A DNA stretch of 64,000 bases from Opitutales bacterium (lineage in GTDB: Bacteria; Verrucomicrobiota; Verrucomicrobiia; Opitutales; Oceanipulchritudinaceae). Shown here in pieces: positions 1 to 64,000 of this stretch; position 1 is the stretch's first letter, and the number at the start of each line of letters is the position of its first letter. The stretch is from positions 1 to 64,000 of the forward strand of contig JAFIGH010000004.1 of assembly GCA_020831525.1 (NCBI GenBank). The letters are read 5' to 3'. The notes under the pieces were generated by a model. The model searched no databases. It was given only the letters and a program-made list of their open reading frames with translations, and was not told the DNA's origin. Made by a program: the position numbers and the translations under genes.

Positions 1-179
1 CGCCGCTGCACCACACGCGCAACTAGATGATAGACACATACTTCATTAGATACAATTCTTTGTTCTCCCATAACATTTATATTCGATCTTCCGAATTTTA
101 TGTATCTTTGAGAAATTGCAACAACAACAACAGAATTTGCCATAGACACTTTGCCGGGGTCCGGACAGCGTTGGCTGCT
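1..179. other. AT-rich leader region upstream of crcB
   Basis: This stretch is far richer in A and T than the rest of the window and contains a CAACAACAACAACAG run at about 118-132. The reading frame of the following fluoride channel stays open through it, but the residues encoded before the GTG at 180 (many Asn, Tyr and Cys) do not look like a channel N-terminus. I therefore treat it as untranslated. I could not recognise the conserved core of a fluoride riboswitch, nor a convincing -35/-10 pair. Confidence 0.4.
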
Positions 180-578
180 GTGGACGTGGGAGAATGGCAT
201 ACCCAGCTTTTGCTGGTTCTTCCCGGTGGTGCGCTGGGCGGAATGGCGCGATATATCTTGTCCGAATGGACGGCGCGACGGAGCGGAGGTCATCGTCCCT
301 ACGGCACACTTGCTGTAAACCTATCCGGTGCCTTCGCCATCGGGGTTACCGCAGCTCTGCCCTGGAGCGCGCTATCTTCAGCCCACGAAGCGTTCGCACA
401 CGGTTTCCTGTTGCACGGATTTCTGGGCGGTTACACCACGGTTTCCACATTCTCCGCACAGACACTATATCTGATGCAGAACGGCGCCTTCCGAATCGGT
501 GTCGCGAATCTCCTTGCTTCCGGCACACTCTGCATCGCGGCCGCATTCGCGGGAGGGCTCGTGGCCCGACTCATTTGA
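180..578 (+). CDS. crcB: Fluoride efflux channel CrcB/Fluc, copy 1
   Basis: The product exports fluoride passively as a dual-topology dimeric channel in the inner membrane. From the GTG start at 180 it has 132 residues, the usual size for the family, with four hydrophobic segments. Family motifs are visible in order: GGALGGMARY near the N-terminus, GTLAVNLSG with the pore-lining Asn, and GFLGGYTTVSTFSAQ containing the Thr/Ser-Thr-Phe track. A second GTG lies at 186; an ATG at 27 would add about 50 unlike residues. No good Shine-Dalgarno sequence precedes either GTG, so the start is uncertain. A second homologue begins 26 bases downstream, and the two probably form a heteromeric or redundant pair in one operon. 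Confidence 0.82.
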   Translation: MDVGEWHTQLLLVLPGGALGGMARYILSEWTARRSGGHRPYGTLAVNLSGAFAIGVTAALPWSALSSAHEAFAHGFLLHGFLGGYTTVSTFSAQTLYLMQNGAFRIGVANLLASGTLCIAAAFAGGLVARLI

Positions 579-603
579 CCTCAGGACAAAGCCAGGAATG
601 AAA

Positions 604-1032
604 ATGAGCCAACCTCCCGCCACTCCCGTTCACGCCGTCCTTCCGTGGGTCGCTCTCGGCAGCGCTCTTGGAAGCGGCTGCCGGGTGACCTTGGCCCCAC
701 TCCTTCCCATCACAGATGCCGGTGCCATACCGCTCGGCATACTCACCGTGAACCTCATTGGATCGGCGCTTGCAGGCGTGCTCCTCGCGCTTACCACGAG
801 AGGCCGGCTTTCCGTGCGGGCCGTGCGAACCCGGCACTTTCTGCTGACTGGATTTCTGGGCGGATTCACCACCTTTTCGCTTTTCAGCCTGCAAGCCGTC
901 GAACTCGCGGAAGCCGGGTATCCGACTAACGCTTTTGCCTACGCGCTCCTCACTCTATGCGGCGGACCCGCAGCCGCATGGGCGGGTTTCAAGGCCGCTT
1001 CCCGGCCAGAAAATACCGCCGGAAGCAATTGA
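604..1032 (+). CDS. crcB: Fluoride efflux channel CrcB/Fluc, copy 2
   Basis: This is a 142-residue paralogue of the preceding gene and the probable partner in a two-gene fluoride resistance operon. Visible motifs are GILTVNLIGSALAG with the conserved Asn and GFLGGFTTFSLFSLQ with the Phe box. The first motif has degenerated, with a Val where copy 1 has the Tyr of RY. The ATG at 604 is preferred because AGGA at 594-597 is spaced correctly for it; the ATG at 598 directly abuts that sequence. Four membrane segments are predicted. In organisms with two crcB genes the proteins can be obligate heterodimers; whether that applies here cannot be told from sequence. Confidence 0.85.
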   Translation: MSQPPATPVHAVLPWVALGSALGSGCRVTLAPLLPITDAGAIPLGILTVNLIGSALAGVLLALTTRGRLSVRAVRTRHFLLTGFLGGFTTFSLFSLQAVELAEAGYPTNAFAYALLTLCGGPAAAWAGFKAASRPENTAGSN

Positions 1033-1181
1033 CTATGAATTGCTTAACAGCACACCCCCCGCCACCTTCGGACCCTTCCGCAAAATTCCTTCAGCGGAAA
1101 AGGAAAAAAGGGTTGATTCCATGGATAGCCTCACGTAGCTTTTCCACGTTCATCCACAATGGCTTAACATAAACTTATATC

Positions 1182-1757
1182 ATGAAAACCACTTCAAAAA
1201 TCCTCACCGCCCTCGCAGGCCTCTTCTTATCCGCCAGCATTTTGAGCGCGCAGCTCGGTTCGAGCCCGTCGCCGGGTGACGTCGAGTCCGCCGTGAATGA
1301 CCGTCTGCCCAGCGGAGTTTCCATGGAGACGGCTCAGCCCAACCAGCTTGCCACTGCCCTCGCCGCCGTGTGGAACTGCGAAAACGTCGTCGAGGTCGTC
1401 GACGCCGCCACAGCGGTCAATCCGAGGTCCGCCGTTGCCGTGACGATCGCGGCGACAAAGGACTGCCCCGCCCTTGCCGCGCAGATTGCCGGTGCCGCCG
1501 CCGGCAACGCTCCGGAGCACGCCGTCGGCATTGCACGCGCCGCCGCCTCCCACAGCCCGAACCTCGTGGAGGCCATTGCCGCCGCCATTGCCGCTGCCGC
1601 GCCCGGTGCCAACGCGAGCGACATTCTCGCCTCCGCCCAACAAGGCGCCGCCTCCGCCCTCGCCGGCGCAGGTATCGCCCTCCCGGAACTCGACGATCAT
1701 ATCTTCGACACGGACTTAAACAATCCGTCCCCGAGCAGTAGTATCGGCAGCCCGTAG
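1182..1757 (+). CDS. Secreted alanine-rich helical protein, function unknown
   Basis: The 191-residue product starts with a clear Sec signal peptide (MKTTSKILTALAGLFLSASI, cleavage probably after LSA). The mature part is dominated by Ala, with stretches such as AAAIAAAAPGAN, and is predicted to be almost entirely helical. Segments beginning VVEVVDAATAV, LAAQIAGAAAG and LVEAIAAAIAA look like loosely repeated helices separated by N-P, N-A-P or S-P-N turns. Two Cys residues (in WNCEN and KDCPA) could form a disulfide. The tail SPSSSIGSP is polar. I do not recognise the family. The gene stands alone and is followed by a strong terminator. Confidence 0.65.
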   Translation: MKTTSKILTALAGLFLSASILSAQLGSSPSPGDVESAVNDRLPSGVSMETAQPNQLATALAAVWNCENVVEVVDAATAVNPRSAVAVTIAATKDCPALAAQIAGAAAGNAPEHAVGIARAAASHSPNLVEAIAAAIAAAAPGANASDILASAQQGAASALAGAGIALPELDDHIFDTDLNNPSPSSSIGSP

Positions 1758-1793
1758 ATAATCCGGAGCGCTGCGGCTACGCCAAACCCTTCC

Positions 1794-1823
1794 AAACCAC
1801 CGCATGAGCGCGGTGGTTTTTTT
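1794..1823 (+). terminator. Intrinsic terminator
   Basis: A perfect 10-bp stem, AAACCACCGC at 1794-1803 pairing with GCGGTGGTTT at 1810-1819, has a six-base loop and runs into a T tract to 1823. It ends transcription of the secreted Ala-rich gene and insulates rplU. Confidence 0.9.
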
Positions 1824-1891
1824 ATTCTCGGATTTCAGGAAATCGTGCTTGCACACCGCATCGCGAATCCCTTTGTTGAATGGCTTTTGCC

Positions 1892-2206
1892 ATGAAAGCG
1901 GTCATCAAGACACAAGGAAGACAATTTACGGTGAAGGAGGGGGACGTCCTCTTCGTCAATCGATTCAAAGACTCCAACGCGGGCGACACGGTGTCCATTG
2001 ACACGGTCCTTGCTCTGGGCGAGGGGGAAGGCATGACCATCGGCTCTCCGACAGTGGAGGGTGCCAGCGTCGCCGCCACAATCCTCGAAAACAAACGGGG
2101 CAAGAAGATCACTGTGATCAAGAAGAAGCGACGCAAAGGCTACCGCATCAAGCAGGGACACCGGCAGGAGCTGTCAGTGATCAAGATCGACTCTATCCAA
2201 TCCTAA
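1892..2206 (+). CDS. rplU: 50S ribosomal protein L21 (bL21)
   Basis: This is a 23S rRNA-binding protein of the large subunit. The start [14 protein letters not shown] aligns with the family start (M-x-A-V-I-K-T-G-G-K-Q), so the ATG at 1892 is chosen over the in-frame ATG at 1880. The C-terminal part [20 protein letters not shown] is the expected basic loop and GHRQ motif. Its 104 residues are normal length. It sits directly upstream of rpmA, the standard rplU-rpmA order, and the pair lies between two intrinsic terminators, indicating a self-contained transcription unit. Confidence 0.97.
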
Positions 2207-2228
2207 TTTTCAGTAACAGAGGTAAGCA

Positions 2229-2477
2229 ATGGCCCATAAGAAAGGACAAGGAACGAGCAAGAACGGTCGTGACAGCCACGCCAAGCGGCTCGGCGTGAAG
2301 CGCTACGACGGTCAGGAAGTCCTCGCCGGGACGATCCTCATCCGCCAGCGGGGCACGCGTTTTCACGCGGGCAACAACGTCGGCATGGGGCGGGACCACA
2401 CCCTCTTCGCCCTGAGGGACGGGCATGTGAAGTGGGATGCCGCACACCGTCAGGTACATGTGCGGGTGCCCGCCTAA
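2229..2477 (+). CDS. rpmA: 50S ribosomal protein L27 (bL27)
   Basis: This small basic large-subunit protein has an N-terminal tail that reaches the peptidyl-transferase centre. The sequence begins [16 protein letters not shown] and contains the family signature GxRxHAGxNVGxGRDHTL. The product has 82 residues. The start is supported by AGAGGT at 2218-2223 upstream of the ATG. There is no N-terminal extension of the Firmicutes type that needs proteolytic removal. It is the second gene of the rplU operon and is followed by a terminator. Confidence 0.97.
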
Positions 2478-2501
2478 GCTCCATATTTCAACTTTTTCTT
2501 C

Positions 2502-2530
2502 ATCCGCCGGTTCTCCGGCGGATTTTTTTT
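2502..2530 (+). terminator. Intrinsic terminator after rpmA
   Basis: The 9-bp stem ATCCGCCGG (2502-2510) pairs with CCGGCGGAT (2515-2523) around a TTCT loop and is followed by eight T residues. It ends the rplU-rpmA unit. Confidence 0.92.
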
Positions 2531-2587
2531 GCCCGGGCGGAATCCCTTGCTTAACAAAACCATCCTGCGATCACTGCCTGCACAACC

Positions 2588-3007
2588 ATGGCCGAAAACT
2601 CCGACCCCGATCCGCCCCGATCCCGACCGCCTTCGGGGGAACTTGAGGGCCTCCGCGCCCAGCGTTCCCTGATAGCGGAACACCTTGCCTGGCTCGACGA
2701 ACGGATCGCAGCCCTGGAGCGCGGAGACACGTCAACGGCGAACCCACCCGGAGCGGGAGAAACGACGGCACCCCGGCCCGCGCCGGCGGAGATTTCCTCC
2801 CCGGCAAAAGCACCGCCCGTTGGACGACAGGCGGTCGCCGACACCGTTCCGGATCCGCTCCTCAAGGAGTTCGCGAACTCCGATCGCGCCCGCGCCGCCG
2901 GACGGCAGAATGCCCGGTCCATCCAGGCGGGCTGTATTATCATGGGGGTGATAGCGGTCGTTGCCTTCCTGACCCTTTTTTTTGTGATCCCCTATTTTAT
3001 CTTTTGA
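2588..3007 (+). CDS. Small membrane-anchored protein, function unknown
   Basis: The 139-residue product has a hydrophilic N-terminal region rich in Pro, Glu and Arg, with a predicted short helix around residues 18-40 (the LEGLRAQRSLIAEHLAWLDE region). A Pro/Ala-rich linker follows, then a single hydrophobic segment at the very C-terminus (GVIAVVAFLTLFFVIPYFIF). This is the layout of a tail-anchored or C-terminally anchored inner-membrane protein with its bulk in the cytoplasm. I do not recognise the family. The ATG has no clear Shine-Dalgarno sequence. It is convergent with ptsI; nothing in its surroundings suggests a function. Confidence 0.6.
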   Translation: MAENSDPDPPRSRPPSGELEGLRAQRSLIAEHLAWLDERIAALERGDTSTANPPGAGETTAPRPAPAEISSPAKAPPVGRQAVADTVPDPLLKEFANSDRARAAGRQNARSIQAGCIIMGVIAVVAFLTLFFVIPYFIF

Positions 3008-3068
3008 CCCCGGCAAACACCATCGTCGCGGGCAGCGTCCGGCTGCGTCCGGCTACCCTTCGCTTCGC

Positions 3069-4859
3069 TCACGGTTGCTGGAAGTGCGGAAAATCCAGGC
3101 CCATGACCTCCTCCTGAAACTCGCGGAGCAAACGTTCGATAACTTTGGGTTCACGGGCGGCAACCACCTTCTGCGCCAAATCCTCGGCGTCAGCCAGTTT
3201 CATGCGCCGCACAAGGTATTTGATTTCCGGCAGCACATTCCATGTGAGGCTCAGTTCCGAGGCTCCGAGACCGAACAGCAAGCCCGCGTAAAGCGGGTCG
3301 CCGGCCATCTCCCCGCATACACTCACAGGGATTTTCCGCGCGCGGCCGGCCTCGAAGATAAAGTTGAGCGCGCGCATGACCGCGGGGTGGTTCGGCTCGT
3401 AGAGGTGTGCGATGCGGTCGTTCACCCGGTCAACGGCGAGGAGGTACTGTATAAGATCGTTCGTTCCGATACTGAAAAAGTCGCTGTGCTCGGCAAGGAG
3501 GTCGGTAATGACGGCGGCACTGGGAATCTCGATCATCGCCCCCCGCCGGATCCCTTTATCATAGGCGTGCCCCTCCCGCTTCAGCTCTTCCTTGCACTCC
3601 TCCAGCAGTTCATTGGCCGCCACAACCTCCTCGCAACTGGAGATCATCGGGTAGAGTACCTTCACCTTGCCGAATGCGCTGGCCCGCAGGATTGCCCGCA
3701 ACTGCTTCTTGAAAACTTCGGGGTGCTCAAGGCAGAACCGTATGGCGCGGAAGCCCATAAACGGATTCGCCTCGCGGTAGTCGGCCATGCTCCCGTGCGG
3801 GTTCTTGTCGCCGCCGAGATCCAACGTCCGGATGGTCACAGGGCGCGGGTTGAAACGCTCAACGACACTCTTGTAGGCCTCGAACTGCACTTCTTCGGAG
3901 GGATAGCCCGCCACGCGCAGGAATAGCCACTCCGTGCGGAAGAGCCCCACGCCGTCGGCCCCGCTCTTCTCAAAGACCGAGGCGGGCTCGTTGCCCTCGA
4001 TGTTCAGCAGGATGCTCAGGGAGCGCTCGTCGCGGGTCACCGCGGGCAGATTTTTCGCCGCCTTGAAGCGCTTCTCGATGGCCTGCCGGGCCGATTTGAT
4101 CTCTCCGTAGCGGAAGAGACTGCTTTCCGAAGGGTTTACAATGACGATACCGTCGAAGCCATCGACGAGAACCTTGTCCCCGGGCCGGAGTTCGGAAGAG
4201 AGGTCGTGCAGCCCCACGACACAGGGCACGTTGAGCGACCGTGCCATGATGACGGTGTGGCTCGTGCGGCTGCCGAGGTCGGTGATGATGCCGCGCACCC
4301 GGTTTGAGCCGAGGTTGGCGGCGTCGGACGGGGTGATGTCACGCGCCGCGAGGATGCTCTCCTGGCTCATTTTGCTTAGGTCCGGATCCTTCCGGCCGAG
4401 CAAGTTCTTGAGCAGGCGCTGGGTCACGTCGCGGATGTCCGAGACGCGCTCTTTGATGTAGGCATCATCGATGTGCGAGAAAGCCTCGATATAGCGCTCC
4501 GCAACCCGCTGAAGGCAGTATTCGATGTTGTAGCCCGACTCCGCAACCTCGCGCACGGTGTCTTCGATCAAAGCACGGTCCTCAAGGACGAGGAGGTGCG
4601 CGTCGAAAATGCTCGCTTCGTCCTCGCCGAGTTTCTCTTCGATCTCCGCGCGGATGACACCAATCTGGCGGCGCGTCTCCATGAGCCCCTGCTCAAAGCG
4701 GGCGATCTCGTCCTCCCTTTCTTCGGGCGGCACCTCACGACGCGGGACCTCAAGGTCCTGCTTGAGGTGTATAAACACCGGACCGTGAGCGACTCCGGGA
4801 GAAGCGGCTATCCCCTTGAACACTTTCTCCCGGGCGGAGGATGTCGGGGTCTCAGGCAT
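3069..4859 (-). CDS. ptsI: Phosphoenolpyruvate-protein phosphotransferase (PTS enzyme I)
   Basis: Enzyme I transfers phosphate from PEP to HPr at the head of the PTS cascade in the cytoplasm. At 596 residues the protein is full length. The phospho-His motif GSRTSHTVIMARS places the active His at residue 201. The C-terminal PEP-binding barrel carries GVGLFRTEWLF, GTNDLIQYLLAVDR and VSVCGEMAGDP with the catalytic Cys. The N-terminal helical HPr-binding domain is present. No HPr, HPr kinase or EII component gene lies nearby, so the partners must be elsewhere; in Verrucomicrobiota PTS genes are often scattered and may be regulatory. Confidence 0.95.
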   Translation of the reverse strand: MPETPTSSAREKVFKGIAASPGVAHGPVFIHLKQDLEVPRREVPPEEREDEIARFEQGLMETRRQIGVIRAEIEEKLGEDEASIFDAHLLVLEDRALIEDTVREVAESGYNIEYCLQRVAERYIEAFSHIDDAYIKERVSDIRDVTQRLLKNLLGRKDPDLSKMSQESILAARDITPSDAANLGSNRVRGIITDLGSRTSHTVIMARSLNVPCVVGLHDLSSELRPGDKVLVDGFDGIVIVNPSESSLFRYGEIKSARQAIEKRFKAAKNLPAVTRDERSLSILLNIEGNEPASVFEKSGADGVGLFRTEWLFLRVAGYPSEEVQFEAYKSVVERFNPRPVTIRTLDLGGDKNPHGSMADYREANPFMGFRAIRFCLEHPEVFKKQLRAILRASAFGKVKVLYPMISSCEEVVAANELLEECKEELKREGHAYDKGIRRGAMIEIPSAAVITDLLAEHSDFFSIGTNDLIQYLLAVDRVNDRIAHLYEPNHPAVMRALNFIFEAGRARKIPVSVCGEMAGDPLYAGLLFGLGASELSLTWNVLPEIKYLVRRMKLADAEDLAQKVVAAREPKVIERLLREFQEEVMGLDFPHFQQP

Positions 4860-4997
4860 CAGTCATAGGGTCTGCAAAAGAGAATGAATCGTGCTGCTAT
4901 TCTTAAAGAAGCAAGGCACACAAGTCCCCAATGGCAAGCACGGATTACGTCGCAGGAGGCTCGCTTCGCCGCGGCTTCTATGCTCGCATGCCACGCC

Positions 4998-6401
4998 ATG
5001 AATCTGGAAACCGCTTTCTTCGCCATCCTCCTCATTGCCGTGCTTCTCCTCGCAGGCAAATGGACGCGCCGCCGGGTCCGCCTGCTGCAGCGGCTCTTCC
5101 TGCCGAGTTCCATCGTTGCGGGGGTGTTCGCGCTCTTGCTCGGGCCGCAGGTGCTCGGACGCTTTGCCGGGGAAGACTCCGGTTGGGCACATGGCCTGTG
5201 GACACCCTCCGTCATCGAGGTTTGGTCGTCTCTTCCGGGCATACTCATCAACGTCGTCTTCGCAGCGCTATTTCTCGGCAAAGGCATTCCCTCGCTGCGC
5301 GCAATCTGGCGCAGCGCCGGGCCAATGGTGGCACACGGTCAGACGCTCGCATGGGGGCAGTACGTCGTCGGCCTCGGTCTTGTGCTTGTCATGCTCTCCC
5401 CGCTCTGGGGCATCAATCCGATGGCGGGCGCACTCATCGAGATCGGTTTCGAAGGCGGCCACGGGACGGCGGCGGGCCTCGGCGACACCTTCCGCGAACT
5501 GGGCTTCGAGGACGGCGCCGACCTTGCCCTCGGGCTCGCGACGGTGGGCGTCGTCATGGGCGTGATTCTCGGAACCGTCGCTATCAACTGGGCCGTTTGG
5601 AAAGGGCACATCGAGCGTCCCGACCGGTCCGCCGAGGATGACGAAGAACTGGCCGAGCACGAAAACCGCGAGCCTCCCGTCGACACGCGCTTCACCGACC
5701 GGTCCATCGAGCCGCTTTCCATCCATCTCGGCTTTGTGGGTGTCTCCATTGCCCTCGGGTGGCTCCTTCTCCAGGGAATGGTGCGGCTGGAGTCCGTCCT
5801 CCTTGTGCCCCTCGGCTGGCCGGAGCTGCTGCGCCACATTCCGCTCTTTCCCCTCGCCATGATCGGCGGCGTGATTGTGCAGATCCTCGGCGGGCGCCTC
5901 GGATACGCAAAGCTCATCGACCGCGACCTCATGAACCGTATATCGGGCACGGCACTCGATCTCCTCATTGTCGCCGCGCTGGGCGCGCTGTCCCTCGAGG
6001 CTATCGGCGCCCATGCCGGGCCGTTTGCGGTGCTTGCAATCGGGGGAATCACATGGAACCTCTTCGGATTCTTCGTCCTCGCCCGGCTCATGTTTCCGCG
6101 CGACTGGGCGCCCAACGGCCTTGCCAACTTCGGGCAAGGCATGGGAATGACCGTCATCGGGCTGCTCCTTGTACGCATGAGCGATCCGCACAACCGCTCC
6201 GGGGCGATGGAGGCCTTTGGTTACAAGCAACTCCTCTTCGAACCGGTCGTGGGCGGCGGGCTCTTCACCGCCGCGTCACTACCGCTCATCTACCAGTTCG
6301 GTGCCGGGCCGGTGTTCATCGGTGTCACCCTGGTCATGGCGGGATGGCTGATTTTCGGCCTCTGGAAATTCGGCCCGTCCCGGGCGGACGGAAGCGCGTA
6401 G
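4998..6401 (+). CDS. gltS: Sodium:glutamate symporter family transporter (GltS-like)
   Basis: This is a polytopic inner-membrane carrier of the ESS/GltS family, which takes up glutamate with sodium; the exact substrate here is not certain. Matching features are LPSSIVAGVFALLLGP in the first half and IGFEGGHGTAAGLGDTF, equivalent to the GGHGT re-entrant motif. The second half has the matching NFGQGMGMTVIGLL. The 467 residues are longer than E. coli GltS because of a charged cytoplasmic insert after the fifth or sixth helix (RSAEDDEELAEHENREPP). The ATG at 4998 gives the start MNLETAFFAILL; in-frame ATGs at 4884 and 4980 would add polar residues ahead of the first helix. It is divergent from ptsI. 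Confidence 0.78.
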   Translation: MNLETAFFAILLIAVLLLAGKWTRRRVRLLQRLFLPSSIVAGVFALLLGPQVLGRFAGEDSGWAHGLWTPSVIEVWSSLPGILINVVFAALFLGKGIPSLRAIWRSAGPMVAHGQTLAWGQYVVGLGLVLVMLSPLWGINPMAGALIEIGFEGGHGTAAGLGDTFRELGFEDGADLALGLATVGVVMGVILGTVAINWAVWKGHIERPDRSAEDDEELAEHENREPPVDTRFTDRSIEPLSIHLGFVGVSIALGWLLLQGMVRLESVLLVPLGWPELLRHIPLFPLAMIGGVIVQILGGRLGYAKLIDRDLMNRISGTALDLLIVAALGALSLEAIGAHAGPFAVLAIGGITWNLFGFFVLARLMFPRDWAPNGLANFGQGMGMTVIGLLLVRMSDPHNRSGAMEAFGYKQLLFEPVVGGGLFTAASLPLIYQFGAGPVFIGVTLVMAGWLIFGLWKFGPSRADGSA

Positions 6402-6460
6402 AACCGCCGATCCATCTTGCCAGCGGGAACAATCGCGGTGACAATTCCTCCAATAATAGG

Positions 6461-7042
6461 ATGAACCGCGCCTTACCGATGATTCGAATGCTCTTTTCCG
6501 CCGCGCTATTCGCCGCGGCGCCTCTACAGGCGGTGACCCTTGTCGAGAACTCCCCGTTCATCCCGTCGGGCTTCCAACCGCCGGAGGAGCGTCGTCAGGC
6601 ACCGGAACGCCCCACGCCGCAGCCCACACGCAACCTCGAGTTCCGCGGCGTCTACGAACTCGACGGCGTGCTGCACATCAATGTGCACGACCGCAGCCAA
6701 AACAAAGGCGAATGGGTGAAAATCAACGACACCTCGGCCGGATTTTTTGTCACCGCTTTCTCCCTCGAAAAAGACACGATTACCTTGGAAGTCGACGGCC
6801 AGACAACGGAGCTGACCCTTTCCTCGACCCAGCGTGCTCCCGCCGCTCCACAACCGCAGCCGACCGTCGCCGCCGGACCCCAACGCCCCGGCACCGGAGA
6901 TCAAGCGACCGCGCGCAGACGGGTCGTCACACCTCCGCAACCGCAGTCCCAGTCCCAGTCCCAAGCCCAATCGGGAAGCGGTTCGGCGGACACGCCCGAA
7001 GTCCGCCGCCCGGTGCGCCGGGTCGTCGTGCCACGCCGCTGA
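6461..7042 (+). CDS. Exported protein with beta domain and Pro/Gln-rich tail, function unknown
   Basis: The 193-residue product begins with a signal peptide (hydrophobic core MLFSAALFAAAPLQA). Residues of about 50-115 look like a small all-beta domain: NLEFRGVYELDG, LHINVHDRSQNKGEWVKIND, FFVTAFSLEKDTITLEV. This resembles the periplasmic domain of secretion or pilus assembly proteins of the GspC/PilP kind, but only in pattern and not enough to assign it. The C-terminal third is low complexity with Pro, Gln and Arg and ends in RRVVVPRR. ATGs at 6461, 6479 and 6488 are all possible starts; I use 6461, although the AGG before it is too close to be an ideal ribosome site. Confidence 0.6.
   Translation: MNRALPMIRMLFSAALFAAAPLQAVTLVENSPFIPSGFQPPEERRQAPERPTPQPTRNLEFRGVYELDGVLHINVHDRSQNKGEWVKINDTSAGFFVTAFSLEKDTITLEVDGQTTELTLSSTQRAPAAPQPQPTVAAGPQRPGTGDQATARRRVVTPPQPQSQSQSQAQSGSGSADTPEVRRPVRRVVVPRR
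6944..6967 (+). repeat. CAGTCC hexanucleotide repeat in coding sequence
   Basis: Three exact CAGTCC units (6944-6961) are followed by CAAGCC and CAATCG. They encode the Gln-Ser run QSQSQSQAQ in the tail of the exported beta-domain protein. Being a multiple of three, unit gain or loss would change linker length without a frameshift. Confidence 0.8.
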
Positions 7043-7052
7043 GAACGGCCCT

Positions 7053-7067
7053 GCCCCGTAGCGGGGC
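7053..7067. terminator. Possible bidirectional hairpin between convergent genes
   Basis: GCCCCG at 7053-7058 pairs with CGGGGC at 7062-7067 around a three-base loop, in the 28 bases between two convergent genes. There is no T tract on either side, so intrinsic termination is uncertain. Confidence 0.35.
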
Positions 7068-7070
7068 GGA

Positions 7071-7478
7071 TCAATCGCGCGCCGTGAGCGGGCTCTTGTT
7101 TTCGAGGATCTCCACCTCGTAACCGTCAGGATCGGTGAGAAACGCCATCTTTGTGCCGCCTGAAGTGAATTTGTCGCGCCACTCGCCGGGCCAGATGTCA
7201 AATCCGTCTTTCTCCAGTTTGTCGCAGTATTCCACGATGTCATCGACACCAATACAAGTGTGCATGAGATCCTCCGGAAACTCCACCTTGAAGTCGGGCG
7301 AGTAGCAGAGTTCGAGCATGGCTTCGTTGGCGGGGATTTCGAGGTGGACGATCTGGTTGCCCGCGGGCGACTTGTCGTTGCGCTTGTGGACACGGTAGCC
7401 GCAAGCCTTGGAGTACCATTCGATGGAGCGCTCAAGGTCGCTCACACGGATTCGGGTGTGCAGGAATTTTATCGGCAT
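7071..7478 (-). CDS. Glyoxalase I-like VOC-fold protein (lactoylglutathione lyase family)
   Basis: This is a single 135-residue vicinal oxygen chelate protein with two beta-alpha-beta-beta-beta halves. The start MPIKFLHTRIRVSDLERSIEWY carries the first metal-ligand His and the LxxSIxFY helix. Later come HLEIPANEAMLELCY with a metal Glu, LMHTCIGVDDI with the second His, and MAFLTDPDGYEVEILEN with the final Glu. This set of four ligands fits glyoxalase I, which turns the methylglyoxal-glutathione hemithioacetal into lactoylglutathione. Substrate assignment from sequence alone is tentative. The ORF could also start at a GTG nine bases upstream. Confidence 0.8.
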   Translation of the reverse strand: MPIKFLHTRIRVSDLERSIEWYSKACGYRVHKRNDKSPAGNQIVHLEIPANEAMLELCYSPDFKVEFPEDLMHTCIGVDDIVEYCDKLEKDGFDIWPGEWRDKFTSGGTKMAFLTDPDGYEVEILENKSPLTARD

Positions 7479-7596
7479 AGACAACACACGCTACGCAACC
7501 GCCCGTCCCGCGCAAACCTTTGCCGTCATCGGCGGGTGAAAATGCGCGTTACGGCATTGACGCACGGGTCCGGATGAGGGCACAAAGCAGTCCGCA

Positions 7597-8586
7597 ATGA
7601 GAGTACTTGTTATCGGTGGAGCGGGCTATATCGGCAGTCATTGCGTGCGCCTGCTCAAGCAATACGGGCACGAGCCGGTTGTCCTCGACAATCTCGTCTA
7701 CGGGCACCGGGCGGCGGTTGCCGACGACATCCCGTTCCACGAGGGCGACCTCGGGGACACCACGTTCGTCGAGAAGCTCCTCGCGAAGGAACGGATCGAC
7801 CTCGTCATGCACTTCGCGGCCTACGCCTATGTCGGCGAATCCGTCACCGATCCCCTTAAATATTACGAAAACAACCTCGCCGCCCCCATTCGCCTGCTCG
7901 CCGCCATGCGCACGGCAGGGGTGATGAAGTTCGTCTTCAGCTCGACGTGCGCCACCTACGGCATTCCGGAGAAAATGCCGATCACCGAAGACTTGCCGCA
8001 GCGCCCCATAAACCCCTACGGCCAGACAAAACTCGACTTCGAAAACTGCCTCAAGGCCTGCGCCAACGCCCACGGCCTTTCCTTCGCCAGCTTCCGCTAC
8101 TTCAACGCAGCGGGCGCGGCGGAAGACGGCTCCATCGGCGAGGACCACGACCCCGAGACCCACCTCATACCCCTTGCCGTCTGGGCCGCACAAGGGAAGA
8201 TTCCCAAACTCACCGTCTTCGGCGACGACTACGATACCCCCGACGGCACCTGCCTGCGTGACTACATCCACGTCGACGACCTCGCCCGCGCACACATCGC
8301 GGTCTTTCCAAAACTGGAGCAGCCCGGCGCGCAGTTCTTTTACAACCTCGGCACGGGCAAACCGGCGAGCGTCCTCGAAGTCATCCGCGCCGTCGAGGAA
8401 GTCACGGGCCTGAAAGTCCCCCACTCCATCGGGCCACGCCGCGCGGGCGATCCTCCGGCGCTCTATGCCGACAGCTCCAAAGCACAGAAAGAACTCGGCT
8501 GGACACCACGCCACATGAATCTCAAAGACCTCATTGAAACCGCGTGGCGCTGGCACCGCGACCACCCGGAAGGCTTTGGACGCTGA
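7597..8586 (+). CDS. galE: UDP-glucose 4-epimerase
   Basis: GalE interconverts UDP-glucose and UDP-galactose (Leloir pathway and supply of galactosyl units for surface glycans). The 329-residue SDR-fold protein starts MRVLVIGGAGYIGSHCVRLL, with the NAD-binding GxxGxxG, and has the catalytic Y141-x-x-x-K145 pair in NPYGQTKLDFE. Other family marks are FSSTCATYG, FRYFNAAGA and CLRDYIHVDDLA. Length is normal. No other gal genes adjoin; a small basic-protein gene and a terminator follow on the same strand. Confidence 0.95.
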   Translation: MRVLVIGGAGYIGSHCVRLLKQYGHEPVVLDNLVYGHRAAVADDIPFHEGDLGDTTFVEKLLAKERIDLVMHFAAYAYVGESVTDPLKYYENNLAAPIRLLAAMRTAGVMKFVFSSTCATYGIPEKMPITEDLPQRPINPYGQTKLDFENCLKACANAHGLSFASFRYFNAAGAAEDGSIGEDHDPETHLIPLAVWAAQGKIPKLTVFGDDYDTPDGTCLRDYIHVDDLARAHIAVFPKLEQPGAQFFYNLGTGKPASVLEVIRAVEEVTGLKVPHSIGPRRAGDPPALYADSSKAQKELGWTPRHMNLKDLIETAWRWHRDHPEGFGR

Positions 8587-8716
8587 CGAGCAGTTCGCGA
8601 CCGGGACCCTTGGCAAACGTCAAAATTCAAACGGACGCGTGACTGCGGCTTGACGCGGGCTGGTTCCATCCGCAGCGTCCGCCTTCTTTCAGACCAACAA
8701 CCTTCATCCAACACAA

Positions 8717-8818
8717 ATGGGACAACCACTCAAAATCCGCACGAAGCGCCGTCGGCGCAAAGCCTACCTCGCCCGCCGCAAGGAGCGCATTAAATCGCAA
8801 CAGGCCAAGAAATCCTGA
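8717..8818 (+). CDS. 33-residue highly basic protein, possible ribosome-associated peptide
   Basis: A 33-codon frame runs from ATG 8717 to TGA 8816-8818. It encodes MGQPLKIRTKRRRRKAYLAR then RKERIKSQQAKKS, so about half of all residues are Arg or Lys. There are no membrane segments. A good intrinsic terminator lies 30 bases after the stop, which supports an expressed gene. Size and composition recall very small ribosomal proteins such as mycobacterial bS22 and the AURKAIP1/COX24 (mS38) basic domain; this is a resemblance in character, not a proven homology. No Shine-Dalgarno sequence is seen before the ATG. It is about 130 bases after galE and may have its own promoter. Confidence 0.65.
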   Translation: MGQPLKIRTKRRRRKAYLARRKERIKSQQAKKS

Positions 8819-8848
8819 GCGCCCGCAACGATTCGATCCTTCACCACC

Positions 8849-8875
8849 GCCCCGGCAAAAACGCCGGGGCTTTTT
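8849..8875 (+). terminator. Intrinsic terminator
   Basis: The 8-bp stem GCCCCGGC (8849-8856) and GCCGGGGC (8863-8870) has loop AAAAAC and five T residues after it. It ends the transcript carrying the small basic protein, and galE if it is read through. Confidence 0.9.
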
Positions 8876-9028
8876 CTATTGCGGGGCTTTTGCGCCAAAT
8901 CTCCGCAGGCGCCGGAGCGGCCGCCGTGATGGGCGGGCAACGTCGCTCAAACCGATTCACGGCGCGCACCATGTCGGTCGATTCAACGGGGTTGCGGTTT
9001 TCGGTGCCTGCTCGGCTTGGCGCGGTCC

Positions 9029-10531
9029 TCAGCCGTGTTTTTCGATGAGTTCGGCGGTGCGGGCGTAGCTCTCGCGCAGGGCCGGGTAGAGTTTGGCGAA
9101 CTCGGCGTAGAAGTCGTCGTAGACAGTCTGCGCCGGGCCGGGCTCGGTGAGGGAAGTCTCGCGCAGGACGGAGCGACAGGCCTCGCCGACGTCGTCGAAC
9201 ACGCCCGCGCCCACACCCCCGAGCAAAGCCGCTCCGTAGGCCGCGCCCTCGGTGGCATTGACGGTGACAATCGGCGTGGCGAAGACATCCGCGAGGATCT
9301 GCCGCCAGAGGGGCGATTTCGCTCCGCCGCCGGAGGCGACGATCTGTTTGGGGCGAAGACCGAGGTCGCGCATGATTTCTAGGGCATCGCGCAGGCCGAA
9401 GGTCACTCCTTCAAGGACGGCGCGGGTCATGTGGGGGCGCCCGTGGCGCAGCGTCAGTCCCGTGAAGGTGCCGCGCGCGTGCGGATCGGGATGGGGCGTG
9501 CGCTCGCCCGTGAGGTAAGGCAGGAAGAAGAGTCCTTCGCTGCCGGGCGGAACCCCGGCCGCCTCGGCGTCGAGGTCGCTCATGGAAGCGCCGCCCCCGA
9601 GGGTCTTGTGGTACCACTGGTAGGCTCCCGCACTGGAGAGCTGCACACCCATGAAATGCCACTTGCCGGGCACGGCGGAACAGAAAGCGTGCAGGCGGCC
9701 TTCCTTGTCGGGGGCGAACTCCTCGGCGTGGGCAAAGAGTACACCGCTCGTGCCGAGGGTGCAGGAGACTACGCCGGGCGAAATGATCCCGCAGCCGATC
9801 GCACCCGCGGCCTGATCACCCGCCCCCGCCGCGACGGGGAGGCCCTCCGGCAAACCGGTGGATTTCGCCGCCGCCGCGCTCACGCGCCCGGAAACCTCAG
9901 GTGACTCCAGGACCTTTGCCATCATCTCGGCCTTGACGCCGCAGGCGTCGAGCATCTCCGGTGACCAGCGGCGCGCGCCGACGTCCAGCAATGACATGCC
10001 GGAGGCATCAGAGACATCCGTGGCAAACGCTCCCGTGAGGCGATGTCGGATAAAATCCTTGGGGAGCAGAATGTGCGCCGCCTTCGCCCAGATCTCCGGT
10101 TCGTTTTTCTGCACCCAGCGGATCTTGGGTGCCGTGAAACCGGGCAGCACGGGATTGCCCGTTATGCGCAGGACCTCCGCTGCCCCGACAGCCTCCGTCA
10201 GCTCCGCGCACTCTTTTCCTGTGCGCTGGTCATTCCACATGATGCAAGGCCTCAGGACTTTCCCGTCGGCGTCGAGGAGGACGAGGCCGTGCATCTGCCC
10301 GGTCAGCCCGAGCGCGGCGACATCGCCCGGATCGATTCCTTCGAGGAGGCTGCGGACCGCCTTGACGGTGGCCTCCCACCAGTCTTCAGGATCAGACTCC
10401 GCCCAGAGCGGACGCGGTGTCACAAACGGATACTCCGGCGCGACGACCTTGACCACCCCGCCCTTTTCATCGATCAGCACGGCCTTCGCCGAGGAGGTTC
10501 CCACGTCAATCCCGATAAGGTAACGGCTCAT
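9029..10531 (-). CDS. xylB: Xylulokinase (FGGY family)
   Basis: The enzyme phosphorylates D-xylulose to xylulose 5-phosphate for the pentose phosphate pathway. The 500-residue FGGY kinase starts MSRYLIGIDVGTSSAKAVLID (phosphate-1 motif). It has the MWNDQRTGKECAEL segment typical of XylB, GAGDQAAGAIGCGI in the hinge, and the C-terminal ASGGGAKSPLWRQILADV adenosine motif. The ATG at 10531 is preferred: AAGGA stands about nine bases upstream, and the longer frame adds 65 residues without similarity to the family. No xylose isomerase or transporter is adjacent. It is divergent from the DUF2071 gene. Confidence 0.9.
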   Translation of the reverse strand: MSRYLIGIDVGTSSAKAVLIDEKGGVVKVVAPEYPFVTPRPLWAESDPEDWWEATVKAVRSLLEGIDPGDVAALGLTGQMHGLVLLDADGKVLRPCIMWNDQRTGKECAELTEAVGAAEVLRITGNPVLPGFTAPKIRWVQKNEPEIWAKAAHILLPKDFIRHRLTGAFATDVSDASGMSLLDVGARRWSPEMLDACGVKAEMMAKVLESPEVSGRVSAAAAKSTGLPEGLPVAAGAGDQAAGAIGCGIISPGVVSCTLGTSGVLFAHAEEFAPDKEGRLHAFCSAVPGKWHFMGVQLSSAGAYQWYHKTLGGGASMSDLDAEAAGVPPGSEGLFFLPYLTGERTPHPDPHARGTFTGLTLRHGRPHMTRAVLEGVTFGLRDALEIMRDLGLRPKQIVASGGGAKSPLWRQILADVFATPIVTVNATEGAAYGAALLGGVGAGVFDDVGEACRSVLRETSLTEPGPAQTVYDDFYAEFAKLYPALRESYARTAELIEKHG

Positions 10532-10627
10532 GCCGTCCGATCCTTTGATCGAGCAGCGCTTAGGCAAGGGAAAATCGGCATTTGTGGACTGGCCAAACAA
10601 GGCACAATCCGTAAATTCAGCGCCAAG

Positions 10628-11377
10628 ATGAAGGCTGCCTCCCTTCAGGACGAACTGACCCGTGCCGAATCCAGCGACGAACCCGCCGTGATGTCGCAGC
10701 GCTGGAGCGAACTGCTCTTTCTGCACTGGGCCGTCGCACCCGAAGCCGTACAGCCACGCCTGCCGCCGGGCCTGAAGGTCGATACCTTCGACGGGCGCGC
10801 GTGGATCGGCATCGTACCCTTTCGCATGGACCGCATACGGCCCTTCGGATTGCCCGCGGTTCCCGGCCTATCCGCCTTTCCCGAGCTGAATCTCCGCACC
10901 TACGTTTCCGATGGGATGCGGCGGCACGGTGTGTGGTTTTTCAGTCTCGACGCGGGAGGCTGGCTTGGCGTGCGCATTGCCCGTTACTTTTTTCACCTCC
11001 CCTACCACCACGCCTGGATGCGCGTGCGGGAGGACACCGACAGGCGCATCCACTTCACATGCAAACGCCGCCGGAGCGGACCCGCCCTCGCCTACACGTG
11101 GAAGCCCCACCCCGGCGAATACCGCGCCGAAACCGCCACACTCACCCACTTTCTCGTCGAACGCTACCGGCTGTACACATACGACAGGAGGCGCAACCGC
11201 CTGCTCACCGGACGCGTCTCGCACCCGCCCTACCTTCTCGGCAAGGCAGATGTCGACTTCTGCGACACCCGGCTATTCACGTTAAACGGATTCGACGCGC
11301 CGGACCGCCCGCCGGACCACATTATCGCCAGTTCCGGCACCGAAGTCCGCGTCCAAGCGTTGACCCCGGCGGATTGA
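10628..11377 (+). CDS. DUF2071 (YqjF-type) family protein
   Basis: This 249-residue soluble protein belongs to the YqjF/DUF2071 group, related to acetoacetate decarboxylase-like folds and of unsettled function. Recognisable blocks are MSQRWSELLFLHWAVAPEAV, LPPGLKVDTFDGRAWIGIVP, a Pro-rich strand with ELNLRTYV, and GVWFFSLDAGGWLGVRIAR followed by LPYHHAWM. The C-terminal block is FLVERYRLYTYDRRRNRLLTG. This matches the family order over its full length. The ATG at 10628 is the first reasonable start; the frame is open far upstream only because it runs antisense to xylB. It stands alone, and no pathway is implied by its neighbours. Confidence 0.82.
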   Translation: MKAASLQDELTRAESSDEPAVMSQRWSELLFLHWAVAPEAVQPRLPPGLKVDTFDGRAWIGIVPFRMDRIRPFGLPAVPGLSAFPELNLRTYVSDGMRRHGVWFFSLDAGGWLGVRIARYFFHLPYHHAWMRVREDTDRRIHFTCKRRRSGPALAYTWKPHPGEYRAETATLTHFLVERYRLYTYDRRRNRLLTGRVSHPPYLLGKADVDFCDTRLFTLNGFDAPDRPPDHIIASSGTEVRVQALTPAD

Positions 11378-11427
11378 CCGGAACACGCGGGCGCGGACGG
11401 CTGCATACTACCTTCGGGAGGACCCGC

Positions 11428-12063
11428 TCAAAACCCGAAAACTCGGCGGATGAAGCGCCAGAACGTGTTTTCCTCGCGCGGGGGAGACGCCGGAGCCGCC
11501 GAGTCATCGCGCGGAGCATCTGTTTCGGCAGCCGGGGGAGCTGGCGACATGGTTTCCTCTTCGTCCGCCGACTCCTCCGCCGACTCCTCCGTCGGCTCCG
11601 GCGGAGTCTCCCCCCCGGGAGTTGAAGGCACGTCCCCCGCCGCGGATTCGGGAGGCGCTTCGGAGGTTTCGTGGCGGGCGGACCATGCGCGGCTGCGCTC
11701 GTAGTCGAAGCGGTAGAGGTAAACCCGGCTGGTGGCGAGGGCGGGGCGCTGGGCAACGACATCTCCACGGATGGCCAGGAGGCGGTCTTCCCATACCCGG
11801 GCCTCACCGAACCCGTTCACCGGCCCGAAGTAATACCGCAGGTTCTCGTGCTCGTAGACGACAAAATAACCCGGCACACCGAGAACATCGGGCGTCGCCC
11901 GCACTCCGGGAAACGCCTCGTTAAAGTCCGCCGCGCGCATCGTCGCGGAAGCGTCGATCGCCTCGACCGGCAGGACCCGCCCGCCGGACACGGCTGCAGC
12001 CGTGACCACGACACATAAATACGCGGCACCCGCGCAGGATAGCATGCGCAAGCGGCGGCGCAT
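11428..12063 (-). CDS. Exported protein with acidic linker, function unknown
   Basis: The 211-residue product has an N-terminal signal sequence (core LSCAGAAYLCVVVTAAAVSG). A compact region of about 100 residues follows, with SATMRAADFNEAFPGVRATP, YFVVYEHENLRYYFGPVN and SRVYLYRFDYERSR. Then comes a Pro/Glu/Ala-rich acidic linker (EPTEESAEESADEEE) and a short aromatic-basic end NTFWRFIRRVFGF. That ending could touch the membrane or a partner. I do not recognise the family. Its ATG overlaps the stop of the upstream gene by one base (TGATG), indicating translational coupling in a unit that also holds the acidic and TPR proteins. Confidence 0.6.
   Translation of the reverse strand: MRRRLRMLSCAGAAYLCVVVTAAAVSGGRVLPVEAIDASATMRAADFNEAFPGVRATPDVLGVPGYFVVYEHENLRYYFGPVNGFGEARVWEDRLLAIRGDVVAQRPALATSRVYLYRFDYERSRAWSARHETSEAPPESAAGDVPSTPGGETPPEPTEESAEESADEEETMSPAPPAAETDAPRDDSAAPASPPREENTFWRFIRRVFGF
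11564..11599 (-). repeat. 12-bp tandem repeat in acidic linker
   Basis: Two exact copies of TCCGCCGACTCC (plus-strand reading, 11564-11587) are followed by a third with two mismatches (11588-11599). They encode the Glu-Glu-Ser-Ala type repeats of the linker and are likely to vary in copy number without breaking the frame. Confidence 0.7.
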
Positions 12064-12704
12064 CAGAAGTCGCTCGGCACGGTGCTGCCCTCACCGACGC
12101 GGCGCACGGGCTCGTTGCGGGGCTGATTCTCATCGCCGCGGTCGACACGGCGGGCGTCGTCCGACGACGGTTCGGTATCTTCGTGCGCAGACTCGCTCTC
12201 CGCCGGGGCGGGCTCAGCCGGGCGCTCAGCCGTTTCCGGTGCACGGGGCATTTCGACACGGGGGATCTCGACGCGGTCGGGCTCCACGGAGCGGTCGATG
12301 CCTCCCGTTCCGCCAATGCGCACTTCACCGACATCCGGGAGGTCTCCCAGATCCGCACTTCCGCGGGCGGGACGATCTCCGTCCGCGGGCGCCGGTGTTC
12401 CAGAGCCACTCTCCGTAAGATTCTCTCCGTTTTCGCCGCCGCCCGACTCCGCGGCGTTTCCATCTTCACCGCTTCCGGAGGCTTCCGCGCCGTCCGCGAC
12501 GTCCTCCGTTTCGTCGGCCGCACCGCCGCCCGCCGCATCGGCCTCGTCACTCGGCGACCCCGCCTCCGGATCGCCCGCTCCGCCCGCGGACGACGCGGAG
12601 AAGGAACCGTCAAAGATATCCGGATCCGCGCGCACGTCGTCGTCCGCCGCGAGGGCGAACGCCGCGAGGGCGGTCAAAAGCGGGAAGGTGAGGAAACGTT
12701 TCAT
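12063..12704 (-). CDS. Exported, extremely acidic low-complexity protein
   Basis: The 213-residue product has a signal peptide (MKRFLTFPLLTALAAFALAA). A mature chain made mostly of Asp, Glu, Gly, Ala, Ser and Pro follows, for example DEADAAGGGAADETEDVADG. Later come PDRVEIPRVEMPRAPETAER and a slightly more ordered end, VRRVGEGSTVPSDF. No globular domain is apparent; it is probably disordered and could bind cations or act as a spacer in the envelope. I do not recognise a family. It lies 27 bases after the TPR protein and overlaps the next gene by one base, so the three very likely form one operon. Confidence 0.55.
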   Translation of the reverse strand: MKRFLTFPLLTALAAFALAADDDVRADPDIFDGSFSASSAGGAGDPEAGSPSDEADAAGGGAADETEDVADGAEASGSGEDGNAAESGGGENGENLTESGSGTPAPADGDRPARGSADLGDLPDVGEVRIGGTGGIDRSVEPDRVEIPRVEMPRAPETAERPAEPAPAESESAHEDTEPSSDDARRVDRGDENQPRNEPVRRVGEGSTVPSDF

Positions 12705-12731
12705 GGGCTTACGTGTATTTGGACCCCCGCG

Positions 12732-14468
12732 TCACCGCTCGCGTTCATGGGCGATGACCCGGACCGGGCCGGGCGGTTCGTCGCCACGGACGAGTAGCTC
12801 GAACTCCACCGGCCGGAACCGCATACGCGCCCCGCGGATTCGGTAGCGCCCCGGCAGCAGTTCGACGGTCTGCTCCCGCTCCATCACGGCGGGTGAACGG
12901 TTCATCGGCCCGATGTAGCTGACAAGCGTGCGCCCGTCGCTAATAAAGGTAACCGGCACCGGGCGGCTTTGCTGCTCGAGGAAACTCTGCAACGCCACTT
13001 GCTCCGTAGTGAGATCGACGTAATCCGGCTTCTGCTCCATGGCTGCATTGAAGCGCGTGATGGCATCCTGATAATCGCCGCGGTCCGCCGCCTCGCGGGC
13101 AATGCGGATATTGATGGCAAAGGCCTGCTTTGCGCGCAGTACGCGGCCCGTGCGCTCATAACCTTCGATCACTTCCGACCGGTCCACGCCGGTGTCGATT
13201 AGGTCACGGTAAATGCCCCGCGCCCGCTCCCACTCCCGCGCACTCTCCGCCTCGCGGGCCGCGATAAGCGCGACACGCACCCGGTTCAGGCGGCGCTCCT
13301 CGGCAAAGGCCTCCATACGGCCGGCGATGCGGTTGTCCTCGGGATACTCGCCGCGCAGATCTCGCAGACGCCGCTCGGCCTCGTCCCACCGGTCTGCCTC
13401 GATGAGCTGTGCCACCTCGCGAAAGCCGTCCTCAACCGCCTTGTCCCGCAGCGCACGGCGCACGCGCGACACCGCCTGGCGGGCGTCCACTGCGTATTCG
13501 TCGAGGTCCGCCGCCGCTCCATACGCCGCGAGCGCGCCGCGCAGGTCGCCCCGCTCCTCAAGGCGCCGACCCTCCCGCATGCGGGCGCTCACCTCCTCAA
13601 TGGTTTCCGCCCGCTGCCGACCGACCGCCGCCGCCTCGTGAGCCGGGTCCAGAGCAAGCACGCGGTCGAAAGCTTCAATCGCCGTCGCCCCATCCCCTTC
13701 CGCGAGAGCCCGCTGGCCGCGCGAAACTTCCGCCTCCAGACGCCCCGCCGCCGACTGCCGCGCCTCCGCCAGCCGTGCCGTCGCGGACGCGGCGAGGTTC
13801 GCCGCTTCGCCGTAGCGCCCGATCTCCATGGACGTGCGCGCACGCGAGAGGCCCTCGCGCACTTCGCGAAGCGCATCCGCCTCAAATGCCTCCTCCACCT
13901 GCACCTCCCGCAAGTTGTCCTCGAGTTCCGCGATCCCCTCGCGCGCCGCCCGCCATGCCGAGACATCTCCGCGCAGTGCTTCCAATTCGCGCACGGCACG
14001 GCGGTATTCGGCCTCCGCCTCGGCGTAGGCCCGCCGATCCTCTGCCCGCTCGGCGCGGACGAAGTAGCGTTCGATTTCGAGGAGCGCACCTTCGCGGGGA
14101 GATCCAGCGGCTTCCATCCGCACGGCGTCACGAAGGGCGCGGGCATGATCCCGCGCCGTGCGCGCATCGCTCCGCTCTCCCGTCGGCGGCGGTTCGGCGG
14201 CGGCGCCTTCTTCGCCCTCCGGCGGAGTTTCCGCCGGGACCTCCCTCTCCGCACGCTCGGGTAAAAACTCCGGCAGGACAGCCACAACCCGCCACACGAG
14301 CAATGCCAGCACCAAAACCGCAACACCGAGCGCGATCCACTTGAGAGGGGGCCGCCCGCGCGGCTGCCGGTCCGGCGGAAGCGGGGGCGGCGCGCTGCCG
14401 TCCGGTCCCGTTTCCTCCGGATTCCACGGCACGAGCCGACGCCGGGGCGGTTGGCCGGAATCAGCCAT
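12732..14468 (-). CDS. Membrane-anchored TPR/coiled-coil protein with C-terminal beta domain
   Basis: The 578-residue product has a Pro-rich cytoplasmic N-terminus, one membrane helix at about residues 42-62 (WIALGVAVLVLALLVWRVVA), then a Pro/Glu linker. The rest lies outside the inner membrane: charged, Ala/Arg/Glu-rich helices with TPR-like units such as LAEGDGATAIEAFDRVLALD and AADRGDYQDAITRFNAAMEQ. It ends in a small beta domain resembling a PEGA-type module (VELLPGRYRIRGARMRFRPV). It probably acts as a periplasmic scaffold; no reaction is evident. The ATG at 14468 overlaps the end of the FMN reductase gene by eight bases; a GTG at 14486 in the same frame is also possible. Confidence 0.65.
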   Translation of the reverse strand: MADSGQPPRRRLVPWNPEETGPDGSAPPPLPPDRQPRGRPPLKWIALGVAVLVLALLVWRVVAVLPEFLPERAEREVPAETPPEGEEGAAAEPPPTGERSDARTARDHARALRDAVRMEAAGSPREGALLEIERYFVRAERAEDRRAYAEAEAEYRRAVRELEALRGDVSAWRAAREGIAELEDNLREVQVEEAFEADALREVREGLSRARTSMEIGRYGEAANLAASATARLAEARQSAAGRLEAEVSRGQRALAEGDGATAIEAFDRVLALDPAHEAAAVGRQRAETIEEVSARMREGRRLEERGDLRGALAAYGAAADLDEYAVDARQAVSRVRRALRDKAVEDGFREVAQLIEADRWDEAERRLRDLRGEYPEDNRIAGRMEAFAEERRLNRVRVALIAAREAESAREWERARGIYRDLIDTGVDRSEVIEGYERTGRVLRAKQAFAINIRIAREAADRGDYQDAITRFNAAMEQKPDYVDLTTEQVALQSFLEQQSRPVPVTFISDGRTLVSYIGPMNRSPAVMEREQTVELLPGRYRIRGARMRFRPVEFELLVRGDEPPGPVRVIAHERER

Positions 14469-15030
14469 TGCTGCCGCCGCCTTCACTCACCGGACGCAGG
14501 GCCGCGACAAACTCCTGAAAAGCCTTCGCCTGATCCTGCAACCGCTTGCGCAGATCGCCGTCCGTAATCGCCCCTGCGTCGTCGAGGAGGTCGCCGATTC
14601 CCGGCATGAAAACACGCCTGTTGAAGTTGAACGCGTTTCGATATCCAAAAATCATCTGCAACTGCTCGACGGGACGAAGCGCGCCGGAGGCGCCCGCCGA
14701 GAGACCGACATAAGCGGTGGGACGCTTCTCGAAACTCTCGGGAAAGGGGAGCATGTCGATGAAGAGCTTGAGCACGCCCGGAAAGCCGCCGTTGTATTCG
14801 GGGGTTACAATGACGACACCGTCAGCCTCGAGAACCGGCTTCTGGAATGCCGCCTCATAGCCCTCCGGCTTCTCCGCGTAGGCTCCCGGCGAGAGGATTG
14901 CCGCAGGCAACTCCGCGAGGTTGACCAGTGCGACCTCCGCACCGAGATCGCGGTGCATCGCAGCGACCGCCTTGGCGACCTTCAGCGTGTTGCTTCCTTC
15001 ACGGTTTGTTCCTGCTATGACGGTTATCAT
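14461..15030 (-). CDS. NADPH-dependent FMN reductase family protein
   Basis: This 189-residue flavodoxin-fold oxidoreductase starts MITVIAGTNREGSNTLKVA, the FMN phosphate-binding loop. It contains VIVTPEYNGGFPGVLKLFID, the family signature T-P-E-Y-N-x-x-x-P-x-x-L-K. The segment YVGLSAGASGALRPVEQLQ matches the G-x-S-x-G-x-x-x-x-x-x-x-x-L pattern. It would reduce FMN, quinones or azo compounds with NAD(P)H in the cytoplasm. The ATG at 15030 is chosen because MITVIAG is the expected first strand. The gene follows acs by 63 bases and overlaps the TPR gene, so it sits between metabolic and envelope genes in one direction. Confidence 0.88.
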   Translation of the reverse strand: MITVIAGTNREGSNTLKVAKAVAAMHRDLGAEVALVNLAELPAAILSPGAYAEKPEGYEAAFQKPVLEADGVVIVTPEYNGGFPGVLKLFIDMLPFPESFEKRPTAYVGLSAGASGALRPVEQLQMIFGYRNAFNFNRRVFMPGIGDLLDDAGAITDGDLRKRLQDQAKAFQEFVAALRPVSEGGGSNG

Positions 15031-15093
15031 CAAATCCACTCTGTGTGCAATCCCGCCCGGTTGCAAGTATCGTCGCAAAGACCCGGCGCGCCG

Positions 15094-17055
<1,962 letters not shown>

Positions 17056-17202
17056 GGTATTTTGGAATAGGAGTTCATTTCAGCGCGGCGGCGCGTCCGG
17101 GGCGGAGAGAGCCGGTCGATCCACCGAAGTGCGGCGATGTTGTTCCGCCAGCGCCGTCGAGGTCAAAGCGTTTCTTCGAGTGGGCGACTGGCGTTGGAAC
17201 TC

Positions 17203-19572
17203 TCACGGAGCGGCGGAACCCGTGAGGCGGCGCAGGACCGTTTCGATATCGGCCCGGCGCACCGGCTTGCGCAGGATAGTGAGATTACCGGAGGGGGCGG
17301 TCGGCGCAGCGCCGCTGGTGCGGACGAGGAGGATGACCGGCACGCGGTCGAAACCAGCGGGCAACTCGACCGCGGCACGGGCGGGCGGGCCGGTGAGCGC
17401 CTCCTCGTCGATGATGCACAGATCCGGCATGCGCCGCTTGTCTGCAAGGATGCGCTCAAGGTCTCTAATTTCACCGCCTTCCGCGGCGACGGCACCGATT
17501 TGGTCGAGGTAGATGGAGAGGATCTTGCGCGACGTCGCCACAGGGTCAATCAGTGCTACAAGCAGGTTTCCGCGGGAAGCACTGTCCGGGGACGCCCCGG
17601 AGTCTTCCGTCTCCGGTTCGCGGACGACGACCTCCGCGCGGAACACCGAGCCGCCGCCCGGATTGTCCTCCACACGAATATCCCCGCCCATGGCTTGCGC
17701 GAGCCTCACGGAAATGGAGAGGCCGAGGCCCACGCCGCCGGACCGGCCCGACACCGCCGGATTGAGTTGCACAAACGGCTGAAAGACGCGCCCGCGGTCC
17801 TGCGGCGGGATACCCGGCCCCATGTCGGAAACAGAAAACATCAGCCGGACCGCGCCGTCCTCCGCCGACTGCGCGGCAAGCCGCACGCCGACCACACCCT
17901 CCGGCGTAAATTTGACTGCGTTGCCGACGAGGTTTACGAGAATCTGCCGCACACGCGCATGGTCGCCCCGAACCTCGCGCGGCACTCCGTCGGCAACAGC
18001 CGTCTCGAGCCGCACGCCCTTCCGCACCAACTCACACCGGAAGACCCGCGCGACCTCGCGCAGCAACGCGCAGGGGTCGAACAGTTCGCGTGCCAACTCG
18101 ATTGTGCCCGACTCCGCCTTGGAGTAATCGAGGATGCCGTCGAGCGTTTCAAGGAGGTCGCCGCAGGCACCGAGGATCGACCCGACGAAGGAGGCCTGCT
18201 CCTCATTGAGCGGAGTCTCCCGCAGGACTGACGCCATGCCCACGACAGAGTTGAGGGGTGCGCGGATTTCGTGGCTGATCCCCGCGAGCACCTCGCCCTT
18301 TGCGCGGTCCGCGGATGCCGCGCTCTCCGCCATGGCGCGGGCTCGGGAGAGCGCCTCCGTCAGGCGATCATTCAAGTCGTACAGCTCCCGGTTGGTGCGT
18401 ACGCGAAATCGCCCCCGTAGAATCAGCCCGGCAATGACAACGAGGAGCGTCCCGCCGAGCGCGGCCATGGCGGCGAGCTGCCATGTGCGCCGCGCGAGAT
18501 CAGCCCGTGCCCGCGAAAGCTCCGCCTCCGTAAGTGCCGCCTCAGCCGCACGCACCTTTTCGCGCCCGGCTTCCAATTCGCTTTGAAAGCGCAGTCTCGC
18601 CTGCTCCAGCGTCGCCGACTGCCGCCGCTCCATGACCTCGCGTTGGCCCCGACCGTGCGCGCGCTCCGCCGCCAGCGCCTCCTCCCATCGCCCGGTTTCT
18701 GCGTAGGCTTCCGCCAAAACGCCGTGGATCGGGGTCGCAAGCATGGGCAGGTCGGGCCCACGCAGAATCTCCAGCGCGACCTCCGCCTGTAGCGCGGCGA
18801 CCTCCGGCAATCCCATGCGCATGTACGTCTCCGCGCGGTGCCGCATCGACCGCGCCACCTCGGGATAGTCCCCCCGCGACCGGTGGATCGCAACAGCGCG
18901 CTCAAAACGCTCGATGGCCGCGGCGTGATCACCCGCCTCGCGCTCGAGGATCCCTTCGTTGTGCAGGACGCGTCCCAGTTCCTCAAGGTTGCCGCGCCGC
19001 TCATAAAAGTCTCTCGCCCAGTAAAATTTGCGCCTCGCCTGCGCAAACTCCCCCGTCTCCGTGAGAAGAAGTGCGAGATTTACCCACGCTGCCGCACGCA
19101 TCCGCTCCACGCCCTGCGCCTCGGCGATTTGCAGAGCCTCGCGGAAGAGTGCTTCCGCCTCTCCGTAAGCCTCCATCCGGTAGTGAACCGCACCCGCGTT
19201 AATGAGGATGCGCCCGTAGCGGACGGAATCCTCCACAGGATCGACAATGGCGAGTGCCTGAAGGTAGTCTCCGAGCGCGGCCTCAAGGTCCTCCAGCAAC
19301 CAGTGGGCCTTGCCGCGCACAATGTGCGCCTCCGCCCGCAACGGAGCGGAATCGGCACCGGTCCCCGCAAGGAAGCCGGACACCGCTTCCATGACCGCCG
19401 CCGCCTCTTCCGGCATGCGCGCCTCCATCCCGGCCAGAAGCTCTTCCGGGGCCTCCGCAGGTTCCTCCGCGGCGGCAAAACACGGAAGCGACAAAGCGGC
19501 AAGAATCGCTGTCCCGACGAGGACCCCGTATGCTCTGCGCGGCGTCTTCCGCCGTTGCCGTGCCGCTGCCAT
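17203..19572 (-). CDS. Hybrid sensor histidine kinase with periplasmic TPR sensor and C-terminal receiver
   Basis: The 789-residue protein has a signal-anchor (residues 14-34) and a periplasmic array of TPR-like helices (about 80-310, for example AGAVHYRMEAYGEAEALFRE). A coiled coil and a membrane helix at about 366-386 come next. The cytoplasmic kinase core has H434 in GISHEIRAPLNSVVG, N551 in VNLVGNAVKFTPEG, a D-x-G-P-G-I nucleotide motif and GVGLGLSISVRLAQAMGG. A receiver-like domain spans 668-789; it keeps Asp722 (LCIIDEE) and Lys769 (LRKP) but has only one acidic residue at the start (ALIDP), so it may be weakened. TPR sensors usually read protein partners. No response regulator gene is adjacent. 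Confidence 0.85.
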   Translation of the reverse strand: MAAARQRRKTPRRAYGVLVGTAILAALSLPCFAAAEEPAEAPEELLAGMEARMPEEAAAVMEAVSGFLAGTGADSAPLRAEAHIVRGKAHWLLEDLEAALGDYLQALAIVDPVEDSVRYGRILINAGAVHYRMEAYGEAEALFREALQIAEAQGVERMRAAAWVNLALLLTETGEFAQARRKFYWARDFYERRGNLEELGRVLHNEGILEREAGDHAAAIERFERAVAIHRSRGDYPEVARSMRHRAETYMRMGLPEVAALQAEVALEILRGPDLPMLATPIHGVLAEAYAETGRWEEALAAERAHGRGQREVMERRQSATLEQARLRFQSELEAGREKVRAAEAALTEAELSRARADLARRTWQLAAMAALGGTLLVVIAGLILRGRFRVRTNRELYDLNDRLTEALSRARAMAESAASADRAKGEVLAGISHEIRAPLNSVVGMASVLRETPLNEEQASFVGSILGACGDLLETLDGILDYSKAESGTIELARELFDPCALLREVARVFRCELVRKGVRLETAVADGVPREVRGDHARVRQILVNLVGNAVKFTPEGVVGVRLAAQSAEDGAVRLMFSVSDMGPGIPPQDRGRVFQPFVQLNPAVSGRSGGVGLGLSISVRLAQAMGGDIRVEDNPGGGSVFRAEVVVREPETEDSGASPDSASRGNLLVALIDPVATSRKILSIYLDQIGAVAAEGGEIRDLERILADKRRMPDLCIIDEEALTGPPARAAVELPAGFDRVPVILLVRTSGAAPTAPSGNLTILRKPVRRADIETVLRRLTGSAAP

Positions 19573-19667
19573 TGAGCAAGGACATTGCTACCCCCGCCGG
19601 AAGGGTCAATCCCCGCGCGTAACGGGCTTGCCAATACGGCCCGCGCCCCTTGACCTCCGCTCCAACC

Positions 19668-20741
19668 GTGAATTCCCGTCTCCTCGACTACCCGCTCCCC
19701 CAGAGCGCCATCGCCCAGGAACCTCTCGCCAACCGCGACGAGGCACGGCTATTGTGCGTCCACCGCCGCTCCCGCCGCGTAGAACACCGTCACGTGCGGG
19801 ACCTCCCCGGCCTGCTGCCCACGGGCACGGCCCTATTCCGCAACAACGTCTCCGTGCTGCGCGCGCGCCTTGCGGGCAAACGCCCCGGCGGCGGTGCCGT
19901 GGAGTGCCTCCTCGTGCGTCCGGGCGACGCACCCGCCGAGTGGTGGTGCCTCGTCAAACCCGGCAGGCGACTCGGCCCCGGAGCGCGCTTCACCGTGGGC
20001 AACGGCCACGCCGCCGAAATTGTCGCCGCCGATCCGGCGGACGGCGCGCGCCTCGTGCGGTTCGACACCGGCCCTTATGCCGATGTCGAATCCCTCGCCG
20101 AGAACGAGGGCGTCATCCCGCTGCCCCCGTATATCGAACGCGCGGCGGACGATCCCCGCCGAGACCTCGACGCCGTGCGCTACCAAACCGTCTACGCCGA
20201 TCCAGCGGAGCGCCGCGCCGTCGCCGCCCCCACCGCCGGGCTGCACTTCACGGATGACCTCATCGCCCGCACCGAGAGCGCGGGCCACCGCTTCCACGAC
20301 CTCACCCTGAGCGTCGGCCCCGGCACCTTCCGCCCCGTGCGCACGGAGAACGTCCTCGACCATCCCATGCACACCGAGCGCTACCGTATCGGCCCGCAGG
20401 TCCGCGCCGCCCTGCGCGGCACCGGCCCGAAACTCGCCGTGGGCACAACCGCACTGCGCGCCGTTGAAGACTGGTGGCGGCGCGGTGCGCCGGACCCGGA
20501 CGGTCCCTTCGAAGCCGATGCCGACATCTTCATCACGCCGCCCGCCGATTTCCATGTCGACGCGCTCCTCACAAATTTCCACTTGCCGCGCTCAACGCTT
20601 CTGTGCCTTGTTTCCGCATTTCTCCTGCCGCGGCGCACGGACGGAATCGAATGGCTGAAAGCGCTCTACGCAGAAGCCGTTGACCTCGGCTACCGTTTCT
20701 TTAGCTATGGCGATGCAATGCTGATCCTCGACGACGGATGA
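19668..20741 (+). CDS. queA: S-adenosylmethionine:tRNA ribosyltransferase-isomerase QueA
   Basis: QueA converts preQ1 at the tRNA wobble position to epoxyqueuosine, using S-adenosylmethionine as ribosyl donor. Motifs seen are LLDYPLPQSAIAQEPLANRD near the N-terminus, AAPTAGLHFTDDL, VGPGTFRPVRTENV and the C-terminal TNFHLPRSTLLCLVSAF. The GTG at 19668 places the start a few residues before the conserved D-Y-x-L-P, as in other QueA proteins, giving 357 residues; a TTG at 19650 is the alternative. Its stop overlaps the start of the ECF sigma gene (ATGA), an unusual partner for a tRNA modification gene. Confidence 0.93.
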   Translation: MNSRLLDYPLPQSAIAQEPLANRDEARLLCVHRRSRRVEHRHVRDLPGLLPTGTALFRNNVSVLRARLAGKRPGGGAVECLLVRPGDAPAEWWCLVKPGRRLGPGARFTVGNGHAAEIVAADPADGARLVRFDTGPYADVESLAENEGVIPLPPYIERAADDPRRDLDAVRYQTVYADPAERRAVAAPTAGLHFTDDLIARTESAGHRFHDLTLSVGPGTFRPVRTENVLDHPMHTERYRIGPQVRAALRGTGPKLAVGTTALRAVEDWWRRGAPDPDGPFEADADIFITPPADFHVDALLTNFHLPRSTLLCLVSAFLLPRRTDGIEWLKALYAEAVDLGYRFFSYGDAMLILDDG

Positions 20742-21244
20742 GTTCGGACAATCACGATATCGAATTTGAATCTTTGGTGCGCGACCACTACCAGGGGCTC
20801 TTCCGCTTCGGCTTCAGCCTCGCCAAGAACGAAAGCGACGCCGCCGACCTCACGCAGGAGACGTTCCGTATATGGGCGGAAAAGGGCAGCGGCCTGCGCG
20901 ACAAGAGCAAAGCCAAGTCGTGGCTCTTCACCACTCTCTACCGGGAGTTTCTGCGCCGCCGTCGCCGGAACCGCTTCCAGGCCGACGTCGAGCCGGAGCA
21001 ACTGGAAAACGAAATGCCCGCCTTCGATCCGGATCCGGCGCGCTCCGTCGACGCCAACGAAGCCATGGAAGTCCTCCAGCAGGTCGACGACGTCTATCGC
21101 GAGCCCCTTGCCCTTTTTTACGTGGAAGACGCCTCCTACAAAGAAATCGCCGAGAAGCTCGACATTCCCATCGGCACCGTCATGTCGCGCCTCTCGCGCG
21201 GCAAAAACCAGCTGCGCAAACTAATGCGGCAGCGCATGGAATAA
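20738..21244 (+). CDS. ECF-type RNA polymerase sigma factor
   Basis: This 168-residue extracytoplasmic-function sigma factor has region 2 at about residues 10-80 (VRDHYQGLFRFGFSLAKNES, then DAADLTQETFRIWAEKG, with the DNA-opening segment near SWLFTTLYREFLRRRRR). Region 4 lies at about 110-165, with the helix-turn-helix YKEIAEKLDIPIGTVMSRLS and RGKNQLRKL. The ATG overlaps the queA stop by four bases, and the next gene, a membrane protein fit to be its anti-sigma factor, starts six bases after the stop. It would direct transcription of a small stress or envelope regulon, possibly including itself. I could not identify its promoter motif. Confidence 0.92.
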   Translation: MSSDNHDIEFESLVRDHYQGLFRFGFSLAKNESDAADLTQETFRIWAEKGSGLRDKSKAKSWLFTTLYREFLRRRRRNRFQADVEPEQLENEMPAFDPDPARSVDANEAMEVLQQVDDVYREPLALFYVEDASYKEIAEKLDIPIGTVMSRLSRGKNQLRKLMRQRME

Positions 21245-21250
21245 GCCGCC

Positions 21251-22102
21251 ATGCGCGAATCTCCAAAGCTCAGGGATATGAACGACACGCCTGACGACAA
21301 CACGCTCCTCGAATGGATGCGCGCCTACACCGCCGATCCGCGGATGATCGCGGATGACGCTCTGCGCGCCCGAGTGCAGGCGGCATTGGAAGACCCGGCG
21401 ATGCGCCGGCGCATGGGCGACGAAGAAGACTTTGACCGCGCATTCCGCGAAAGCCTGCACGCTTATCAGCCGCCGCCGGGGCTGCTCACCCGCATCCTCG
21501 TCGAGCAGGGCGCAGCCGCCGCCGGTCCGCGGCCCGCCGCGGAAGATGCGTCGCGCGGCCGCTGGTTCCACTTCGGGGCTTTCGGCGCGGCGGCCGCCGC
21601 ACTCGTTGCCGTGGCTGTCTCACTCACCTTTTTCCAGCCCGCCGCCGGACCGGAGCAACCGGTCGCCGCCACCGAAGCTATGCGCGCCGGATTCTCCGTG
21701 GAGCGCTTTGTCAATTCCATCGAAAGCGCGGTGCAGTCGCCCGTCGAAGCGCGCCGCGTCGCGCACTTGTCGGAGGCCTATTCCCTCCTCTCTTCCCACG
21801 GCATCAACAACCCGTCCGCGCCTCCCGCCGGGCTCCGCGACGAAGACACCGTCACCTGCCGGGTGCTCGAGAACGAGGGAATGAAGATCGCCATGATCTG
21901 CTTCCAGACGGACGACGGCATCGTCCACATGTTCACCTTTCCCGCGCGCGACATCGCGAACCGCGAGACGCTCACAAGCCCCGGAGGACGCCCCGTGCTC
22001 CGCTCCGTGGGCGATCACTCCGTGGCTTCATGGGTGCGCGACGAGGAGGTACACATGCTCCTCAGCCGCATGGATCTCGCAAAATTAGCCTCGCGGCTTT
22101 GA
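21251..22102 (+). CDS. Probable membrane-bound anti-sigma factor
   Basis: The 283-residue protein has a cytoplasmic N-terminal region of about 97 residues, a single membrane helix at about 101-125 (GAFGAAAAALVAVAVSLTFF), and a periplasmic domain of about 150 residues. The cytoplasmic part has no H-x3-C-x2-C zinc motif, so it is not a ZAS-type factor. The periplasmic end, with LRSVGDHSVASWVRDEEVHM, resembles the C-terminal segment found in other proteobacterial-type anti-sigma proteins. The assignment rests on its place just after the ECF sigma gene and on topology. The release signal is unknown; no site-2-protease motif can be judged by eye. ATGs at 21251 and 21287 are both possible. Confidence 0.7.
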   Translation: MRESPKLRDMNDTPDDNTLLEWMRAYTADPRMIADDALRARVQAALEDPAMRRRMGDEEDFDRAFRESLHAYQPPPGLLTRILVEQGAAAAGPRPAAEDASRGRWFHFGAFGAAAAALVAVAVSLTFFQPAAGPEQPVAATEAMRAGFSVERFVNSIESAVQSPVEARRVAHLSEAYSLLSSHGINNPSAPPAGLRDEDTVTCRVLENEGMKIAMICFQTDDGIVHMFTFPARDIANRETLTSPGGRPVLRSVGDHSVASWVRDEEVHMLLSRMDLAKLASRL

Positions 22103-22136
22103 TTTCCGCCCGAAGTTGCATAACTCTCCGGAGACT

Positions 22137-22712
22137 ATGAAAATGCAACGATTGTTCTCCGGCCTTCTGGCCTTCTCCGTTTTCGCTTCCGCCGCCGCCG
22201 CGGAAGTGGTGCGCTATAAGATCGATCCGGTTCACTCCGGTATCGATTTCCGCGTGCGCCACTTCATCAATATGGTGCCGGGTGCATTCACCGGCTTCGA
22301 GGGCGAGATCCACTACGACAAGGAAAACCCGTCCAACAGCAAAGCCGTCGCGACGATTGACATTGCGTCGGTCAACACGCGCAACGAAGACCGCGACAAG
22401 CACCTGCAGCAGGACGATTTTTTCAATGCCGGGGAATACCCGAAAATGACATTCGAAAGCACCTCGTGGGAACCGGCGGGTGACAACATATACACAGTCA
22501 CGGGCGACCTAACTTTCCACGGACACACCCACCCGGTCGAAATGCAGGTGCAGTTCCTCGGCGAAGTCGAAGGACGCGGCGTAATGCGCTCCGGCTGGCG
22601 CGGCACCGCCAACATCGACCGCACGAAATGGGGCATGGACGGCTACACCGCCTTCATCGGTACAACTATTCCGGTCGAGTTGAATATCCAGGGGCACCGC
22701 ATGGACGACTGA
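22137..22712 (+). CDS. YceI-family periplasmic lipid-binding protein
   Basis: The 191-residue product has a signal peptide (core LFSGLLAFSVFASAAAA). Its single YceI domain forms a lipocalin-like barrel that binds polyisoprenoid-type lipids in the periplasm. Family blocks seen are YKIDPVHSGIDFRVRHFIN, GAFTGFEGEIHYD, SVNTRNEDRDKHLQQDDFFN and the GDLTFHGHTHPVEM strand. The end TKWGMDGYTAFIGTTIPVE is also typical. GGAG at 22130 is best spaced for an ATG at 22143, with 22137 also open. It is the last gene of the queA-sigma-anti-sigma run and is followed by a terminator; YceI proteins are frequent members of envelope-stress regulons. Confidence 0.9.
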   Translation: MKMQRLFSGLLAFSVFASAAAAEVVRYKIDPVHSGIDFRVRHFINMVPGAFTGFEGEIHYDKENPSNSKAVATIDIASVNTRNEDRDKHLQQDDFFNAGEYPKMTFESTSWEPAGDNIYTVTGDLTFHGHTHPVEMQVQFLGEVEGRGVMRSGWRGTANIDRTKWGMDGYTAFIGTTIPVELNIQGHRMDD

Positions 22713-22748
22713 GCGGGCACCGCGTAAGCGGACGATGCGACTTTTCCC

Positions 22749-22779
22749 AAGCCCCGGATTCACTCCGGGGCTTTTTTTT
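22749..22779 (+). terminator. Intrinsic terminator after the YceI gene
   Basis: The 10-bp stem AAGCCCCGGA (22749-22758) and TCCGGGGCTT (22764-22773) has loop TTCAC and eight T residues. It ends the queA to yceI transcript just before the convergent HA-repeat gene. Confidence 0.92.
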
Positions 22780-22782
22780 GCC

Positions 22783-25308
22783 TCAGCCATCCGTTTCCGC
22801 GCCCGGCAGCTTCTTCCGCTTCAAGGTACGCGGATCGACGCCCTTCTTGAAGCGGTTCGGCCTCGATTCGAAGCGGAAGCCCACATCCTTGAGGAGCTGG
22901 ATCTGCTCCGGCTTGAGGCGGCCCTTGCGCGCGCGCTGCCGCTCCTGCGCAACAAACTCGGCAAGGCCTTGGTCGGGCGGATAGCTGCGCGGGACGTCCG
23001 CCGTGCCGTGCTTTTCTTTGAACTTCTTCAGCGCCTCGTAGCGCCGCATCCACGCCGGGCGGATTTTTTCTCGAGGACTCCAGTCAAAGTTGATCGCGTC
23101 GAGCAGCCGGATCTTCTCCTCCGTCAGAATCCCGCGGCTGCGCCGCATACGCTGGTCGGTGGCAAACTTTTGCAAGTGCCGGGGCGCTTTCTTGTGGTCG
23201 ATCAGCGCCTCCGGTCCGTGGTCCGCAAAGAGGGCCTTGAGTTCATTGTAATTCTCCAGCCATTTGGCCGAGGGGGGCTGCGGCCCGCGCACCGGCACAA
23301 TGTATTTGCGCGGCGGGTTCCAGTCGATGCCCAGTTCGTCCAACATCCGGACTTGTTTATCCGTGAGCTGCCCCTTGCGATGCCGCCGCCGCTGGTTCAC
23401 GATGAATCCCCGGCTTGTCGCGTCGAGTTCCGTGTCGGGCACGAGTTTGGCCGTGCCGTGGTCCTCGCGCAGACGCGTGCGCACACTCTCCAGCGAGTCG
23501 AGCCAGCGCCGCGTTATAATCGGTGGAAGCTCCGCCGCTTTCAGGCCGAGACGCCGGAGTCTCGTGCTGCGGTCGCGCGGCATGGGCGGACGCGCAAGAG
23601 CCACGCGCTGCTTCGCCACCCACTTGCCCAGCTTGGGATCCTCCGGCCAGTCTTCCGCTACGTCCACATGGCCGAACCGCTCCTTGTAGGCCGCCAGCTT
23701 GGCGAACGAACGCTCCCAGAGTTCTTCCTCCTCGGCAAAGCCGTCCCACGCAAAACCAATCGCCTCAAGGCGCTTCGCCCGATCCGCGTCCAGCTTGCCC
23801 CGGCGGCGGGCATTGCGCTGCGCCCGCTTCCAGCGCTCCATGGCCTCGTGGCGTGGGTGCTCCGGAGGATACGCAAAACCGCCGTAGTCCCGCTTCACTT
23901 GCTCAAGCTCCATGCAAAAATCCCACCACACTCTCGCCCGGCGTTTTGCGCCGAGCGGAATCTCCAGCGGCACGTTGACCGCATTGAGAAACCGGATCTC
24001 ATCCTCCAGCAGACGTCTGCGCCGGTAGTGGCTCGCCTGCTTGCGCGCCCAAGCCTGCAACGTCTTGTCGGAGATAAGTGCGACAAAGTCGCGCCCCCGC
24101 TGAGTTGGATCCATCGACTCTCTCGAGCGCGCAAGTTTCAGCGCATTGAGTTCGAAGAGCGTACGCTTGCGCGAAACTTCCGCCGCCACGCGGTACTCCC
24201 GCAGCACCCGGGCGGCCTCCTTGTTGACCCTCCCGTCCTTGATGTCCCGGCGCAGCAACCACAGCCGCCGCTGAAAGGCCTCGTCGTCCACCTCGGCATA
24301 GCGCCAGGTGTCGAGATGCTCCCGGATAGGTTCCGGAAGCGCGGCGTGCGCGGCCTCCAGCTTCTCTTTGAGCAAGGGCAGCCACACCGACCGGCTCGGC
24401 GACGAAAGTCCGGGCGTGTCCGTAACCTTGCGCGTCTTGCGACCCGCCGACCGCTCCTTCTTCGTCCACTGCTCCGGACGCCACGGGAAACCAAGCGCGT
24501 CAAAGAAACGCCGCTCGTCCTCACGCAGCTCGCCGCGCGCCCCGCGCTTGCTCTGCTGCCGTACCCATGCCTTGAGCTTCGGGTCCTTCAATCCGTCGAA
24601 AAAAACCTCCCCGCGCTGCTCCGCGCTCTCGTGCAACTCCATGAGTAGCTTCACATTACGCTCCCATGTGCGCCGCCGCCGCTCCGCGCGCCCGTCCCCC
24701 GCAGGCTCCGCCCCGATCTCCCGCAGCCGCTTCGCCTGGCTCTCCGGGATGTCTCCGTTCGCCCAAAACTCGCGCTGCCGCCGCAGCCACGATCCATATT
24801 CATGTTCCTCATACATCCATGTGTCCAGCGCACGCAGCGGCGCCGGCAGGCGCTTCCGCGCCTCCCGCAGCGCCTCCACCCGCCGCTCCCACATTTGCGC
24901 GATGAGGTCCTCCGTCGGGGGCAGCTTAGCCGCTGCCTCCGCCTCCCGCTGGCGCATCAACCGCCGCCCGAGAGGCACATGCCCCGACGGCTTCCGCCGC
25001 GCCATCAGCCCTTCGATCTCCTCTACACTCTTCAGCGGCTGCACGCCGGGCGGCGGAACCTTCTTTACCTCCGGCGGACCGTCCCACGGCAACCCGAGTC
25101 CGCTCAGCCGCGCCTCCTTGTCCTTCGCCAAATTCCCCGTCTCGCGAGCAGTCCGCTGGGCGTCCACCCACTTCGCCGTCTCCTCGTCGCGCTCCGCCAG
25201 ATTGCCGAAAACCGCCGCGCCGTCCGTCCGCACATACTCCCCGAGGCGCGCGAACATCGCCTCCCACTTTTCCTCCCGTTTGCGTTTCTTTTCCGACTGT
25301 AAGCTCAT
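22783..25308 (-). CDS. Giant helicase-associated (HA) domain repeat protein without helicase
   Basis: The 841-residue soluble, highly basic protein consists almost wholly of about ten tandem units of 60-70 residues. The pattern is W-x-x-x-x-x-x-L-x-x-Y, then D-x-x-L-x-x-W-V-x-x-Q-R, then R-x-G-x-L, then L-x-x-x-G-F-x-W. Units lie at about 14-76, 139-202, 214-279, 309-377, 385-447, 459-521, 530-590, 600-663, 682-743 and 753-813. Clear examples are FGHVDVAEDWPEDPKLGKWV and LAEFVAQERQRARKGRLKPE. This is the helicase-associated domain, a three-helix module thought to bind nucleic acid. No ATPase or nuclease motif is present. The ATG at 25308 gives MSLQSEKKRKREEKWEAMFA. Confidence 0.75.
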   Translation of the reverse strand: MSLQSEKKRKREEKWEAMFARLGEYVRTDGAAVFGNLAERDEETAKWVDAQRTARETGNLAKDKEARLSGLGLPWDGPPEVKKVPPPGVQPLKSVEEIEGLMARRKPSGHVPLGRRLMRQREAEAAAKLPPTEDLIAQMWERRVEALREARKRLPAPLRALDTWMYEEHEYGSWLRRQREFWANGDIPESQAKRLREIGAEPAGDGRAERRRRTWERNVKLLMELHESAEQRGEVFFDGLKDPKLKAWVRQQSKRGARGELREDERRFFDALGFPWRPEQWTKKERSAGRKTRKVTDTPGLSSPSRSVWLPLLKEKLEAAHAALPEPIREHLDTWRYAEVDDEAFQRRLWLLRRDIKDGRVNKEAARVLREYRVAAEVSRKRTLFELNALKLARSRESMDPTQRGRDFVALISDKTLQAWARKQASHYRRRRLLEDEIRFLNAVNVPLEIPLGAKRRARVWWDFCMELEQVKRDYGGFAYPPEHPRHEAMERWKRAQRNARRRGKLDADRAKRLEAIGFAWDGFAEEEELWERSFAKLAAYKERFGHVDVAEDWPEDPKLGKWVAKQRVALARPPMPRDRSTRLRRLGLKAAELPPIITRRWLDSLESVRTRLREDHGTAKLVPDTELDATSRGFIVNQRRRHRKGQLTDKQVRMLDELGIDWNPPRKYIVPVRGPQPPSAKWLENYNELKALFADHGPEALIDHKKAPRHLQKFATDQRMRRSRGILTEEKIRLLDAINFDWSPREKIRPAWMRRYEALKKFKEKHGTADVPRSYPPDQGLAEFVAQERQRARKGRLKPEQIQLLKDVGFRFESRPNRFKKGVDPRTLKRKKLPGAETDG

Positions 25309-25394
25309 AAATCTGATAGTGAAGGCCAATACCATTGCATGGCCCCGCGCACCTTGCCAACGAAATCACACCCGCCCCGCGGAAAATCGACGCC

Positions 25395-26558
25395 CTACAC
25401 CGCCGCGCGGGCAGTGAGGGCGGCGTCGTAGGCGCGCTTCATGCGGCGGAGCCCTTCTTCCAGCTGAGCGGACGGGCATCCGAAGTTGAGGCGGAGGAAG
25501 CCGGGCGTGCCGAAGGCACCGCCGTCGCTCAGGCCGATGCCGTGTTCCTCGAAGTGGGCGTCGGGCCTCCGGAGGCCGAGCGGGCGGACGTCGAACCATG
25601 CGAGGTAGGTGGCCTCCATGGGGAGGATGCCCAGCTCCGGCATCTCGTCTTCAGCGAAGGCGTAGACGCGGTCGCGGTTGGCGCGCAGCACCTTGAGGAG
25701 AGCCTGCCGCCATGGTTCGCCGTGCCGGAACGCCGCCGCGCATCCCGTGTAGCCGAAACAGTTGACCTCCGTGATCATGCCGCGGCAGGCGCGTTCGAAG
25801 CGGGCGCGCAGGCGCGCGTCCGGCGCAATCACAAAACTGCACGCGAGGCCCGGCAGATTGTAGGTCTTGCTCGGGGCCATGAGGGTCACGGTGAGGTCCT
25901 CCACCCCGCCGAGGGCGAGCGTGGGGATGTGCAGCGCGGCATCGTCGAGAATCAGGTCGCAATGGATTTCATCGGAGATGAGGACGAGATTATGCCGCCG
26001 GCAAAAGGCGACGACCGCCTCCAGTTCCGCCCGCGTGAACACGCGCCCCACCGGATTGTGCGGATTGCACAGGAAAAAGACGCGTGTGTCCGGGCGCACC
26101 GCCGCTTCCATCGCTTCAAAGTCAAAGGTATAGCGCCCGTCCGCCACCGCGAGGGGCACCTGTAGGCAACGCCGCCCCTGGTTGCCCGGCGCGGTGAGAA
26201 ACGGCGGATACACCGGCACGCAGGTCATAACCGACTCCTCCCGCTCCGCATACGCTCGCGCGGCGGTGTTGAGGGCCGGCACGAGGCCCGGCAGCCATAC
26301 GAGCCACTTCGGCTCAACGGCAAGCCCGTGGTCGCGGCGCAGGTAGTCCACCACGGCGTCGACCGTCTCCGCGGGCGGCAGCGTGTAGCCGAAGACGCCG
26401 TGCCGCGTCCGCGCCGAAAGTGCCTCAAGGACCTCGGGGGCGGAGCCGAAATCCATGTCCGCCACCCAAAAGGGCAGCACTTCGCCCCCGGCGTATTTCT
26501 GCCACTTCAGGCTGCCGGTGCCGCTGCGGTCCGGGCATGACGCAAAGTCGTATTCCAT
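25395..26558 (-). CDS. patB: PatB/MalY-type aminotransferase (cystathionine beta-lyase)
   Basis: This PLP-dependent fold-type I enzyme of the MalY/PatB group cleaves C-S bonds of cystathionine or related amino acids. The 387-residue protein starts MEYDFASCPDRSGTGSLKW, close to the family start, with the FWVADMDFGSAPEVLEAL block. The internal aldimine lysine is K231 in APSKTYNLPGL, Asp196 in ISDEIHCDL holds the pyridine nitrogen, and NPHNPVGRVFT is typical. The ATG at 26558 is chosen over a codon eight residues upstream. It stands alone between the HA-repeat gene and the divergent rhaB; aminotransferase or maltose-regulatory activity cannot be excluded. Confidence 0.87.
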   Translation of the reverse strand: MEYDFASCPDRSGTGSLKWQKYAGGEVLPFWVADMDFGSAPEVLEALSARTRHGVFGYTLPPAETVDAVVDYLRRDHGLAVEPKWLVWLPGLVPALNTAARAYAEREESVMTCVPVYPPFLTAPGNQGRRCLQVPLAVADGRYTFDFEAMEAAVRPDTRVFFLCNPHNPVGRVFTRAELEAVVAFCRRHNLVLISDEIHCDLILDDAALHIPTLALGGVEDLTVTLMAPSKTYNLPGLACSFVIAPDARLRARFERACRGMITEVNCFGYTGCAAAFRHGEPWRQALLKVLRANRDRVYAFAEDEMPELGILPMEATYLAWFDVRPLGLRRPDAHFEEHGIGLSDGGAFGTPGFLRLNFGCPSAQLEEGLRRMKRAYDAALTARAAV

Positions 26559-26757
26559 CCCGCAAGAATCCGCCCGAACCACGCCGCCGAGGCAACACTG
26601 GAATCAGCGTTTCCCCTCCCGCAAAGGGTCCTGAACATCTGTCTCCACAGGATGGCCGGAAACCGGGCAGAGGCGTTCGCGGGGATCAACGCCTTTCTTG
26701 AAACGTGTCCAAAAAACTTTGCAAACCCCCACCCGCCTGTCCACGTTGACGGCAGGA

Positions 26758-28173
26758 ATGCCGAAAGAGAAAGTCATCGCAGCAGTGGACCTCGGCGCGT
26801 CGAGCGGACGCGTCATCGTGGGCCGGTTTTCCGGCGGCGGGCTCGCCCTTGAAGAGGCGCACCGCTTCCAGAACGCCTTCCACGAACTCAACGGAAACGC
26901 TTACTGGGACGTGGGCGGCCTCCTCGAAGAAATCCACGCGGGCATCCACGCGGCAAACGAGCGGTTTCCCCGCCTGGAGAGCGTCGGTGTCGACACCTGG
27001 GGCGTGGACCACGCCCTGCTCGACGCCCGGCACCGCCTTGTCTACCCGACCCACGCCTACCGCGACAGGCGCACCGAGCCGGTCCGCGAACGCATCCTCA
27101 AGTCCGGCGACGCCGAACGCCTCTACGCCCTCACGGGACTTCCGGTCATCAACTACAACACCGGGCTCCAGCTCATGGAGACGCTTGAAGCCGCACCCAC
27201 CGTGCGCGCTGCCTGCGACCGGGTCCTCATGCTCTCCGACTACTTCAACTTCCTCCTTTCCGGCGAGGCGGTGAACGAGTTCTCCCAAGCGAGCACATCG
27301 CAACTCCTCGACGTGCGCGGCACAGGATACTCCAAAGAAGCCCTCGAATATTTCGGCGTTCCCGCGGATTGGTTCGACGGCCCCGTCACCGCCGGGCGCA
27401 ACCTCGGCCCCCTGCGCGGAATCGATGGCGTCGACGGCGTCTCCGTCTCGCTCGTGCCGGGACACGACACTTCCTGCGCGTTCGAGGCCATCCCGCGCGA
27501 GGGGAACAGTCTCATCGTCAGCTCGGGCACATGGAACCTCGTCGGCACCATCTGCGACGCTCCCCTGCTCTCAGACGAAGCGCGCTCGCTTGGCATCTCA
27601 AACGAACGCTGCGGCGACGGCGGCTACCGCCCCTGCAAGATCCTTCTCGGCCTGTGGCTGCTCGAGCGCACAATCCCCGCCTTCCAAAACCGGCCCGCTT
27701 CCGACGCGGAGTGGGCTGCCCTCACCAAGGCGGCGGAAAGTGCCGCGACGCCGTCGACCCTTATCGACTTGTCCGACGAGAGTCTCTTCAACCCGGCGGA
27801 TATGCGCGGGGCCATCGACACGCAGCTCAAGCGCCGCGGCGGCACGCCCCCGGACGACCTCACCGGCTACTTCCGCCTCATCTGCGCCAGCCTCGCACGC
27901 GGAATCGCCGATACCGCCGCGACATTCGCTTCCATCGCAGACCGTAAGTTTGACAACATCGTCATCGTCGGCGGCGGCTCGAAGAACACGCTGCTCTGCC
28001 AGGAACTCGCCAATGCCGCGGAGATGGACGTCACCAGCTACGCCCTCGAAGCCACCAGTGTAGGCAATCTCGGATACCAGCTTCTCGCTCTCGGCGAAGT
28101 CGGCTCCGTCACCGCCTTCCACGACATCATCCGCCCCCATCTCAGACAACAGCACTTCGCGCCACGCGCATAA
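26758..28173 (+). CDS. rhaB: Rhamnulokinase
   Basis: The enzyme phosphorylates L-rhamnulose for cleavage by rhamnulose-1-phosphate aldolase. The 471-residue FGGY kinase begins with IAAVDLGASSGRVIVGRF, the rhamnulokinase form of the phosphate-1 motif. It has SVGVDTWGVDHALLD, YPTHAYRDRRT and VPGHDTSCAFEAIP. The segment LIVSSGTWNLVGTI and the C-terminal IVIVGGGSKNTLLCQELAN are also typical. The ATG at 26758 has AGGA just before it; an upstream in-frame TTG at 26698 adds 20 unlike residues. No other rha genes are nearby, so the rest of the pathway lies elsewhere. Rhamnose fits the GH88 and sulfatase genes in the window. Confidence 0.93.
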   Translation: MPKEKVIAAVDLGASSGRVIVGRFSGGGLALEEAHRFQNAFHELNGNAYWDVGGLLEEIHAGIHAANERFPRLESVGVDTWGVDHALLDARHRLVYPTHAYRDRRTEPVRERILKSGDAERLYALTGLPVINYNTGLQLMETLEAAPTVRAACDRVLMLSDYFNFLLSGEAVNEFSQASTSQLLDVRGTGYSKEALEYFGVPADWFDGPVTAGRNLGPLRGIDGVDGVSVSLVPGHDTSCAFEAIPREGNSLIVSSGTWNLVGTICDAPLLSDEARSLGISNERCGDGGYRPCKILLGLWLLERTIPAFQNRPASDAEWAALTKAAESAATPSTLIDLSDESLFNPADMRGAIDTQLKRRGGTPPDDLTGYFRLICASLARGIADTAATFASIADRKFDNIVIVGGGSKNTLLCQELANAAEMDVTSYALEATSVGNLGYQLLALGEVGSVTAFHDIIRPHLRQQHFAPRA

Positions 28174-28224
28174 GTGCATGCCGGAGGCCGACAACGTGCC
28201 CGGCCCAAGCCACGCCGATACCGC

Positions 28225-29349
28225 TTAGGGAGCCGACACAACCGAAGGCGGAAGTAGCAGCGTGACCGTCGTACCCTTGCCCTCCTCGCTCAAAATCTCG
28301 AGACAACCGCCCATGCATTCGGCAAAGAGCTGGCAAACGCGCAGGCCAAGACCCATGCCGCGCTCACCTTCCGTACCGGGCATGCTGTCGAGTACCTTTT
28401 TCTCCCGCAACGTGTCGAGGCGGGCGGGCGGAATGCCCTTGCCGGAGTCCTTCACGGCAACACGGTAGCCGCTTTCGTCGTAGTGCTGCTCCACTTCGAC
28501 GGTGCCGGTCTTCGGCGTAAACTTAACGGCGTTGGCAAGGACATTGCGGACAACAAAAGCCAACATAAGCCGGTCGGTCTCCACTGTAACCGGATCGCCT
28601 TCATTGAATCCGACGTTCAGCTGCTTCTTCGCTATGTCCACCCGCAGCAAGTTGATCGACTCGCGGATAACCTTGTCGGCCACAAAAGTTGACGCCCGGG
28701 CGGAAAGCGGACCGCGGTGAATCCGCGCCCACTGCAGGAGATTCTCCAAAGAATGGGTGAGGACCGCGCCCGCCTGATCCAAGTCGTCGGCGTAGTTGCG
28801 TATGCGCTGCGGATCAAGGAAGTCGGGACGGTCCCGCATCAGGTAGACGAGTGCGTTGATCTGCGAAATCGGACCGCGCAGGTCATGGCCGAGCACGGAA
28901 AACACCGTCTCCCGCATTCGGTACGACTCTTCAAGAGCATCGCGCGTGCGCTTCAACTCCGCCTCCAGTTCACGCCGCTCCGTGACGTCTTCAAGAAACA
29001 CCCGGAAACCCCGCACACCGCGGTCACCGTCAAAAACCGGACAATAGTGCGCGACGAAGCGGGAGCGTTCCCCGTCGCGGTAGTAATTCTCCTCGACGGT
29101 GAAACCGCCCTCCCCCTCCGCCGCCGCAAAACGCTCCGCCAACCTCTTCCGCTCCGGCGCGGAGAGGCCTTCCATTACCGACTCGCCCGCACGGGGCCGG
29201 AGACCGAAATGCCTCTCATAAAAACGCCGGAAGGCATCGTTGGCCTCCAAAATCCGGTGCGAACGGTCCACCGTAAAGACCGCCCAATTCTCCGGAAGCT
29301 CCATTCCTCCGCCGACAGTTAATGGAAAAATTCCAGCCACAAGCCTCAT
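28225..29349 (-). CDS. Soluble PAS-domain sensor histidine kinase
   Basis: The 374-residue kinase has no membrane segment. A PAS domain at about 20-125 (FTVDRSHRILEANDAFRRFY, PAC end VFLEDVTERRELEAEL) leads through a coiled coil to the HisKA domain, with H155 in VFSVLGHDLRGPISQINALV. The ATPase domain shows [30 protein letters not shown] and GMGLGLRVCQLFAECMGG. The C-terminus TTVTLLLPPS completes the fold. The start at 29349 is supported by an AGGT about eight bases upstream; the internal ATG at 29304 (MELPENWAVF) follows a GGAGGA that is too close. No response regulator is adjacent. Its upstream region is the AT-rich stretch described separately. Confidence 0.88.
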   Translation of the reverse strand: MRLVAGIFPLTVGGGMELPENWAVFTVDRSHRILEANDAFRRFYERHFGLRPRAGESVMEGLSAPERKRLAERFAAAEGEGGFTVEENYYRDGERSRFVAHYCPVFDGDRGVRGFRVFLEDVTERRELEAELKRTRDALEESYRMRETVFSVLGHDLRGPISQINALVYLMRDRPDFLDPQRIRNYADDLDQAGAVLTHSLENLLQWARIHRGPLSARASTFVADKVIRESINLLRVDIAKKQLNVGFNEGDPVTVETDRLMLAFVVRNVLANAVKFTPKTGTVEVEQHYDESGYRVAVKDSGKGIPPARLDTLREKKVLDSMPGTEGERGMGLGLRVCQLFAECMGGCLEILSEEGKGTTVTLLLPPSVVSAP

Positions 29350-29626
29350 GTTATCTACCTAATTCAAGGGAGGGTTCAAGCCCCTAATCAACGCACGCAT
29401 CCGACAAGTTCTCCGCCATTCCACCCACCGCTGGACCTTCCTCCGCCTCCCAACCCTCAGCGGTCAACGACACTCAATATCTTTCTCACAATTAAATTTA
29501 TTGACACAAAGTTTCTTATCTCACGGTTATGAAAGTGACAATATTTATGTCATATCTAAATTACTTGACGGGTGCGGCTCTGGATTTCTGAGAGAAGGGG
29601 GTGCGCTGCGCCGACGCGCTTCCGCA
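29350..29626. other. AT-rich intergenic region
   Basis: This 277-base gap separates the PAS kinase start from the end of the YmdB-type gene. The part at about 29475-29575 is markedly AT-rich compared with its surroundings (attaaatttattgacaca, caatatttatgtcatatct). It holds a TTGACA at 29501 and an inverted repeat at 29536. It probably contains the promoter of the minus-strand kinase; I see no coding frame and no tRNA. Confidence 0.5.
29536..29552. promoter_or_regulatory. Inverted repeat TGACA-N7-TGTCA, possible operator
   Basis: TGACA at 29536-29540 and TGTCA at 29548-29552 flank the AT-only spacer ATATTTA. Size and AT centre suit a dimeric regulator binding site upstream of the PAS kinase gene. 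The regulator is unknown and a chance match is possible in AT-rich DNA. Confidence 0.3.
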
Positions 29627-30412
29627 CTATTCCGCTGGGATCTCGATGCGCTTGATGGAGGTGGCGCGACAGGTGCCGGGATCGATGTCGATGACGACGC
29701 CGCAGATGCGCACATCGCCAGCGGCGACGGGAAATCGCCTCGGCATGCCGTCGCTCATGCGGGCGAGGATCGGGGCGATTTCGCGTCCGAGGACGCTTGC
29801 GTATGGACCGCTCATGCCGACGTCGGTGATGTAGGCAGTGCCGCGCGGGAGGATGCGGGCGTCCGCCGTGGGGACGTGGGTATGGGTGCCGACGACGGCG
29901 GCGGCACGCCCGTCGAGAAACCATCCCATGGCGATCTTCTCGGAAGTTGTCTCGGCATGGAACTCGAGGAAGACGGCGTCGGCCTCTTTGCGCAGCCGGT
30001 CGAGCCATGCTTCCACGGCGCGGAAGGGATGTTCGGCGTCGACCTTCATGAACTGGTTGCCGAGAAGGGTGAAGACGGCGAGCCGGAAACCGTCGTTTTC
30101 GAGGACGATGTGTGTGCGGCCGGGGCATGCGGCGGGCAGGTTGGCCGGGCGGCAGACGTGTTCAAGGGCACCTATCTCGCGGTCAAACCCGCGTTGGTCC
30201 CAGCAATGGTCGCCGAGGGTGATGGCGTCGACCCCGGCGGCGGCGAGATCCCGTGCAATGGAAGCGTTGAGGCCGGACCCGCCCGCGGCGTTCTCCGCGT
30301 TGGCCACGACCCAGTCGGCACCGAGGTCCGCGCGCAAGGCGCGGAGGCGGGCAATAACGGCACTCCGGCCGGGGCGACCGACGATGTCTCCGAGAAAAAG
30401 CAATCGAGGCAT
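29627..30412 (-). CDS. ymdB: YmdB-family calcineurin-like phosphodiesterase
   Basis: The 261-residue dinuclear-metal phosphodiesterase belongs to the TIGR00282/YmdB family, shown in Bacillus to hydrolyse 2',3'-cyclic nucleotides and to affect RNA turnover and multicellular behaviour. Metal-ligand motifs appear in order: [55 protein letters not shown] and [12 protein letters not shown]. The TSEK and [10 protein letters not shown] blocks are diagnostic. Length is normal and no signal peptide is present. It lies about 110 bases after the DAHP synthase gene, with the PIN-TRAM gene further upstream, all on the minus strand. Confidence 0.93.
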
Positions 30413-30520
30413 AGGCGCAAGAGCACCTCACGAAACGGCGGGGAGCAAGCCCCATCGCAAGGCGCACCGTTTCCTTCGCCGGTTCCGTGCGTCCTGCCGC
30501 AGTGGCGGACTACCGCCGGT

Positions 30521-31594
30521 CTACGCGGCGCCGCTGTCGGTGCTTCCGTTGCCGTTGCCCCGCCAGCGCGAGCGCAGATCCCAGACGGCGCGCACGTCAG
30601 CGATCAAAGCCTTGAGCACCTCCGGTTTGATACTCTGTTTGGGATCATCCCCGATGCCGCTGATAGGATCGACGTGGGTCTCCACAATAAGCCCGTCGGC
30701 CCCGTAGGCGATGGCGGCAAGCGAGGCGGCGGGAACATAATGTGCCCGCCCGACGGAGTGCGACGGGTCGAAAACGACCGGTGCCCACGACTTTTCCTTG
30801 AGCAGCGGCGCAATGGCTTCGTCGGGGTGGTTACGGTAGCCGTCGAGCATAGGCATCGTGCCGCGCGGGCAGAAGATCACGTTGGGATTGCCGTTCGCCA
30901 CGATGTATTCCGCCGCCGCGATGAACTCGTCGATCGGCCCCATGTGGCGGCTGCGCTTGAGGAGCACGGGAATGCCGGGCTCCGCCGTCTGCCTGCCGAC
31001 CTCGGCGAGAAGCGTGTAATTGAGCGCGTTGCGCGTACCGATCTGGAGCATGTCAACCTCCGCCTCGACAGCGAGCCGGAGCTGTGCTTCGTCCATGACC
31101 TCGGCGATGACGGGCAGGCCTGTACGCTCGCGGGCCTCAAGGAGAAAACCCAGCGACTTCACCGTGCCCTGAAAACTGTGCGGCGAGGTGCGCGGCTTCC
31201 AGACGCCTCCACGGATAACATGGGCACCCGCCTCTTTCACCGCTGCGGCGGTTTCAAAAAAGGCGGCGCTGTTCTCCGGATCGATCGTACAATGGCCCGC
31301 GATCACGAGCGGTTCCCCGCCCACCTCGACTCCGCCGATTTTCATGCGGTGGCGCGAGAGGTCGGAGCGGCGGTCCATGAACTTGTAGATCGATTCCATC
31401 CGGTCCACGCGGTCGACATAGGACAGACCGAGAAGCCGGTTGACCATTGTCTCGCTGCGCTCGTCGCCAATGATCGCGTAGATCTGCCGGTGCGCGCCGT
31501 GGATCACTTGGATCTTGCAGCCGAACTCGCCGACGATCTGCTCGATCTCGGCCAGTTGCTTATCCGTGAGGACGGGGGCTTTGGAAATAATCAT
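30521..31594 (-). CDS. aroF: Atypical DAHP synthase (3-deoxy-7-phosphoheptulonate synthase, type I beta)
   Basis: The enzyme would condense PEP and erythrose 4-phosphate, the first shikimate step. The 357-residue protein has an N-terminal regulatory domain (about 1-75, start MIISKAPVLTDKQLAEIEQI) and a TIM barrel. Substrate and metal residues are kept: WKPRTSPHSFQG, Cys in AGHCTID, His in DPSHSVGRAHYVP, Glu in IVETHVDP and Asp in GDDPKQS. However, several usually stable motifs differ: AGHCTID instead of AGPCSVE, KRSRHMGPIDEF instead of KRG-x3-T-x-E-E-W, and FCPRGTM instead of LCERGIR. It may be a divergent DAHP synthase or a relative with altered substrate. Confidence 0.8.
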   Translation of the reverse strand: MIISKAPVLTDKQLAEIEQIVGEFGCKIQVIHGAHRQIYAIIGDERSETMVNRLLGLSYVDRVDRMESIYKFMDRRSDLSRHRMKIGGVEVGGEPLVIAGHCTIDPENSAAFFETAAAVKEAGAHVIRGGVWKPRTSPHSFQGTVKSLGFLLEARERTGLPVIAEVMDEAQLRLAVEAEVDMLQIGTRNALNYTLLAEVGRQTAEPGIPVLLKRSRHMGPIDEFIAAAEYIVANGNPNVIFCPRGTMPMLDGYRNHPDEAIAPLLKEKSWAPVVFDPSHSVGRAHYVPAASLAAIAYGADGLIVETHVDPISGIGDDPKQSIKPEVLKALIADVRAVWDLRSRWRGNGNGSTDSGAA

Positions 31595-31702
31595 AGTTTC
31601 GCCTTCAATAAAAGAGCCCCTCAATGAACCCGCCGCGGAAGAATGGCAACGCCGGAAACCGCCGCGCTTCGTCCCCCGATCTCAGCTCACCCGCGGCGCA
31701 CC

Positions 31703-32731
31703 TCACTCCACCCGCCGGGCGAAGACCATCTTTCCGCCCGCCGAGGGCACGACGCTGTCGACGCGTACCGTCACCTCGCCACCGACATGCTCCGCCGCAT
31801 CCGCCACGACGACCATGGAGCCGTCGTCGAGGTAGCCGACGGCCTGGCCCGCTTCCCTACCCGGCTTCAGGAGTTTGACGGCAAAGACCTCGCCCATTGT
31901 CACCTCCGGATGCAGGGAACGCGCAAGGGCGTTGAGGTTGAGCCACTCCACCCCGTGGAACTCGGCGATCTGCGCGAGATTGTAGTCGAGGGTGAGCAAC
32001 TTGGCCTTGAGAGACTGCGCGAGGAAGACGAGCTTGGCGTCGACCTTCTGGCGGTTGTCCACCGTGCTCTCGTTAATGCGCAGGTCTACACCCGGCAGTT
32101 CGCGCAGCCGCCGCAACGCTTCCAACCCGCGGCGGCCCGACGCCTTGCGCTGCACATCCGGCGAATCCGCGATCACCTGCAGCTCGTCGATGACAAAGCG
32201 CGGGATTATCAAGCCGTAGCCCATGAACTTCGCCTCGCAGATGCCGACGATACGCCCATCGATCAGCACGCTGCTGTCTACCACGACCAGCGGCACATCC
32301 ACCCCGTGCGGGACAAACCGAACATACGGGATAACGAGATTGAACTCATCCTTTCCCCGCAGCGCCAGCACCGCCCCCAGATACATGAGCACGACATAGA
32401 GAACCACGCGGATGAGGTATTGGTTCTGGTGCAGGACCATCGACAACTCGTCGTCCGGCACGAACGGGAATTCAAAAAGCGGCGAATTCGCGATGAGCGT
32501 GGAAACGAGCCATCCCGCGAACAATCCGAAACTCAAGGCCGACATCCCCCGCAGGGAAAAGCCCTTCAGGAGGATATCGACAAGGATCACGAGAATACCG
32601 GCAAGAAACCCGGCGAGGACGCCCACCCAGCGGTGGTCGTCCCACTCCGGCACCGCATAGGCGACGAGAAACCCGCCGAAAACGCAGAGCGCAAGAAAGA
32701 AAATACGGATGATCCGGAGCGTGTAGGTCAT
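31703..32731 (-). CDS. YacL-type membrane protein with PIN and TRAM domains
   Basis: The 342-residue protein has four hydrophobic segments in the first 125 residues (starting MTYTLRIIRIFFLALCVFGG). A cytoplasmic PIN nuclease-like domain follows, with acidic residues in VVVDSSVLIDGRI, FVIDELQVIAD, VDAKLVFLA and LLTLDYNLAQIA. A C-terminal TRAM beta domain ends the protein (AVKLLKPGREAGQAVGYLDD, then GSMVVVADAAEHVGGEVTV). Bacillus YacL and its relatives have this order. A tethered ribonuclease acting on RNA near the membrane is likely by family. It starts a minus-strand series with the DAHP synthase and the YmdB-type phosphodiesterase; gaps of about 110 bases make an operon possible but unproven. 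Confidence 0.92.
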   Translation of the reverse strand: MTYTLRIIRIFFLALCVFGGFLVAYAVPEWDDHRWVGVLAGFLAGILVILVDILLKGFSLRGMSALSFGLFAGWLVSTLIANSPLFEFPFVPDDELSMVLHQNQYLIRVVLYVVLMYLGAVLALRGKDEFNLVIPYVRFVPHGVDVPLVVVDSSVLIDGRIVGICEAKFMGYGLIIPRFVIDELQVIADSPDVQRKASGRRGLEALRRLRELPGVDLRINESTVDNRQKVDAKLVFLAQSLKAKLLTLDYNLAQIAEFHGVEWLNLNALARSLHPEVTMGEVFAVKLLKPGREAGQAVGYLDDGSMVVVADAAEHVGGEVTVRVDSVVPSAGGKMVFARRVE

Positions 32732-32930
32732 AACAGGGCTTTACAAAGGTATCAAACTCAGCCACCGCCAAACTTGGCAAGACCAACCGGCGACATTAAA
32801 GCGAGTATCGGTATGGCCTGATGACAGGTGTCCCGCCGCCACGCAGCGGAAGCCTCCGCCCTCGTTCTCCGAGCAACGCCGGACACCGCTTGCCATCTGT
32901 CGGCGGACGGGGCAAGAGTGACGGCTATCT

Positions 32931-33107
32931 ATGAAGTCCTCCCCGGCGAACCTCGTTCTCCTCATTGCCAGTGTGCTTGCTCTCGTGGGCGGACCGGTGG
33001 TTTTCGTGCTATTCATTTATTCGCCAGTCGGCCTTGCGGCGGGCAGCGGCGTCACGTTGTTCGGTGCTGCCGGACTGTGGACCGGAATGCGCCGCATCAA
33101 ACCATGA
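32931..33107 (+). CDS. Small two-helix membrane protein, function unknown
   Basis: A 58-codon frame from ATG 32931 to TGA 33105-33107 encodes MKSSPANLVLLIASVLALVG and a second hydrophobic stretch (LAAGSGVTLFGAAGLWTGM), ending in the basic MRRIKP. Two membrane helices joined by a short loop with YSPVG fit a small inner-membrane hairpin protein. It ends 56 bases before the hydrolase-like membrane protein on the same strand and may be co-transcribed. I do not recognise a family. It is too short for a confident call, but the amphipathic pattern is better than in the other five frames here. Confidence 0.5.
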   Translation: MKSSPANLVLLIASVLALVGGPVVFVLFIYSPVGLAAGSGVTLFGAAGLWTGMRRIKP

Positions 33108-33162
33108 CGGGCGGTATCGTCAGCTCCCGCAAGCAGGCGGCCCGTCCGCTTGCCGTTGTCCG

Positions 33163-34182
33163 ATGGATCCGCTGACCCACGGTGTGACGGGCGGTGCCCT
33201 CGCCGCCGCCGCCGCGCGCCCGGAGGAACGCCGGCGCGCCGTCCTCATCGGAGCAGCGGCCGGCATGGCCCCGGACATCGACATATTTTTCCGGTCCGCC
33301 TCCGACCCGCTCCTGCATCTCGAATTCCACCGCGGGTTCACGCATGGTCTCGGCTTTGCGCCCGTCGGCGCCGCGCTTGTCGCGTTGATGTTTTTCCCTC
33401 TTCTCCGCAGCGGGCTTGCCTTCGGCAGGATCTACCTCTTTGCGCTCCTCGGCTGGCTGCACCACGGTCTTCTAGACGCCGCAACCAGCTACGGCACGCA
33501 GCTATGGTGGCCGTTTTCAGACACGCGGGCAGCATGGAGTTGGGTATCGGTCGTGGACCCGCTGTACACCGTGCCCGCGCTGGGGCTGCTCGTGGTCGCC
33601 GCAGCGGCACCGATGCGCCTACCGCGCGCGGCCCACCTCGCCGTCGCATGGATGCTCGCCTACCTTGCGCTCGGGGCATTCCAGCAACACCGCGCGGCGG
33701 TCGCGGGCCACGAACTCGCGGCGCGGCGAGGCCACACCCCGGAAGTGGTCGAGGCCAAGCCATCGATCTTCAACAACCTCCTTTTCCGCACCCTCTACGA
33801 ATACGACGGCGAATACTACGTCGACGCCGTGCGCGTCGGCTACTTCCGGCAAGCAGTGATCTTCGAAGGATCCGCGGTGCCGGTCTTCGACGCCACCGAG
33901 GCCTTTCCCGGACTCCCGCCGGACAGCGTGCTCGCGCACGACATCGAACGGTTCCGCCACTTTTCCATGGGCTACCTCTACCAGCCACCGGACACACCCG
34001 AAATCGTCGCCGACTTGCGCTACAGCATGATACCCGACTCCATCGAACCGCTCTGGGGCATCCGCGTCGACCCCGCCCGCGCGGACGAGCACGCGCCCTT
34101 CGAGCACTACCGCGACGCCGGACCGGAAACACGGGAACGATTCTTCGCGCGCCTCTTCGGTCCGGGGAGCCGCGGTGATTGA
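33163..34182 (+). CDS. Membrane-bound metal-dependent hydrolase (YdjM family)
   Basis: The 339-residue protein starts MDPLTHGVTGGALAAAAARP, the YdjM/DUF457 start with the first His. It has GMAPDIDIFFRSASDPLLH, EFHRGFTHGLG and GWLHHGLLDAATSYGTQLWW, the conserved His/Asp set of this integral-membrane metal hydrolase family. Four or five membrane helices occupy the first half. The second half, from about residue 195, is a soluble domain (FRTLYEYDGEYYVDAVRVGY and later FRHFSMGYLYQPPDTPEIVA). The true substrate is unknown; some relatives are annotated as LexA-regulated inner-membrane hydrolases. The ATG at 33163 is the natural start although the frame is open upstream. Confidence 0.85.
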   Translation: MDPLTHGVTGGALAAAAARPEERRRAVLIGAAAGMAPDIDIFFRSASDPLLHLEFHRGFTHGLGFAPVGAALVALMFFPLLRSGLAFGRIYLFALLGWLHHGLLDAATSYGTQLWWPFSDTRAAWSWVSVVDPLYTVPALGLLVVAAAAPMRLPRAAHLAVAWMLAYLALGAFQQHRAAVAGHELAARRGHTPEVVEAKPSIFNNLLFRTLYEYDGEYYVDAVRVGYFRQAVIFEGSAVPVFDATEAFPGLPPDSVLAHDIERFRHFSMGYLYQPPDTPEIVADLRYSMIPDSIEPLWGIRVDPARADEHAPFEHYRDAGPETRERFFARLFGPGSRGD

Positions 34183-34307
34183 TGCGCGAAGCCCGGCCAC
34201 AAGGGATTTCCGGCGGCTTCTGTGCCTCTGGCAATACCCGTACGATCTGCGAAGGCGCGGAAAAGGCTTTCCATGCGCACGACGCGGAGTAGCGTTGGGC
34301 TTTGAAA

Positions 34308-34766
34308 ATGGGAGCGGATATCACAGAACGCCCGCGGCGGGTTCCCGTGCGCCAATTTTCCGTCTTTGCCGACAACAAGGTCGGGCGGCTGAACGAACTT
34401 GTGCAGCTCCTTGCCAAGAAGGGTATCCACATACTCGCCTTCAGTCAGCTGGACACGACGGAATGTACCATCATGCGCTTCATCGTCGACTACCACGAAG
34501 AAGCACGCGACTTTCTGCGCGAGCGCGGCTATGCGTTCTCCGAAGTCGAAGTCATCGCCGTGGAGATCGCCAGCGAAGCCGACCTCAAACATATCACGGC
34601 GGCGCTTGTGGAGGCCGAAATCAACATTCATTATCTCTATTCCTTCATCATGCGCCCGCAGGGAAAGAGTGGCCTGGCCCTCAGTCTCGAAGACAACGAC
34701 ATGGCCACCGACATCCTCAACTGCAAGGGACTGCGCGTGCTCGACCAGACCGACCTCGCGCGCTGA
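34308..34766 (+). CDS. Tandem ACT-domain protein
   Basis: The 152-residue cytoplasmic protein has two ACT-like halves. The first (about 14-80) contains RQFSVFADNKVGRLNELVQL, with the glycine-turn then helix typical of amino acid binding, and CTIMRFIVDYHEEARDFLRE. The second (about 83-150) runs from VIAVEIASEADLKHITAALV through INIHYLYSFIMRPQGKSGLA. Such stand-alone pairs are thought to sense amino acids and control enzymes or transporters. Neighbours give no clue to the ligand. The ATG at 34308 is chosen; a TTG six bases earlier is in frame. Confidence 0.85.
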   Translation: MGADITERPRRVPVRQFSVFADNKVGRLNELVQLLAKKGIHILAFSQLDTTECTIMRFIVDYHEEARDFLRERGYAFSEVEVIAVEIASEADLKHITAALVEAEINIHYLYSFIMRPQGKSGLALSLEDNDMATDILNCKGLRVLDQTDLAR

Positions 34767-34889
34767 GGGCACCGCAGCAAACCGGCTGCGGAATCCCCCG
34801 CCGCCAAGGGAAAAGCCGCTTCCTATTTCTTGCGTTCATGCGCAGGCTGCCTCACATTCCGTCTATCAATTTCTTAACCGTTTGAAGCT

Positions 34890-35438
34890 ATGAATCTGCA
34901 CCTGCACACTCTCCGGTCCGCCGGAATCGCGCTCCTGCTCGTCGCCCTCGCCGCCGGCTGCGCCACACGCCAGCAGCGCGATACCCTGCGCACCGTCGAT
35001 TTCGTCGACCTCGACCGCTTCATGGGGCGGTGGTACGTGGTGGCGCACACGCCCACCAACCTCGACCGCAACGCCCACAACGCCGTGGAAATCTACGAGT
35101 GGCGCGACGACGGCCGCATCGCCACGACCTACTCCTTCCGCGTCGGCGGGTTCGAGGGAGATGAGCGCACCTACAACCCCATCGCCAGCGTAAAGAACCC
35201 GCGCACCAACGCAGAGTGGGACATGCAGTTCCTCTGGCCCTTCCAAGCGGACTACCGGATCATCTACCTCGACGCCAACTACCGAACCGCCATCATCGGA
35301 CACCCCAACCGCCGCCATGCATGGATCATGCGCCGCGATCCATGGATCGAGCCGACCCAATATTCGGACCTCGTCCTTTTCCTCCAGGAGAAGGGCTTCG
35401 ATGTCACCCGGCTGAGGCTTGTGCCGCACAACTGGTAA
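34890..35438 (+). CDS. Outer-membrane lipocalin lipoprotein (Blc-like)
   Basis: The 182-residue product has a lipoprotein signal with lipobox LAAGC (Cys at residue 24) and is probably anchored in the outer membrane. The lipocalin barrel is marked by LDRFMGRWYVVAHTPTNLDR, the GxW motif of strand A. Later strands are DDGRIATTYSFRVGGFEGDE and FQADYRIIYLDANYRTAII, the T-D-Y-like motif, and RRHAWIMRRDP. Bacterial lipocalins of this type bind lysophospholipids or fatty acids during envelope stress. It lies 21 bases before malQ on the same strand. Confidence 0.9.
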   Translation: MNLHLHTLRSAGIALLLVALAAGCATRQQRDTLRTVDFVDLDRFMGRWYVVAHTPTNLDRNAHNAVEIYEWRDDGRIATTYSFRVGGFEGDERTYNPIASVKNPRTNAEWDMQFLWPFQADYRIIYLDANYRTAIIGHPNRRHAWIMRRDPWIEPTQYSDLVLFLQEKGFDVTRLRLVPHNW

Positions 35439-35459
35439 TCCGCTCAAGGACCGAAACCG

Positions 35460-36980
35460 ATGCCGGAACCGCTCATGCCATGGCTGCGCGACCGCGCCGC
35501 CGGCGTGCTTCTCCACCCAACCTCGCTTCACGACTCGCCCGGCTGCGGCGTGCTCGGCAAGGCAGCGCGCGGGTTCATCGATTTCCTCGCCGACGCTGAA
35601 ATGGTCTACTGGCAGATTCTGCCCCTCGGACCAACGGGTTTTGGCGACAGCCCCTACCAGTGCTTCTCCGCCTTCGCGGGCAACCCCTACCTCATCGACT
35701 TCGATCCACTCGTCGAAAACGGGCTCCTCTCCCCCGACGACCTCGTCCCCCTCGGCACACTGCCGCGCGAATACGTCGACTTCGGGCGGCTCTACCGCAT
35801 CAAGTGGCCTCTCCTCCGCCTCGCGTGGCGGCGCTTCCGCGAGCGCGGCCTCGCCTACCTTCCCAACTACGGGCGCTTTAACGAGTTCTGCGAGAGCGAG
35901 AGCGACTGGCTCGCCCCCTACACCGCCTTCATGGCGGTGAAGGCGCATTTCGGCGGACGTTTCTGGGGCGAATGGCCGGAGCCCGTGCGCGACTACGCTT
36001 CTTTCCAGCGCTCGCACCTGCGCAAGGAACTCGCCGAGGACATTCGCTTCCACGCCTTCACACAATACCTCGTCTTCGGGCAATGGGCACTGCTGCGCGA
36101 CTACGCCGCCCGGCGAGGCGTCGAGATCATCGGCGACGCCCCCATCTTTGTCGCCCTCGACAGCGCCGATGTCTGGGCCTCGCCCGAACTCTTCAAGCTC
36201 GACAAGAAACGCCGCCCGCGCGTCGTCGCCGGCGTCCCCCCCGACTACTTCTCCGAAGACGGGCAGCTCTGGGGCAACCCGCTCTACGACTGGAATGCCC
36301 TCGCCGATACCGGCTACGCATGGTGGCTCGACCGCCTCCGCGCAAATTTCCGCTTCTTCGACGTCGTCCGCCTGGACCACTTCCGCGGCTTCTACGACTA
36401 CTGGGAGATCCCCGCCGAAGCGTCCACCGCCAAGGAAGGCAAATGGCGCGACGGGCCGCGCATGCCTCTCTTCGAGGCTGTCAGAGAGGCCCTGCCCGAA
36501 GCCCGGCTCATCGCCGAAGACCTCGGCGAGATCGGCCCGGAAGTGCGCGCCTTCCGAGACGCCACCGGCCTCCCCGGCATGAACATTCTCCAGTTCGCCT
36601 TCAGCGGCGAAGGCGACAACACCTACCTCCCGCACAACCACGACCAAAACAGCATCGTGTATCCGGGTACCCACGACAACAATACCACCCTCGGCTGGTA
36701 CGAATCCATCGGCGAGGATATCCGCGACCAAGTGCGCCGCTACCTCCGCGTCAACGGCGAAGACATCGCGTGGGACTTTATCCGCTGTGCCTACCGCAGC
36801 GTCTCACGCATCGCCATCGTGCAGATGCAGGACCTCATGGCCCTCGACGCCCGCTCCCGCATGAACGTCCCCGGCACCGCCCAAGGCAATTGGACGTGGC
36901 GCATGGACGCCGCCGCCTTCCGCTGGCAGCACGACTCCACGCCCTACCTGCGCGAACTCGCATGGCTCTACGGCCGTTGA
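35460..36980 (+). CDS. malQ: 4-alpha-glucanotransferase (amylomaltase, GH77)
   Basis: MalQ transfers maltodextrin segments between acceptors and releases glucose. The 506-residue GH77 protein is of the short, plant- and Thermus-like type. It begins with RAAGVLLHPTSLHDSPGCGV and has the substrate-loop block QILPLGPTGFGDSPYQCFSA. Catalytic residues lie in FFDVVRLDHFRGFYDYWEIP (Asp nucleophile), LIAEDLGEIGPEVRAFRD (Glu) and YPGTHDNNTTLGWY (transition-state Asp). The C-terminal NVPGTAQGNWTWRMD is conserved. It is 21 bases after the lipocalin gene. No glycogen or maltose genes adjoin. Confidence 0.95.
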   Translation: MPEPLMPWLRDRAAGVLLHPTSLHDSPGCGVLGKAARGFIDFLADAEMVYWQILPLGPTGFGDSPYQCFSAFAGNPYLIDFDPLVENGLLSPDDLVPLGTLPREYVDFGRLYRIKWPLLRLAWRRFRERGLAYLPNYGRFNEFCESESDWLAPYTAFMAVKAHFGGRFWGEWPEPVRDYASFQRSHLRKELAEDIRFHAFTQYLVFGQWALLRDYAARRGVEIIGDAPIFVALDSADVWASPELFKLDKKRRPRVVAGVPPDYFSEDGQLWGNPLYDWNALADTGYAWWLDRLRANFRFFDVVRLDHFRGFYDYWEIPAEASTAKEGKWRDGPRMPLFEAVREALPEARLIAEDLGEIGPEVRAFRDATGLPGMNILQFAFSGEGDNTYLPHNHDQNSIVYPGTHDNNTTLGWYESIGEDIRDQVRRYLRVNGEDIAWDFIRCAYRSVSRIAIVQMQDLMALDARSRMNVPGTAQGNWTWRMDAAAFRWQHDSTPYLRELAWLYGR

Positions 36981-37124
36981 GCCGCCTGCGTACCGCCGAA
37001 ACCGCGCTCACCCAGCCATTGCGCCAGTTCGCGCCACAGAAACAACTCCGTCGAAGCCCTCATACACCTCACCCTAACCGCCGCCGCCGCCTGCGCGACA
37101 TTAAAGTTCACACCTGCGTGTTTT

Positions 37125-37137
37125 TTGTCGTCGACAA
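37125..37137. promoter_or_regulatory. Palindrome TTGTCG-T-CGACAA, possible operator of lutAB
   Basis: Six-base arms TTGTCG (37125-37130) and CGACAA (37132-37137) pair exactly around a single T. GntR-family lactate regulators bind short TTGT...ACAA palindromes, but the spacing here differs from published LldR-type sites, so the regulator is unassigned. It lies about 240 bases before lutA. Confidence 0.35.
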
Positions 37138-37142
37138 TAATC

Positions 37143-37194
37143 TTCACAAGTGGGATGAAATTTATCCGCAACGGAAGACTTCGCATTTTGTGAA
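37143..37194. repeat. Inverted repeat TTCACAA ... TTGTGAA
   Basis: TTCACAA (37143-37149) and TTGTGAA (37188-37194) are perfect reverse complements 38 bases apart. Each half could be a site for one regulator dimer, or the pair could form a loop. It is close to the palindrome at 37125 in the lutA control region. Confidence 0.35.
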
Positions 37195-37378
37195 ATTTGT
37201 GTCGCGCGGGGGACGTTGCAGGTCCGGGCGGACGGGAGCAGGCGCAGGGCCGCGGCGAAAGTGGAGATTTGCATTGAAAGAACGGTTGGACCGGAGACAT
37301 TAGACTCTCGCGCGACAGGGTCCGGTCCGCCGGAAAGCGGGCCTTGCCGCGGGACCGAACCACCGTATCCATAGATCC

Positions 37379-38146
37379 ATGAGTTTTCCAGCCCGACCCA
37401 AGCCCGGGGACCGCCGGTTGCAGTTGATGATCACCTGCCTGTGCGACGCGTTTTACGACGAGGCCGCGCGCGCCACGGTGGAGGTGCTCGAGCACCTCGG
37501 TTGCGAGATCGAGGCACCGCCCGCGCAGACCTGTTGCGGGCAGCCGGCGTTCAACGCGGGCGACTGGCCGTCGTCGCGGCGGGTCGTGCGGCACTGTCTC
37601 GACGCCTTTGCGGGAGAGGCGCCGGTGGTCGTTCCGTCCGGATCGTGCGCGGCCATGGCGCGGCACGGCGCGCTCCTCGAATTTGAAAAGGAACCCGACC
37701 TCGGCGCGGTGGAGGCCTTCGCGAAGCGCACGTGGGAACTATGCGACTACATTGTCAACGGTCTCGGCGTGCGCGAGTGGCCGGGCCGGTATCCGGCGAA
37801 AGTCGCGCTCCACCGCAGTTGCCACACTCGAGGGACCGACTGCTACGAGAGCGCGGTGATGCTCCTCAGTTCCATCGAGGGGCTCGAGCTTGTACAGGTC
37901 GGCGAGCAGGAGCAGTGCTGCGGGTTCGGGGGCACCTTTTCGGTCAGTTTTCCGAACATTTCGCGCGCCATGGGCCAGCTCAAAGTCGATCACCTCACGG
38001 CGGAGCGCCCGGACTGCGTGGCGGCGCTCGACATGGCCTGCATGATGCACTTCGGCGGCATGATGGAAAAGAACGGCGACCCCACGCCCCGCCGGCACAT
38101 TGCCGAAATCCTGCGCGACGCCCTGCGCAACAAAGGAGACCATTGA
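37379..38146 (+). CDS. lutA: L-lactate dehydrogenase complex Fe-S protein LutA (LldE)
   Basis: LutA works with LutB and normally LutC to oxidise L-lactate to pyruvate at the membrane. The 255-residue protein has two cysteine-rich CCG domains, visible as QTCCGQPAFNAGDWPSSRR near residue 46 and EQEQCCGFGGTFSVSFPN near residue 180, which bind an iron-sulfur cluster. The start MSFPARPKPGDRRLQLMITC matches the family. Its stop overlaps the lutB start (TGATG), and the intercistronic AAAGGAG serves lutB. Relatives of this two-CCG protein also act as glycolate oxidase subunits, but pairing with LutB favours lactate. Confidence 0.92.
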   Translation: MSFPARPKPGDRRLQLMITCLCDAFYDEAARATVEVLEHLGCEIEAPPAQTCCGQPAFNAGDWPSSRRVVRHCLDAFAGEAPVVVPSGSCAAMARHGALLEFEKEPDLGAVEAFAKRTWELCDYIVNGLGVREWPGRYPAKVALHRSCHTRGTDCYESAVMLLSSIEGLELVQVGEQEQCCGFGGTFSVSFPNISRAMGQLKVDHLTAERPDCVAALDMACMMHFGGMMEKNGDPTPRRHIAEILRDALRNKGDH

Positions 38147-39540
38147 TGAAACGCTTTCAGGAAATCGACCAATACGCCGCCACACTCGCGCCGGACGTGC
38201 GCAAGTCGGTGCACAGCTCGTCCAAAATCAAGACGGAGAAGCGCGTCGACTCCCTCCGCGAGGCCTATCCCGATCCCGATGAACTGCGGCGCACGGCGGG
38301 CCGCATCAAGCAGCACACGCTCGAAAATCTGGATGCGTATCTGGAACAAGCCGAAGCCGCCCTACAAAGTAATGGCGCGCAGGTGCATTGGGCGACCGAT
38401 ACCACCTCAGCCAACGAGACGATCCTCCGCATTCTCCGCGAGGCCGGGGCAAAACGCCTCGTGAAGTCCAAGAGTATGGCAAGCGAGGAAATCGAATGTG
38501 TGCCCTTCCTTGAAAAAAACGGTATCGAAGCCGTGGAGACGGACCTCGGCGAATACATCGTGCAGATCGACGGCGACCACCCGAGCCACATCGTCACGCC
38601 CATCATCCACAAGTCCCGCCAAGAGGTGGCGCGCAGCTTCGAGCGCGAGGGACTGGGCGAATACAACGACGACCCGGAGACGATCACACGCCGCGCCCGC
38701 GCCCACCTGCGGCGAAAGTATTTCGAAGCCGACGCGGGAATGACCGGAGGCAACTTCCTTGTCGCCGACAGCGGACGCATCATCCTTGTAACGAACGAGG
38801 GCAACGCGCGCTTTTCCATCGCCGCACCGCGTATCCAGATTTCCCTCGTGGGCATCGAAAAGCTCATCCCCTCCGACCGCGACCTGCCGCTCTTTCTCGG
38901 TCTCCTCGGGCGCTCGGCGACGGCGCAGCAACTCACCGTCTACACGCAGTTCCTTTCGGGTCCGCGCCGGGAGGGCCGGCCCGACGGCCCGGAGCAACTC
39001 CACGTCATCCTCCTCGACAACCGGCGCTCCGAGGTCCTCGCCTCCGACTGCCGGGAAATCCTGCGCTGCATCCGCTGCGGGGCCTGCCTCAACGTGTGCC
39101 CCGTCTACCGCCAGGCGAGCGGCCACGCCTACCGCAGCGTCTACCCCGGCCCTGTCGGGGCTGTCCTCAGTCCCCTCCTCCACGGCGACCGCTTTGCGGA
39201 CTACGCCGACCTCCCCAAGGCCTCCAGCCTTTGCGGCGCGTGCAACGAGGTGTGCCCCGTCGACATTCCCATTCCGGACCTGCTCCTCCGCCTTCGCAAT
39301 CGCGCCAAAACCGAGAAAGCTCCGCGCGGCAGCGTCGCCACGCCCTCCATGGGCGCGTGGTCATTCGTCGCCTCACAGCCCGCCGCATGGAAGACAGCCC
39401 TTCGCCTCGGCCACCTCATGAACATCACGCCCCACGCCGTCCTCAATGCCAATCCCGCGGCGCGGGCATGGCAGTCTGCCCGCACCCTCCCGAAATTCCG
39501 CGGCGGAAGCTTCCGCAAGTGGTTTGCGAAGCGGCGGTAG
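38146..39540 (+). CDS. lutB: L-lactate dehydrogenase complex iron-sulfur protein LutB (LldF)
   Basis: The 464-residue protein carries an N-terminal LUD (DUF162) domain (about 60-290, with ADAGMTGGNFLVADSGRIIL). Two 4Fe-4S motifs follow, CIRCGACLNVCPVYRQ and CGACNEVCPVDI, at about 308-375, then a helical end. It passes electrons from lactate oxidation towards quinone. The ATG at 38146 has a strong AAAGGAG at 38132. Expected lutC (a short LUD-only protein) is not found: after the stop comes a non-coding stretch and then kinase genes. The LutB LUD domain alone may suffice, or lutC lies elsewhere. Confidence 0.93.
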   Translation: MKRFQEIDQYAATLAPDVRKSVHSSSKIKTEKRVDSLREAYPDPDELRRTAGRIKQHTLENLDAYLEQAEAALQSNGAQVHWATDTTSANETILRILREAGAKRLVKSKSMASEEIECVPFLEKNGIEAVETDLGEYIVQIDGDHPSHIVTPIIHKSRQEVARSFEREGLGEYNDDPETITRRARAHLRRKYFEADAGMTGGNFLVADSGRIILVTNEGNARFSIAAPRIQISLVGIEKLIPSDRDLPLFLGLLGRSATAQQLTVYTQFLSGPRREGRPDGPEQLHVILLDNRRSEVLASDCREILRCIRCGACLNVCPVYRQASGHAYRSVYPGPVGAVLSPLLHGDRFADYADLPKASSLCGACNEVCPVDIPIPDLLLRLRNRAKTEKAPRGSVATPSMGAWSFVASQPAAWKTALRLGHLMNITPHAVLNANPAARAWQSARTLPKFRGGSFRKWFAKRR

Positions 39541-39767
39541 GTCCGTGCCCTGCGTCTGCCCAAATTTCCACCGTCCATGGCAGCCTGCTGCTGCCGCTTG
39601 CCGTTGCGGATCAAGTGCTTCCGCACATCGTCGGCTGCGCCGTGGACAAATTTCCGCCCCTCCCCCGCAAAATCTTGGAGGTCGGTCATACGATTTCACT
39701 TGCGTGCCTGCACAACAAACCCGAGTATAGGGTAAAAACCTCAATCACCAAACCCCCAGTTCTGTCC
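39541..39767. other. Non-coding gap between lutB and the kinase pair
   Basis: These 227 bases contain no supported gene and in particular no lutC. The frame of the kinase is open through here but encodes Pro/Arg-rich sequence without domain character. No hairpin with a T tract follows lutB. Confidence 0.4.
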
Positions 39768-41645
39768 ATGTCCGCCGCCATGGACGCCGACGGGAAGAAC
39801 GAAATCATGAACCCACCGGTCACGCCCCGCAATCGCAGAATCCTCGTCATTGACGACAATGAGGCGATTCACCGCGACTTCAGAAAAATCCTTGTTCCGC
39901 GCTGCGGAGACTTGCGGGAAGGGGTTGAAGCCATCGAAGCGGAGTTGTTCGGAGATGCCGCGCCCGTGCAGCCGAAACGCGGTGCGGACTTCACGGTAGA
40001 CTCCGCCTATCAAGGCAACGAGGGCGTTCGCCTCGCAGGAGCGGCGGTCGAAGCCGGCACGCCCTATGCCATGGCCTTTGTCGATGTGCGTATGCCGCCG
40101 GGCTGGGACGGCATCGAGACAACTGAGCACCTTTGGCAGGCAGACCCCGATTTGTTGATCGTCATCTGCACGGCCTACTCAGACTATAACTGGGAAAGCA
40201 TGGTCGAGCGCCTCGGCGAAACGGACCGACTCCTCATCCTGAAAAAACCGTTCGACGCAATCGAGGTTGTCCAGCTCGCCCTTGCACTGACGGAGAAGTG
40301 GTGTCTGCGCCGTACCGCGCGGATGAAGCTCGGGCAGATGGAGGCCATCGTGGCAGAGCGCACCGCCTCGCTTCATCAGGAGATCGAATGGCGGCGTTCG
40401 ACAGAATGCAAACTGGCCGCAGCGCGCGACGAAGCCGAGGCGGCGAACCGCGCGAAGAGCGAGTTTCTCGCCAACATGAGCCATGAGATCCGCACGCCGA
40501 TGAACGGCATCCTCGGTATGTGCCAACTCCTCGCCGGCGACGACACGCTGTCGCAAGGTCACCGCCACCTCGTAGATACCCTTGCTTCCAGCGGCGAAGT
40601 CCTGCTCGCCCTCCTCAATGATATTCTCGACCTTTCGAAGATCGAGGCGAACCGCCTCAAACTCGAGGTCGCTCCATTCTGCCCCGGCAAAGTCGTCCAA
40701 GACACCGTCTGCCTCTTTGCCGCAACGACGCGCATGAAAGGAATTGAACTCACCTGCGAGACTGCGATGGACACGGATGCGTTGTTTCTCGGCGACGCCG
40801 TGCGCCTGCGGCAAATTCTGCAGAACTTCCTCGCCAACGCGGTCAAATTTACGTCCAAGGGCGAGATCCATGTGCGCGCGGCATACCGTCCGCTTGGGAA
40901 TGCAGTCGATGAAATCACCTTGAGCGTGCGCGACACCGGCATCGGCATCACACCCGAAAAGCAGAAGCGCCTCTTTCAGCCCTTCACACAGGCGGATTCC
41001 TCGATCACACGCCGCTTTGGCGGCACAGGCCTCGGTCTTGCCATCTGCGCCCGCCTCGCCGACATGATGGACGGACGGATCGAGTTCGAGAGCGCACCGG
41101 GCCGCGGCAGCACCTTCACTTTGGTCGTTCCGATGCGCGCAGCGCATGCCGGGGAAAGCGCGAAAGAATCCGCACCTGCTCCGCAGTCCGTTCCAGCCCC
41201 TTCCGCCGGGGAGCGCGCCGAAGCGCCGGAATCAACCCCCGAGTATGAACCGATCCGGGCTCTCATCGCGGAAGACAATGCCGTGAGCCGCAAAGTCGCG
41301 ACCCTGCTCCTCGAACGCATGGGTGTGCAGAGCGACACCGTCTGCACCGGAAAGGAAGCCGTGCAGGCCGTTGAATCTCAGTCCTACGATATCGTTTTCA
41401 TGGACTGCCAGATGCCGGAGATGGACGGCTTCAAAGCCACACAGGAAATCCGGCGCAGAGAGGCAGCCGCCTCCCGCCCGCGTATGCCCGTCATCGCCAT
41501 GACCGCCGGAGCCACAAAAGAATACAAAGACCTGTGTCGCGACGCCGGCATGGACGCTTTTATCGCCAAGCCCGTAAGGAAGTCGGAACTAGTAGAAGTC
41601 CTCGACCGCTTCACCAACGAGATTGAAATAGAACGCGTACAATGA
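39768..41645 (+). CDS. Soluble hybrid histidine kinase, receiver-HisKA-HATPase-receiver
   Basis: The 625-residue protein has no membrane segment. An N-terminal receiver (about 23-165) has [15 protein letters not shown], phospho-Asp D106 in [14 protein letters not shown] and K160 in LILKKP, with a roughly 25-residue insert after the first helix. A coiled coil leads to HisKA, with H239 in [18 protein letters not shown]. The ATPase core has [35 protein letters not shown] and [17 protein letters not shown] second receiver (about 497-615) has [10 protein letters not shown]546 in [13 protein letters not shown] and K601. ATGs at 39768, 39780 and 39807 are possible; 39807 has GGGAAG about nine bases before it. 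The next kinase overlaps its stop. Confidence 0.9.
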
Positions 41646-42952
41646 GCCCCGAAAACTCGCCTGCCGGACGCGCCGACACGCCGGATGCGCAACCGGGCCA
41701 AATCACTCCGGAACAAGCTGCCGTTTTTCTCCGGGCACTGTATGAAAACGCTCCCGACGCCGTCTACTTCAAAGACCGGCAGAGCCGCCTGACATGGGTC
41801 TGCCGCTCCATGGCGAAGAAGCGCGGCATCGAGGACGCATCCGCCCTCATCGGAACAACGGACTTCGATTCGTTTTCCAAAGAACATGCCGAAAAAGCCT
41901 TTGAGGACGAGCAGAACATCATGCGCACGGGCCGTCCCATCTACGATATGGAAGAGAAAGAGACTTGGCCCGACGGTCGCGTCACCTGGGTCTCCACCTC
42001 CAAAATGCCCCTGCGCGACAAGAGCGGAAAAATTGTCGGCACCTTCGGCATTTCCCGCGATATCACTGCACGTGTCGAAGCCGAGACGCTTCTGAAGTCG
42101 ACGCAGAAAGAACTCCTCGAAGCTTCGCGTCTCGCCGGAATCGCGGAAATTTCCAGCGGCATCCTACACAATATCGGCAATGGTCTCAACAGTGTGAACA
42201 CATCAGTCACACTGCTCGCCGGGCATTTTGCCCATTCGCAGGTCGCAAACCTCGCCAAGGCCGCAGAGATGCTCCGGGAAAACCGATCCGATCTCGCCCG
42301 CTTTCTCACCGAGGACAAGCGCGGCGCGATGCTGCCCGACTACCTTACCGACTTGTCGTCACTCCTCGCCGAGGAGCAAGCCGCGCTGCGCGAAGAAGTC
42401 GAAAGTCTGCGCAGCAGCGTCGAACACCTGAAGTCGATCGTCGCCCTGCAGCAGGGCTACGCCCGCACAAACATCCTTGTCGACGAAGCCGATCCGCTCG
42501 AACTCATCGAGGAGGCCATTCAAATCAGTGCCCTTTCCCTCAAGCGGCATAGTATCGATGTTATACGCGAGTTCACGCCTGTTCCCCCAATCTGCGTCAC
42601 ACGCCACAAAGTGCTCCAGATTCTCGTCAACTACATCCGCAACGCAAAATACGCCCTCGACGACACCGGACGGAACGCGGACAAGCGCATCACGCTCATC
42701 CTCGCCCCGGAGCCGTCGGGCAACGTCACCATTACAGTGCGGGACAACGGTATCGGTGTTTCCGCCGAAACCATGCCGAACCTCTTCCGCTTTGGATTTA
42801 CAACCCGCAAAGACGGGCATGGATACGGTCTGCACTCCTGCGCCAATACGGCAAGAGAAATCGGTGCCACGGTCCGCGCCCACAGCGACGGCCCCGGCCG
42901 CGGCGCCGCCTTCACCCTCGAGCTGCCGCCCGCGCCGCCCGAAAACTCCTGA
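41642..42952 (+). CDS. PAS-domain histidine kinase coupled to the hybrid kinase
   Basis: The 436-residue soluble kinase starts in an ATGA overlap with the hybrid kinase. A PAS/PAC domain (about 28-150) has LYENAPDAVYFKDRQSRLTW and a PAC end IVGTFGISRDITARVEAET. The histidine region is the variant type ISSGILHNIGNGLNSVNTSV, with H176 followed by Asn rather than Glu, and a long helical hairpin after it. The ATPase part has LVNYIRNAKYALDDTGR, VRDNGIGVSAETMPNLFRFG and GHGYGLHSCANTAREIG. The H-N-I-G-N box with this ATPase form occurs in a recognised kinase subgroup. Being co-translated, the two kinases probably act on one pathway; the N-terminal receiver of the first could accept its phosphate. 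Confidence 0.88.
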   Translation: MSPENSPAGRADTPDAQPGQITPEQAAVFLRALYENAPDAVYFKDRQSRLTWVCRSMAKKRGIEDASALIGTTDFDSFSKEHAEKAFEDEQNIMRTGRPIYDMEEKETWPDGRVTWVSTSKMPLRDKSGKIVGTFGISRDITARVEAETLLKSTQKELLEASRLAGIAEISSGILHNIGNGLNSVNTSVTLLAGHFAHSQVANLAKAAEMLRENRSDLARFLTEDKRGAMLPDYLTDLSSLLAEEQAALREEVESLRSSVEHLKSIVALQQGYARTNILVDEADPLELIEEAIQISALSLKRHSIDVIREFTPVPPICVTRHKVLQILVNYIRNAKYALDDTGRNADKRITLILAPEPSGNVTITVRDNGIGVSAETMPNLFRFGFTTRKDGHGYGLHSCANTAREIGATVRAHSDGPGRGAAFTLELPPAPPENS

Positions 42953-43013
42953 CCCCGCGGTTGACAACGGAGCCGGATGCGGTCTTCCGCAGCGCAAAAT
43001 CAGCTTGTCTACT

Positions 43014-43976
43014 TCAAAAGGTCAGCACCTTCCACGCCGCCCCCTTAAGATGTCGGCTGAGGGGCATGCCCATGGGCTTGACCTCAATACCCAGCGCCGC
43101 GACTTCCTCGGCAATGCCATAGGAGTCTGCGCAAACGACACACGCCTGCACCTCGACACCGGCCTCCTGCAGCTTGGCCACGTAGGCTTGGATGTCCTTG
43201 TCGGCGACAAGCAGTCGTTGCGACGGTCCCCAGATGATGAGCCGCACTTCGGAGAACCACTCCTGCCGCATGGCCGCATGGGTGTACATGAGCGCCACGC
43301 GGTGCGCCACTTCCGGATCCCCGCTCGTCCAGAGAACGGCGAGGCGGTCCGGACCCGAAGCCGCCTCCGCAACCCTCAGCACATCCGCGCCGGAGAGCCG
43401 CTCGCGGTAGTCGGCGTCGTGGTAACTGTAGATGATCCTGCCGGAAACATCGGCCAGGAAAACCGCGGGCACAGGAAGGAGCCGGTGGGTTTGGCCCGAG
43501 GACGCTTCGAGATCGATACCGAATCCAAGAAGGCGCTCGAAACCCTCATCGTCGACGCGAAAGGCGACACCGAAGGCCTTCGCCGCTTCCATCGCACTGT
43601 CGGAGAGCAACTCGTAGCTCCCCTCCGACTCCGCCGCCGCTTCCGCCACTTTTTCAGGACGGTCCGGCGACAACGCGAAGACCCGGTAGCCGAGATCCTC
43701 AAGGGCATCCTCGATTCCGGCGAGATCGGCGAGATGTTCATTGCAGTATGGACACCACCCGCCGCGATAAAAGACAAACGCCGTGGGCTGACCACGGGCG
43801 AGCGAGCGCAGGTCGAGGGAAACCCCGTCGGCGGTACGCACCTGCGCCTGCGGCAGATGATCGCCGACGGCCAGCGGAGTTACGTCGGAGGCGTCATCCG
43901 GAATGGCTGCGATGAGCGCAACCGGCCCAACCGTCCATGCAAAACAGAAGAAAGTTCGGAGAGTAGTCACTTTCAT
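43014..43976 (-). CDS. Exported peroxiredoxin-like domain fused to a DsrE-like domain
   Basis: The 320-residue product has a signal peptide or anchor (core FFCFAWTVGPVALIAA) and so acts outside the cytoplasm. Residues of about 35-205 are an AhpC/TSA redoxin domain with FVFYRGGWCPYCNEHLADL, Cys75 and Cys78 forming a C-P-Y-C motif, then RVFALSPDRPEKVAEAA and LPVPAVFLADVSGRIIYSYH. Residues of about 212-320 form a DsrE/DsrF-like domain with RLAVLWTSGDPEVAHRVALM, WFSEVRLIIWGPSQRLLV, VQACVVCADSYGIAEEVAAL and a G-M-P-L end. DsrE domains handle sulfur on conserved Cys. A fused protein hints at thiol-persulfide chemistry in the periplasm. It follows no operon. Confidence 0.8.
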   Translation of the reverse strand: MKVTTLRTFFCFAWTVGPVALIAAIPDDASDVTPLAVGDHLPQAQVRTADGVSLDLRSLARGQPTAFVFYRGGWCPYCNEHLADLAGIEDALEDLGYRVFALSPDRPEKVAEAAAESEGSYELLSDSAMEAAKAFGVAFRVDDEGFERLLGFGIDLEASSGQTHRLLPVPAVFLADVSGRIIYSYHDADYRERLSGADVLRVAEAASGPDRLAVLWTSGDPEVAHRVALMYTHAAMRQEWFSEVRLIIWGPSQRLLVADKDIQAYVAKLQEAGVEVQACVVCADSYGIAEEVAALGIEVKPMGMPLSRHLKGAAWKVLTF

Positions 43977-44297
43977 AAAAGTTTAGGACACACGGGGTAC
44001 GTAAATATTCCCCCGCGCACCGCACCGGGGCATACAGCAATGGCGCGTTTAAGACTCGAATCAAAAAGCGCACCAACGGTATCCTGCTGTCGATAGACCC
44101 GCACTCCTGCAAGCCGGCAGCTTATCCGCGCGCCATTGGGGGCAAACCGCTCCCTCGATTTATCGTCTCCGGCCGTGCGCCAACAAAACCACGATCACCG
44201 CCAATCCGGCGAATGCCACCGCGCGCGCGGGCTCCGGACCAGAACAGCTCCCCCGTTGACGAAAGTGCCCGGCGGTGATTCCTTTCGCGGAGATACG
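43977..44297. other. Intergenic region with PEP-CTERM remnant
   Basis: This 321-base gap lies between the divergently oriented redoxin-DsrE gene and the hemolysin III gene. It holds the tail of a lost PEP-CTERM gene on the minus strand at 44160-44240 and GGAG at about 44288 serving the downstream start. The part next to the redoxin gene (43977-44060) is probably its promoter; no clear boxes are seen. Confidence 0.5.
44160..44240 (-). pseudogene. Orphan PEP-CTERM sorting signal, remnant of a secreted-protein gene
   Basis: On the minus strand a frame ending at TAA 44160-44162 encodes GPEPARAVAFAGLAVIVVLL and then AHGRRR. This is a textbook PEP-CTERM tail: Pro-Glu-Pro, a hydrophobic helix of about 16-17 residues, then a terminal Arg cluster, as recognised by exosortase. 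Upstream in this frame there is no signal peptide or body: the frame passes straight into antisense of the hemolysin III gene. The rest of the protein has evidently been lost. The remnant implies an exosortase system in the genome, though none is in this window. Confidence 0.6.
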
Positions 44298-44963
44298 ATG
44301 AAAGAGCTGCATCCAACCTCGGGATTTTCTCCCGCCGAGGAAATCGCGAACAGCATCACACACGGAGTCGGCCTTGCCCTTGCGCTTGTCGGCCTCGCCG
44401 CCGCTGTTGTTGTGGCCGGCCTGAGCGCCGATGCGCTCCTCGTCACCGCAACGGCGGTTTACGGCGCGAGCATCGTCGCTCTCTACCTTGCCTCGACGCT
44501 CTACCACAGCGCGCGGAACCCCGTATGGAAGCGGCGGTTCCTCGTTCTCGACCACAGCTGTATCTTCATCCTTATCGCCGGGACCTACACCCCCTTTGTC
44601 GTCGGGCCGCTGCGCGGGCCGGTCGGGTGGACGCTCCTCGGGATCATCTGGGGCCTCGCCGCCGCCGGGATCGCCCGCGAGTGCTTCGCGCGGAAACGCG
44701 GCGGGCCTGGTTCCGCCCTTATCTACCTTGCCATGGGCTGGCTTTGCGTGTGGGTCATCGTCCCCCTGTGGGTCAACCTCCCGCGACCGAGCTTCGTCAT
44801 GCTCTTCATCGGCGGGATTCTCTATTCTGTCGGCGTGGCCTTCTATCTCTACCGGCGCTTACCCTACCACCACGCCATTTGGCACCTCTGGGTGATGGCA
44901 GGTTCCGTCGTCCACTATTCAGCGGTGATTTATCTTCTGATCGCATGGGGCGATGCCCGCTGA
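44298..44963 (+). CDS. Hemolysin III / YqfA (TrhA) family membrane protein
   Basis: The 221-residue integral-membrane protein has seven hydrophobic segments and belongs to the HlyIII/PAQR superfamily. Conserved blocks are FSPAEEIANSITHGVGLALA, ASTLYHSARNPVWKRRFLVL, LDHSCIFILIAGTYTPFVVG and the C-terminal HHAIWHLWVMAGSVVHYSAV. The His and Asp residues in these blocks form the metal site known from PAQR receptors. E. coli TrhA is tied to membrane lipid homeostasis; a true haemolytic role is unlikely. GGAG spaced five bases from the ATG at 44298 fixes the start. It converges on the solute-binding-like gene after only 12 bases. Confidence 0.92.
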   Translation: MKELHPTSGFSPAEEIANSITHGVGLALALVGLAAAVVVAGLSADALLVTATAVYGASIVALYLASTLYHSARNPVWKRRFLVLDHSCIFILIAGTYTPFVVGPLRGPVGWTLLGIIWGLAAAGIARECFARKRGGPGSALIYLAMGWLCVWVIVPLWVNLPRPSFVMLFIGGILYSVGVAFYLYRRLPYHHAIWHLWVMAGSVVHYSAVIYLLIAWGDAR

Positions 44964-44975
44964 CATGCAGGCGCC

Positions 44976-46190
44976 TCACAAGGACAGGCATTGCCAGCGC
45001 GCGCAGGCCGCCGACGGCGTTGTTTCTCCCCGCAACAACCGGCGGATATCGGGACGGATCACCGCACGCACCGCTTTGTCAAAGGCGGGCCGGTCGTAGG
45101 GAAGGTCGAAAAAAGTCTCCGTGCTCTCCAATGCCTGCCGGAAGGGCTCCACTTTCGGATCGCGGCGTTCCGTCCACGGCCGCATGGGTGTGCAGCTTAT
45201 ACCGGGGTCTCCCCCGGGCGACAGCGCCTCCGCGCTCTCCCCGAGACGCCGTCCGTAGCCCTCAATGAACTGCAGGACGTAATGCGCCGCGACATCCTGC
45301 AGCGGACTCTTCGAATGAACCCCGACTCCGAACCCCGCCAATGCAATGCGGGGTTGCCCGCCCGCCGACGGAAAACGCGCGGCGGCATAGCGTTCGCGTC
45401 CGAGAAAACGCTCCTGCGCCGCTTTCACACCGTCGTCGTTGTGCAGCATCGTAGCGGCACGGCCTTCGTAGAAATGCCATGCAAACTGTCGGTAGCCTTC
45501 GTCTTCCGGCGCCGGCTGGCAGGCGACCGGCGGTCGGGCAAGGGAGATGTAGTCCTCCAATGCCGCGATACCCGCCGGGTCGTCAAAGCATGGTGATCCA
45601 TCGCGGTCAAAAACGGGACGCCCCGTCGCCGATGCGATGACGTTGAAGACGGTCAATTCACTGCCCTGCCCGCCCCGGAGAGAGACCCCGAAGACGCCCT
45701 CGGCGGGCCGGTGCAGCGCGCGGGCATGGCGGGCGAAGGCGTCCATCGACCATTCGCCTGCGGAATCCAGCTTCCGCGGATCCGCAAGTCCCGCACGTTC
45801 GACAAGATCGCGCCGGTAGTGGGTCCCTTGGACAAACAAGTCACACGCAAGAAAGCGGTGCGATCCGTCATACGAAACACTCAAGCGCTGGTGAGACGGA
45901 TCGTAATCCGCCTTCCGCTCCCATGCCCCCACCCATGGATCAAGCTGCAGGAGTCCGGATGGTCCGGCGAGGCGCGGCACCCAATGCGGCCAGACATCAA
46001 CAACATCCGGACCCTCGCCCGCTTTCCACGCGGCGAGGACATCCTCCACATAATTGTCGATCCCGCGCGGAATGTATTCAAACTCAAGACCGTCCTCCTC
46101 CGCGCAGAAAGCCTCACCCGCCCGCGTGAAGGCAAGCGTACGTCCGTCATTGGGATTGGAATCCCAGTAGGTCAGTTTCTTCTTCTTCAT
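44976..46190 (-). CDS. Solute-binding-protein-like protein without export signal
   Basis: The 404-residue protein has the fold pattern of family 1 sugar-binding proteins of ABC transporters: a first strand KKKKLTYWDSNPNDGRTLAF, a GPDVVDVWPHWVPRLAGPSG segment, FLACDLFVQGTHYRRDLVER and EWSMDAFARHARALHRPAEG. ARPPVACQPAPEDEGYRQFA, FYEGRAATMLHNDDGVKAA and a C-terminal helical part follow. But the N-terminus MKKKKLTYWD is a beta strand, with no hydrophobic signal, and no lipobox. Either the true start is missed or the protein is cytoplasmic. The ATG at 46190 overlaps the ADP-ribosylglycohydrolase stop by four bases, so they are coupled. No ABC permease or ATPase is nearby. Confidence 0.72.
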   Translation of the reverse strand: MKKKKLTYWDSNPNDGRTLAFTRAGEAFCAEEDGLEFEYIPRGIDNYVEDVLAAWKAGEGPDVVDVWPHWVPRLAGPSGLLQLDPWVGAWERKADYDPSHQRLSVSYDGSHRFLACDLFVQGTHYRRDLVERAGLADPRKLDSAGEWSMDAFARHARALHRPAEGVFGVSLRGGQGSELTVFNVIASATGRPVFDRDGSPCFDDPAGIAALEDYISLARPPVACQPAPEDEGYRQFAWHFYEGRAATMLHNDDGVKAAQERFLGRERYAAARFPSAGGQPRIALAGFGVGVHSKSPLQDVAAHYVLQFIEGYGRRLGESAEALSPGGDPGISCTPMRPWTERRDPKVEPFRQALESTETFFDLPYDRPAFDKAVRAVIRPDIRRLLRGETTPSAACARWQCLSL

Positions 46191-47596
46191 CCGCCCCGGT
46201 GCCAACGCTCGACCTTCCGCCATACTTCGGCATGCCGGCGCGCTAACTCTGTCATCGTCACTTTCTGAAAACCGAAAACGAGCGGTTCGACGGTGTCGTT
46301 CAGCCTTGCAGCGAGCCGTCCGCCTCTCTTGGCACCGGTCATTGCACCGACAATAGAGCCAACGGTCGCTCCGTTGCAGTCCGTATCCAGACCGGTCGCC
46401 ACGGCCTTGCACACTGCGTCATCCACCCCACCTTCCGCGTAGAGAAGAGCAAGGACGCAATAAACCGCGTTATTGATCGTATGCACCGGACTCATCCGGA
46501 GAAACCCCTCTTCCGCATCGATCCGGTCGAGCGCCGTCCACAGGTCCGGTGCGTCCGCCGCGATGTCCAACGCCCGCCGCACCCATTGCGCAAGGCGGCA
46601 CTCCGCGGGAATCTCAGACAAACCGACAGCCACCAGCTCCCGCGGATCGTCCACAACAAAGGCCGCCGCCTGCATGGCGGCGAACATCATTTCCCCGAAG
46701 ATGCCGTTGCGGGTGTGCGTCCAGCAGGCGTCACGATGCGCGAACTCCGCCGCCAGTTCCGGCTTGCCCGCACAGGCCCACGCCCAACCGTCGGCACGAA
46801 TCTGCGCGCCGATCCATTCGCGGAAGGGGTTCTTGTGCGAACGGGTAAAGTCCGGTGTGGCCCATGTGTTGGGGCTGGCGCGGTTGCCGTTGCGCAGTGA
46901 ACGATTCCAGAAATTCAAAATCGCCTGTGTCTCCGCCGTGCAGATGGCCGCATACGGAAGATGCCGCGTCCAGTGGTAGGCCACGTCAAACCACTGAAAC
47001 GCCGGTCCGGTCGACTCCAGCACTCCCAGCCCGACGAGCGTGTAGTGGATGTCGTCGTCCGGTTCCATGCAGGAAATGTGCTCGCGCGTGGAGGCATGGC
47101 AGCGTTGGATCCGGGTGCCCCGGGGCGACGCTTCTTCCGAGAAGTAGTCCGTGAGCGGCCATTCGCCCCGCGCTTCCAGATGCTCCCGGATACGGTGGCG
47201 CCCGACCGCGCGCCCGTCCTCCACCGCCATGCCAAACTCGCCGGATTCGACTGGCTTGCCCAAAGCGCACCCCGCCGCACGTCCCAACCAAGCCCCGTGC
47301 AAGCGGTCTAGCAACTCGGACGGGTCCGGTTTCCAGCGGAGATCGCGCGGCCCGTCCGGGCAGAGGGCGCGGATCGCTTCCAGCGCGTTGGGCTCGGCAG
47401 CGGCGAGCGCGGCGTCACGCGGAAGCACGGCAAGCGCATCCCAAAGTGGCCGCGCCTTCTCCACGTTCCACCGGTCTTCCTCGGTCTGCAGGGCGAGGAC
47501 CGCCGCCTCAAGCTTCGGGGGAATCTCACATCCCTCGTCGCGGCATTGTTGCATTTCCCCGCGGAGCAATTCCGCTTCTGGACTCCATCCGGCCAT
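46187..47596 (-). CDS. ADP-ribosylglycohydrolase family protein
   Basis: The 469-residue cytoplasmic protein has a family-specific N-terminal region of about 95 residues and then an ARH-type domain. LDRLHGAWLGRAAGCALGKP opens the domain, EPDDDIHYTLVGLGVLEST supplies the first metal-binding acidic cluster (D180-D182), and GLDTDCNGATVGSIVGAMTG the second. These are the two di-magnesium motifs. The middle part (NTWATPDFTRSHKNPFREWI) is unlike DraG. Family members remove ADP-ribose from Arg, Ser or small molecules; many environmental relatives sit next to sugar-use genes and may act on other N-glycosides. It is coupled to the downstream solute-binding-like gene and lies four bases after the GH88 gene. 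Confidence 0.88.
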   Translation of the reverse strand: MAGWSPEAELLRGEMQQCRDEGCEIPPKLEAAVLALQTEEDRWNVEKARPLWDALAVLPRDAALAAAEPNALEAIRALCPDGPRDLRWKPDPSELLDRLHGAWLGRAAGCALGKPVESGEFGMAVEDGRAVGRHRIREHLEARGEWPLTDYFSEEASPRGTRIQRCHASTREHISCMEPDDDIHYTLVGLGVLESTGPAFQWFDVAYHWTRHLPYAAICTAETQAILNFWNRSLRNGNRASPNTWATPDFTRSHKNPFREWIGAQIRADGWAWACAGKPELAAEFAHRDACWTHTRNGIFGEMMFAAMQAAAFVVDDPRELVAVGLSEIPAECRLAQWVRRALDIAADAPDLWTALDRIDAEEGFLRMSPVHTINNAVYCVLALLYAEGGVDDAVCKAVATGLDTDCNGATVGSIVGAMTGAKRGGRLAARLNDTVEPLVFGFQKVTMTELARRHAEVWRKVERWHRGG

Positions 47597-47600
47597 GGAA

Positions 47601-49253
47601 TCACTGTTCAGGCATCGGCCACGCGCGCAAGCGCCAAAAGCGCGGGGCCGCGCCCGGCTGCGCCGCCGACCCAAGCGGTTCGCCCTCCGCCGCACCGTGG
47701 AACGGCAAACCCGCGTCGCGCCAGTCCCGCAGGTCATCGGAGACCTCGACCTGATACACCGCGTCCGCACGCGCCGGCCAGCGCAGCATACCGGCGTCCG
47801 CATCGAAGACCACAGCGGGTGCTTCCGGAACGGACGGCGGATTGTCGCGGAGTTTTCGATACTTGAGGAGGGCGTCGACAAAGAAATAATCCCCCCAGAT
47901 GAGGCCGTTGTTGTAGGCGGAGGAGGGTTCTAGCGAGGCCGGGTGATGGTAGCCTCCTTTGCGCAGGATACTCATTTCCGGATAATCCTCTGTGGCGAGA
48001 AAGGGCGCGTCCGTCAGGCTGAAGAGTGTGCCCCGGAGCGCTTCCATGAAGGCCCCGTAGTCTGGATCCGCCGGATTCATGGCGGCAAGGAGCCGGACCA
48101 TCCCGGCGGCGGCGAGTGCGGCGGCGGAGGTGTCGTAATCCGTCTCAAAATCGACCTCGAAAGCGTAGTCAAAATCCCATGGAGGAACAAACACGCCCGG
48201 TCGCCGGTGCTCGCCGGGATAGCGGTCCGGAAGGTGATCGATATAGTAGCGGACAGCCTCGCGTGCCGCCTCAAGAACGTCCGGGTGGCGCGTGTGGTAG
48301 TAGGCGAGGCAGATACCGTAGACCCACCATCCCTGTCCGCGTGACCAAGTGGAGGCATTCGTCCAGCCTTGTTTGCCTTCGTTGAGCACAAACTCGCCGT
48401 AGGTCGGCGACGTTTCCTCCCAACCAAAATACGCCCGCTGCCATGAGCCGGCGTCGCCGGGATTGCGTCCGGCGTTCAGCGTCTGGTGAATGTTCAGGGC
48501 ATGGCGCACCGCCTTCTCGCGGAAATCGAGCGCCTCCGCATCGTCGTACGCGATCCACGATGCCCCGAGGAGCTGCTCCATATTCGGAGAATGGTCGATG
48601 AACGCGTGGAAATACCATGTGCGCGGCTCGGCGGTCGTCCGCCTGCGGTAGCCGTAGATGCCCGCCTCCTCGAAAAAGCGGCCCGTGTTCGTTTCGCGGT
48701 CGTACGGCTCCACCAGAAGGCGCGCGAGGCTCAGGATTGTCTGCCGCTGCTCCTCGCGCTCGTTCTCCGCCTGCTCCATCCAGCGGCGGAAGACGGCATA
48801 ATTGTTTACCGTCATGTCATTTCCCGTGTAGCCACGCACCGGCTCGCTCCATGTTTTCGCCCACGCCTGCCACTGCGCGCGCTGCGCCGGGTCCTCCTCG
48901 ATCTCCGCCATCATCCAGAGCAGGGCCGCGAAAGAGCCGCGCGCCCAGAAGCCTCCGTTGCCGCGCGTCGTATGCCACGATCCGTCTGGCTCACTGCGGT
49001 CGGGGGTGAGGTCGAGATTGACCGTATACTGCGGAAAATACGGGATGCGGGCGGGATCCGTCTCCGCCGCGTTGACGGCCTCAAGGAAATCCACCGTGGC
49101 CAGCATCTTCGTTCTTGCGAGATCCAGCGCAACCTCGATGCGGTCATCGAGGACAGGATCCGGGGCGAAAGCGGCATGCGATATCGCCGGAGGCATAGCG
49201 CACAGCACAAAGGCCGCGGCGGGTAGCGTAAGAAGGGGTATTCGGGTTTTCAT
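47601..49253 (-). CDS. Secreted GH88-family unsaturated glucuronyl hydrolase
   Basis: The enzyme removes the unsaturated uronic acid left by polysaccharide lyases from oligosaccharides. The 550-residue protein has a signal peptide (core LLTLPAAAFVLCAMPPAISH) and an (alpha/alpha)6 domain to about residue 440. Blocks seen are RGNGGFWARGSFAALLWMMA, FHAFIDHSPNMEQLLGASWI, STWSRGQGWWVYGICLAYYH and FDYAFEVDFETDYDTSAAAL, with acidic residues in the expected places. A roughly 70-residue C-terminal beta module (YQVEVSDDLRDWRDAGLPFH, end FWRLRAWP) follows, of a kind common on secreted verrucomicrobial proteins. It leads the minus-strand run GH88, ADP-ribosylglycohydrolase, binding-protein-like. Confidence 0.9.
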   Translation of the reverse strand: MKTRIPLLTLPAAAFVLCAMPPAISHAAFAPDPVLDDRIEVALDLARTKMLATVDFLEAVNAAETDPARIPYFPQYTVNLDLTPDRSEPDGSWHTTRGNGGFWARGSFAALLWMMAEIEEDPAQRAQWQAWAKTWSEPVRGYTGNDMTVNNYAVFRRWMEQAENEREEQRQTILSLARLLVEPYDRETNTGRFFEEAGIYGYRRRTTAEPRTWYFHAFIDHSPNMEQLLGASWIAYDDAEALDFREKAVRHALNIHQTLNAGRNPGDAGSWQRAYFGWEETSPTYGEFVLNEGKQGWTNASTWSRGQGWWVYGICLAYYHTRHPDVLEAAREAVRYYIDHLPDRYPGEHRRPGVFVPPWDFDYAFEVDFETDYDTSAAALAAAGMVRLLAAMNPADPDYGAFMEALRGTLFSLTDAPFLATEDYPEMSILRKGGYHHPASLEPSSAYNNGLIWGDYFFVDALLKYRKLRDNPPSVPEAPAVVFDADAGMLRWPARADAVYQVEVSDDLRDWRDAGLPFHGAAEGEPLGSAAQPGAAPRFWRLRAWPMPEQ

Positions 49254-49443
49254 GGCTGGGGAGAATCCGGCGGCATATGCATTCAACCGTGTCCGGATTC
49301 AGGAGAAGTATACCCCCTCGGATGGAACTCAACCATACGGATTTGCGTCTGCCATAGGCGGCTCTGCGACAAAGGAGGCGGTGTCGGCCCCTGCCGCCCC
49401 TGCCGCGTTGACGCAGCCGTCCAATGCTGTCTTTCCTCTTTCC

Positions 49444-51069
49444 ATGCGTAAGCCGAACATCCTCCTCATCCTCAATGACGACATGGGATTCTCCGACCTT
49501 GGCTGCTACGGCGGCGAGATCCGCACCCCGAACCTCGACCGCCTCGCCTCCGGCGGTCTACGCTTCACGCAATTCTACAACACGGCGCGCTGCTGCCCTT
49601 CGCGCGCCTCGCTCCTCACCGGCCTGCACCCGCACCAGGCGGATGTCGGCCACATGATCGGCAACGACCAGATCGACGGCTACCTCGGCGACCTCTCGCA
49701 AGATTCCGCGACCATCGCCGAGGTCCTCGGCAGCAGCGGCTACGCCACGCGCATGTCCGGCAAATGGCACGTCACGGGCCACCTCGACGCGCCGCACCGC
49801 AACTGGCCGTGCCAGCGCGGATTCGAGGAATACTACGGCATTCTCTGCGGCGCCGCCAGCTACTACGCGCCGAAGACGCTCACCCGCGGCAACACGCCGC
49901 TGGAACCGCCGGCGGGCGACTTCCACCTCACCGACGCCATCAGCGACGAAGCCGCCGGACAGATTCGCCGCCACTTCGCCGAAGGCACTGGAAAGCCTCT
50001 CTTCCAATACCTCGCCTACACCGCGCCGCACTGGCCCCTGCACGCCCGCCCCGAGGATGTCGCCCGTTACCGGGGCCGCTACGACGGCGGGTGGGACCGC
50101 CTGCGCGAAGAACGGCTGCGACGCATGCGCGAACTCGGCATAATCGGCGACGAAGCCGCCCTCTCCCCCCGCGACCCCACCCAACCGCCATGGGACGAGG
50201 CCGAGCACAAAGATTGGCAAGCCCGGCGCATGGAGGTTTACGCCGCCCAGATCGAGCAGATGGACCGCGGTATCGGCCGCGTCCTCGACGCCCTCGAAGA
50301 AGCGGGCGAACTCGACAACACCCTCATCCTCTTCCTCGCCGACAACGGCGGATGCCACGAGGAAATCGGCGGAGAATGGGCCAAACGACTGCCCAACAGC
50401 TGGTCTGCCCGCTCCCACACGCGCGACGGCCGCCCCGTGCGCTTCGGCAACACGCCCGACATCGATCCAGGCCCGGAAGACACCTACTCCAGCTACGGCG
50501 TGCCGTGGGCCAACGTGAGCAACACTCCCTTTCGAAAATACAAATGCTGGGTACACGAGGGCGGTATCTCCACTCCGCTTATCGTTCACTGGCCCGCAGG
50601 CATCGCCGGGCGCGGGGCGCTACGCAGCCAGCCCGCCCAGCTTCCCGACATCATGGCCACCATCCTCGATGTCACCGGGGCCGAGTTCCCCGCCCGCATC
50701 GGCGACCGCGAAATTCTCCCGCACGAGGGCTACTCGCTGCGCCCCGTCTTCGACGACAAGCCCCACTCCCGTGAGGTCCTCACATGGGAGCACGAAGGCA
50801 ACTGCGGCATCCGGCGAGGCAAGTGGAAGCTCGTGCGCGAGTACGTTCAAGCCGGCGGCCTCTCCGCCATGGGCGATCCCTCCCTCCGCCCCGGCTTCCA
50901 GCCATGGGAACTCTATGACATCGAAGCCGACCGCTCCGAACTGCACAACCTCGCCGCCGAACGCCCAGCCCTCGTCGAGGAACTCGCCGCTCTCTGGCAT
51001 GATTGGGCCGGGCGTTGCAGCGTCCGCACGTGGGACGAAATCCTCCGTCGTCGGCGTGAACAGAAGTGA
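49444..51069 (+). CDS. Sulfatase (formylglycine-dependent, S1 family)
   Basis: The 541-residue protein is a type I sulfatase. The start MRKPNILLILNDDMGFSDLG provides metal Asp residues. The active-site motif is CCPSRASLLTG, where Cys50 in C-x-P-S-R must be converted to formylglycine. GYATRMSGKWHVTGHLD holds catalytic Lys and His, APHWPLHA a further His, and ILFLADNGGCHEEIG more metal ligands. No signal peptide follows the ATG at 49444; an extended frame upstream has no signal either, so it may be cytoplasmic, which is known for some sulfatases acting on imported sugars. It is divergent from the GH88 gene (190-base shared promoter region), suggesting joint use on sulfated glycans. No maturase gene is in the window. 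Confidence 0.93.
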   Translation: MRKPNILLILNDDMGFSDLGCYGGEIRTPNLDRLASGGLRFTQFYNTARCCPSRASLLTGLHPHQADVGHMIGNDQIDGYLGDLSQDSATIAEVLGSSGYATRMSGKWHVTGHLDAPHRNWPCQRGFEEYYGILCGAASYYAPKTLTRGNTPLEPPAGDFHLTDAISDEAAGQIRRHFAEGTGKPLFQYLAYTAPHWPLHARPEDVARYRGRYDGGWDRLREERLRRMRELGIIGDEAALSPRDPTQPPWDEAEHKDWQARRMEVYAAQIEQMDRGIGRVLDALEEAGELDNTLILFLADNGGCHEEIGGEWAKRLPNSWSARSHTRDGRPVRFGNTPDIDPGPEDTYSSYGVPWANVSNTPFRKYKCWVHEGGISTPLIVHWPAGIAGRGALRSQPAQLPDIMATILDVTGAEFPARIGDREILPHEGYSLRPVFDDKPHSREVLTWEHEGNCGIRRGKWKLVREYVQAGGLSAMGDPSLRPGFQPWELYDIEADRSELHNLAAERPALVEELAALWHDWAGRCSVRTWDEILRRRREQK

Positions 51070-51275
51070 CAAGACCGTCTCACCGCACCACGCCCCTTTG
51101 CACAGTGCTCACCGGCGGCACCGACATCCCCGCCGGGAACGGCATCATCACCGCCGTCGAAGGCGACCGTATCCACCTGCAGCCGGATAACCGCGACAGC
51201 TGCCCGCACGTGGCCGAGCGGAACGCCCCCTTCTTTACTGAAACAATGGAATACTGCTCGCGCCACCGTCATTGA
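51066..51275 (+). CDS. Possible short gene or gene fragment after the sulfatase
   Basis: A 69-codon frame begins with GTG overlapping the sulfatase stop (GTGA) and encodes CTVLTGGTDIPAGNGIITAV followed by EGDRIHLQPDNRDSCPHVAE. The V-L-T-G...I-I-T-A-V-E-G-D-R-I-H-L-Q-P pattern looks like beta strands of a larger enzyme or beta-helix protein rather than random shadow, but there is no complete domain. It may be a coupled small gene or, more likely, a decayed fragment. Confidence 0.3.
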   Translation: MTRPSHRTTPLCTVLTGGTDIPAGNGIITAVEGDRIHLQPDNRDSCPHVAERNAPFFTETMEYCSRHRH

Positions 51276-51340
51276 ATGTTTTACGACCATCAGAATGGGT
51301 CTATGCGCGGATCCGGCGCATGTCTGACACCATCCTATCC

Positions 51341-53848
51341 ATGAAAAGCCACACACGACTCCGCACACTGAACAAGACACTGCTGGCGTGCCTTGCGATC
51401 ACACCGCTCGCTGCCGCACAGGAAATCATCGAAGTCCCGGGGTGGACCTACCACCGCTACGGCGAAGAGATCGGCCTGCTCGGCAACCGCTTTATTGCCT
51501 ATGTTCCGGAGAGCTATGATCCGGACCGGCTTTACCGGGTGTTCCTCAACAGCCACGGAGCGGGAAGCAATCCCGAGTCCAGCGTCAGCAGCATGCTTTC
51601 GACATTCAACGAGCGCGGGGTCGACGATATCATTGCCGTGTTTCCCCACCAGACCGGGGCGGTCGGCGAGTGGCGCTTCTCGCACCCGGACCTGCCGGCC
51701 ACGCAGGATATCCTTGCGCACTTCCAGAAGATCCGGCGCGACTTCAATGTCTACGAGAAGATTTTTGTCCACGGTTTTTCTCTTGGCGGCCAGTTTACGA
51801 CATCGTTCGGCATGTTCCTTGCCGACGAAATCATCGCCGCTGCCGCCGGTGGTTTCGGCAACAGCATCACCTTGCCCAACGGAGACCATTACTGGTCCGG
51901 AGAACTCGTCTCCGACATATCCGGGTTTAACTTCGGAGCGCAATATTTCCCCTACGCCACGCTGACACCGCCGGAAACCTTCAGGGATATCCCGTGGTTT
52001 CTCTACGTCGGGCTAAATGAGCAGCAGTCACGTATCGACGGCACAGAGATTTTCGACAGCGCCCTCACAGATGCAGGCGCGGACGTCACCGCACTTTACG
52101 TGGACGGCGTCGGTCACGACATAACCGCAGGCATACGCGATGCCCTCATTGATTTCTACGTTGAAAAGGTCCGCACAGACAACCTTCCGCCCGTCGCCGA
52201 CGCCGTGATCACCCATACCGCTGGCCTCATCGTGCAGTTCGACGCCACCGGTTCCAGCGATCCGGACGGTCACATCGCGCGCTACGAATGGGTCTTTGGC
52301 GACGGCGAACGCGCCCTCGGCGATGTCGCCTCCCATCCCGGGACGCGCGCCCACACCGCCGTGGCCACCCACACTTTCAGCATGCCGGGCACCTACATCG
52401 TGCGCCTCCGCGCGACCGACAACGACAACGACATGAACACAATTTTCCGGGCGGTCTCCGTCGAGGAAGAAGACCTTTCGGTCACCACCCCGCCGACAAC
52501 CTACGCCGTCCACGTGGATACGCCCTACGCCACCGAATACGAGTTCACCCAATCCGATTTCACGGACGCAGTGGACATCAGCGGCGGCCGCAGCCTCGAA
52601 AAGATCCGCATCCATTCCCTCCCCATCAAGGGAACGCTGCGCCTGAATGGAGTCCCCGTGGAAGCCGGGCAGGAGGTAAGCTACACCGAAATCCCCTTCC
52701 TCGCCTACCGCTCGCCGTCCAACGAAGGCGAAGATTTTTTTGAATACAACGCCCACGACGGTGCCTCATGGTCGCCGTTCGACACCTCCCGCGTGAACAT
52801 CATGATCGGTGACGCGCCGGAGAGCGAACTCTTCACGGAAATCAATCCGGTATCCGGCAGCGACTACGCCACCGGCACGCTCGGCGTCGGCACGCTCTAT
52901 TTTACCAACGAACAGTCTGAGATTTCGCAGGTGCCGCCCGAACTGGATGGCGCGCCCATCATCCGCCCGAGCAGCATCCCCGACCGCACGTCCACTGCCG
53001 AGGTCGCGCTCACCTTCCGCGTGACACAGGACGCCACGGTCTACATCGCCTACGATCCCCGCCCGCACGCCAGCTCCACCCCGCCCGATTGGCTCGCGGA
53101 CTACTGGACGGAGGAGACCTTCGAGGTGCCGCTGCGCTCGTGGTTCGACTTCCGGCTCTACCGGCGCGAATTTTCCGCCGACAGCGTTGTCGAGACGGGT
53201 GGCAACCGCGCCGCCGGATGGAGCGGCAACAACAGCATGTATTTCATCATCGGCCTTCCCGAAGGTGCGGCGCGGCCCACGCTTGCGGCGGCGAACGTAG
53301 AAGCGGAAGGCGGCGCGGCGCGGCCCTTTTCGCGCCCCTTCTTTGAAGAGCGGTTTCAACCCGGCGGGGGCGCCGCCCTCACCGAAGTGCGGATTGACCG
53401 CCTGCCCTTCCACGGGCGTCTTCTCCTCGGCGGCGCCGAACTCAGCGCCGGAGATGTCATTTCCGCGGGCGAACTCGACACACTCGCCTACGAGCCTGGC
53501 TCGGGCTACGCCGGGTTCGACAATTTCATCTGGAACGCAAGCGACGGCGAAGTCTTCGCGGAGCAGGCCGTCAAAGTGAACCTCACGGTGACCTTGCCGC
53601 CGCCCGCACCGGACGCGGCGCCGATACTCGGTATTACACGCGCCGCCGACGGCGGATTCAACCTCGCATGGCATGGGCGCGTCGACCGCCGCTACACCCT
53701 CCGCCACGGCAGTGATCTCGGCGGCCCCGCCGAATGGGAAGCCGTCGAAGTCATCGACGGTGTCGACGGTCCCATGGAACGGGCTGTCCTCCTCGACGCC
53801 GAGGCCCCGGCGAGACAATTCTGGATAATCGAAGTCGAACCCAAATGA
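51341..53848 (+). CDS. Secreted multidomain esterase (alpha/beta hydrolase, PKD and Ig-like modules)
   Basis: The 835-residue protein has a signal peptide (core LLACLAITPLAAAQ). An alpha/beta hydrolase of the PHB-depolymerase/feruloyl-esterase kind covers about 30-285, with the nucleophile Ser147 in FVHGFSLGGQF, the start of an oxyanion site in FLNSHGAGSN, and a late His in YVDGVGHDITAGI. A PKD domain (about 290-375, RYEWVFGDGERALG, HTFSMPGTYIVRLRATDND) follows. Two similar Ig/cadherin-like modules come next (LPIKGTLRLNGVPVEAGQEV and LPFHGRLLLGGAELSAGDVI), separated by a beta-rich region. The end YTLRHGSDLGGPAEWEAVEV to FWIIEVEP is the same kind of module as on GH88. ATG 51320 is an alternative start. 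Confidence 0.78.
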   Translation: MKSHTRLRTLNKTLLACLAITPLAAAQEIIEVPGWTYHRYGEEIGLLGNRFIAYVPESYDPDRLYRVFLNSHGAGSNPESSVSSMLSTFNERGVDDIIAVFPHQTGAVGEWRFSHPDLPATQDILAHFQKIRRDFNVYEKIFVHGFSLGGQFTTSFGMFLADEIIAAAAGGFGNSITLPNGDHYWSGELVSDISGFNFGAQYFPYATLTPPETFRDIPWFLYVGLNEQQSRIDGTEIFDSALTDAGADVTALYVDGVGHDITAGIRDALIDFYVEKVRTDNLPPVADAVITHTAGLIVQFDATGSSDPDGHIARYEWVFGDGERALGDVASHPGTRAHTAVATHTFSMPGTYIVRLRATDNDNDMNTIFRAVSVEEEDLSVTTPPTTYAVHVDTPYATEYEFTQSDFTDAVDISGGRSLEKIRIHSLPIKGTLRLNGVPVEAGQEVSYTEIPFLAYRSPSNEGEDFFEYNAHDGASWSPFDTSRVNIMIGDAPESELFTEINPVSGSDYATGTLGVGTLYFTNEQSEISQVPPELDGAPIIRPSSIPDRTSTAEVALTFRVTQDATVYIAYDPRPHASSTPPDWLADYWTEETFEVPLRSWFDFRLYRREFSADSVVETGGNRAAGWSGNNSMYFIIGLPEGAARPTLAAANVEAEGGAARPFSRPFFEERFQPGGGAALTEVRIDRLPFHGRLLLGGAELSAGDVISAGELDTLAYEPGSGYAGFDNFIWNASDGEVFAEQAVKVNLTVTLPPPAPDAAPILGITRAADGGFNLAWHGRVDRRYTLRHGSDLGGPAEWEAVEVIDGVDGPMERAVLLDAEAPARQFWIIEVEPK

Positions 53849-53902
53849 TCCGGGCCGGAAGCGGGATTACGCTTTCTGGATTCCCGGTTCAGGCTTCATC
53901 CC

Positions 53903-56530
<2,628 letters not shown>

Positions 56531-56866
56531 GCCTCTCCTTCCGCATAAAACATTCCCCCCGCGCACCCATCGACCTGAATCATGAAAGCCCGGATAAGCG
56601 ACTCCATACCAATCCCTTAAGAAAAACACCGCTTTCCCGGCCGCCCACCTGCGGCGCGCCGCTACGTCCCTCCGCGACACGATGCGGGACATTTTGACGC
56701 ACACGGTCCCCGCATGAAATCCGTCGAAATCACATTTTCAACTGCCGTCCACGGCAATCGCGCACGAAGAAAAAGGAGCTACCGTGCTGTTTCCGATAAG
56801 AGGGGAATTTTCGTTTGCCATGCCCCCGGTCCGTCCTACGGTCCGCCCCTTCCCAACCAAAACTGC
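56531..56866. other. Divergent control region between clpB and the TonB-dependent receptor
   Basis: This 336-base region should hold promoters for both genes. Next to clpB there is a strong ribosome site, GGAAGGAG at about 56535. I found no CIRCE repeat and no convincing heat-shock sigma pair. The plus-strand frame is open from 56714 but its first 51 codons (many Arg, Cys) look untranslated. Confidence 0.45.
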
Positions 56867-59455
56867 ATGAAGACAACGACACTGACAGCCGCTTTGGCGG
56901 CAGGGCTGTTTGCAGCGACCAGCCTGTGGGGAACGGAAGAGGAAACGGACCGCGTGGTGGTTCTCGACGACTTTGTCGTGCGGGAAGCGGCGCGCAGTGC
57001 TCCGGAGTCGCTTTCGCCCGCGGGATGGTCGCTCAACAACGTGATGGGTTCGGCGCGCCCGCTGACGGAGACACCTCGGGCGGTTACGGCATTGACCCCC
57101 GAGGCGATGCGGCGTCTGGACATCCGCGACCTCGAAGACCTCCCGCGCTCCGCAGCGGGTGCCGAGCGTATCAACTACTTTGGGCTGGCCGGCGCGCCGG
57201 TGCTGCGCGGCACGAACGCGGGGCTCTACTTCAACGGCATGCTGCGCGCCTTCCAGCGCAATGAAATGCCGACCTCGTTCGGCTCGACCGAGTCGCTCAC
57301 GCTCGTCAAGGGGCCCGCACCCGCCCATTTCGCCCCCACCCTCGTGGGCGGCTATGTCGACATGCTTCCGAAGAGCCCCTACTACGAGCGCGCTCTCGGC
57401 AGTGTGGAATTGAGTGTGGGCCGGTGGGACGCCTACCGCGCGCAGGCTGACTACGGAGCACCATTTCTTTGGGGCGACAGGCCGGCGGCCTACCGCGTAT
57501 CGCTTACCGGGCAACGCGCGAAGAGCTATTTCGACCACGTTCGCAATGACTTTGAATCCATCTACGCGGCGGTGAAGGTCCAGGCCACCCCGCGCGCGAC
57601 CGTCTTCGCGGGAGGAGAGTTCTACCGCTTTCGCAGCAGCGAGGTGCCCGGCGCGAACCGGCCCACGCAGGCATTTATCGATACGGGCGCCTACGTCATC
57701 GGCGAACCGGCGGATCTAACCTCGCCACGCTGGGAGGGCCGCGCCGCGCGCACACTGCTGGAGTTTCCCTTTACGTTAGTTGTGAATCCGTCGCTACACT
57801 CTCTCGCCGTGCCCGGCGCGGTCGCGCGGGAGCGCATACCGTCGGAACTGCGCGCGCACATGATCGACCTCAACGATCCGCAAAACGTCGAGCGACTGTA
57901 TTCGCTGCGGCCCGCCGCCGAGGTGCCGTCCTTTGCCTACGGGGGCGATCCCGCCGCTCTCGACGCCCTGCGCGCGGCCGCTGCGGAAGAACTGGCGGCG
58001 GTCGATGCCCGTCCGCAGGATCTCTTCGTCTACACCCCGGAGTATTTCGCGGCAGGCGGCGCGGCCCTCACCGATGTCCTGCCGACAAACCGCATTCTCG
58101 CCGACCCGGACGATTTTGCCGACGCCGAAAACGGCATGTTCTTCCTCAATGTCGAAGGCCGCGGCGCGCCGGGTTGGACGTGGATCAACCGCTCTTTCTT
58201 TGAAGGTGTGCGCACCGACAAACGCTCCACCTACGGTTTTGCCTTCCGCTCGGAGCAAATCCTCGGCGAAAACCAGACCCGCCTGCGCCACGAACTCGAC
58301 GGTACCGACCTCACCGTCGAGGGGGGCCTCTCCGTACGTCTCGCCCACGCGCACATGGCACAGGACTTCGACGCGGAGCCCTTTTCACGGCGGGACCTCG
58401 CACGCGGCGAAATCGCGCCCAACACGCTCGTCTCCGCCGGGGCCGACCGCGGACCCGACGGCACCAACCTCTGGTCTACCTTCGGAGGCGCGAGCGGACG
58501 CAGCCGCACGCTGCAGACCGCCCTCTTCACCCAAGCCGACTGGAAAGCAACGGAGCGCCTGCGCATCGACGCCGGGGTGCGCGCCGAACGCGTAGAACTG
58601 CGGCGCAGCCTACCCGCCTTCGTCGACAGCCGCTCGTCCGCCGACATCGAACGGCTGAGCGGACGCGACACACTCGAATTCGCCAACGCCGCCCTCCACG
58701 CCACCTACGAAGCGATCGACGGCATATTCGTCTATGGCGCGGCCCAACGCGGACGAACGCTCGCGCCCGGCGACGGCGGCGTGCTCTTCGGCGAAACCTC
58801 ATTTCCCACTGCCGACCTCGGCGAACTTGGCGTCAAATCGGATCTCTTCGACGGTCGTCTCTTCACCAGTCTCTCTGTCTACCGCTGGAACCAGTCGGTC
58901 TTCAGCACGCGCGACGCCTACGCCCGTCCTCTCCGCGGCGAAGGCGTCGAGTTCGAAGCGTTTGTCACGCCAACCCCGGCATGGTCGCTCGTCGCACATT
59001 TCACGGCGCAGCGCGTTACCCTTCGCGGCGACCGCATCGGCTTCGGCGCGCTGCCCTTCGACGAGGAAGACTGGGCGCTCTCCGGCGGAATCCTCAACGG
59101 CGCCGACCGCGTCAGCCTACCCGACAACCCCGACCAGGTTTACGCCGGGTTTCCCGAAGTCACCGCGCGCCTCTTCGCCCTCTGGGAGCCGGGCACCGGG
59201 CTCGGGCTCGCCGGCGGATTGTCGTGGCGCGACGCATACTGGAGCGATATCGGCCGCACCATGCGCATCCCCGGCGTTGTCCTTGGCGACGCGCAGGTCT
59301 TCTACCGCACCGAGCGCTGGGAAGTCGGGCTCCTCGTCGACAACGTCTTCAACTCCCGCAACTGGGCCGGTGCCGATCCCGTCTTCGCGGCCGGCACCCT
59401 TCTCACTCCCGGCCTCCCGCGTGACTGGCGCCTCAGGGTGCGCGTGGAGTTCTGA
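56867..59455 (+). CDS. TonB-dependent outer-membrane receptor
   Basis: The 862-residue outer-membrane protein has a signal peptide (MKTTTLTAALAAGLFAATSL, cleavage near LWG-TEE). A short TonB-contact-like segment RVVVLDDFVVREAA follows, then a plug domain (about 50-165: TPRAVTALTPEAMRRLDIRD, GLAGAPVLRGTNAGLYFNGM, LVKGPAPAHFAPTLVGGYVD). The rest is a beta barrel of many aromatic-ended strands closing with WRLRVRVEF, the terminal Phe needed for insertion by the BAM complex. It imports a siderophore, cobalamin or glycan; nothing nearby fixes which. The ATG at 56867 is chosen for its signal peptide. Confidence 0.88.
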   Translation: MKTTTLTAALAAGLFAATSLWGTEEETDRVVVLDDFVVREAARSAPESLSPAGWSLNNVMGSARPLTETPRAVTALTPEAMRRLDIRDLEDLPRSAAGAERINYFGLAGAPVLRGTNAGLYFNGMLRAFQRNEMPTSFGSTESLTLVKGPAPAHFAPTLVGGYVDMLPKSPYYERALGSVELSVGRWDAYRAQADYGAPFLWGDRPAAYRVSLTGQRAKSYFDHVRNDFESIYAAVKVQATPRATVFAGGEFYRFRSSEVPGANRPTQAFIDTGAYVIGEPADLTSPRWEGRAARTLLEFPFTLVVNPSLHSLAVPGAVARERIPSELRAHMIDLNDPQNVERLYSLRPAAEVPSFAYGGDPAALDALRAAAAEELAAVDARPQDLFVYTPEYFAAGGAALTDVLPTNRILADPDDFADAENGMFFLNVEGRGAPGWTWINRSFFEGVRTDKRSTYGFAFRSEQILGENQTRLRHELDGTDLTVEGGLSVRLAHAHMAQDFDAEPFSRRDLARGEIAPNTLVSAGADRGPDGTNLWSTFGGASGRSRTLQTALFTQADWKATERLRIDAGVRAERVELRRSLPAFVDSRSSADIERLSGRDTLEFANAALHATYEAIDGIFVYGAAQRGRTLAPGDGGVLFGETSFPTADLGELGVKSDLFDGRLFTSLSVYRWNQSVFSTRDAYARPLRGEGVEFEAFVTPTPAWSLVAHFTAQRVTLRGDRIGFGALPFDEEDWALSGGILNGADRVSLPDNPDQVYAGFPEVTARLFALWEPGTGLGLAGGLSWRDAYWSDIGRTMRIPGVVLGDAQVFYRTERWEVGLLVDNVFNSRNWAGADPVFAAGTLLTPGLPRDWRLRVRVEF

Positions 59456-59544
59456 TACGCAGCTCTTCCAACGCCGGAGAGGTTACATGTTCACTACAGC
59501 CACTGTCGCTTCGCACTTGCTCCAACCCTGCCTTCCCATCCGCA

Positions 59545-59564
59545 CACGGACAAGAATGTCCGTG
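59545..59564. terminator. Hairpin between convergent genes, possible bidirectional terminator
   Basis: CACGGACA (59545-59552) pairs perfectly with TGTCCGTG (59557-59564) around loop AGAA, in the gap between the receptor gene and the convergent binding-protein gene. No T tract follows on either strand, so its strength is uncertain. Confidence 0.45.
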
Positions 59565-59622
59565 GTCCGCTAAACCTGTGCGCCCCAATCCACGCGGTGC
59601 CGCACAAGCCCAACCCTCCCCA

Positions 59623-61320
59623 TCAGTCTGCCCCGCCGCCCTTCGGCGTTTCGAGCCGAACGTGCTTGTAGGGATGCCAGTCGAGAAGATTGGCATGCCA
59701 GCCGCGCACCTCCGGCCGGATGAGGTAGACCGTCACGTAGGTGTAGACCGGACAGATGACCTGCCGCTCCATTAGCATCGATTCCGCCTGAGCGAAGAGG
59801 GCATTGCGCGCCGCCGGGTCGCGGACGCGGTCGGACCGTTCGATGAGGTCGTCGTATGCCTCATCCGCCCACCCGCTGAAGTTGTTCGCGCTCGCCGTCG
59901 TCCAGAGCGAAAGAAAAGTATGCGGGTCAAGGTAGTCGCCGATCCACGCCGCACGGGCGATGTCGAAGTCACCGTTCGCGCGCAGGTCCAGATAGACGCG
60001 AAACTCCACGTTGCGCAGGCGGATGTCGATGCCAAGCTCGCGCCGCCACATCGCTTGCACGGCTTCGGCAATGCGTTGGTGGCTCTCCGAGGTGTTGTAG
60101 AGCAGTTCCAACCGGGGAAAACCCTCGCCGCCCGGAAAGCCCGCCTCAGCGAGCAGCCGACGCGCTTCATCGAGATCGGCCGGCGGCATGCCAGGGGGCT
60201 CGTAGCCGGCGAGACCCGGCGGCGTAAAGCTCTTCGCCGGGATCTGGCCGGCGCCGAGAATTCCGTCCGTGATCGCTTGCCGGTCGATCGCGAGACTCAA
60301 GGCGCGGCGTACCAGTGGATCGTCCAACGGCGGGCGGTCGTGATTGAAGAGGTAGTAGTAGGTTCCCAAATACGGATCGACGCGAAGCACCTCGGGTTCA
60401 TTGCGCCGGTAATGACGCACACGCGGGGGTGGGAGCGCCTCCGTGACGTGCAACTGCCCGGCTTGGAAGGCGCGCTCCTCCGCCCCGAGGTCCGCAATCG
60501 GAAAAAAACGGATGGCATTGAGCGACACCGTCTCCGCGTCCCAGTAGTGAGGGTTCGCTACAGTCTCGATCATCTGGTCGGCACGCCACTGCCCGAGTTG
60601 AAACGGGCCGTTGCCGACGAGCCGCCCCGGCACCGCCCAGCGTGTATCGCGGTGCAACGGATCGCCCTCCGCCAGCAGGACGGACTCCCGCACCGGGAAT
60701 GCCGCCGGGTGCATAAGCAGCTGGAGAAAATACGGCGCGGGCGCGCGCAGGCGCACACGCAGCTCAGCGGGCGAAACCGCTTCGACACCGATCACCCCGA
60801 AGTCGTCCGTCTCTCCGCGGTGAAACGACTCCGCCCCCTCCACGGCATAGAGCATCGTGGCATAGGGCGCGCCCAGCGCGGGCGAAAGCAGGCGTTTCCA
60901 CGAGAAGATGAAGTCATCCGCCGTCAGCCGTTCGCCGTCCGACCACCGGGCGTCCGGTTGAAGAAAGAAGCGGTATTCAAGACCGTCCTCGCTCACGGTC
61001 CATCGGGCCGCCGCACCGGGCACCGGTTCGAGGGTCTCGGGATGAGGAGCAACCAAGCCCTCGAAGAGTGCGAAGAGGATGTTGAAGGCGGAGACCGAAG
61101 TCGTCAGGTGCGGATCCAGCCGCTCCGGCTCCGGCCCGCTCCCGATGAGCAGAATACCGGCCTCCGTCGGGCGCCCCCCCCCCCGCGGCCGTTCACACCC
61201 GGCAAGCAAAAGAAGCCCCAACACCGCACACAGCCATCGACCGGCCGACCGACGCCAAACCACCGCCCGGAACCGCTCCGCCCCCGCTGCCCCATTCCAT
61301 GTTTGCGCGAAAAACCTCAT
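59623..61320 (-). CDS. Peptide-binding lipoprotein of ABC type (SBP family 5)
   Basis: The 565-residue lipoprotein belongs to the OppA/DppA binding-protein family. The signal has a long basic n-region and lipobox LLLLAGC with Cys42. Family 5 blocks follow: FALFEGLVAPHPETLEPVPG, RFFLQPDARWSDGERLTADD, FIFSWKRLLSPALG and NGPFQLGQWRADQMIETVAN. Later come PLVRRALSLAIDRQAITDGI and EARRLLAEAGFPGGEGFPRL. It would capture oligopeptides, or in some relatives sugars or nickel, for an ABC importer; no permease or ATPase genes are adjacent. A run of eleven G lies just after the lipobox codon. A start within the n-region (for example a GTG near codon 20) would give a shorter signal. Confidence 0.86.
   Translation of the reverse strand: MRFFAQTWNGAAGAERFRAVVWRRSAGRWLCAVLGLLLLAGCERPRGGGRPTEAGILLIGSGPEPERLDPHLTTSVSAFNILFALFEGLVAPHPETLEPVPGAAARWTVSEDGLEYRFFLQPDARWSDGERLTADDFIFSWKRLLSPALGAPYATMLYAVEGAESFHRGETDDFGVIGVEAVSPAELRVRLRAPAPYFLQLLMHPAAFPVRESVLLAEGDPLHRDTRWAVPGRLVGNGPFQLGQWRADQMIETVANPHYWDAETVSLNAIRFFPIADLGAEERAFQAGQLHVTEALPPPRVRHYRRNEPEVLRVDPYLGTYYYLFNHDRPPLDDPLVRRALSLAIDRQAITDGILGAGQIPAKSFTPPGLAGYEPPGMPPADLDEARRLLAEAGFPGGEGFPRLELLYNTSESHQRIAEAVQAMWRRELGIDIRLRNVEFRVYLDLRANGDFDIARAAWIGDYLDPHTFLSLWTTASANNFSGWADEAYDDLIERSDRVRDPAARNALFAQAESMLMERQVICPVYTYVTVYLIRPEVRGWHANLLDWHPYKHVRLETPKGGGAD
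61174..61184 (-). repeat. G11 homopolymer in the 5' coding region of the binding lipoprotein
   Basis: Eleven C residues on the plus strand (61174-61184) are eleven G on the coding strand, at codons 46-49 (Arg-Gly-Gly-Gly) just after the lipoprotein Cys42. Slippage by one base would truncate the protein. Such tracts are classic phase-variation sites but are also a place for sequencing error. Confidence 0.85.
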
Positions 61321-61412
61321 GCCACCAAGGACGCTACAGCCGCGCCCTCGCGTCAAGGCGGGAACAAACGCGCACCATTGCCACGGCGAGCGGAAACCTC
61401 CACTTTGCCCGC

Positions 61413-63071
61413 ATGACACAGAACCGCACCCCGCCCAAGGGCGACGAGGCCGACTTCGAAATCACCGCCAACCTCGCCGATGTCGTCGGCGGCGAAATCC
61501 GACCGGCCCGCGTGACAGTACGCGGCGGCCGGGTGGCGGACATCGCCGCCGCCCCCGCCGCTGCATGCAGCACCTTTCTATCCCCGGGCTGGGTTGATGC
61601 CCATGTGCATATTGAGAGTTCTATGCTCGCCCCCACCGCTTTCGCCCGCGCCGCCGTCGTGCACGGTGTCGTCGCGACCGTGAGCGATCCGCATGAGATC
61701 GCCAATGTTCTCGGGCGCGAAGGCGTGCTCTGGATGGTGGACAACGCAAAGCGCTCGCCCTTCAAATTTCACTTCGGCGCGCCGTCGTGCGTGCCCGCCA
61801 CCGCTTTCGAGACGGCCGGGGCCGCATTCGGACTCGGGGATGTTGCCGCCCTGCTCGACACGGAGGGCATTCACTTCCTCGCGGAGGTCATGAACTTTCC
61901 CGCCGTCATCGGCGGCGATGAGCACGTGCACGCGATTATCGCCGCCGCCCGCGGTCGCAGTCTGCGCGTCGACGGCCATGCCCCCGGTGTCATGGGCGAC
62001 GACCTCGCCGCCTTCGCCGCCGCCGGCATCGAGACCGACCACGAATGCGTCACGCTCGACGAGGCCCTTGCCCGTCTGCGCCTCGGTGTGCGTGTGGCCC
62101 TCCGCGAGGGATCGGCGGCGCGCAACTTCGACGCCTTGTGGCCCGCCCTCCGCGAATTCCCCGCCGAATGCTTCCTTTGCAGCGACGACAAACACCCCGA
62201 CGACCTCGTGCGCGGCTACCTCGGCGACATCCTGCGTCGCGCCGTTGCCAACGGCGTGTCCCCGATGGACGCGCTCCGCGCCGCCACGCTCAATCCCGTG
62301 CGTCACTACAACCTCCCCGCCGGTCTCCTCGCGCCGGGCGATCCCGCCGACATGGTGGAGTTCGACAACCTTACCGACTTCCGCGTCCGGCGCACATGGA
62401 TCGACGGCCGGTGCGTGGCGGCGGAGGGTCGGACCCACCTGCCCGCCGTGCCGGTCCGGCCCGTGAATGTCTTCCGTGCGCGCCCGGTGGACGAAGCTGG
62501 GCTCACCCTCCCGTGGAGGGCGGACAAACCCTTTCCCGTGATCGTTGCTCGTGACGGGCAGCTCGTCACCGTGAGGGAGGATCTTGTACCCACAATCCGC
62601 GACGGAACCGCCGTCTCTGATCCGGACCGCGATCTTCTCAAGATTGTCGTCGTCAACCGCTACAAGCCCGCGCCGCCCGCCGTCGGTCTGATCCGAAACT
62701 TCGGTCTGCGCCGCGGAGCGATGGCGGGGAGCGTCGCCCACGATTCGCACAACATCGTCGCCGTCGGTGCCGGAGACACCGCCCTCGCCCGCGCCATAAA
62801 CGCCGTTGTCGAATGCGGCGGCGGCCTCGCCTTCGCCGGTCCCGGCGGTGTCGAAACCCTTCCCCTCCCCATCGCCGGCCTGATGTCCGATGGCGATCCG
62901 TGGACCGTGGCAGAAGCCTTCGAACGCCTCACCGCCCTCGCGCAGGAAGACGGCTGCCCCATGCGATCCCCCTACATGACCCTATCTTTCATGGCGTTAC
63001 TCGTGATCCCCAGCCTCAAAATCAGCGACCGTGGTCTCTTCGACGTCGACCGCTTCACGCTCCTTGGTTGA
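61413..63071 (+). CDS. ade: Adenine deaminase
   Basis: The enzyme deaminates adenine to hypoxanthine in purine salvage. The 552-residue amidohydrolase has the metal motif LSPGWVDAHVHIESSMLAP near residue 70. TVSDPHEIANVLGREGVLWM is diagnostic of adenine deaminases, and RVDGHAPGVMGDDLAAFAAA and ETDHECVTLDEALARLR also fit. The C-terminal block has FGLRRGAMAGSVAHDSHNIV and the Glu/Gly-rich loop near CGGGLAFAGPGGVETLPLPI. It uses a dinuclear Fe/Mn site in the cytoplasm. The ATG at 61413 is preferred to an upstream open frame that overlaps the divergent lipoprotein gene. Confidence 0.93.
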   Translation: MTQNRTPPKGDEADFEITANLADVVGGEIRPARVTVRGGRVADIAAAPAAACSTFLSPGWVDAHVHIESSMLAPTAFARAAVVHGVVATVSDPHEIANVLGREGVLWMVDNAKRSPFKFHFGAPSCVPATAFETAGAAFGLGDVAALLDTEGIHFLAEVMNFPAVIGGDEHVHAIIAAARGRSLRVDGHAPGVMGDDLAAFAAAGIETDHECVTLDEALARLRLGVRVALREGSAARNFDALWPALREFPAECFLCSDDKHPDDLVRGYLGDILRRAVANGVSPMDALRAATLNPVRHYNLPAGLLAPGDPADMVEFDNLTDFRVRRTWIDGRCVAAEGRTHLPAVPVRPVNVFRARPVDEAGLTLPWRADKPFPVIVARDGQLVTVREDLVPTIRDGTAVSDPDRDLLKIVVVNRYKPAPPAVGLIRNFGLRRGAMAGSVAHDSHNIVAVGAGDTALARAINAVVECGGGLAFAGPGGVETLPLPIAGLMSDGDPWTVAEAFERLTALAQEDGCPMRSPYMTLSFMALLVIPSLKISDRGLFDVDRFTLLG

Positions 63072-63087
63072 ACGGGCGGGCAAAACG

Positions 63088-64000
63088 TCACCGCGCTTCC
63101 AGTTCCGCGAGGAAGCGGCGGGCGTCGGTGTTGTCCGGCTCGACGCGGAGCACTTCCTCAAACTGTTCCGAGGCCTCTTCGGCGCGCCCCAGCCGCATGA
63201 GAGCGATGCCGTAGTTCATACGCGCGTTCACACGGTGCGGCTGGAGCCGGACAGCCGCGCCGAACTCTTCCGCCGCCTCCACCACGCGACCCGCGCGGGC
63301 GAGGCCGATACCGTAGTTGTAGCGCGCATCGGCGAAAGTAGGGTCAAGCCGCGCGGCTTCGCCGAAGTGCTTCGTCGCCTCCGCCGGATCGTCGGCTGAC
63401 AATGCATTGGCGAGGTTGTAGCGGGCCACCGCGTTCGACGGATCAGCCTCGACTGCCGCCCGGTAGTGACGCTTCGCGGCGGCACGATCACCCCGTTCCG
63501 CATGGAGTTGCCCGAGGTTGATGTGCGCCGCCGCACTGGATGGATCGATCTCCAATGCGCGGCGGTATTGTCCCATCGCTCCCAAAACGTCTCCCTGCCG
63601 CGCCAGTGCGAGCCCCCAGTTCACGCGGGTCGTCACGGAATTCGGCTGGATCTCCGCCGCCCGGCGGAAGTGGCCCACCGACTCCGCGTGGCGGCCTCGT
63701 CCCGACAAAGCCATGCCGAGTCCGTTCAGAGCGTCAACGGAGTCCGGACGCGCGCGCAGGACCTCCGCAAAGGTCTCCGCCGCCGCAGCGTGGCGTCCCC
63801 GTGCTAGTAGAATTTCCCCCAGCCCGAAGCGCGCGCGGCTATAGTGAGGCACGATTTCAAGCACGGCACGGAATTGATTCTCCGCTGCCGCGAGGTCGCC
63901 CGAGTTTTCAAGGAAACGGGCAAATCGTTCGCGCAGCATCCAGTCGTTGGAAGGTGCGGTATCCAGCGCCGCCTCGTAGAGCGCGCGCATACCCTTCAGC
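63088..64000 (-). CDS. TPR-repeat protein, 5' end beyond the window
   Basis: At least 304 codons of tetratricopeptide repeats run off the window edge; an ATG at 63990 exists, but the frame stays open to 64000 and no start signal is seen there. About eight 34-residue units are visible, with the usual Trp/Leu-Gly-Tyr-Ala-Phe-Ala-Pro spacing. Examples are RARFGLGEILLARGRHAAAA, DALNGLGMALSGRGRHAESV and ADARYNYGIGLARAGRVVEA. TPR arrays bind proteins; here no catalytic domain is attached in the visible part. It converges with the adenine deaminase gene after 16 bases. It could be the C-terminal scaffold of a larger protein, such as an O-GlcNAc-transferase-like or secretion protein. Confidence 0.8.
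   Translation of the reverse strand, partial: LKGMRALYEAALDTAPSNDWMLRERFARFLENSGDLAAAENQFRAVLEIVPHYSRARFGLGEILLARGRHAAAAETFAEVLRARPDSVDALNGLGMALSGRGRHAESVGHFRRAAEIQPNSVTTRVNWGLALARQGDVLGAMGQYRRALEIDPSSAAAHINLGQLHAERGDRAAAKRHYRAAVEADPSNAVARYNLANALSADDPAEATKHFGEAARLDPTFADARYNYGIGLARAGRVVEAAEEFGAAVRLQPHRVNARMNYGIALMRLGRAEEASEQFEEVLRVEPDNTDARRFLAELEAR

What the first reader, a model, noticed from the sequence alone, without database searches (positions are those of the whole stretch)
22783..25308. Ten tandem helicase-associated domains with no helicase attached
HA domains normally occur as one to a few copies at the C-terminus of superfamily 2 helicases. Here I can lay out about ten units in an 841-residue basic protein that has no Walker, DEAD or nuclease motif. 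The last units (for example the one with FGHVDVAEDWPEDPKLGKWV) fit the consensus best; others keep only the Trp, the W-V-x-x-Q-R part and the L-x-x-x-G-F end. Such an array suggests a long nucleic-acid binding rod with an unknown role. It is a single gene with its own upstream gap.
Basis: partly seen in the sequence, partly recalled or inferred. Interest (0 to 1): 0.65.

Follow-up and report, generated by a model that had tools for sequence, protein, structure and literature searches.

The report
Helicase-free array of ten HA domains
A soda-lake-type bacterium carries a conserved protein that is nothing but ten copies of a small, probably DNA-gripping module normally attached to helicases; it is real and selected for, but helicase-free arrays of this module already occur, unstudied, in other bacteria.

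Summary
The gene at 22783-25308 (-) encodes a basic 841-residue protein (pI 10.2) made only of helicase-associated (HA, PF03457) units: 231 bits, E 1e-69, with no helicase, nuclease or other accepted domain. Nine units are found by sequence profile. The tenth (residues 305-371) shows only as the same three-helix pattern in the AlphaFold2 model.

It is the only HA gene in its genome. It is full length, 76-81% identical and under purifying selection (dN/dS 0.16-0.21) in the two other genomes of its genus, and absent from the 14 other genomes of its family.

It is not a lone oddity. Helicase-free HA arrays recur in this order and class alongside Mrr/ResIII/Helicase_C-HA proteins with 5-14 units. 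Annotated ones exist on plasmids of other phyla. New here: the array belongs to an old orthologous family in the order, whose last unit keeps its identity. A leave-one-out model of that unit ranks the family's last units top and gives no positive score to units of helicases or of arrays from other orders.

Most likely it is a chromosomal, multivalent DNA-binding (less likely RNA-binding) protein that works without a helicase. Binding, target and role were not testable here. No conserved gene partner was found.

The parts
22783..25308 (-). Gene for the 841-residue stand-alone HA-array protein (98.7 kDa, pI 10.2, net charge about +53)
25093..25275 (-). HA unit 1 (residues 12-72); the only acidic unit (pI 4.7)
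24712..24900 (-). HA unit 2 (residues 137-199)
24487..24678 (-). HA unit 3 (residues 211-274)
24196..24396 (-). HA-like unit 4 (residues 305-371): not found by profile, recognised by the same three-helix pattern in the model
23974..24171 (-). HA unit 5 (residues 380-445); profile match covers only its C-terminal half
23752..23934 (-). HA unit 6 (residues 459-519)
23545..23724 (-). HA unit 7 (residues 529-588), the unit with FGHVDVAEDWPEDPKLGKWV; groups with unit 4 of 7 or 5 of 8 in several relatives
23329..23511 (-). HA unit 8 (residues 600-660)
23086..23268 (-). HA unit 9 (residues 681-741)
22876..23058 (-). HA unit 10 (residues 751-811), best fit; orthologous to the last unit of the other arrays of the order
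22786..22869 (-). Basic, probably disordered C-terminal tail (residues 814-841)
25330..25359 (-). Upstream element TGGCAAG-N12-ATGCAATGGTA, conserved in all three genomes of the genus and found once in the genome; candidate promoter or operator, untested

Best explanation
A chromosomal, stand-alone, multivalent DNA-binding protein. Ten three-helix HA units, joined by short linkers, present a string of basic surfaces (the W-V-x-x-Q-R helix and the R-x-G-x-L turn of each unit) that together bind one nucleic acid strongly or bridge several stretches; it works as an architectural or regulatory binder rather than as a motor. Shown: the ten-unit anatomy (unit 4 by model only), absence of enzyme domains, purifying selection, conserved place within the genus, and membership of an order-wide family whose last unit (and, for part of the family, unit 7) keeps its identity. 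Inferred: nucleic-acid binding, which face binds, preference for DNA over RNA, and the architectural or regulatory role.
For: HA is the only accepted domain. Ten repeated three-helix units in the model; a two-unit piece folds with pLDDT 94. pI 10.2 and +53 net charge. dN/dS 0.16-0.21 over the full length. The only HA gene in the genome, so it cannot be serving an HA-helicase there. Syntenic in the genus, not on a visible mobile element. The related HA helicases have an N-terminal region like restriction-nuclease/translocase enzymes of type IIG and type I in PADLOC, with the HA array where those enzymes carry the methylase and target-recognition parts, which points to DNA binding. The last units of the arrays of the family form one clade (97/97), and a leave-one-out model of it gives its nine highest scores to last units of the family, which suggests an individual role for that unit.
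Against: No binding data of any kind. PF03457 itself is named by association; nucleic-acid binding of HA is a proposal in the family description (own knowledge), not a result here. Foldseek finds no significant match to any known DNA-binding fold for either model. No conserved neighbour gene links it to transcription, replication or repair. Unit 1 is acidic. RNA or protein binding would fit the same anatomy.
Confidence: 0.5

Rival explanations
1. An RNA-binding array: the units grip structured RNA (rRNA, mRNA) and the protein acts as an RNA chaperone or post-transcriptional regulator.
For: Same basic multi-unit anatomy; no DNA-specific partner or neighbour found; the helicase partners are SF2, a superfamily with many RNA enzymes (own knowledge).
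Against: The HA helicases of this class look like DNA restriction translocases (Mrr_cat_2, ResIII), which favours DNA for the module.
Confidence: 0.2
2. A defence or counter-defence factor: a target-recognition array that has lost its nuclease-helicase and acts in trans with another enzyme, or decoys foreign DNA.
For: HA units are found with restriction-like nuclease-helicases in the same class; distribution is patchy (24 of 373 genomes of the order).
Against: No PADLOC match for the protein; no HA helicase in this genome; no recurrent neighbour; stable synteny over a genus whose members differ by 19-25% in this protein.
Confidence: 0.12
3. A protein scaffold: helical repeats that bind proteins, with the basic charge incidental.
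For: Whole-chain Foldseek lists helical-repeat scaffold proteins, but all with E above 0.2.
Against: Those matches are not significant; linkers are disordered and pTM is 0.29, unlike a packed solenoid; the charge is high.
Confidence: 0.1
4. A decaying remnant of an HA helicase that lost its motor and has no function.
For: A broken case does exist: L061 has a helicase cut from its 14 HA units by a frame change.
Against: Full-length open frame in three species with dN/dS 0.16-0.21; an order-wide family without any helicase in the fetched loci; its last unit is not nested among those of the helicases.
Confidence: 0.03

Closest known systems
Pfam PF03457 (HA, helicase associated domain); only solved member found: 2KTA (NMR, 'putative helicase')
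   Same: Nine of the ten units match an HA profile; 2KTA matches the two-unit profile at E 5.6e-12.
   Different: Here no helicase precedes the units, and there are ten of them.
HA-containing Mrr/ResIII/Helicase_C proteins of the same class (L062-L065, L078, L079, L083 and others)
   Same: Same module, 5-14 tandem copies at the C-terminus.
   Different: They carry about 660 residues of nuclease-like region and SF2 motor ahead of the array; their units are on average more alike within one protein (mean 0.39 against 0.31 for stand-alone arrays, p 0.009; 0.25 in the window protein).
Annotated stand-alone HA proteins in RefSeq, e.g. WP_062546108.1 (Rufibacter tibetensis plasmid, 567 aa, 7 units) and WP_044571253.1 (Arthrobacter alpinus plasmid, 285 aa, 4 units)
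   Same: HA units only, no helicase.
   Different: Plasmid-borne, shorter, other phyla; not shown to belong to the order-wide family.
Stand-alone arrays of the same order (L058, L059, L060, L067, L069-L073)
   Same: Last unit orthologous in all, unit 7 in part of them; no helicase nearby.
   Different: 6-8 detectable units, 21-29% identity to the window protein, many with an N-terminal MAKRKxKxRK-type basic tail that the window protein lacks.

Membership tests
HA domain family PF03457 | Sequence match above the curated cut-off | tested here: met
   231 bits against a cut-off of 28.4; six units pass alone
HA domain family PF03457 | Three-helix unit of about 60-65 residues with W...L...W-V-x-x-Q-R...G-x-L...L-G-F | tested here: met
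   unit 4 meets the helix pattern only
HA domain family PF03457 | Nucleic-acid binding | not testable with these tools
   Needs a binding assay
SF2 helicase with HA domains | ResIII/DEAD and Helicase_C domains | tested here: not met
   None in the protein, none in the 64-kb window by tblastn with class helicases; no HA helicase in the genome
Order-wide stand-alone HA array family (defined here) | Last unit closest to the last unit of the other arrays | tested here: met
   Clade support 97/97; leave-one-out score 95.1 against 78.7 bits for the general HA profile
Order-wide stand-alone HA array family (defined here) | No helicase in the protein or nearby | tested here: met
   over the loci fetched for each relative (about 6-20 kb)
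Known anti-phage defence proteins | Match to a PADLOC model | tested here: not met
   No match up to E 0.1

The most novel reading that the evidence does not exclude
A modular, position-specific DNA reader: because units keep their own identity over the order while being only about 25% identical to their neighbours in the array, the array could read an extended DNA site unit by unit, a new kind of repeat DNA binder comparable in logic to TAL effectors but unrelated to them.
Probability: 0.07. Interest if true: 0.85.

Novelty: new member of a known kind. Interest (0 to 1): 0.36.

Why it matters
The HA domain is carried by many bacterial helicases, yet nothing in the papers searched describes what it does. 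A protein made only of HA units, conserved without a motor, isolates the module and makes its function directly testable: any binding measured for it belongs to HA alone. If the units prove to read sequence one by one, it would be a new class of repeat DNA binder.

Tried and rejected
Gene partners: comparison of 495 neighbouring ORFs over 51 HA loci gave no neighbour shared between families of the stand-alone arrays that would suggest a partner. Remnant helicase: rejected on dN/dS, open frames and the unit tree. Split gene with a helicase next door: none in the flanks; L061 is such a case elsewhere and was not counted as stand-alone. Overlapping + strand ORF 22735-24648 (637 aa): in one relative the matching stretch holds two stops, and identity is only 54-61%, lower than the HA frame, so it is a high-GC shadow ORF. 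Fold comparison with PDB: nothing significant for the whole chain or the two-unit piece. Mobile element: synteny and the lack of close plasmid or phage copies argue against it. Open literature: five searches found no study of bacterial PF03457 arrays, but most subscription papers are not held. An empty site in other genera was sought, but in the nearest one the neighbour genes lie on different contigs.

Full report
What is there. The minus strand of 22783-25308 encodes an 841-residue protein. Pfam finds one accepted family, HA (PF03457), with 231 bits and E 1.1e-69. NCBIfam, PADLOC and PHROGs give nothing. A profile from 257 HA units of other genomes, none from this genus, marks nine units. 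AlphaFold2 shows ten repeats of long helix, about 15-residue helix and about 9-residue helix; the repeat missed by the profile is at 305-371. The count of ten is therefore correct, with the fourth unit resting on structure prediction alone. The two C-terminal units modelled alone with an alignment of 47 unit pairs give pLDDT 94.4 and pTM 0.68. The whole chain has pTM 0.29 and disordered links at about 78-116 and 282-304, so it is better called a string of units than a rod.

Is it a gene under selection? The two other genomes of the genus carry it full length at 81 and 76% identity. They appear to be the same contigs as two Opitutales MAG records found in GTDB (that they come from soda-lake sediment is my reading of the isolate codes). 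dN/dS is 0.16-0.21, somewhat higher than in neighbouring genes (0.03-0.19) but clearly purifying. Synteny is kept with one relative from window 11669 to 30733, with small gaps, and with the other up to about 25405. The upstream aminotransferase gene is 86 bases away here, about 1.2 kb away in one relative and on another contig in the other, while a short element upstream of the array, TGGCAAG-N12-ATGCAATGGTA in the window, is conserved in all three and occurs once in the genome. This points to an independent transcription unit.

How unusual is it? It is the only HA gene in its 5.3-Mb genome and is absent from the 14 other genomes of the family. HA matches occur in 24 of 373 genomes of the order, 25 of 384 of the class sample and 12 of 388 of the phylum sample. 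In the class they come in two builds: a restriction-like nuclease region, ResIII and Helicase_C domains followed by 5-14 HA units, the first at about residue 665; and HA units only, with no helicase in the fetched flanks. HA-only proteins are also annotated on plasmids of Rufibacter (7 units) and Arthrobacter (4 units). So the architecture is recurrent and not new as a kind.

What is new. Among the HA-only arrays of this order, some form one old family. In a tree of 89 units, the last units of the window array and of arrays from four other families of the order make one clade (97/97), and window unit 7 groups with unit 4 of 7 or 5 of 8 of several relatives (98/98). The tree has few columns, so I tested it independently. 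A model of the last unit, built leaving out the array being scored and its close relatives, beats the general HA profile for last units of these arrays by 6 to 42 bits. The nine highest differences all belong to last units; the only other units with a positive difference are window units 8 and 9 (6.2 and 2.9 bits), and no unit of a helicase or of an array from another order has one. The general profile had seen the relatives' units but not those of the window genus, so the comparison for the relatives is conservative and that for the window is slightly favoured. Units inside these arrays are very unlike each other (mean identity 0.21-0.30), against a mean of 0.39 inside helicase arrays. So the arrays were not recently expanded; at least the last unit, and in part the seventh, has been kept for its own part.

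How it may work. The chain is strongly basic. The helicases with HA units in this class resemble restriction translocases in their N-terminal 650 residues, with the array where such enzymes carry methylase and target-recognition parts. I infer that HA grips DNA and that the stand-alone array is a multivalent DNA binder with an architectural or regulatory role (0.5). RNA binding is the main rival (0.2). No partner gene is shared across families, so the pathway is open.

Limits. No binding evidence exists in the data used. PDB fold searches gave no significant match; by sequence the only solved relative is 2KTA, from a putative helicase (that it is an NMR structure is from memory). The literature library lacks most subscription papers.

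Noticed in passing
L133-L141 (other classes of the phylum), e.g. L134:4214-4984 (-): A separate conserved family of about 255-280 aa: two HA units followed by a conserved domain of about 110 residues (motifs YIQYNGxG, PPxIxLP, GxLPExVLxYxxENGxLPP) without a Pfam or NCBIfam match in the one scanned.
   Followed up: partly
L142:4315-5331 (+): A single HA unit at the end of a protein that looks like a REP-associated tyrosine transposase (NCBIfam NF047646 at only E 0.03); a possible fusion of HA to a DNA-acting transposase.
   Followed up: partly
L061:3346-8224 (+): An HA helicase whose reading frame changes between the first part of the helicase and the Helicase_C + 14 HA part: a natural or assembly frameshift.
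   Followed up: no
window 22749-22773 (+): Strong terminator-like hairpin with T run after the YceI gene, between it and the convergent HA array gene.
   Followed up: no
L144:2057-4807 (+), Arthrobacter alpinus plasmid: A 4-unit HA-only gene about 70 bases downstream, same strand, of a protein with weak matches to primase-polymerase (LigD_Prim-Pol, AEP-TOTE) and helix-turn-helix families.
   Followed up: no
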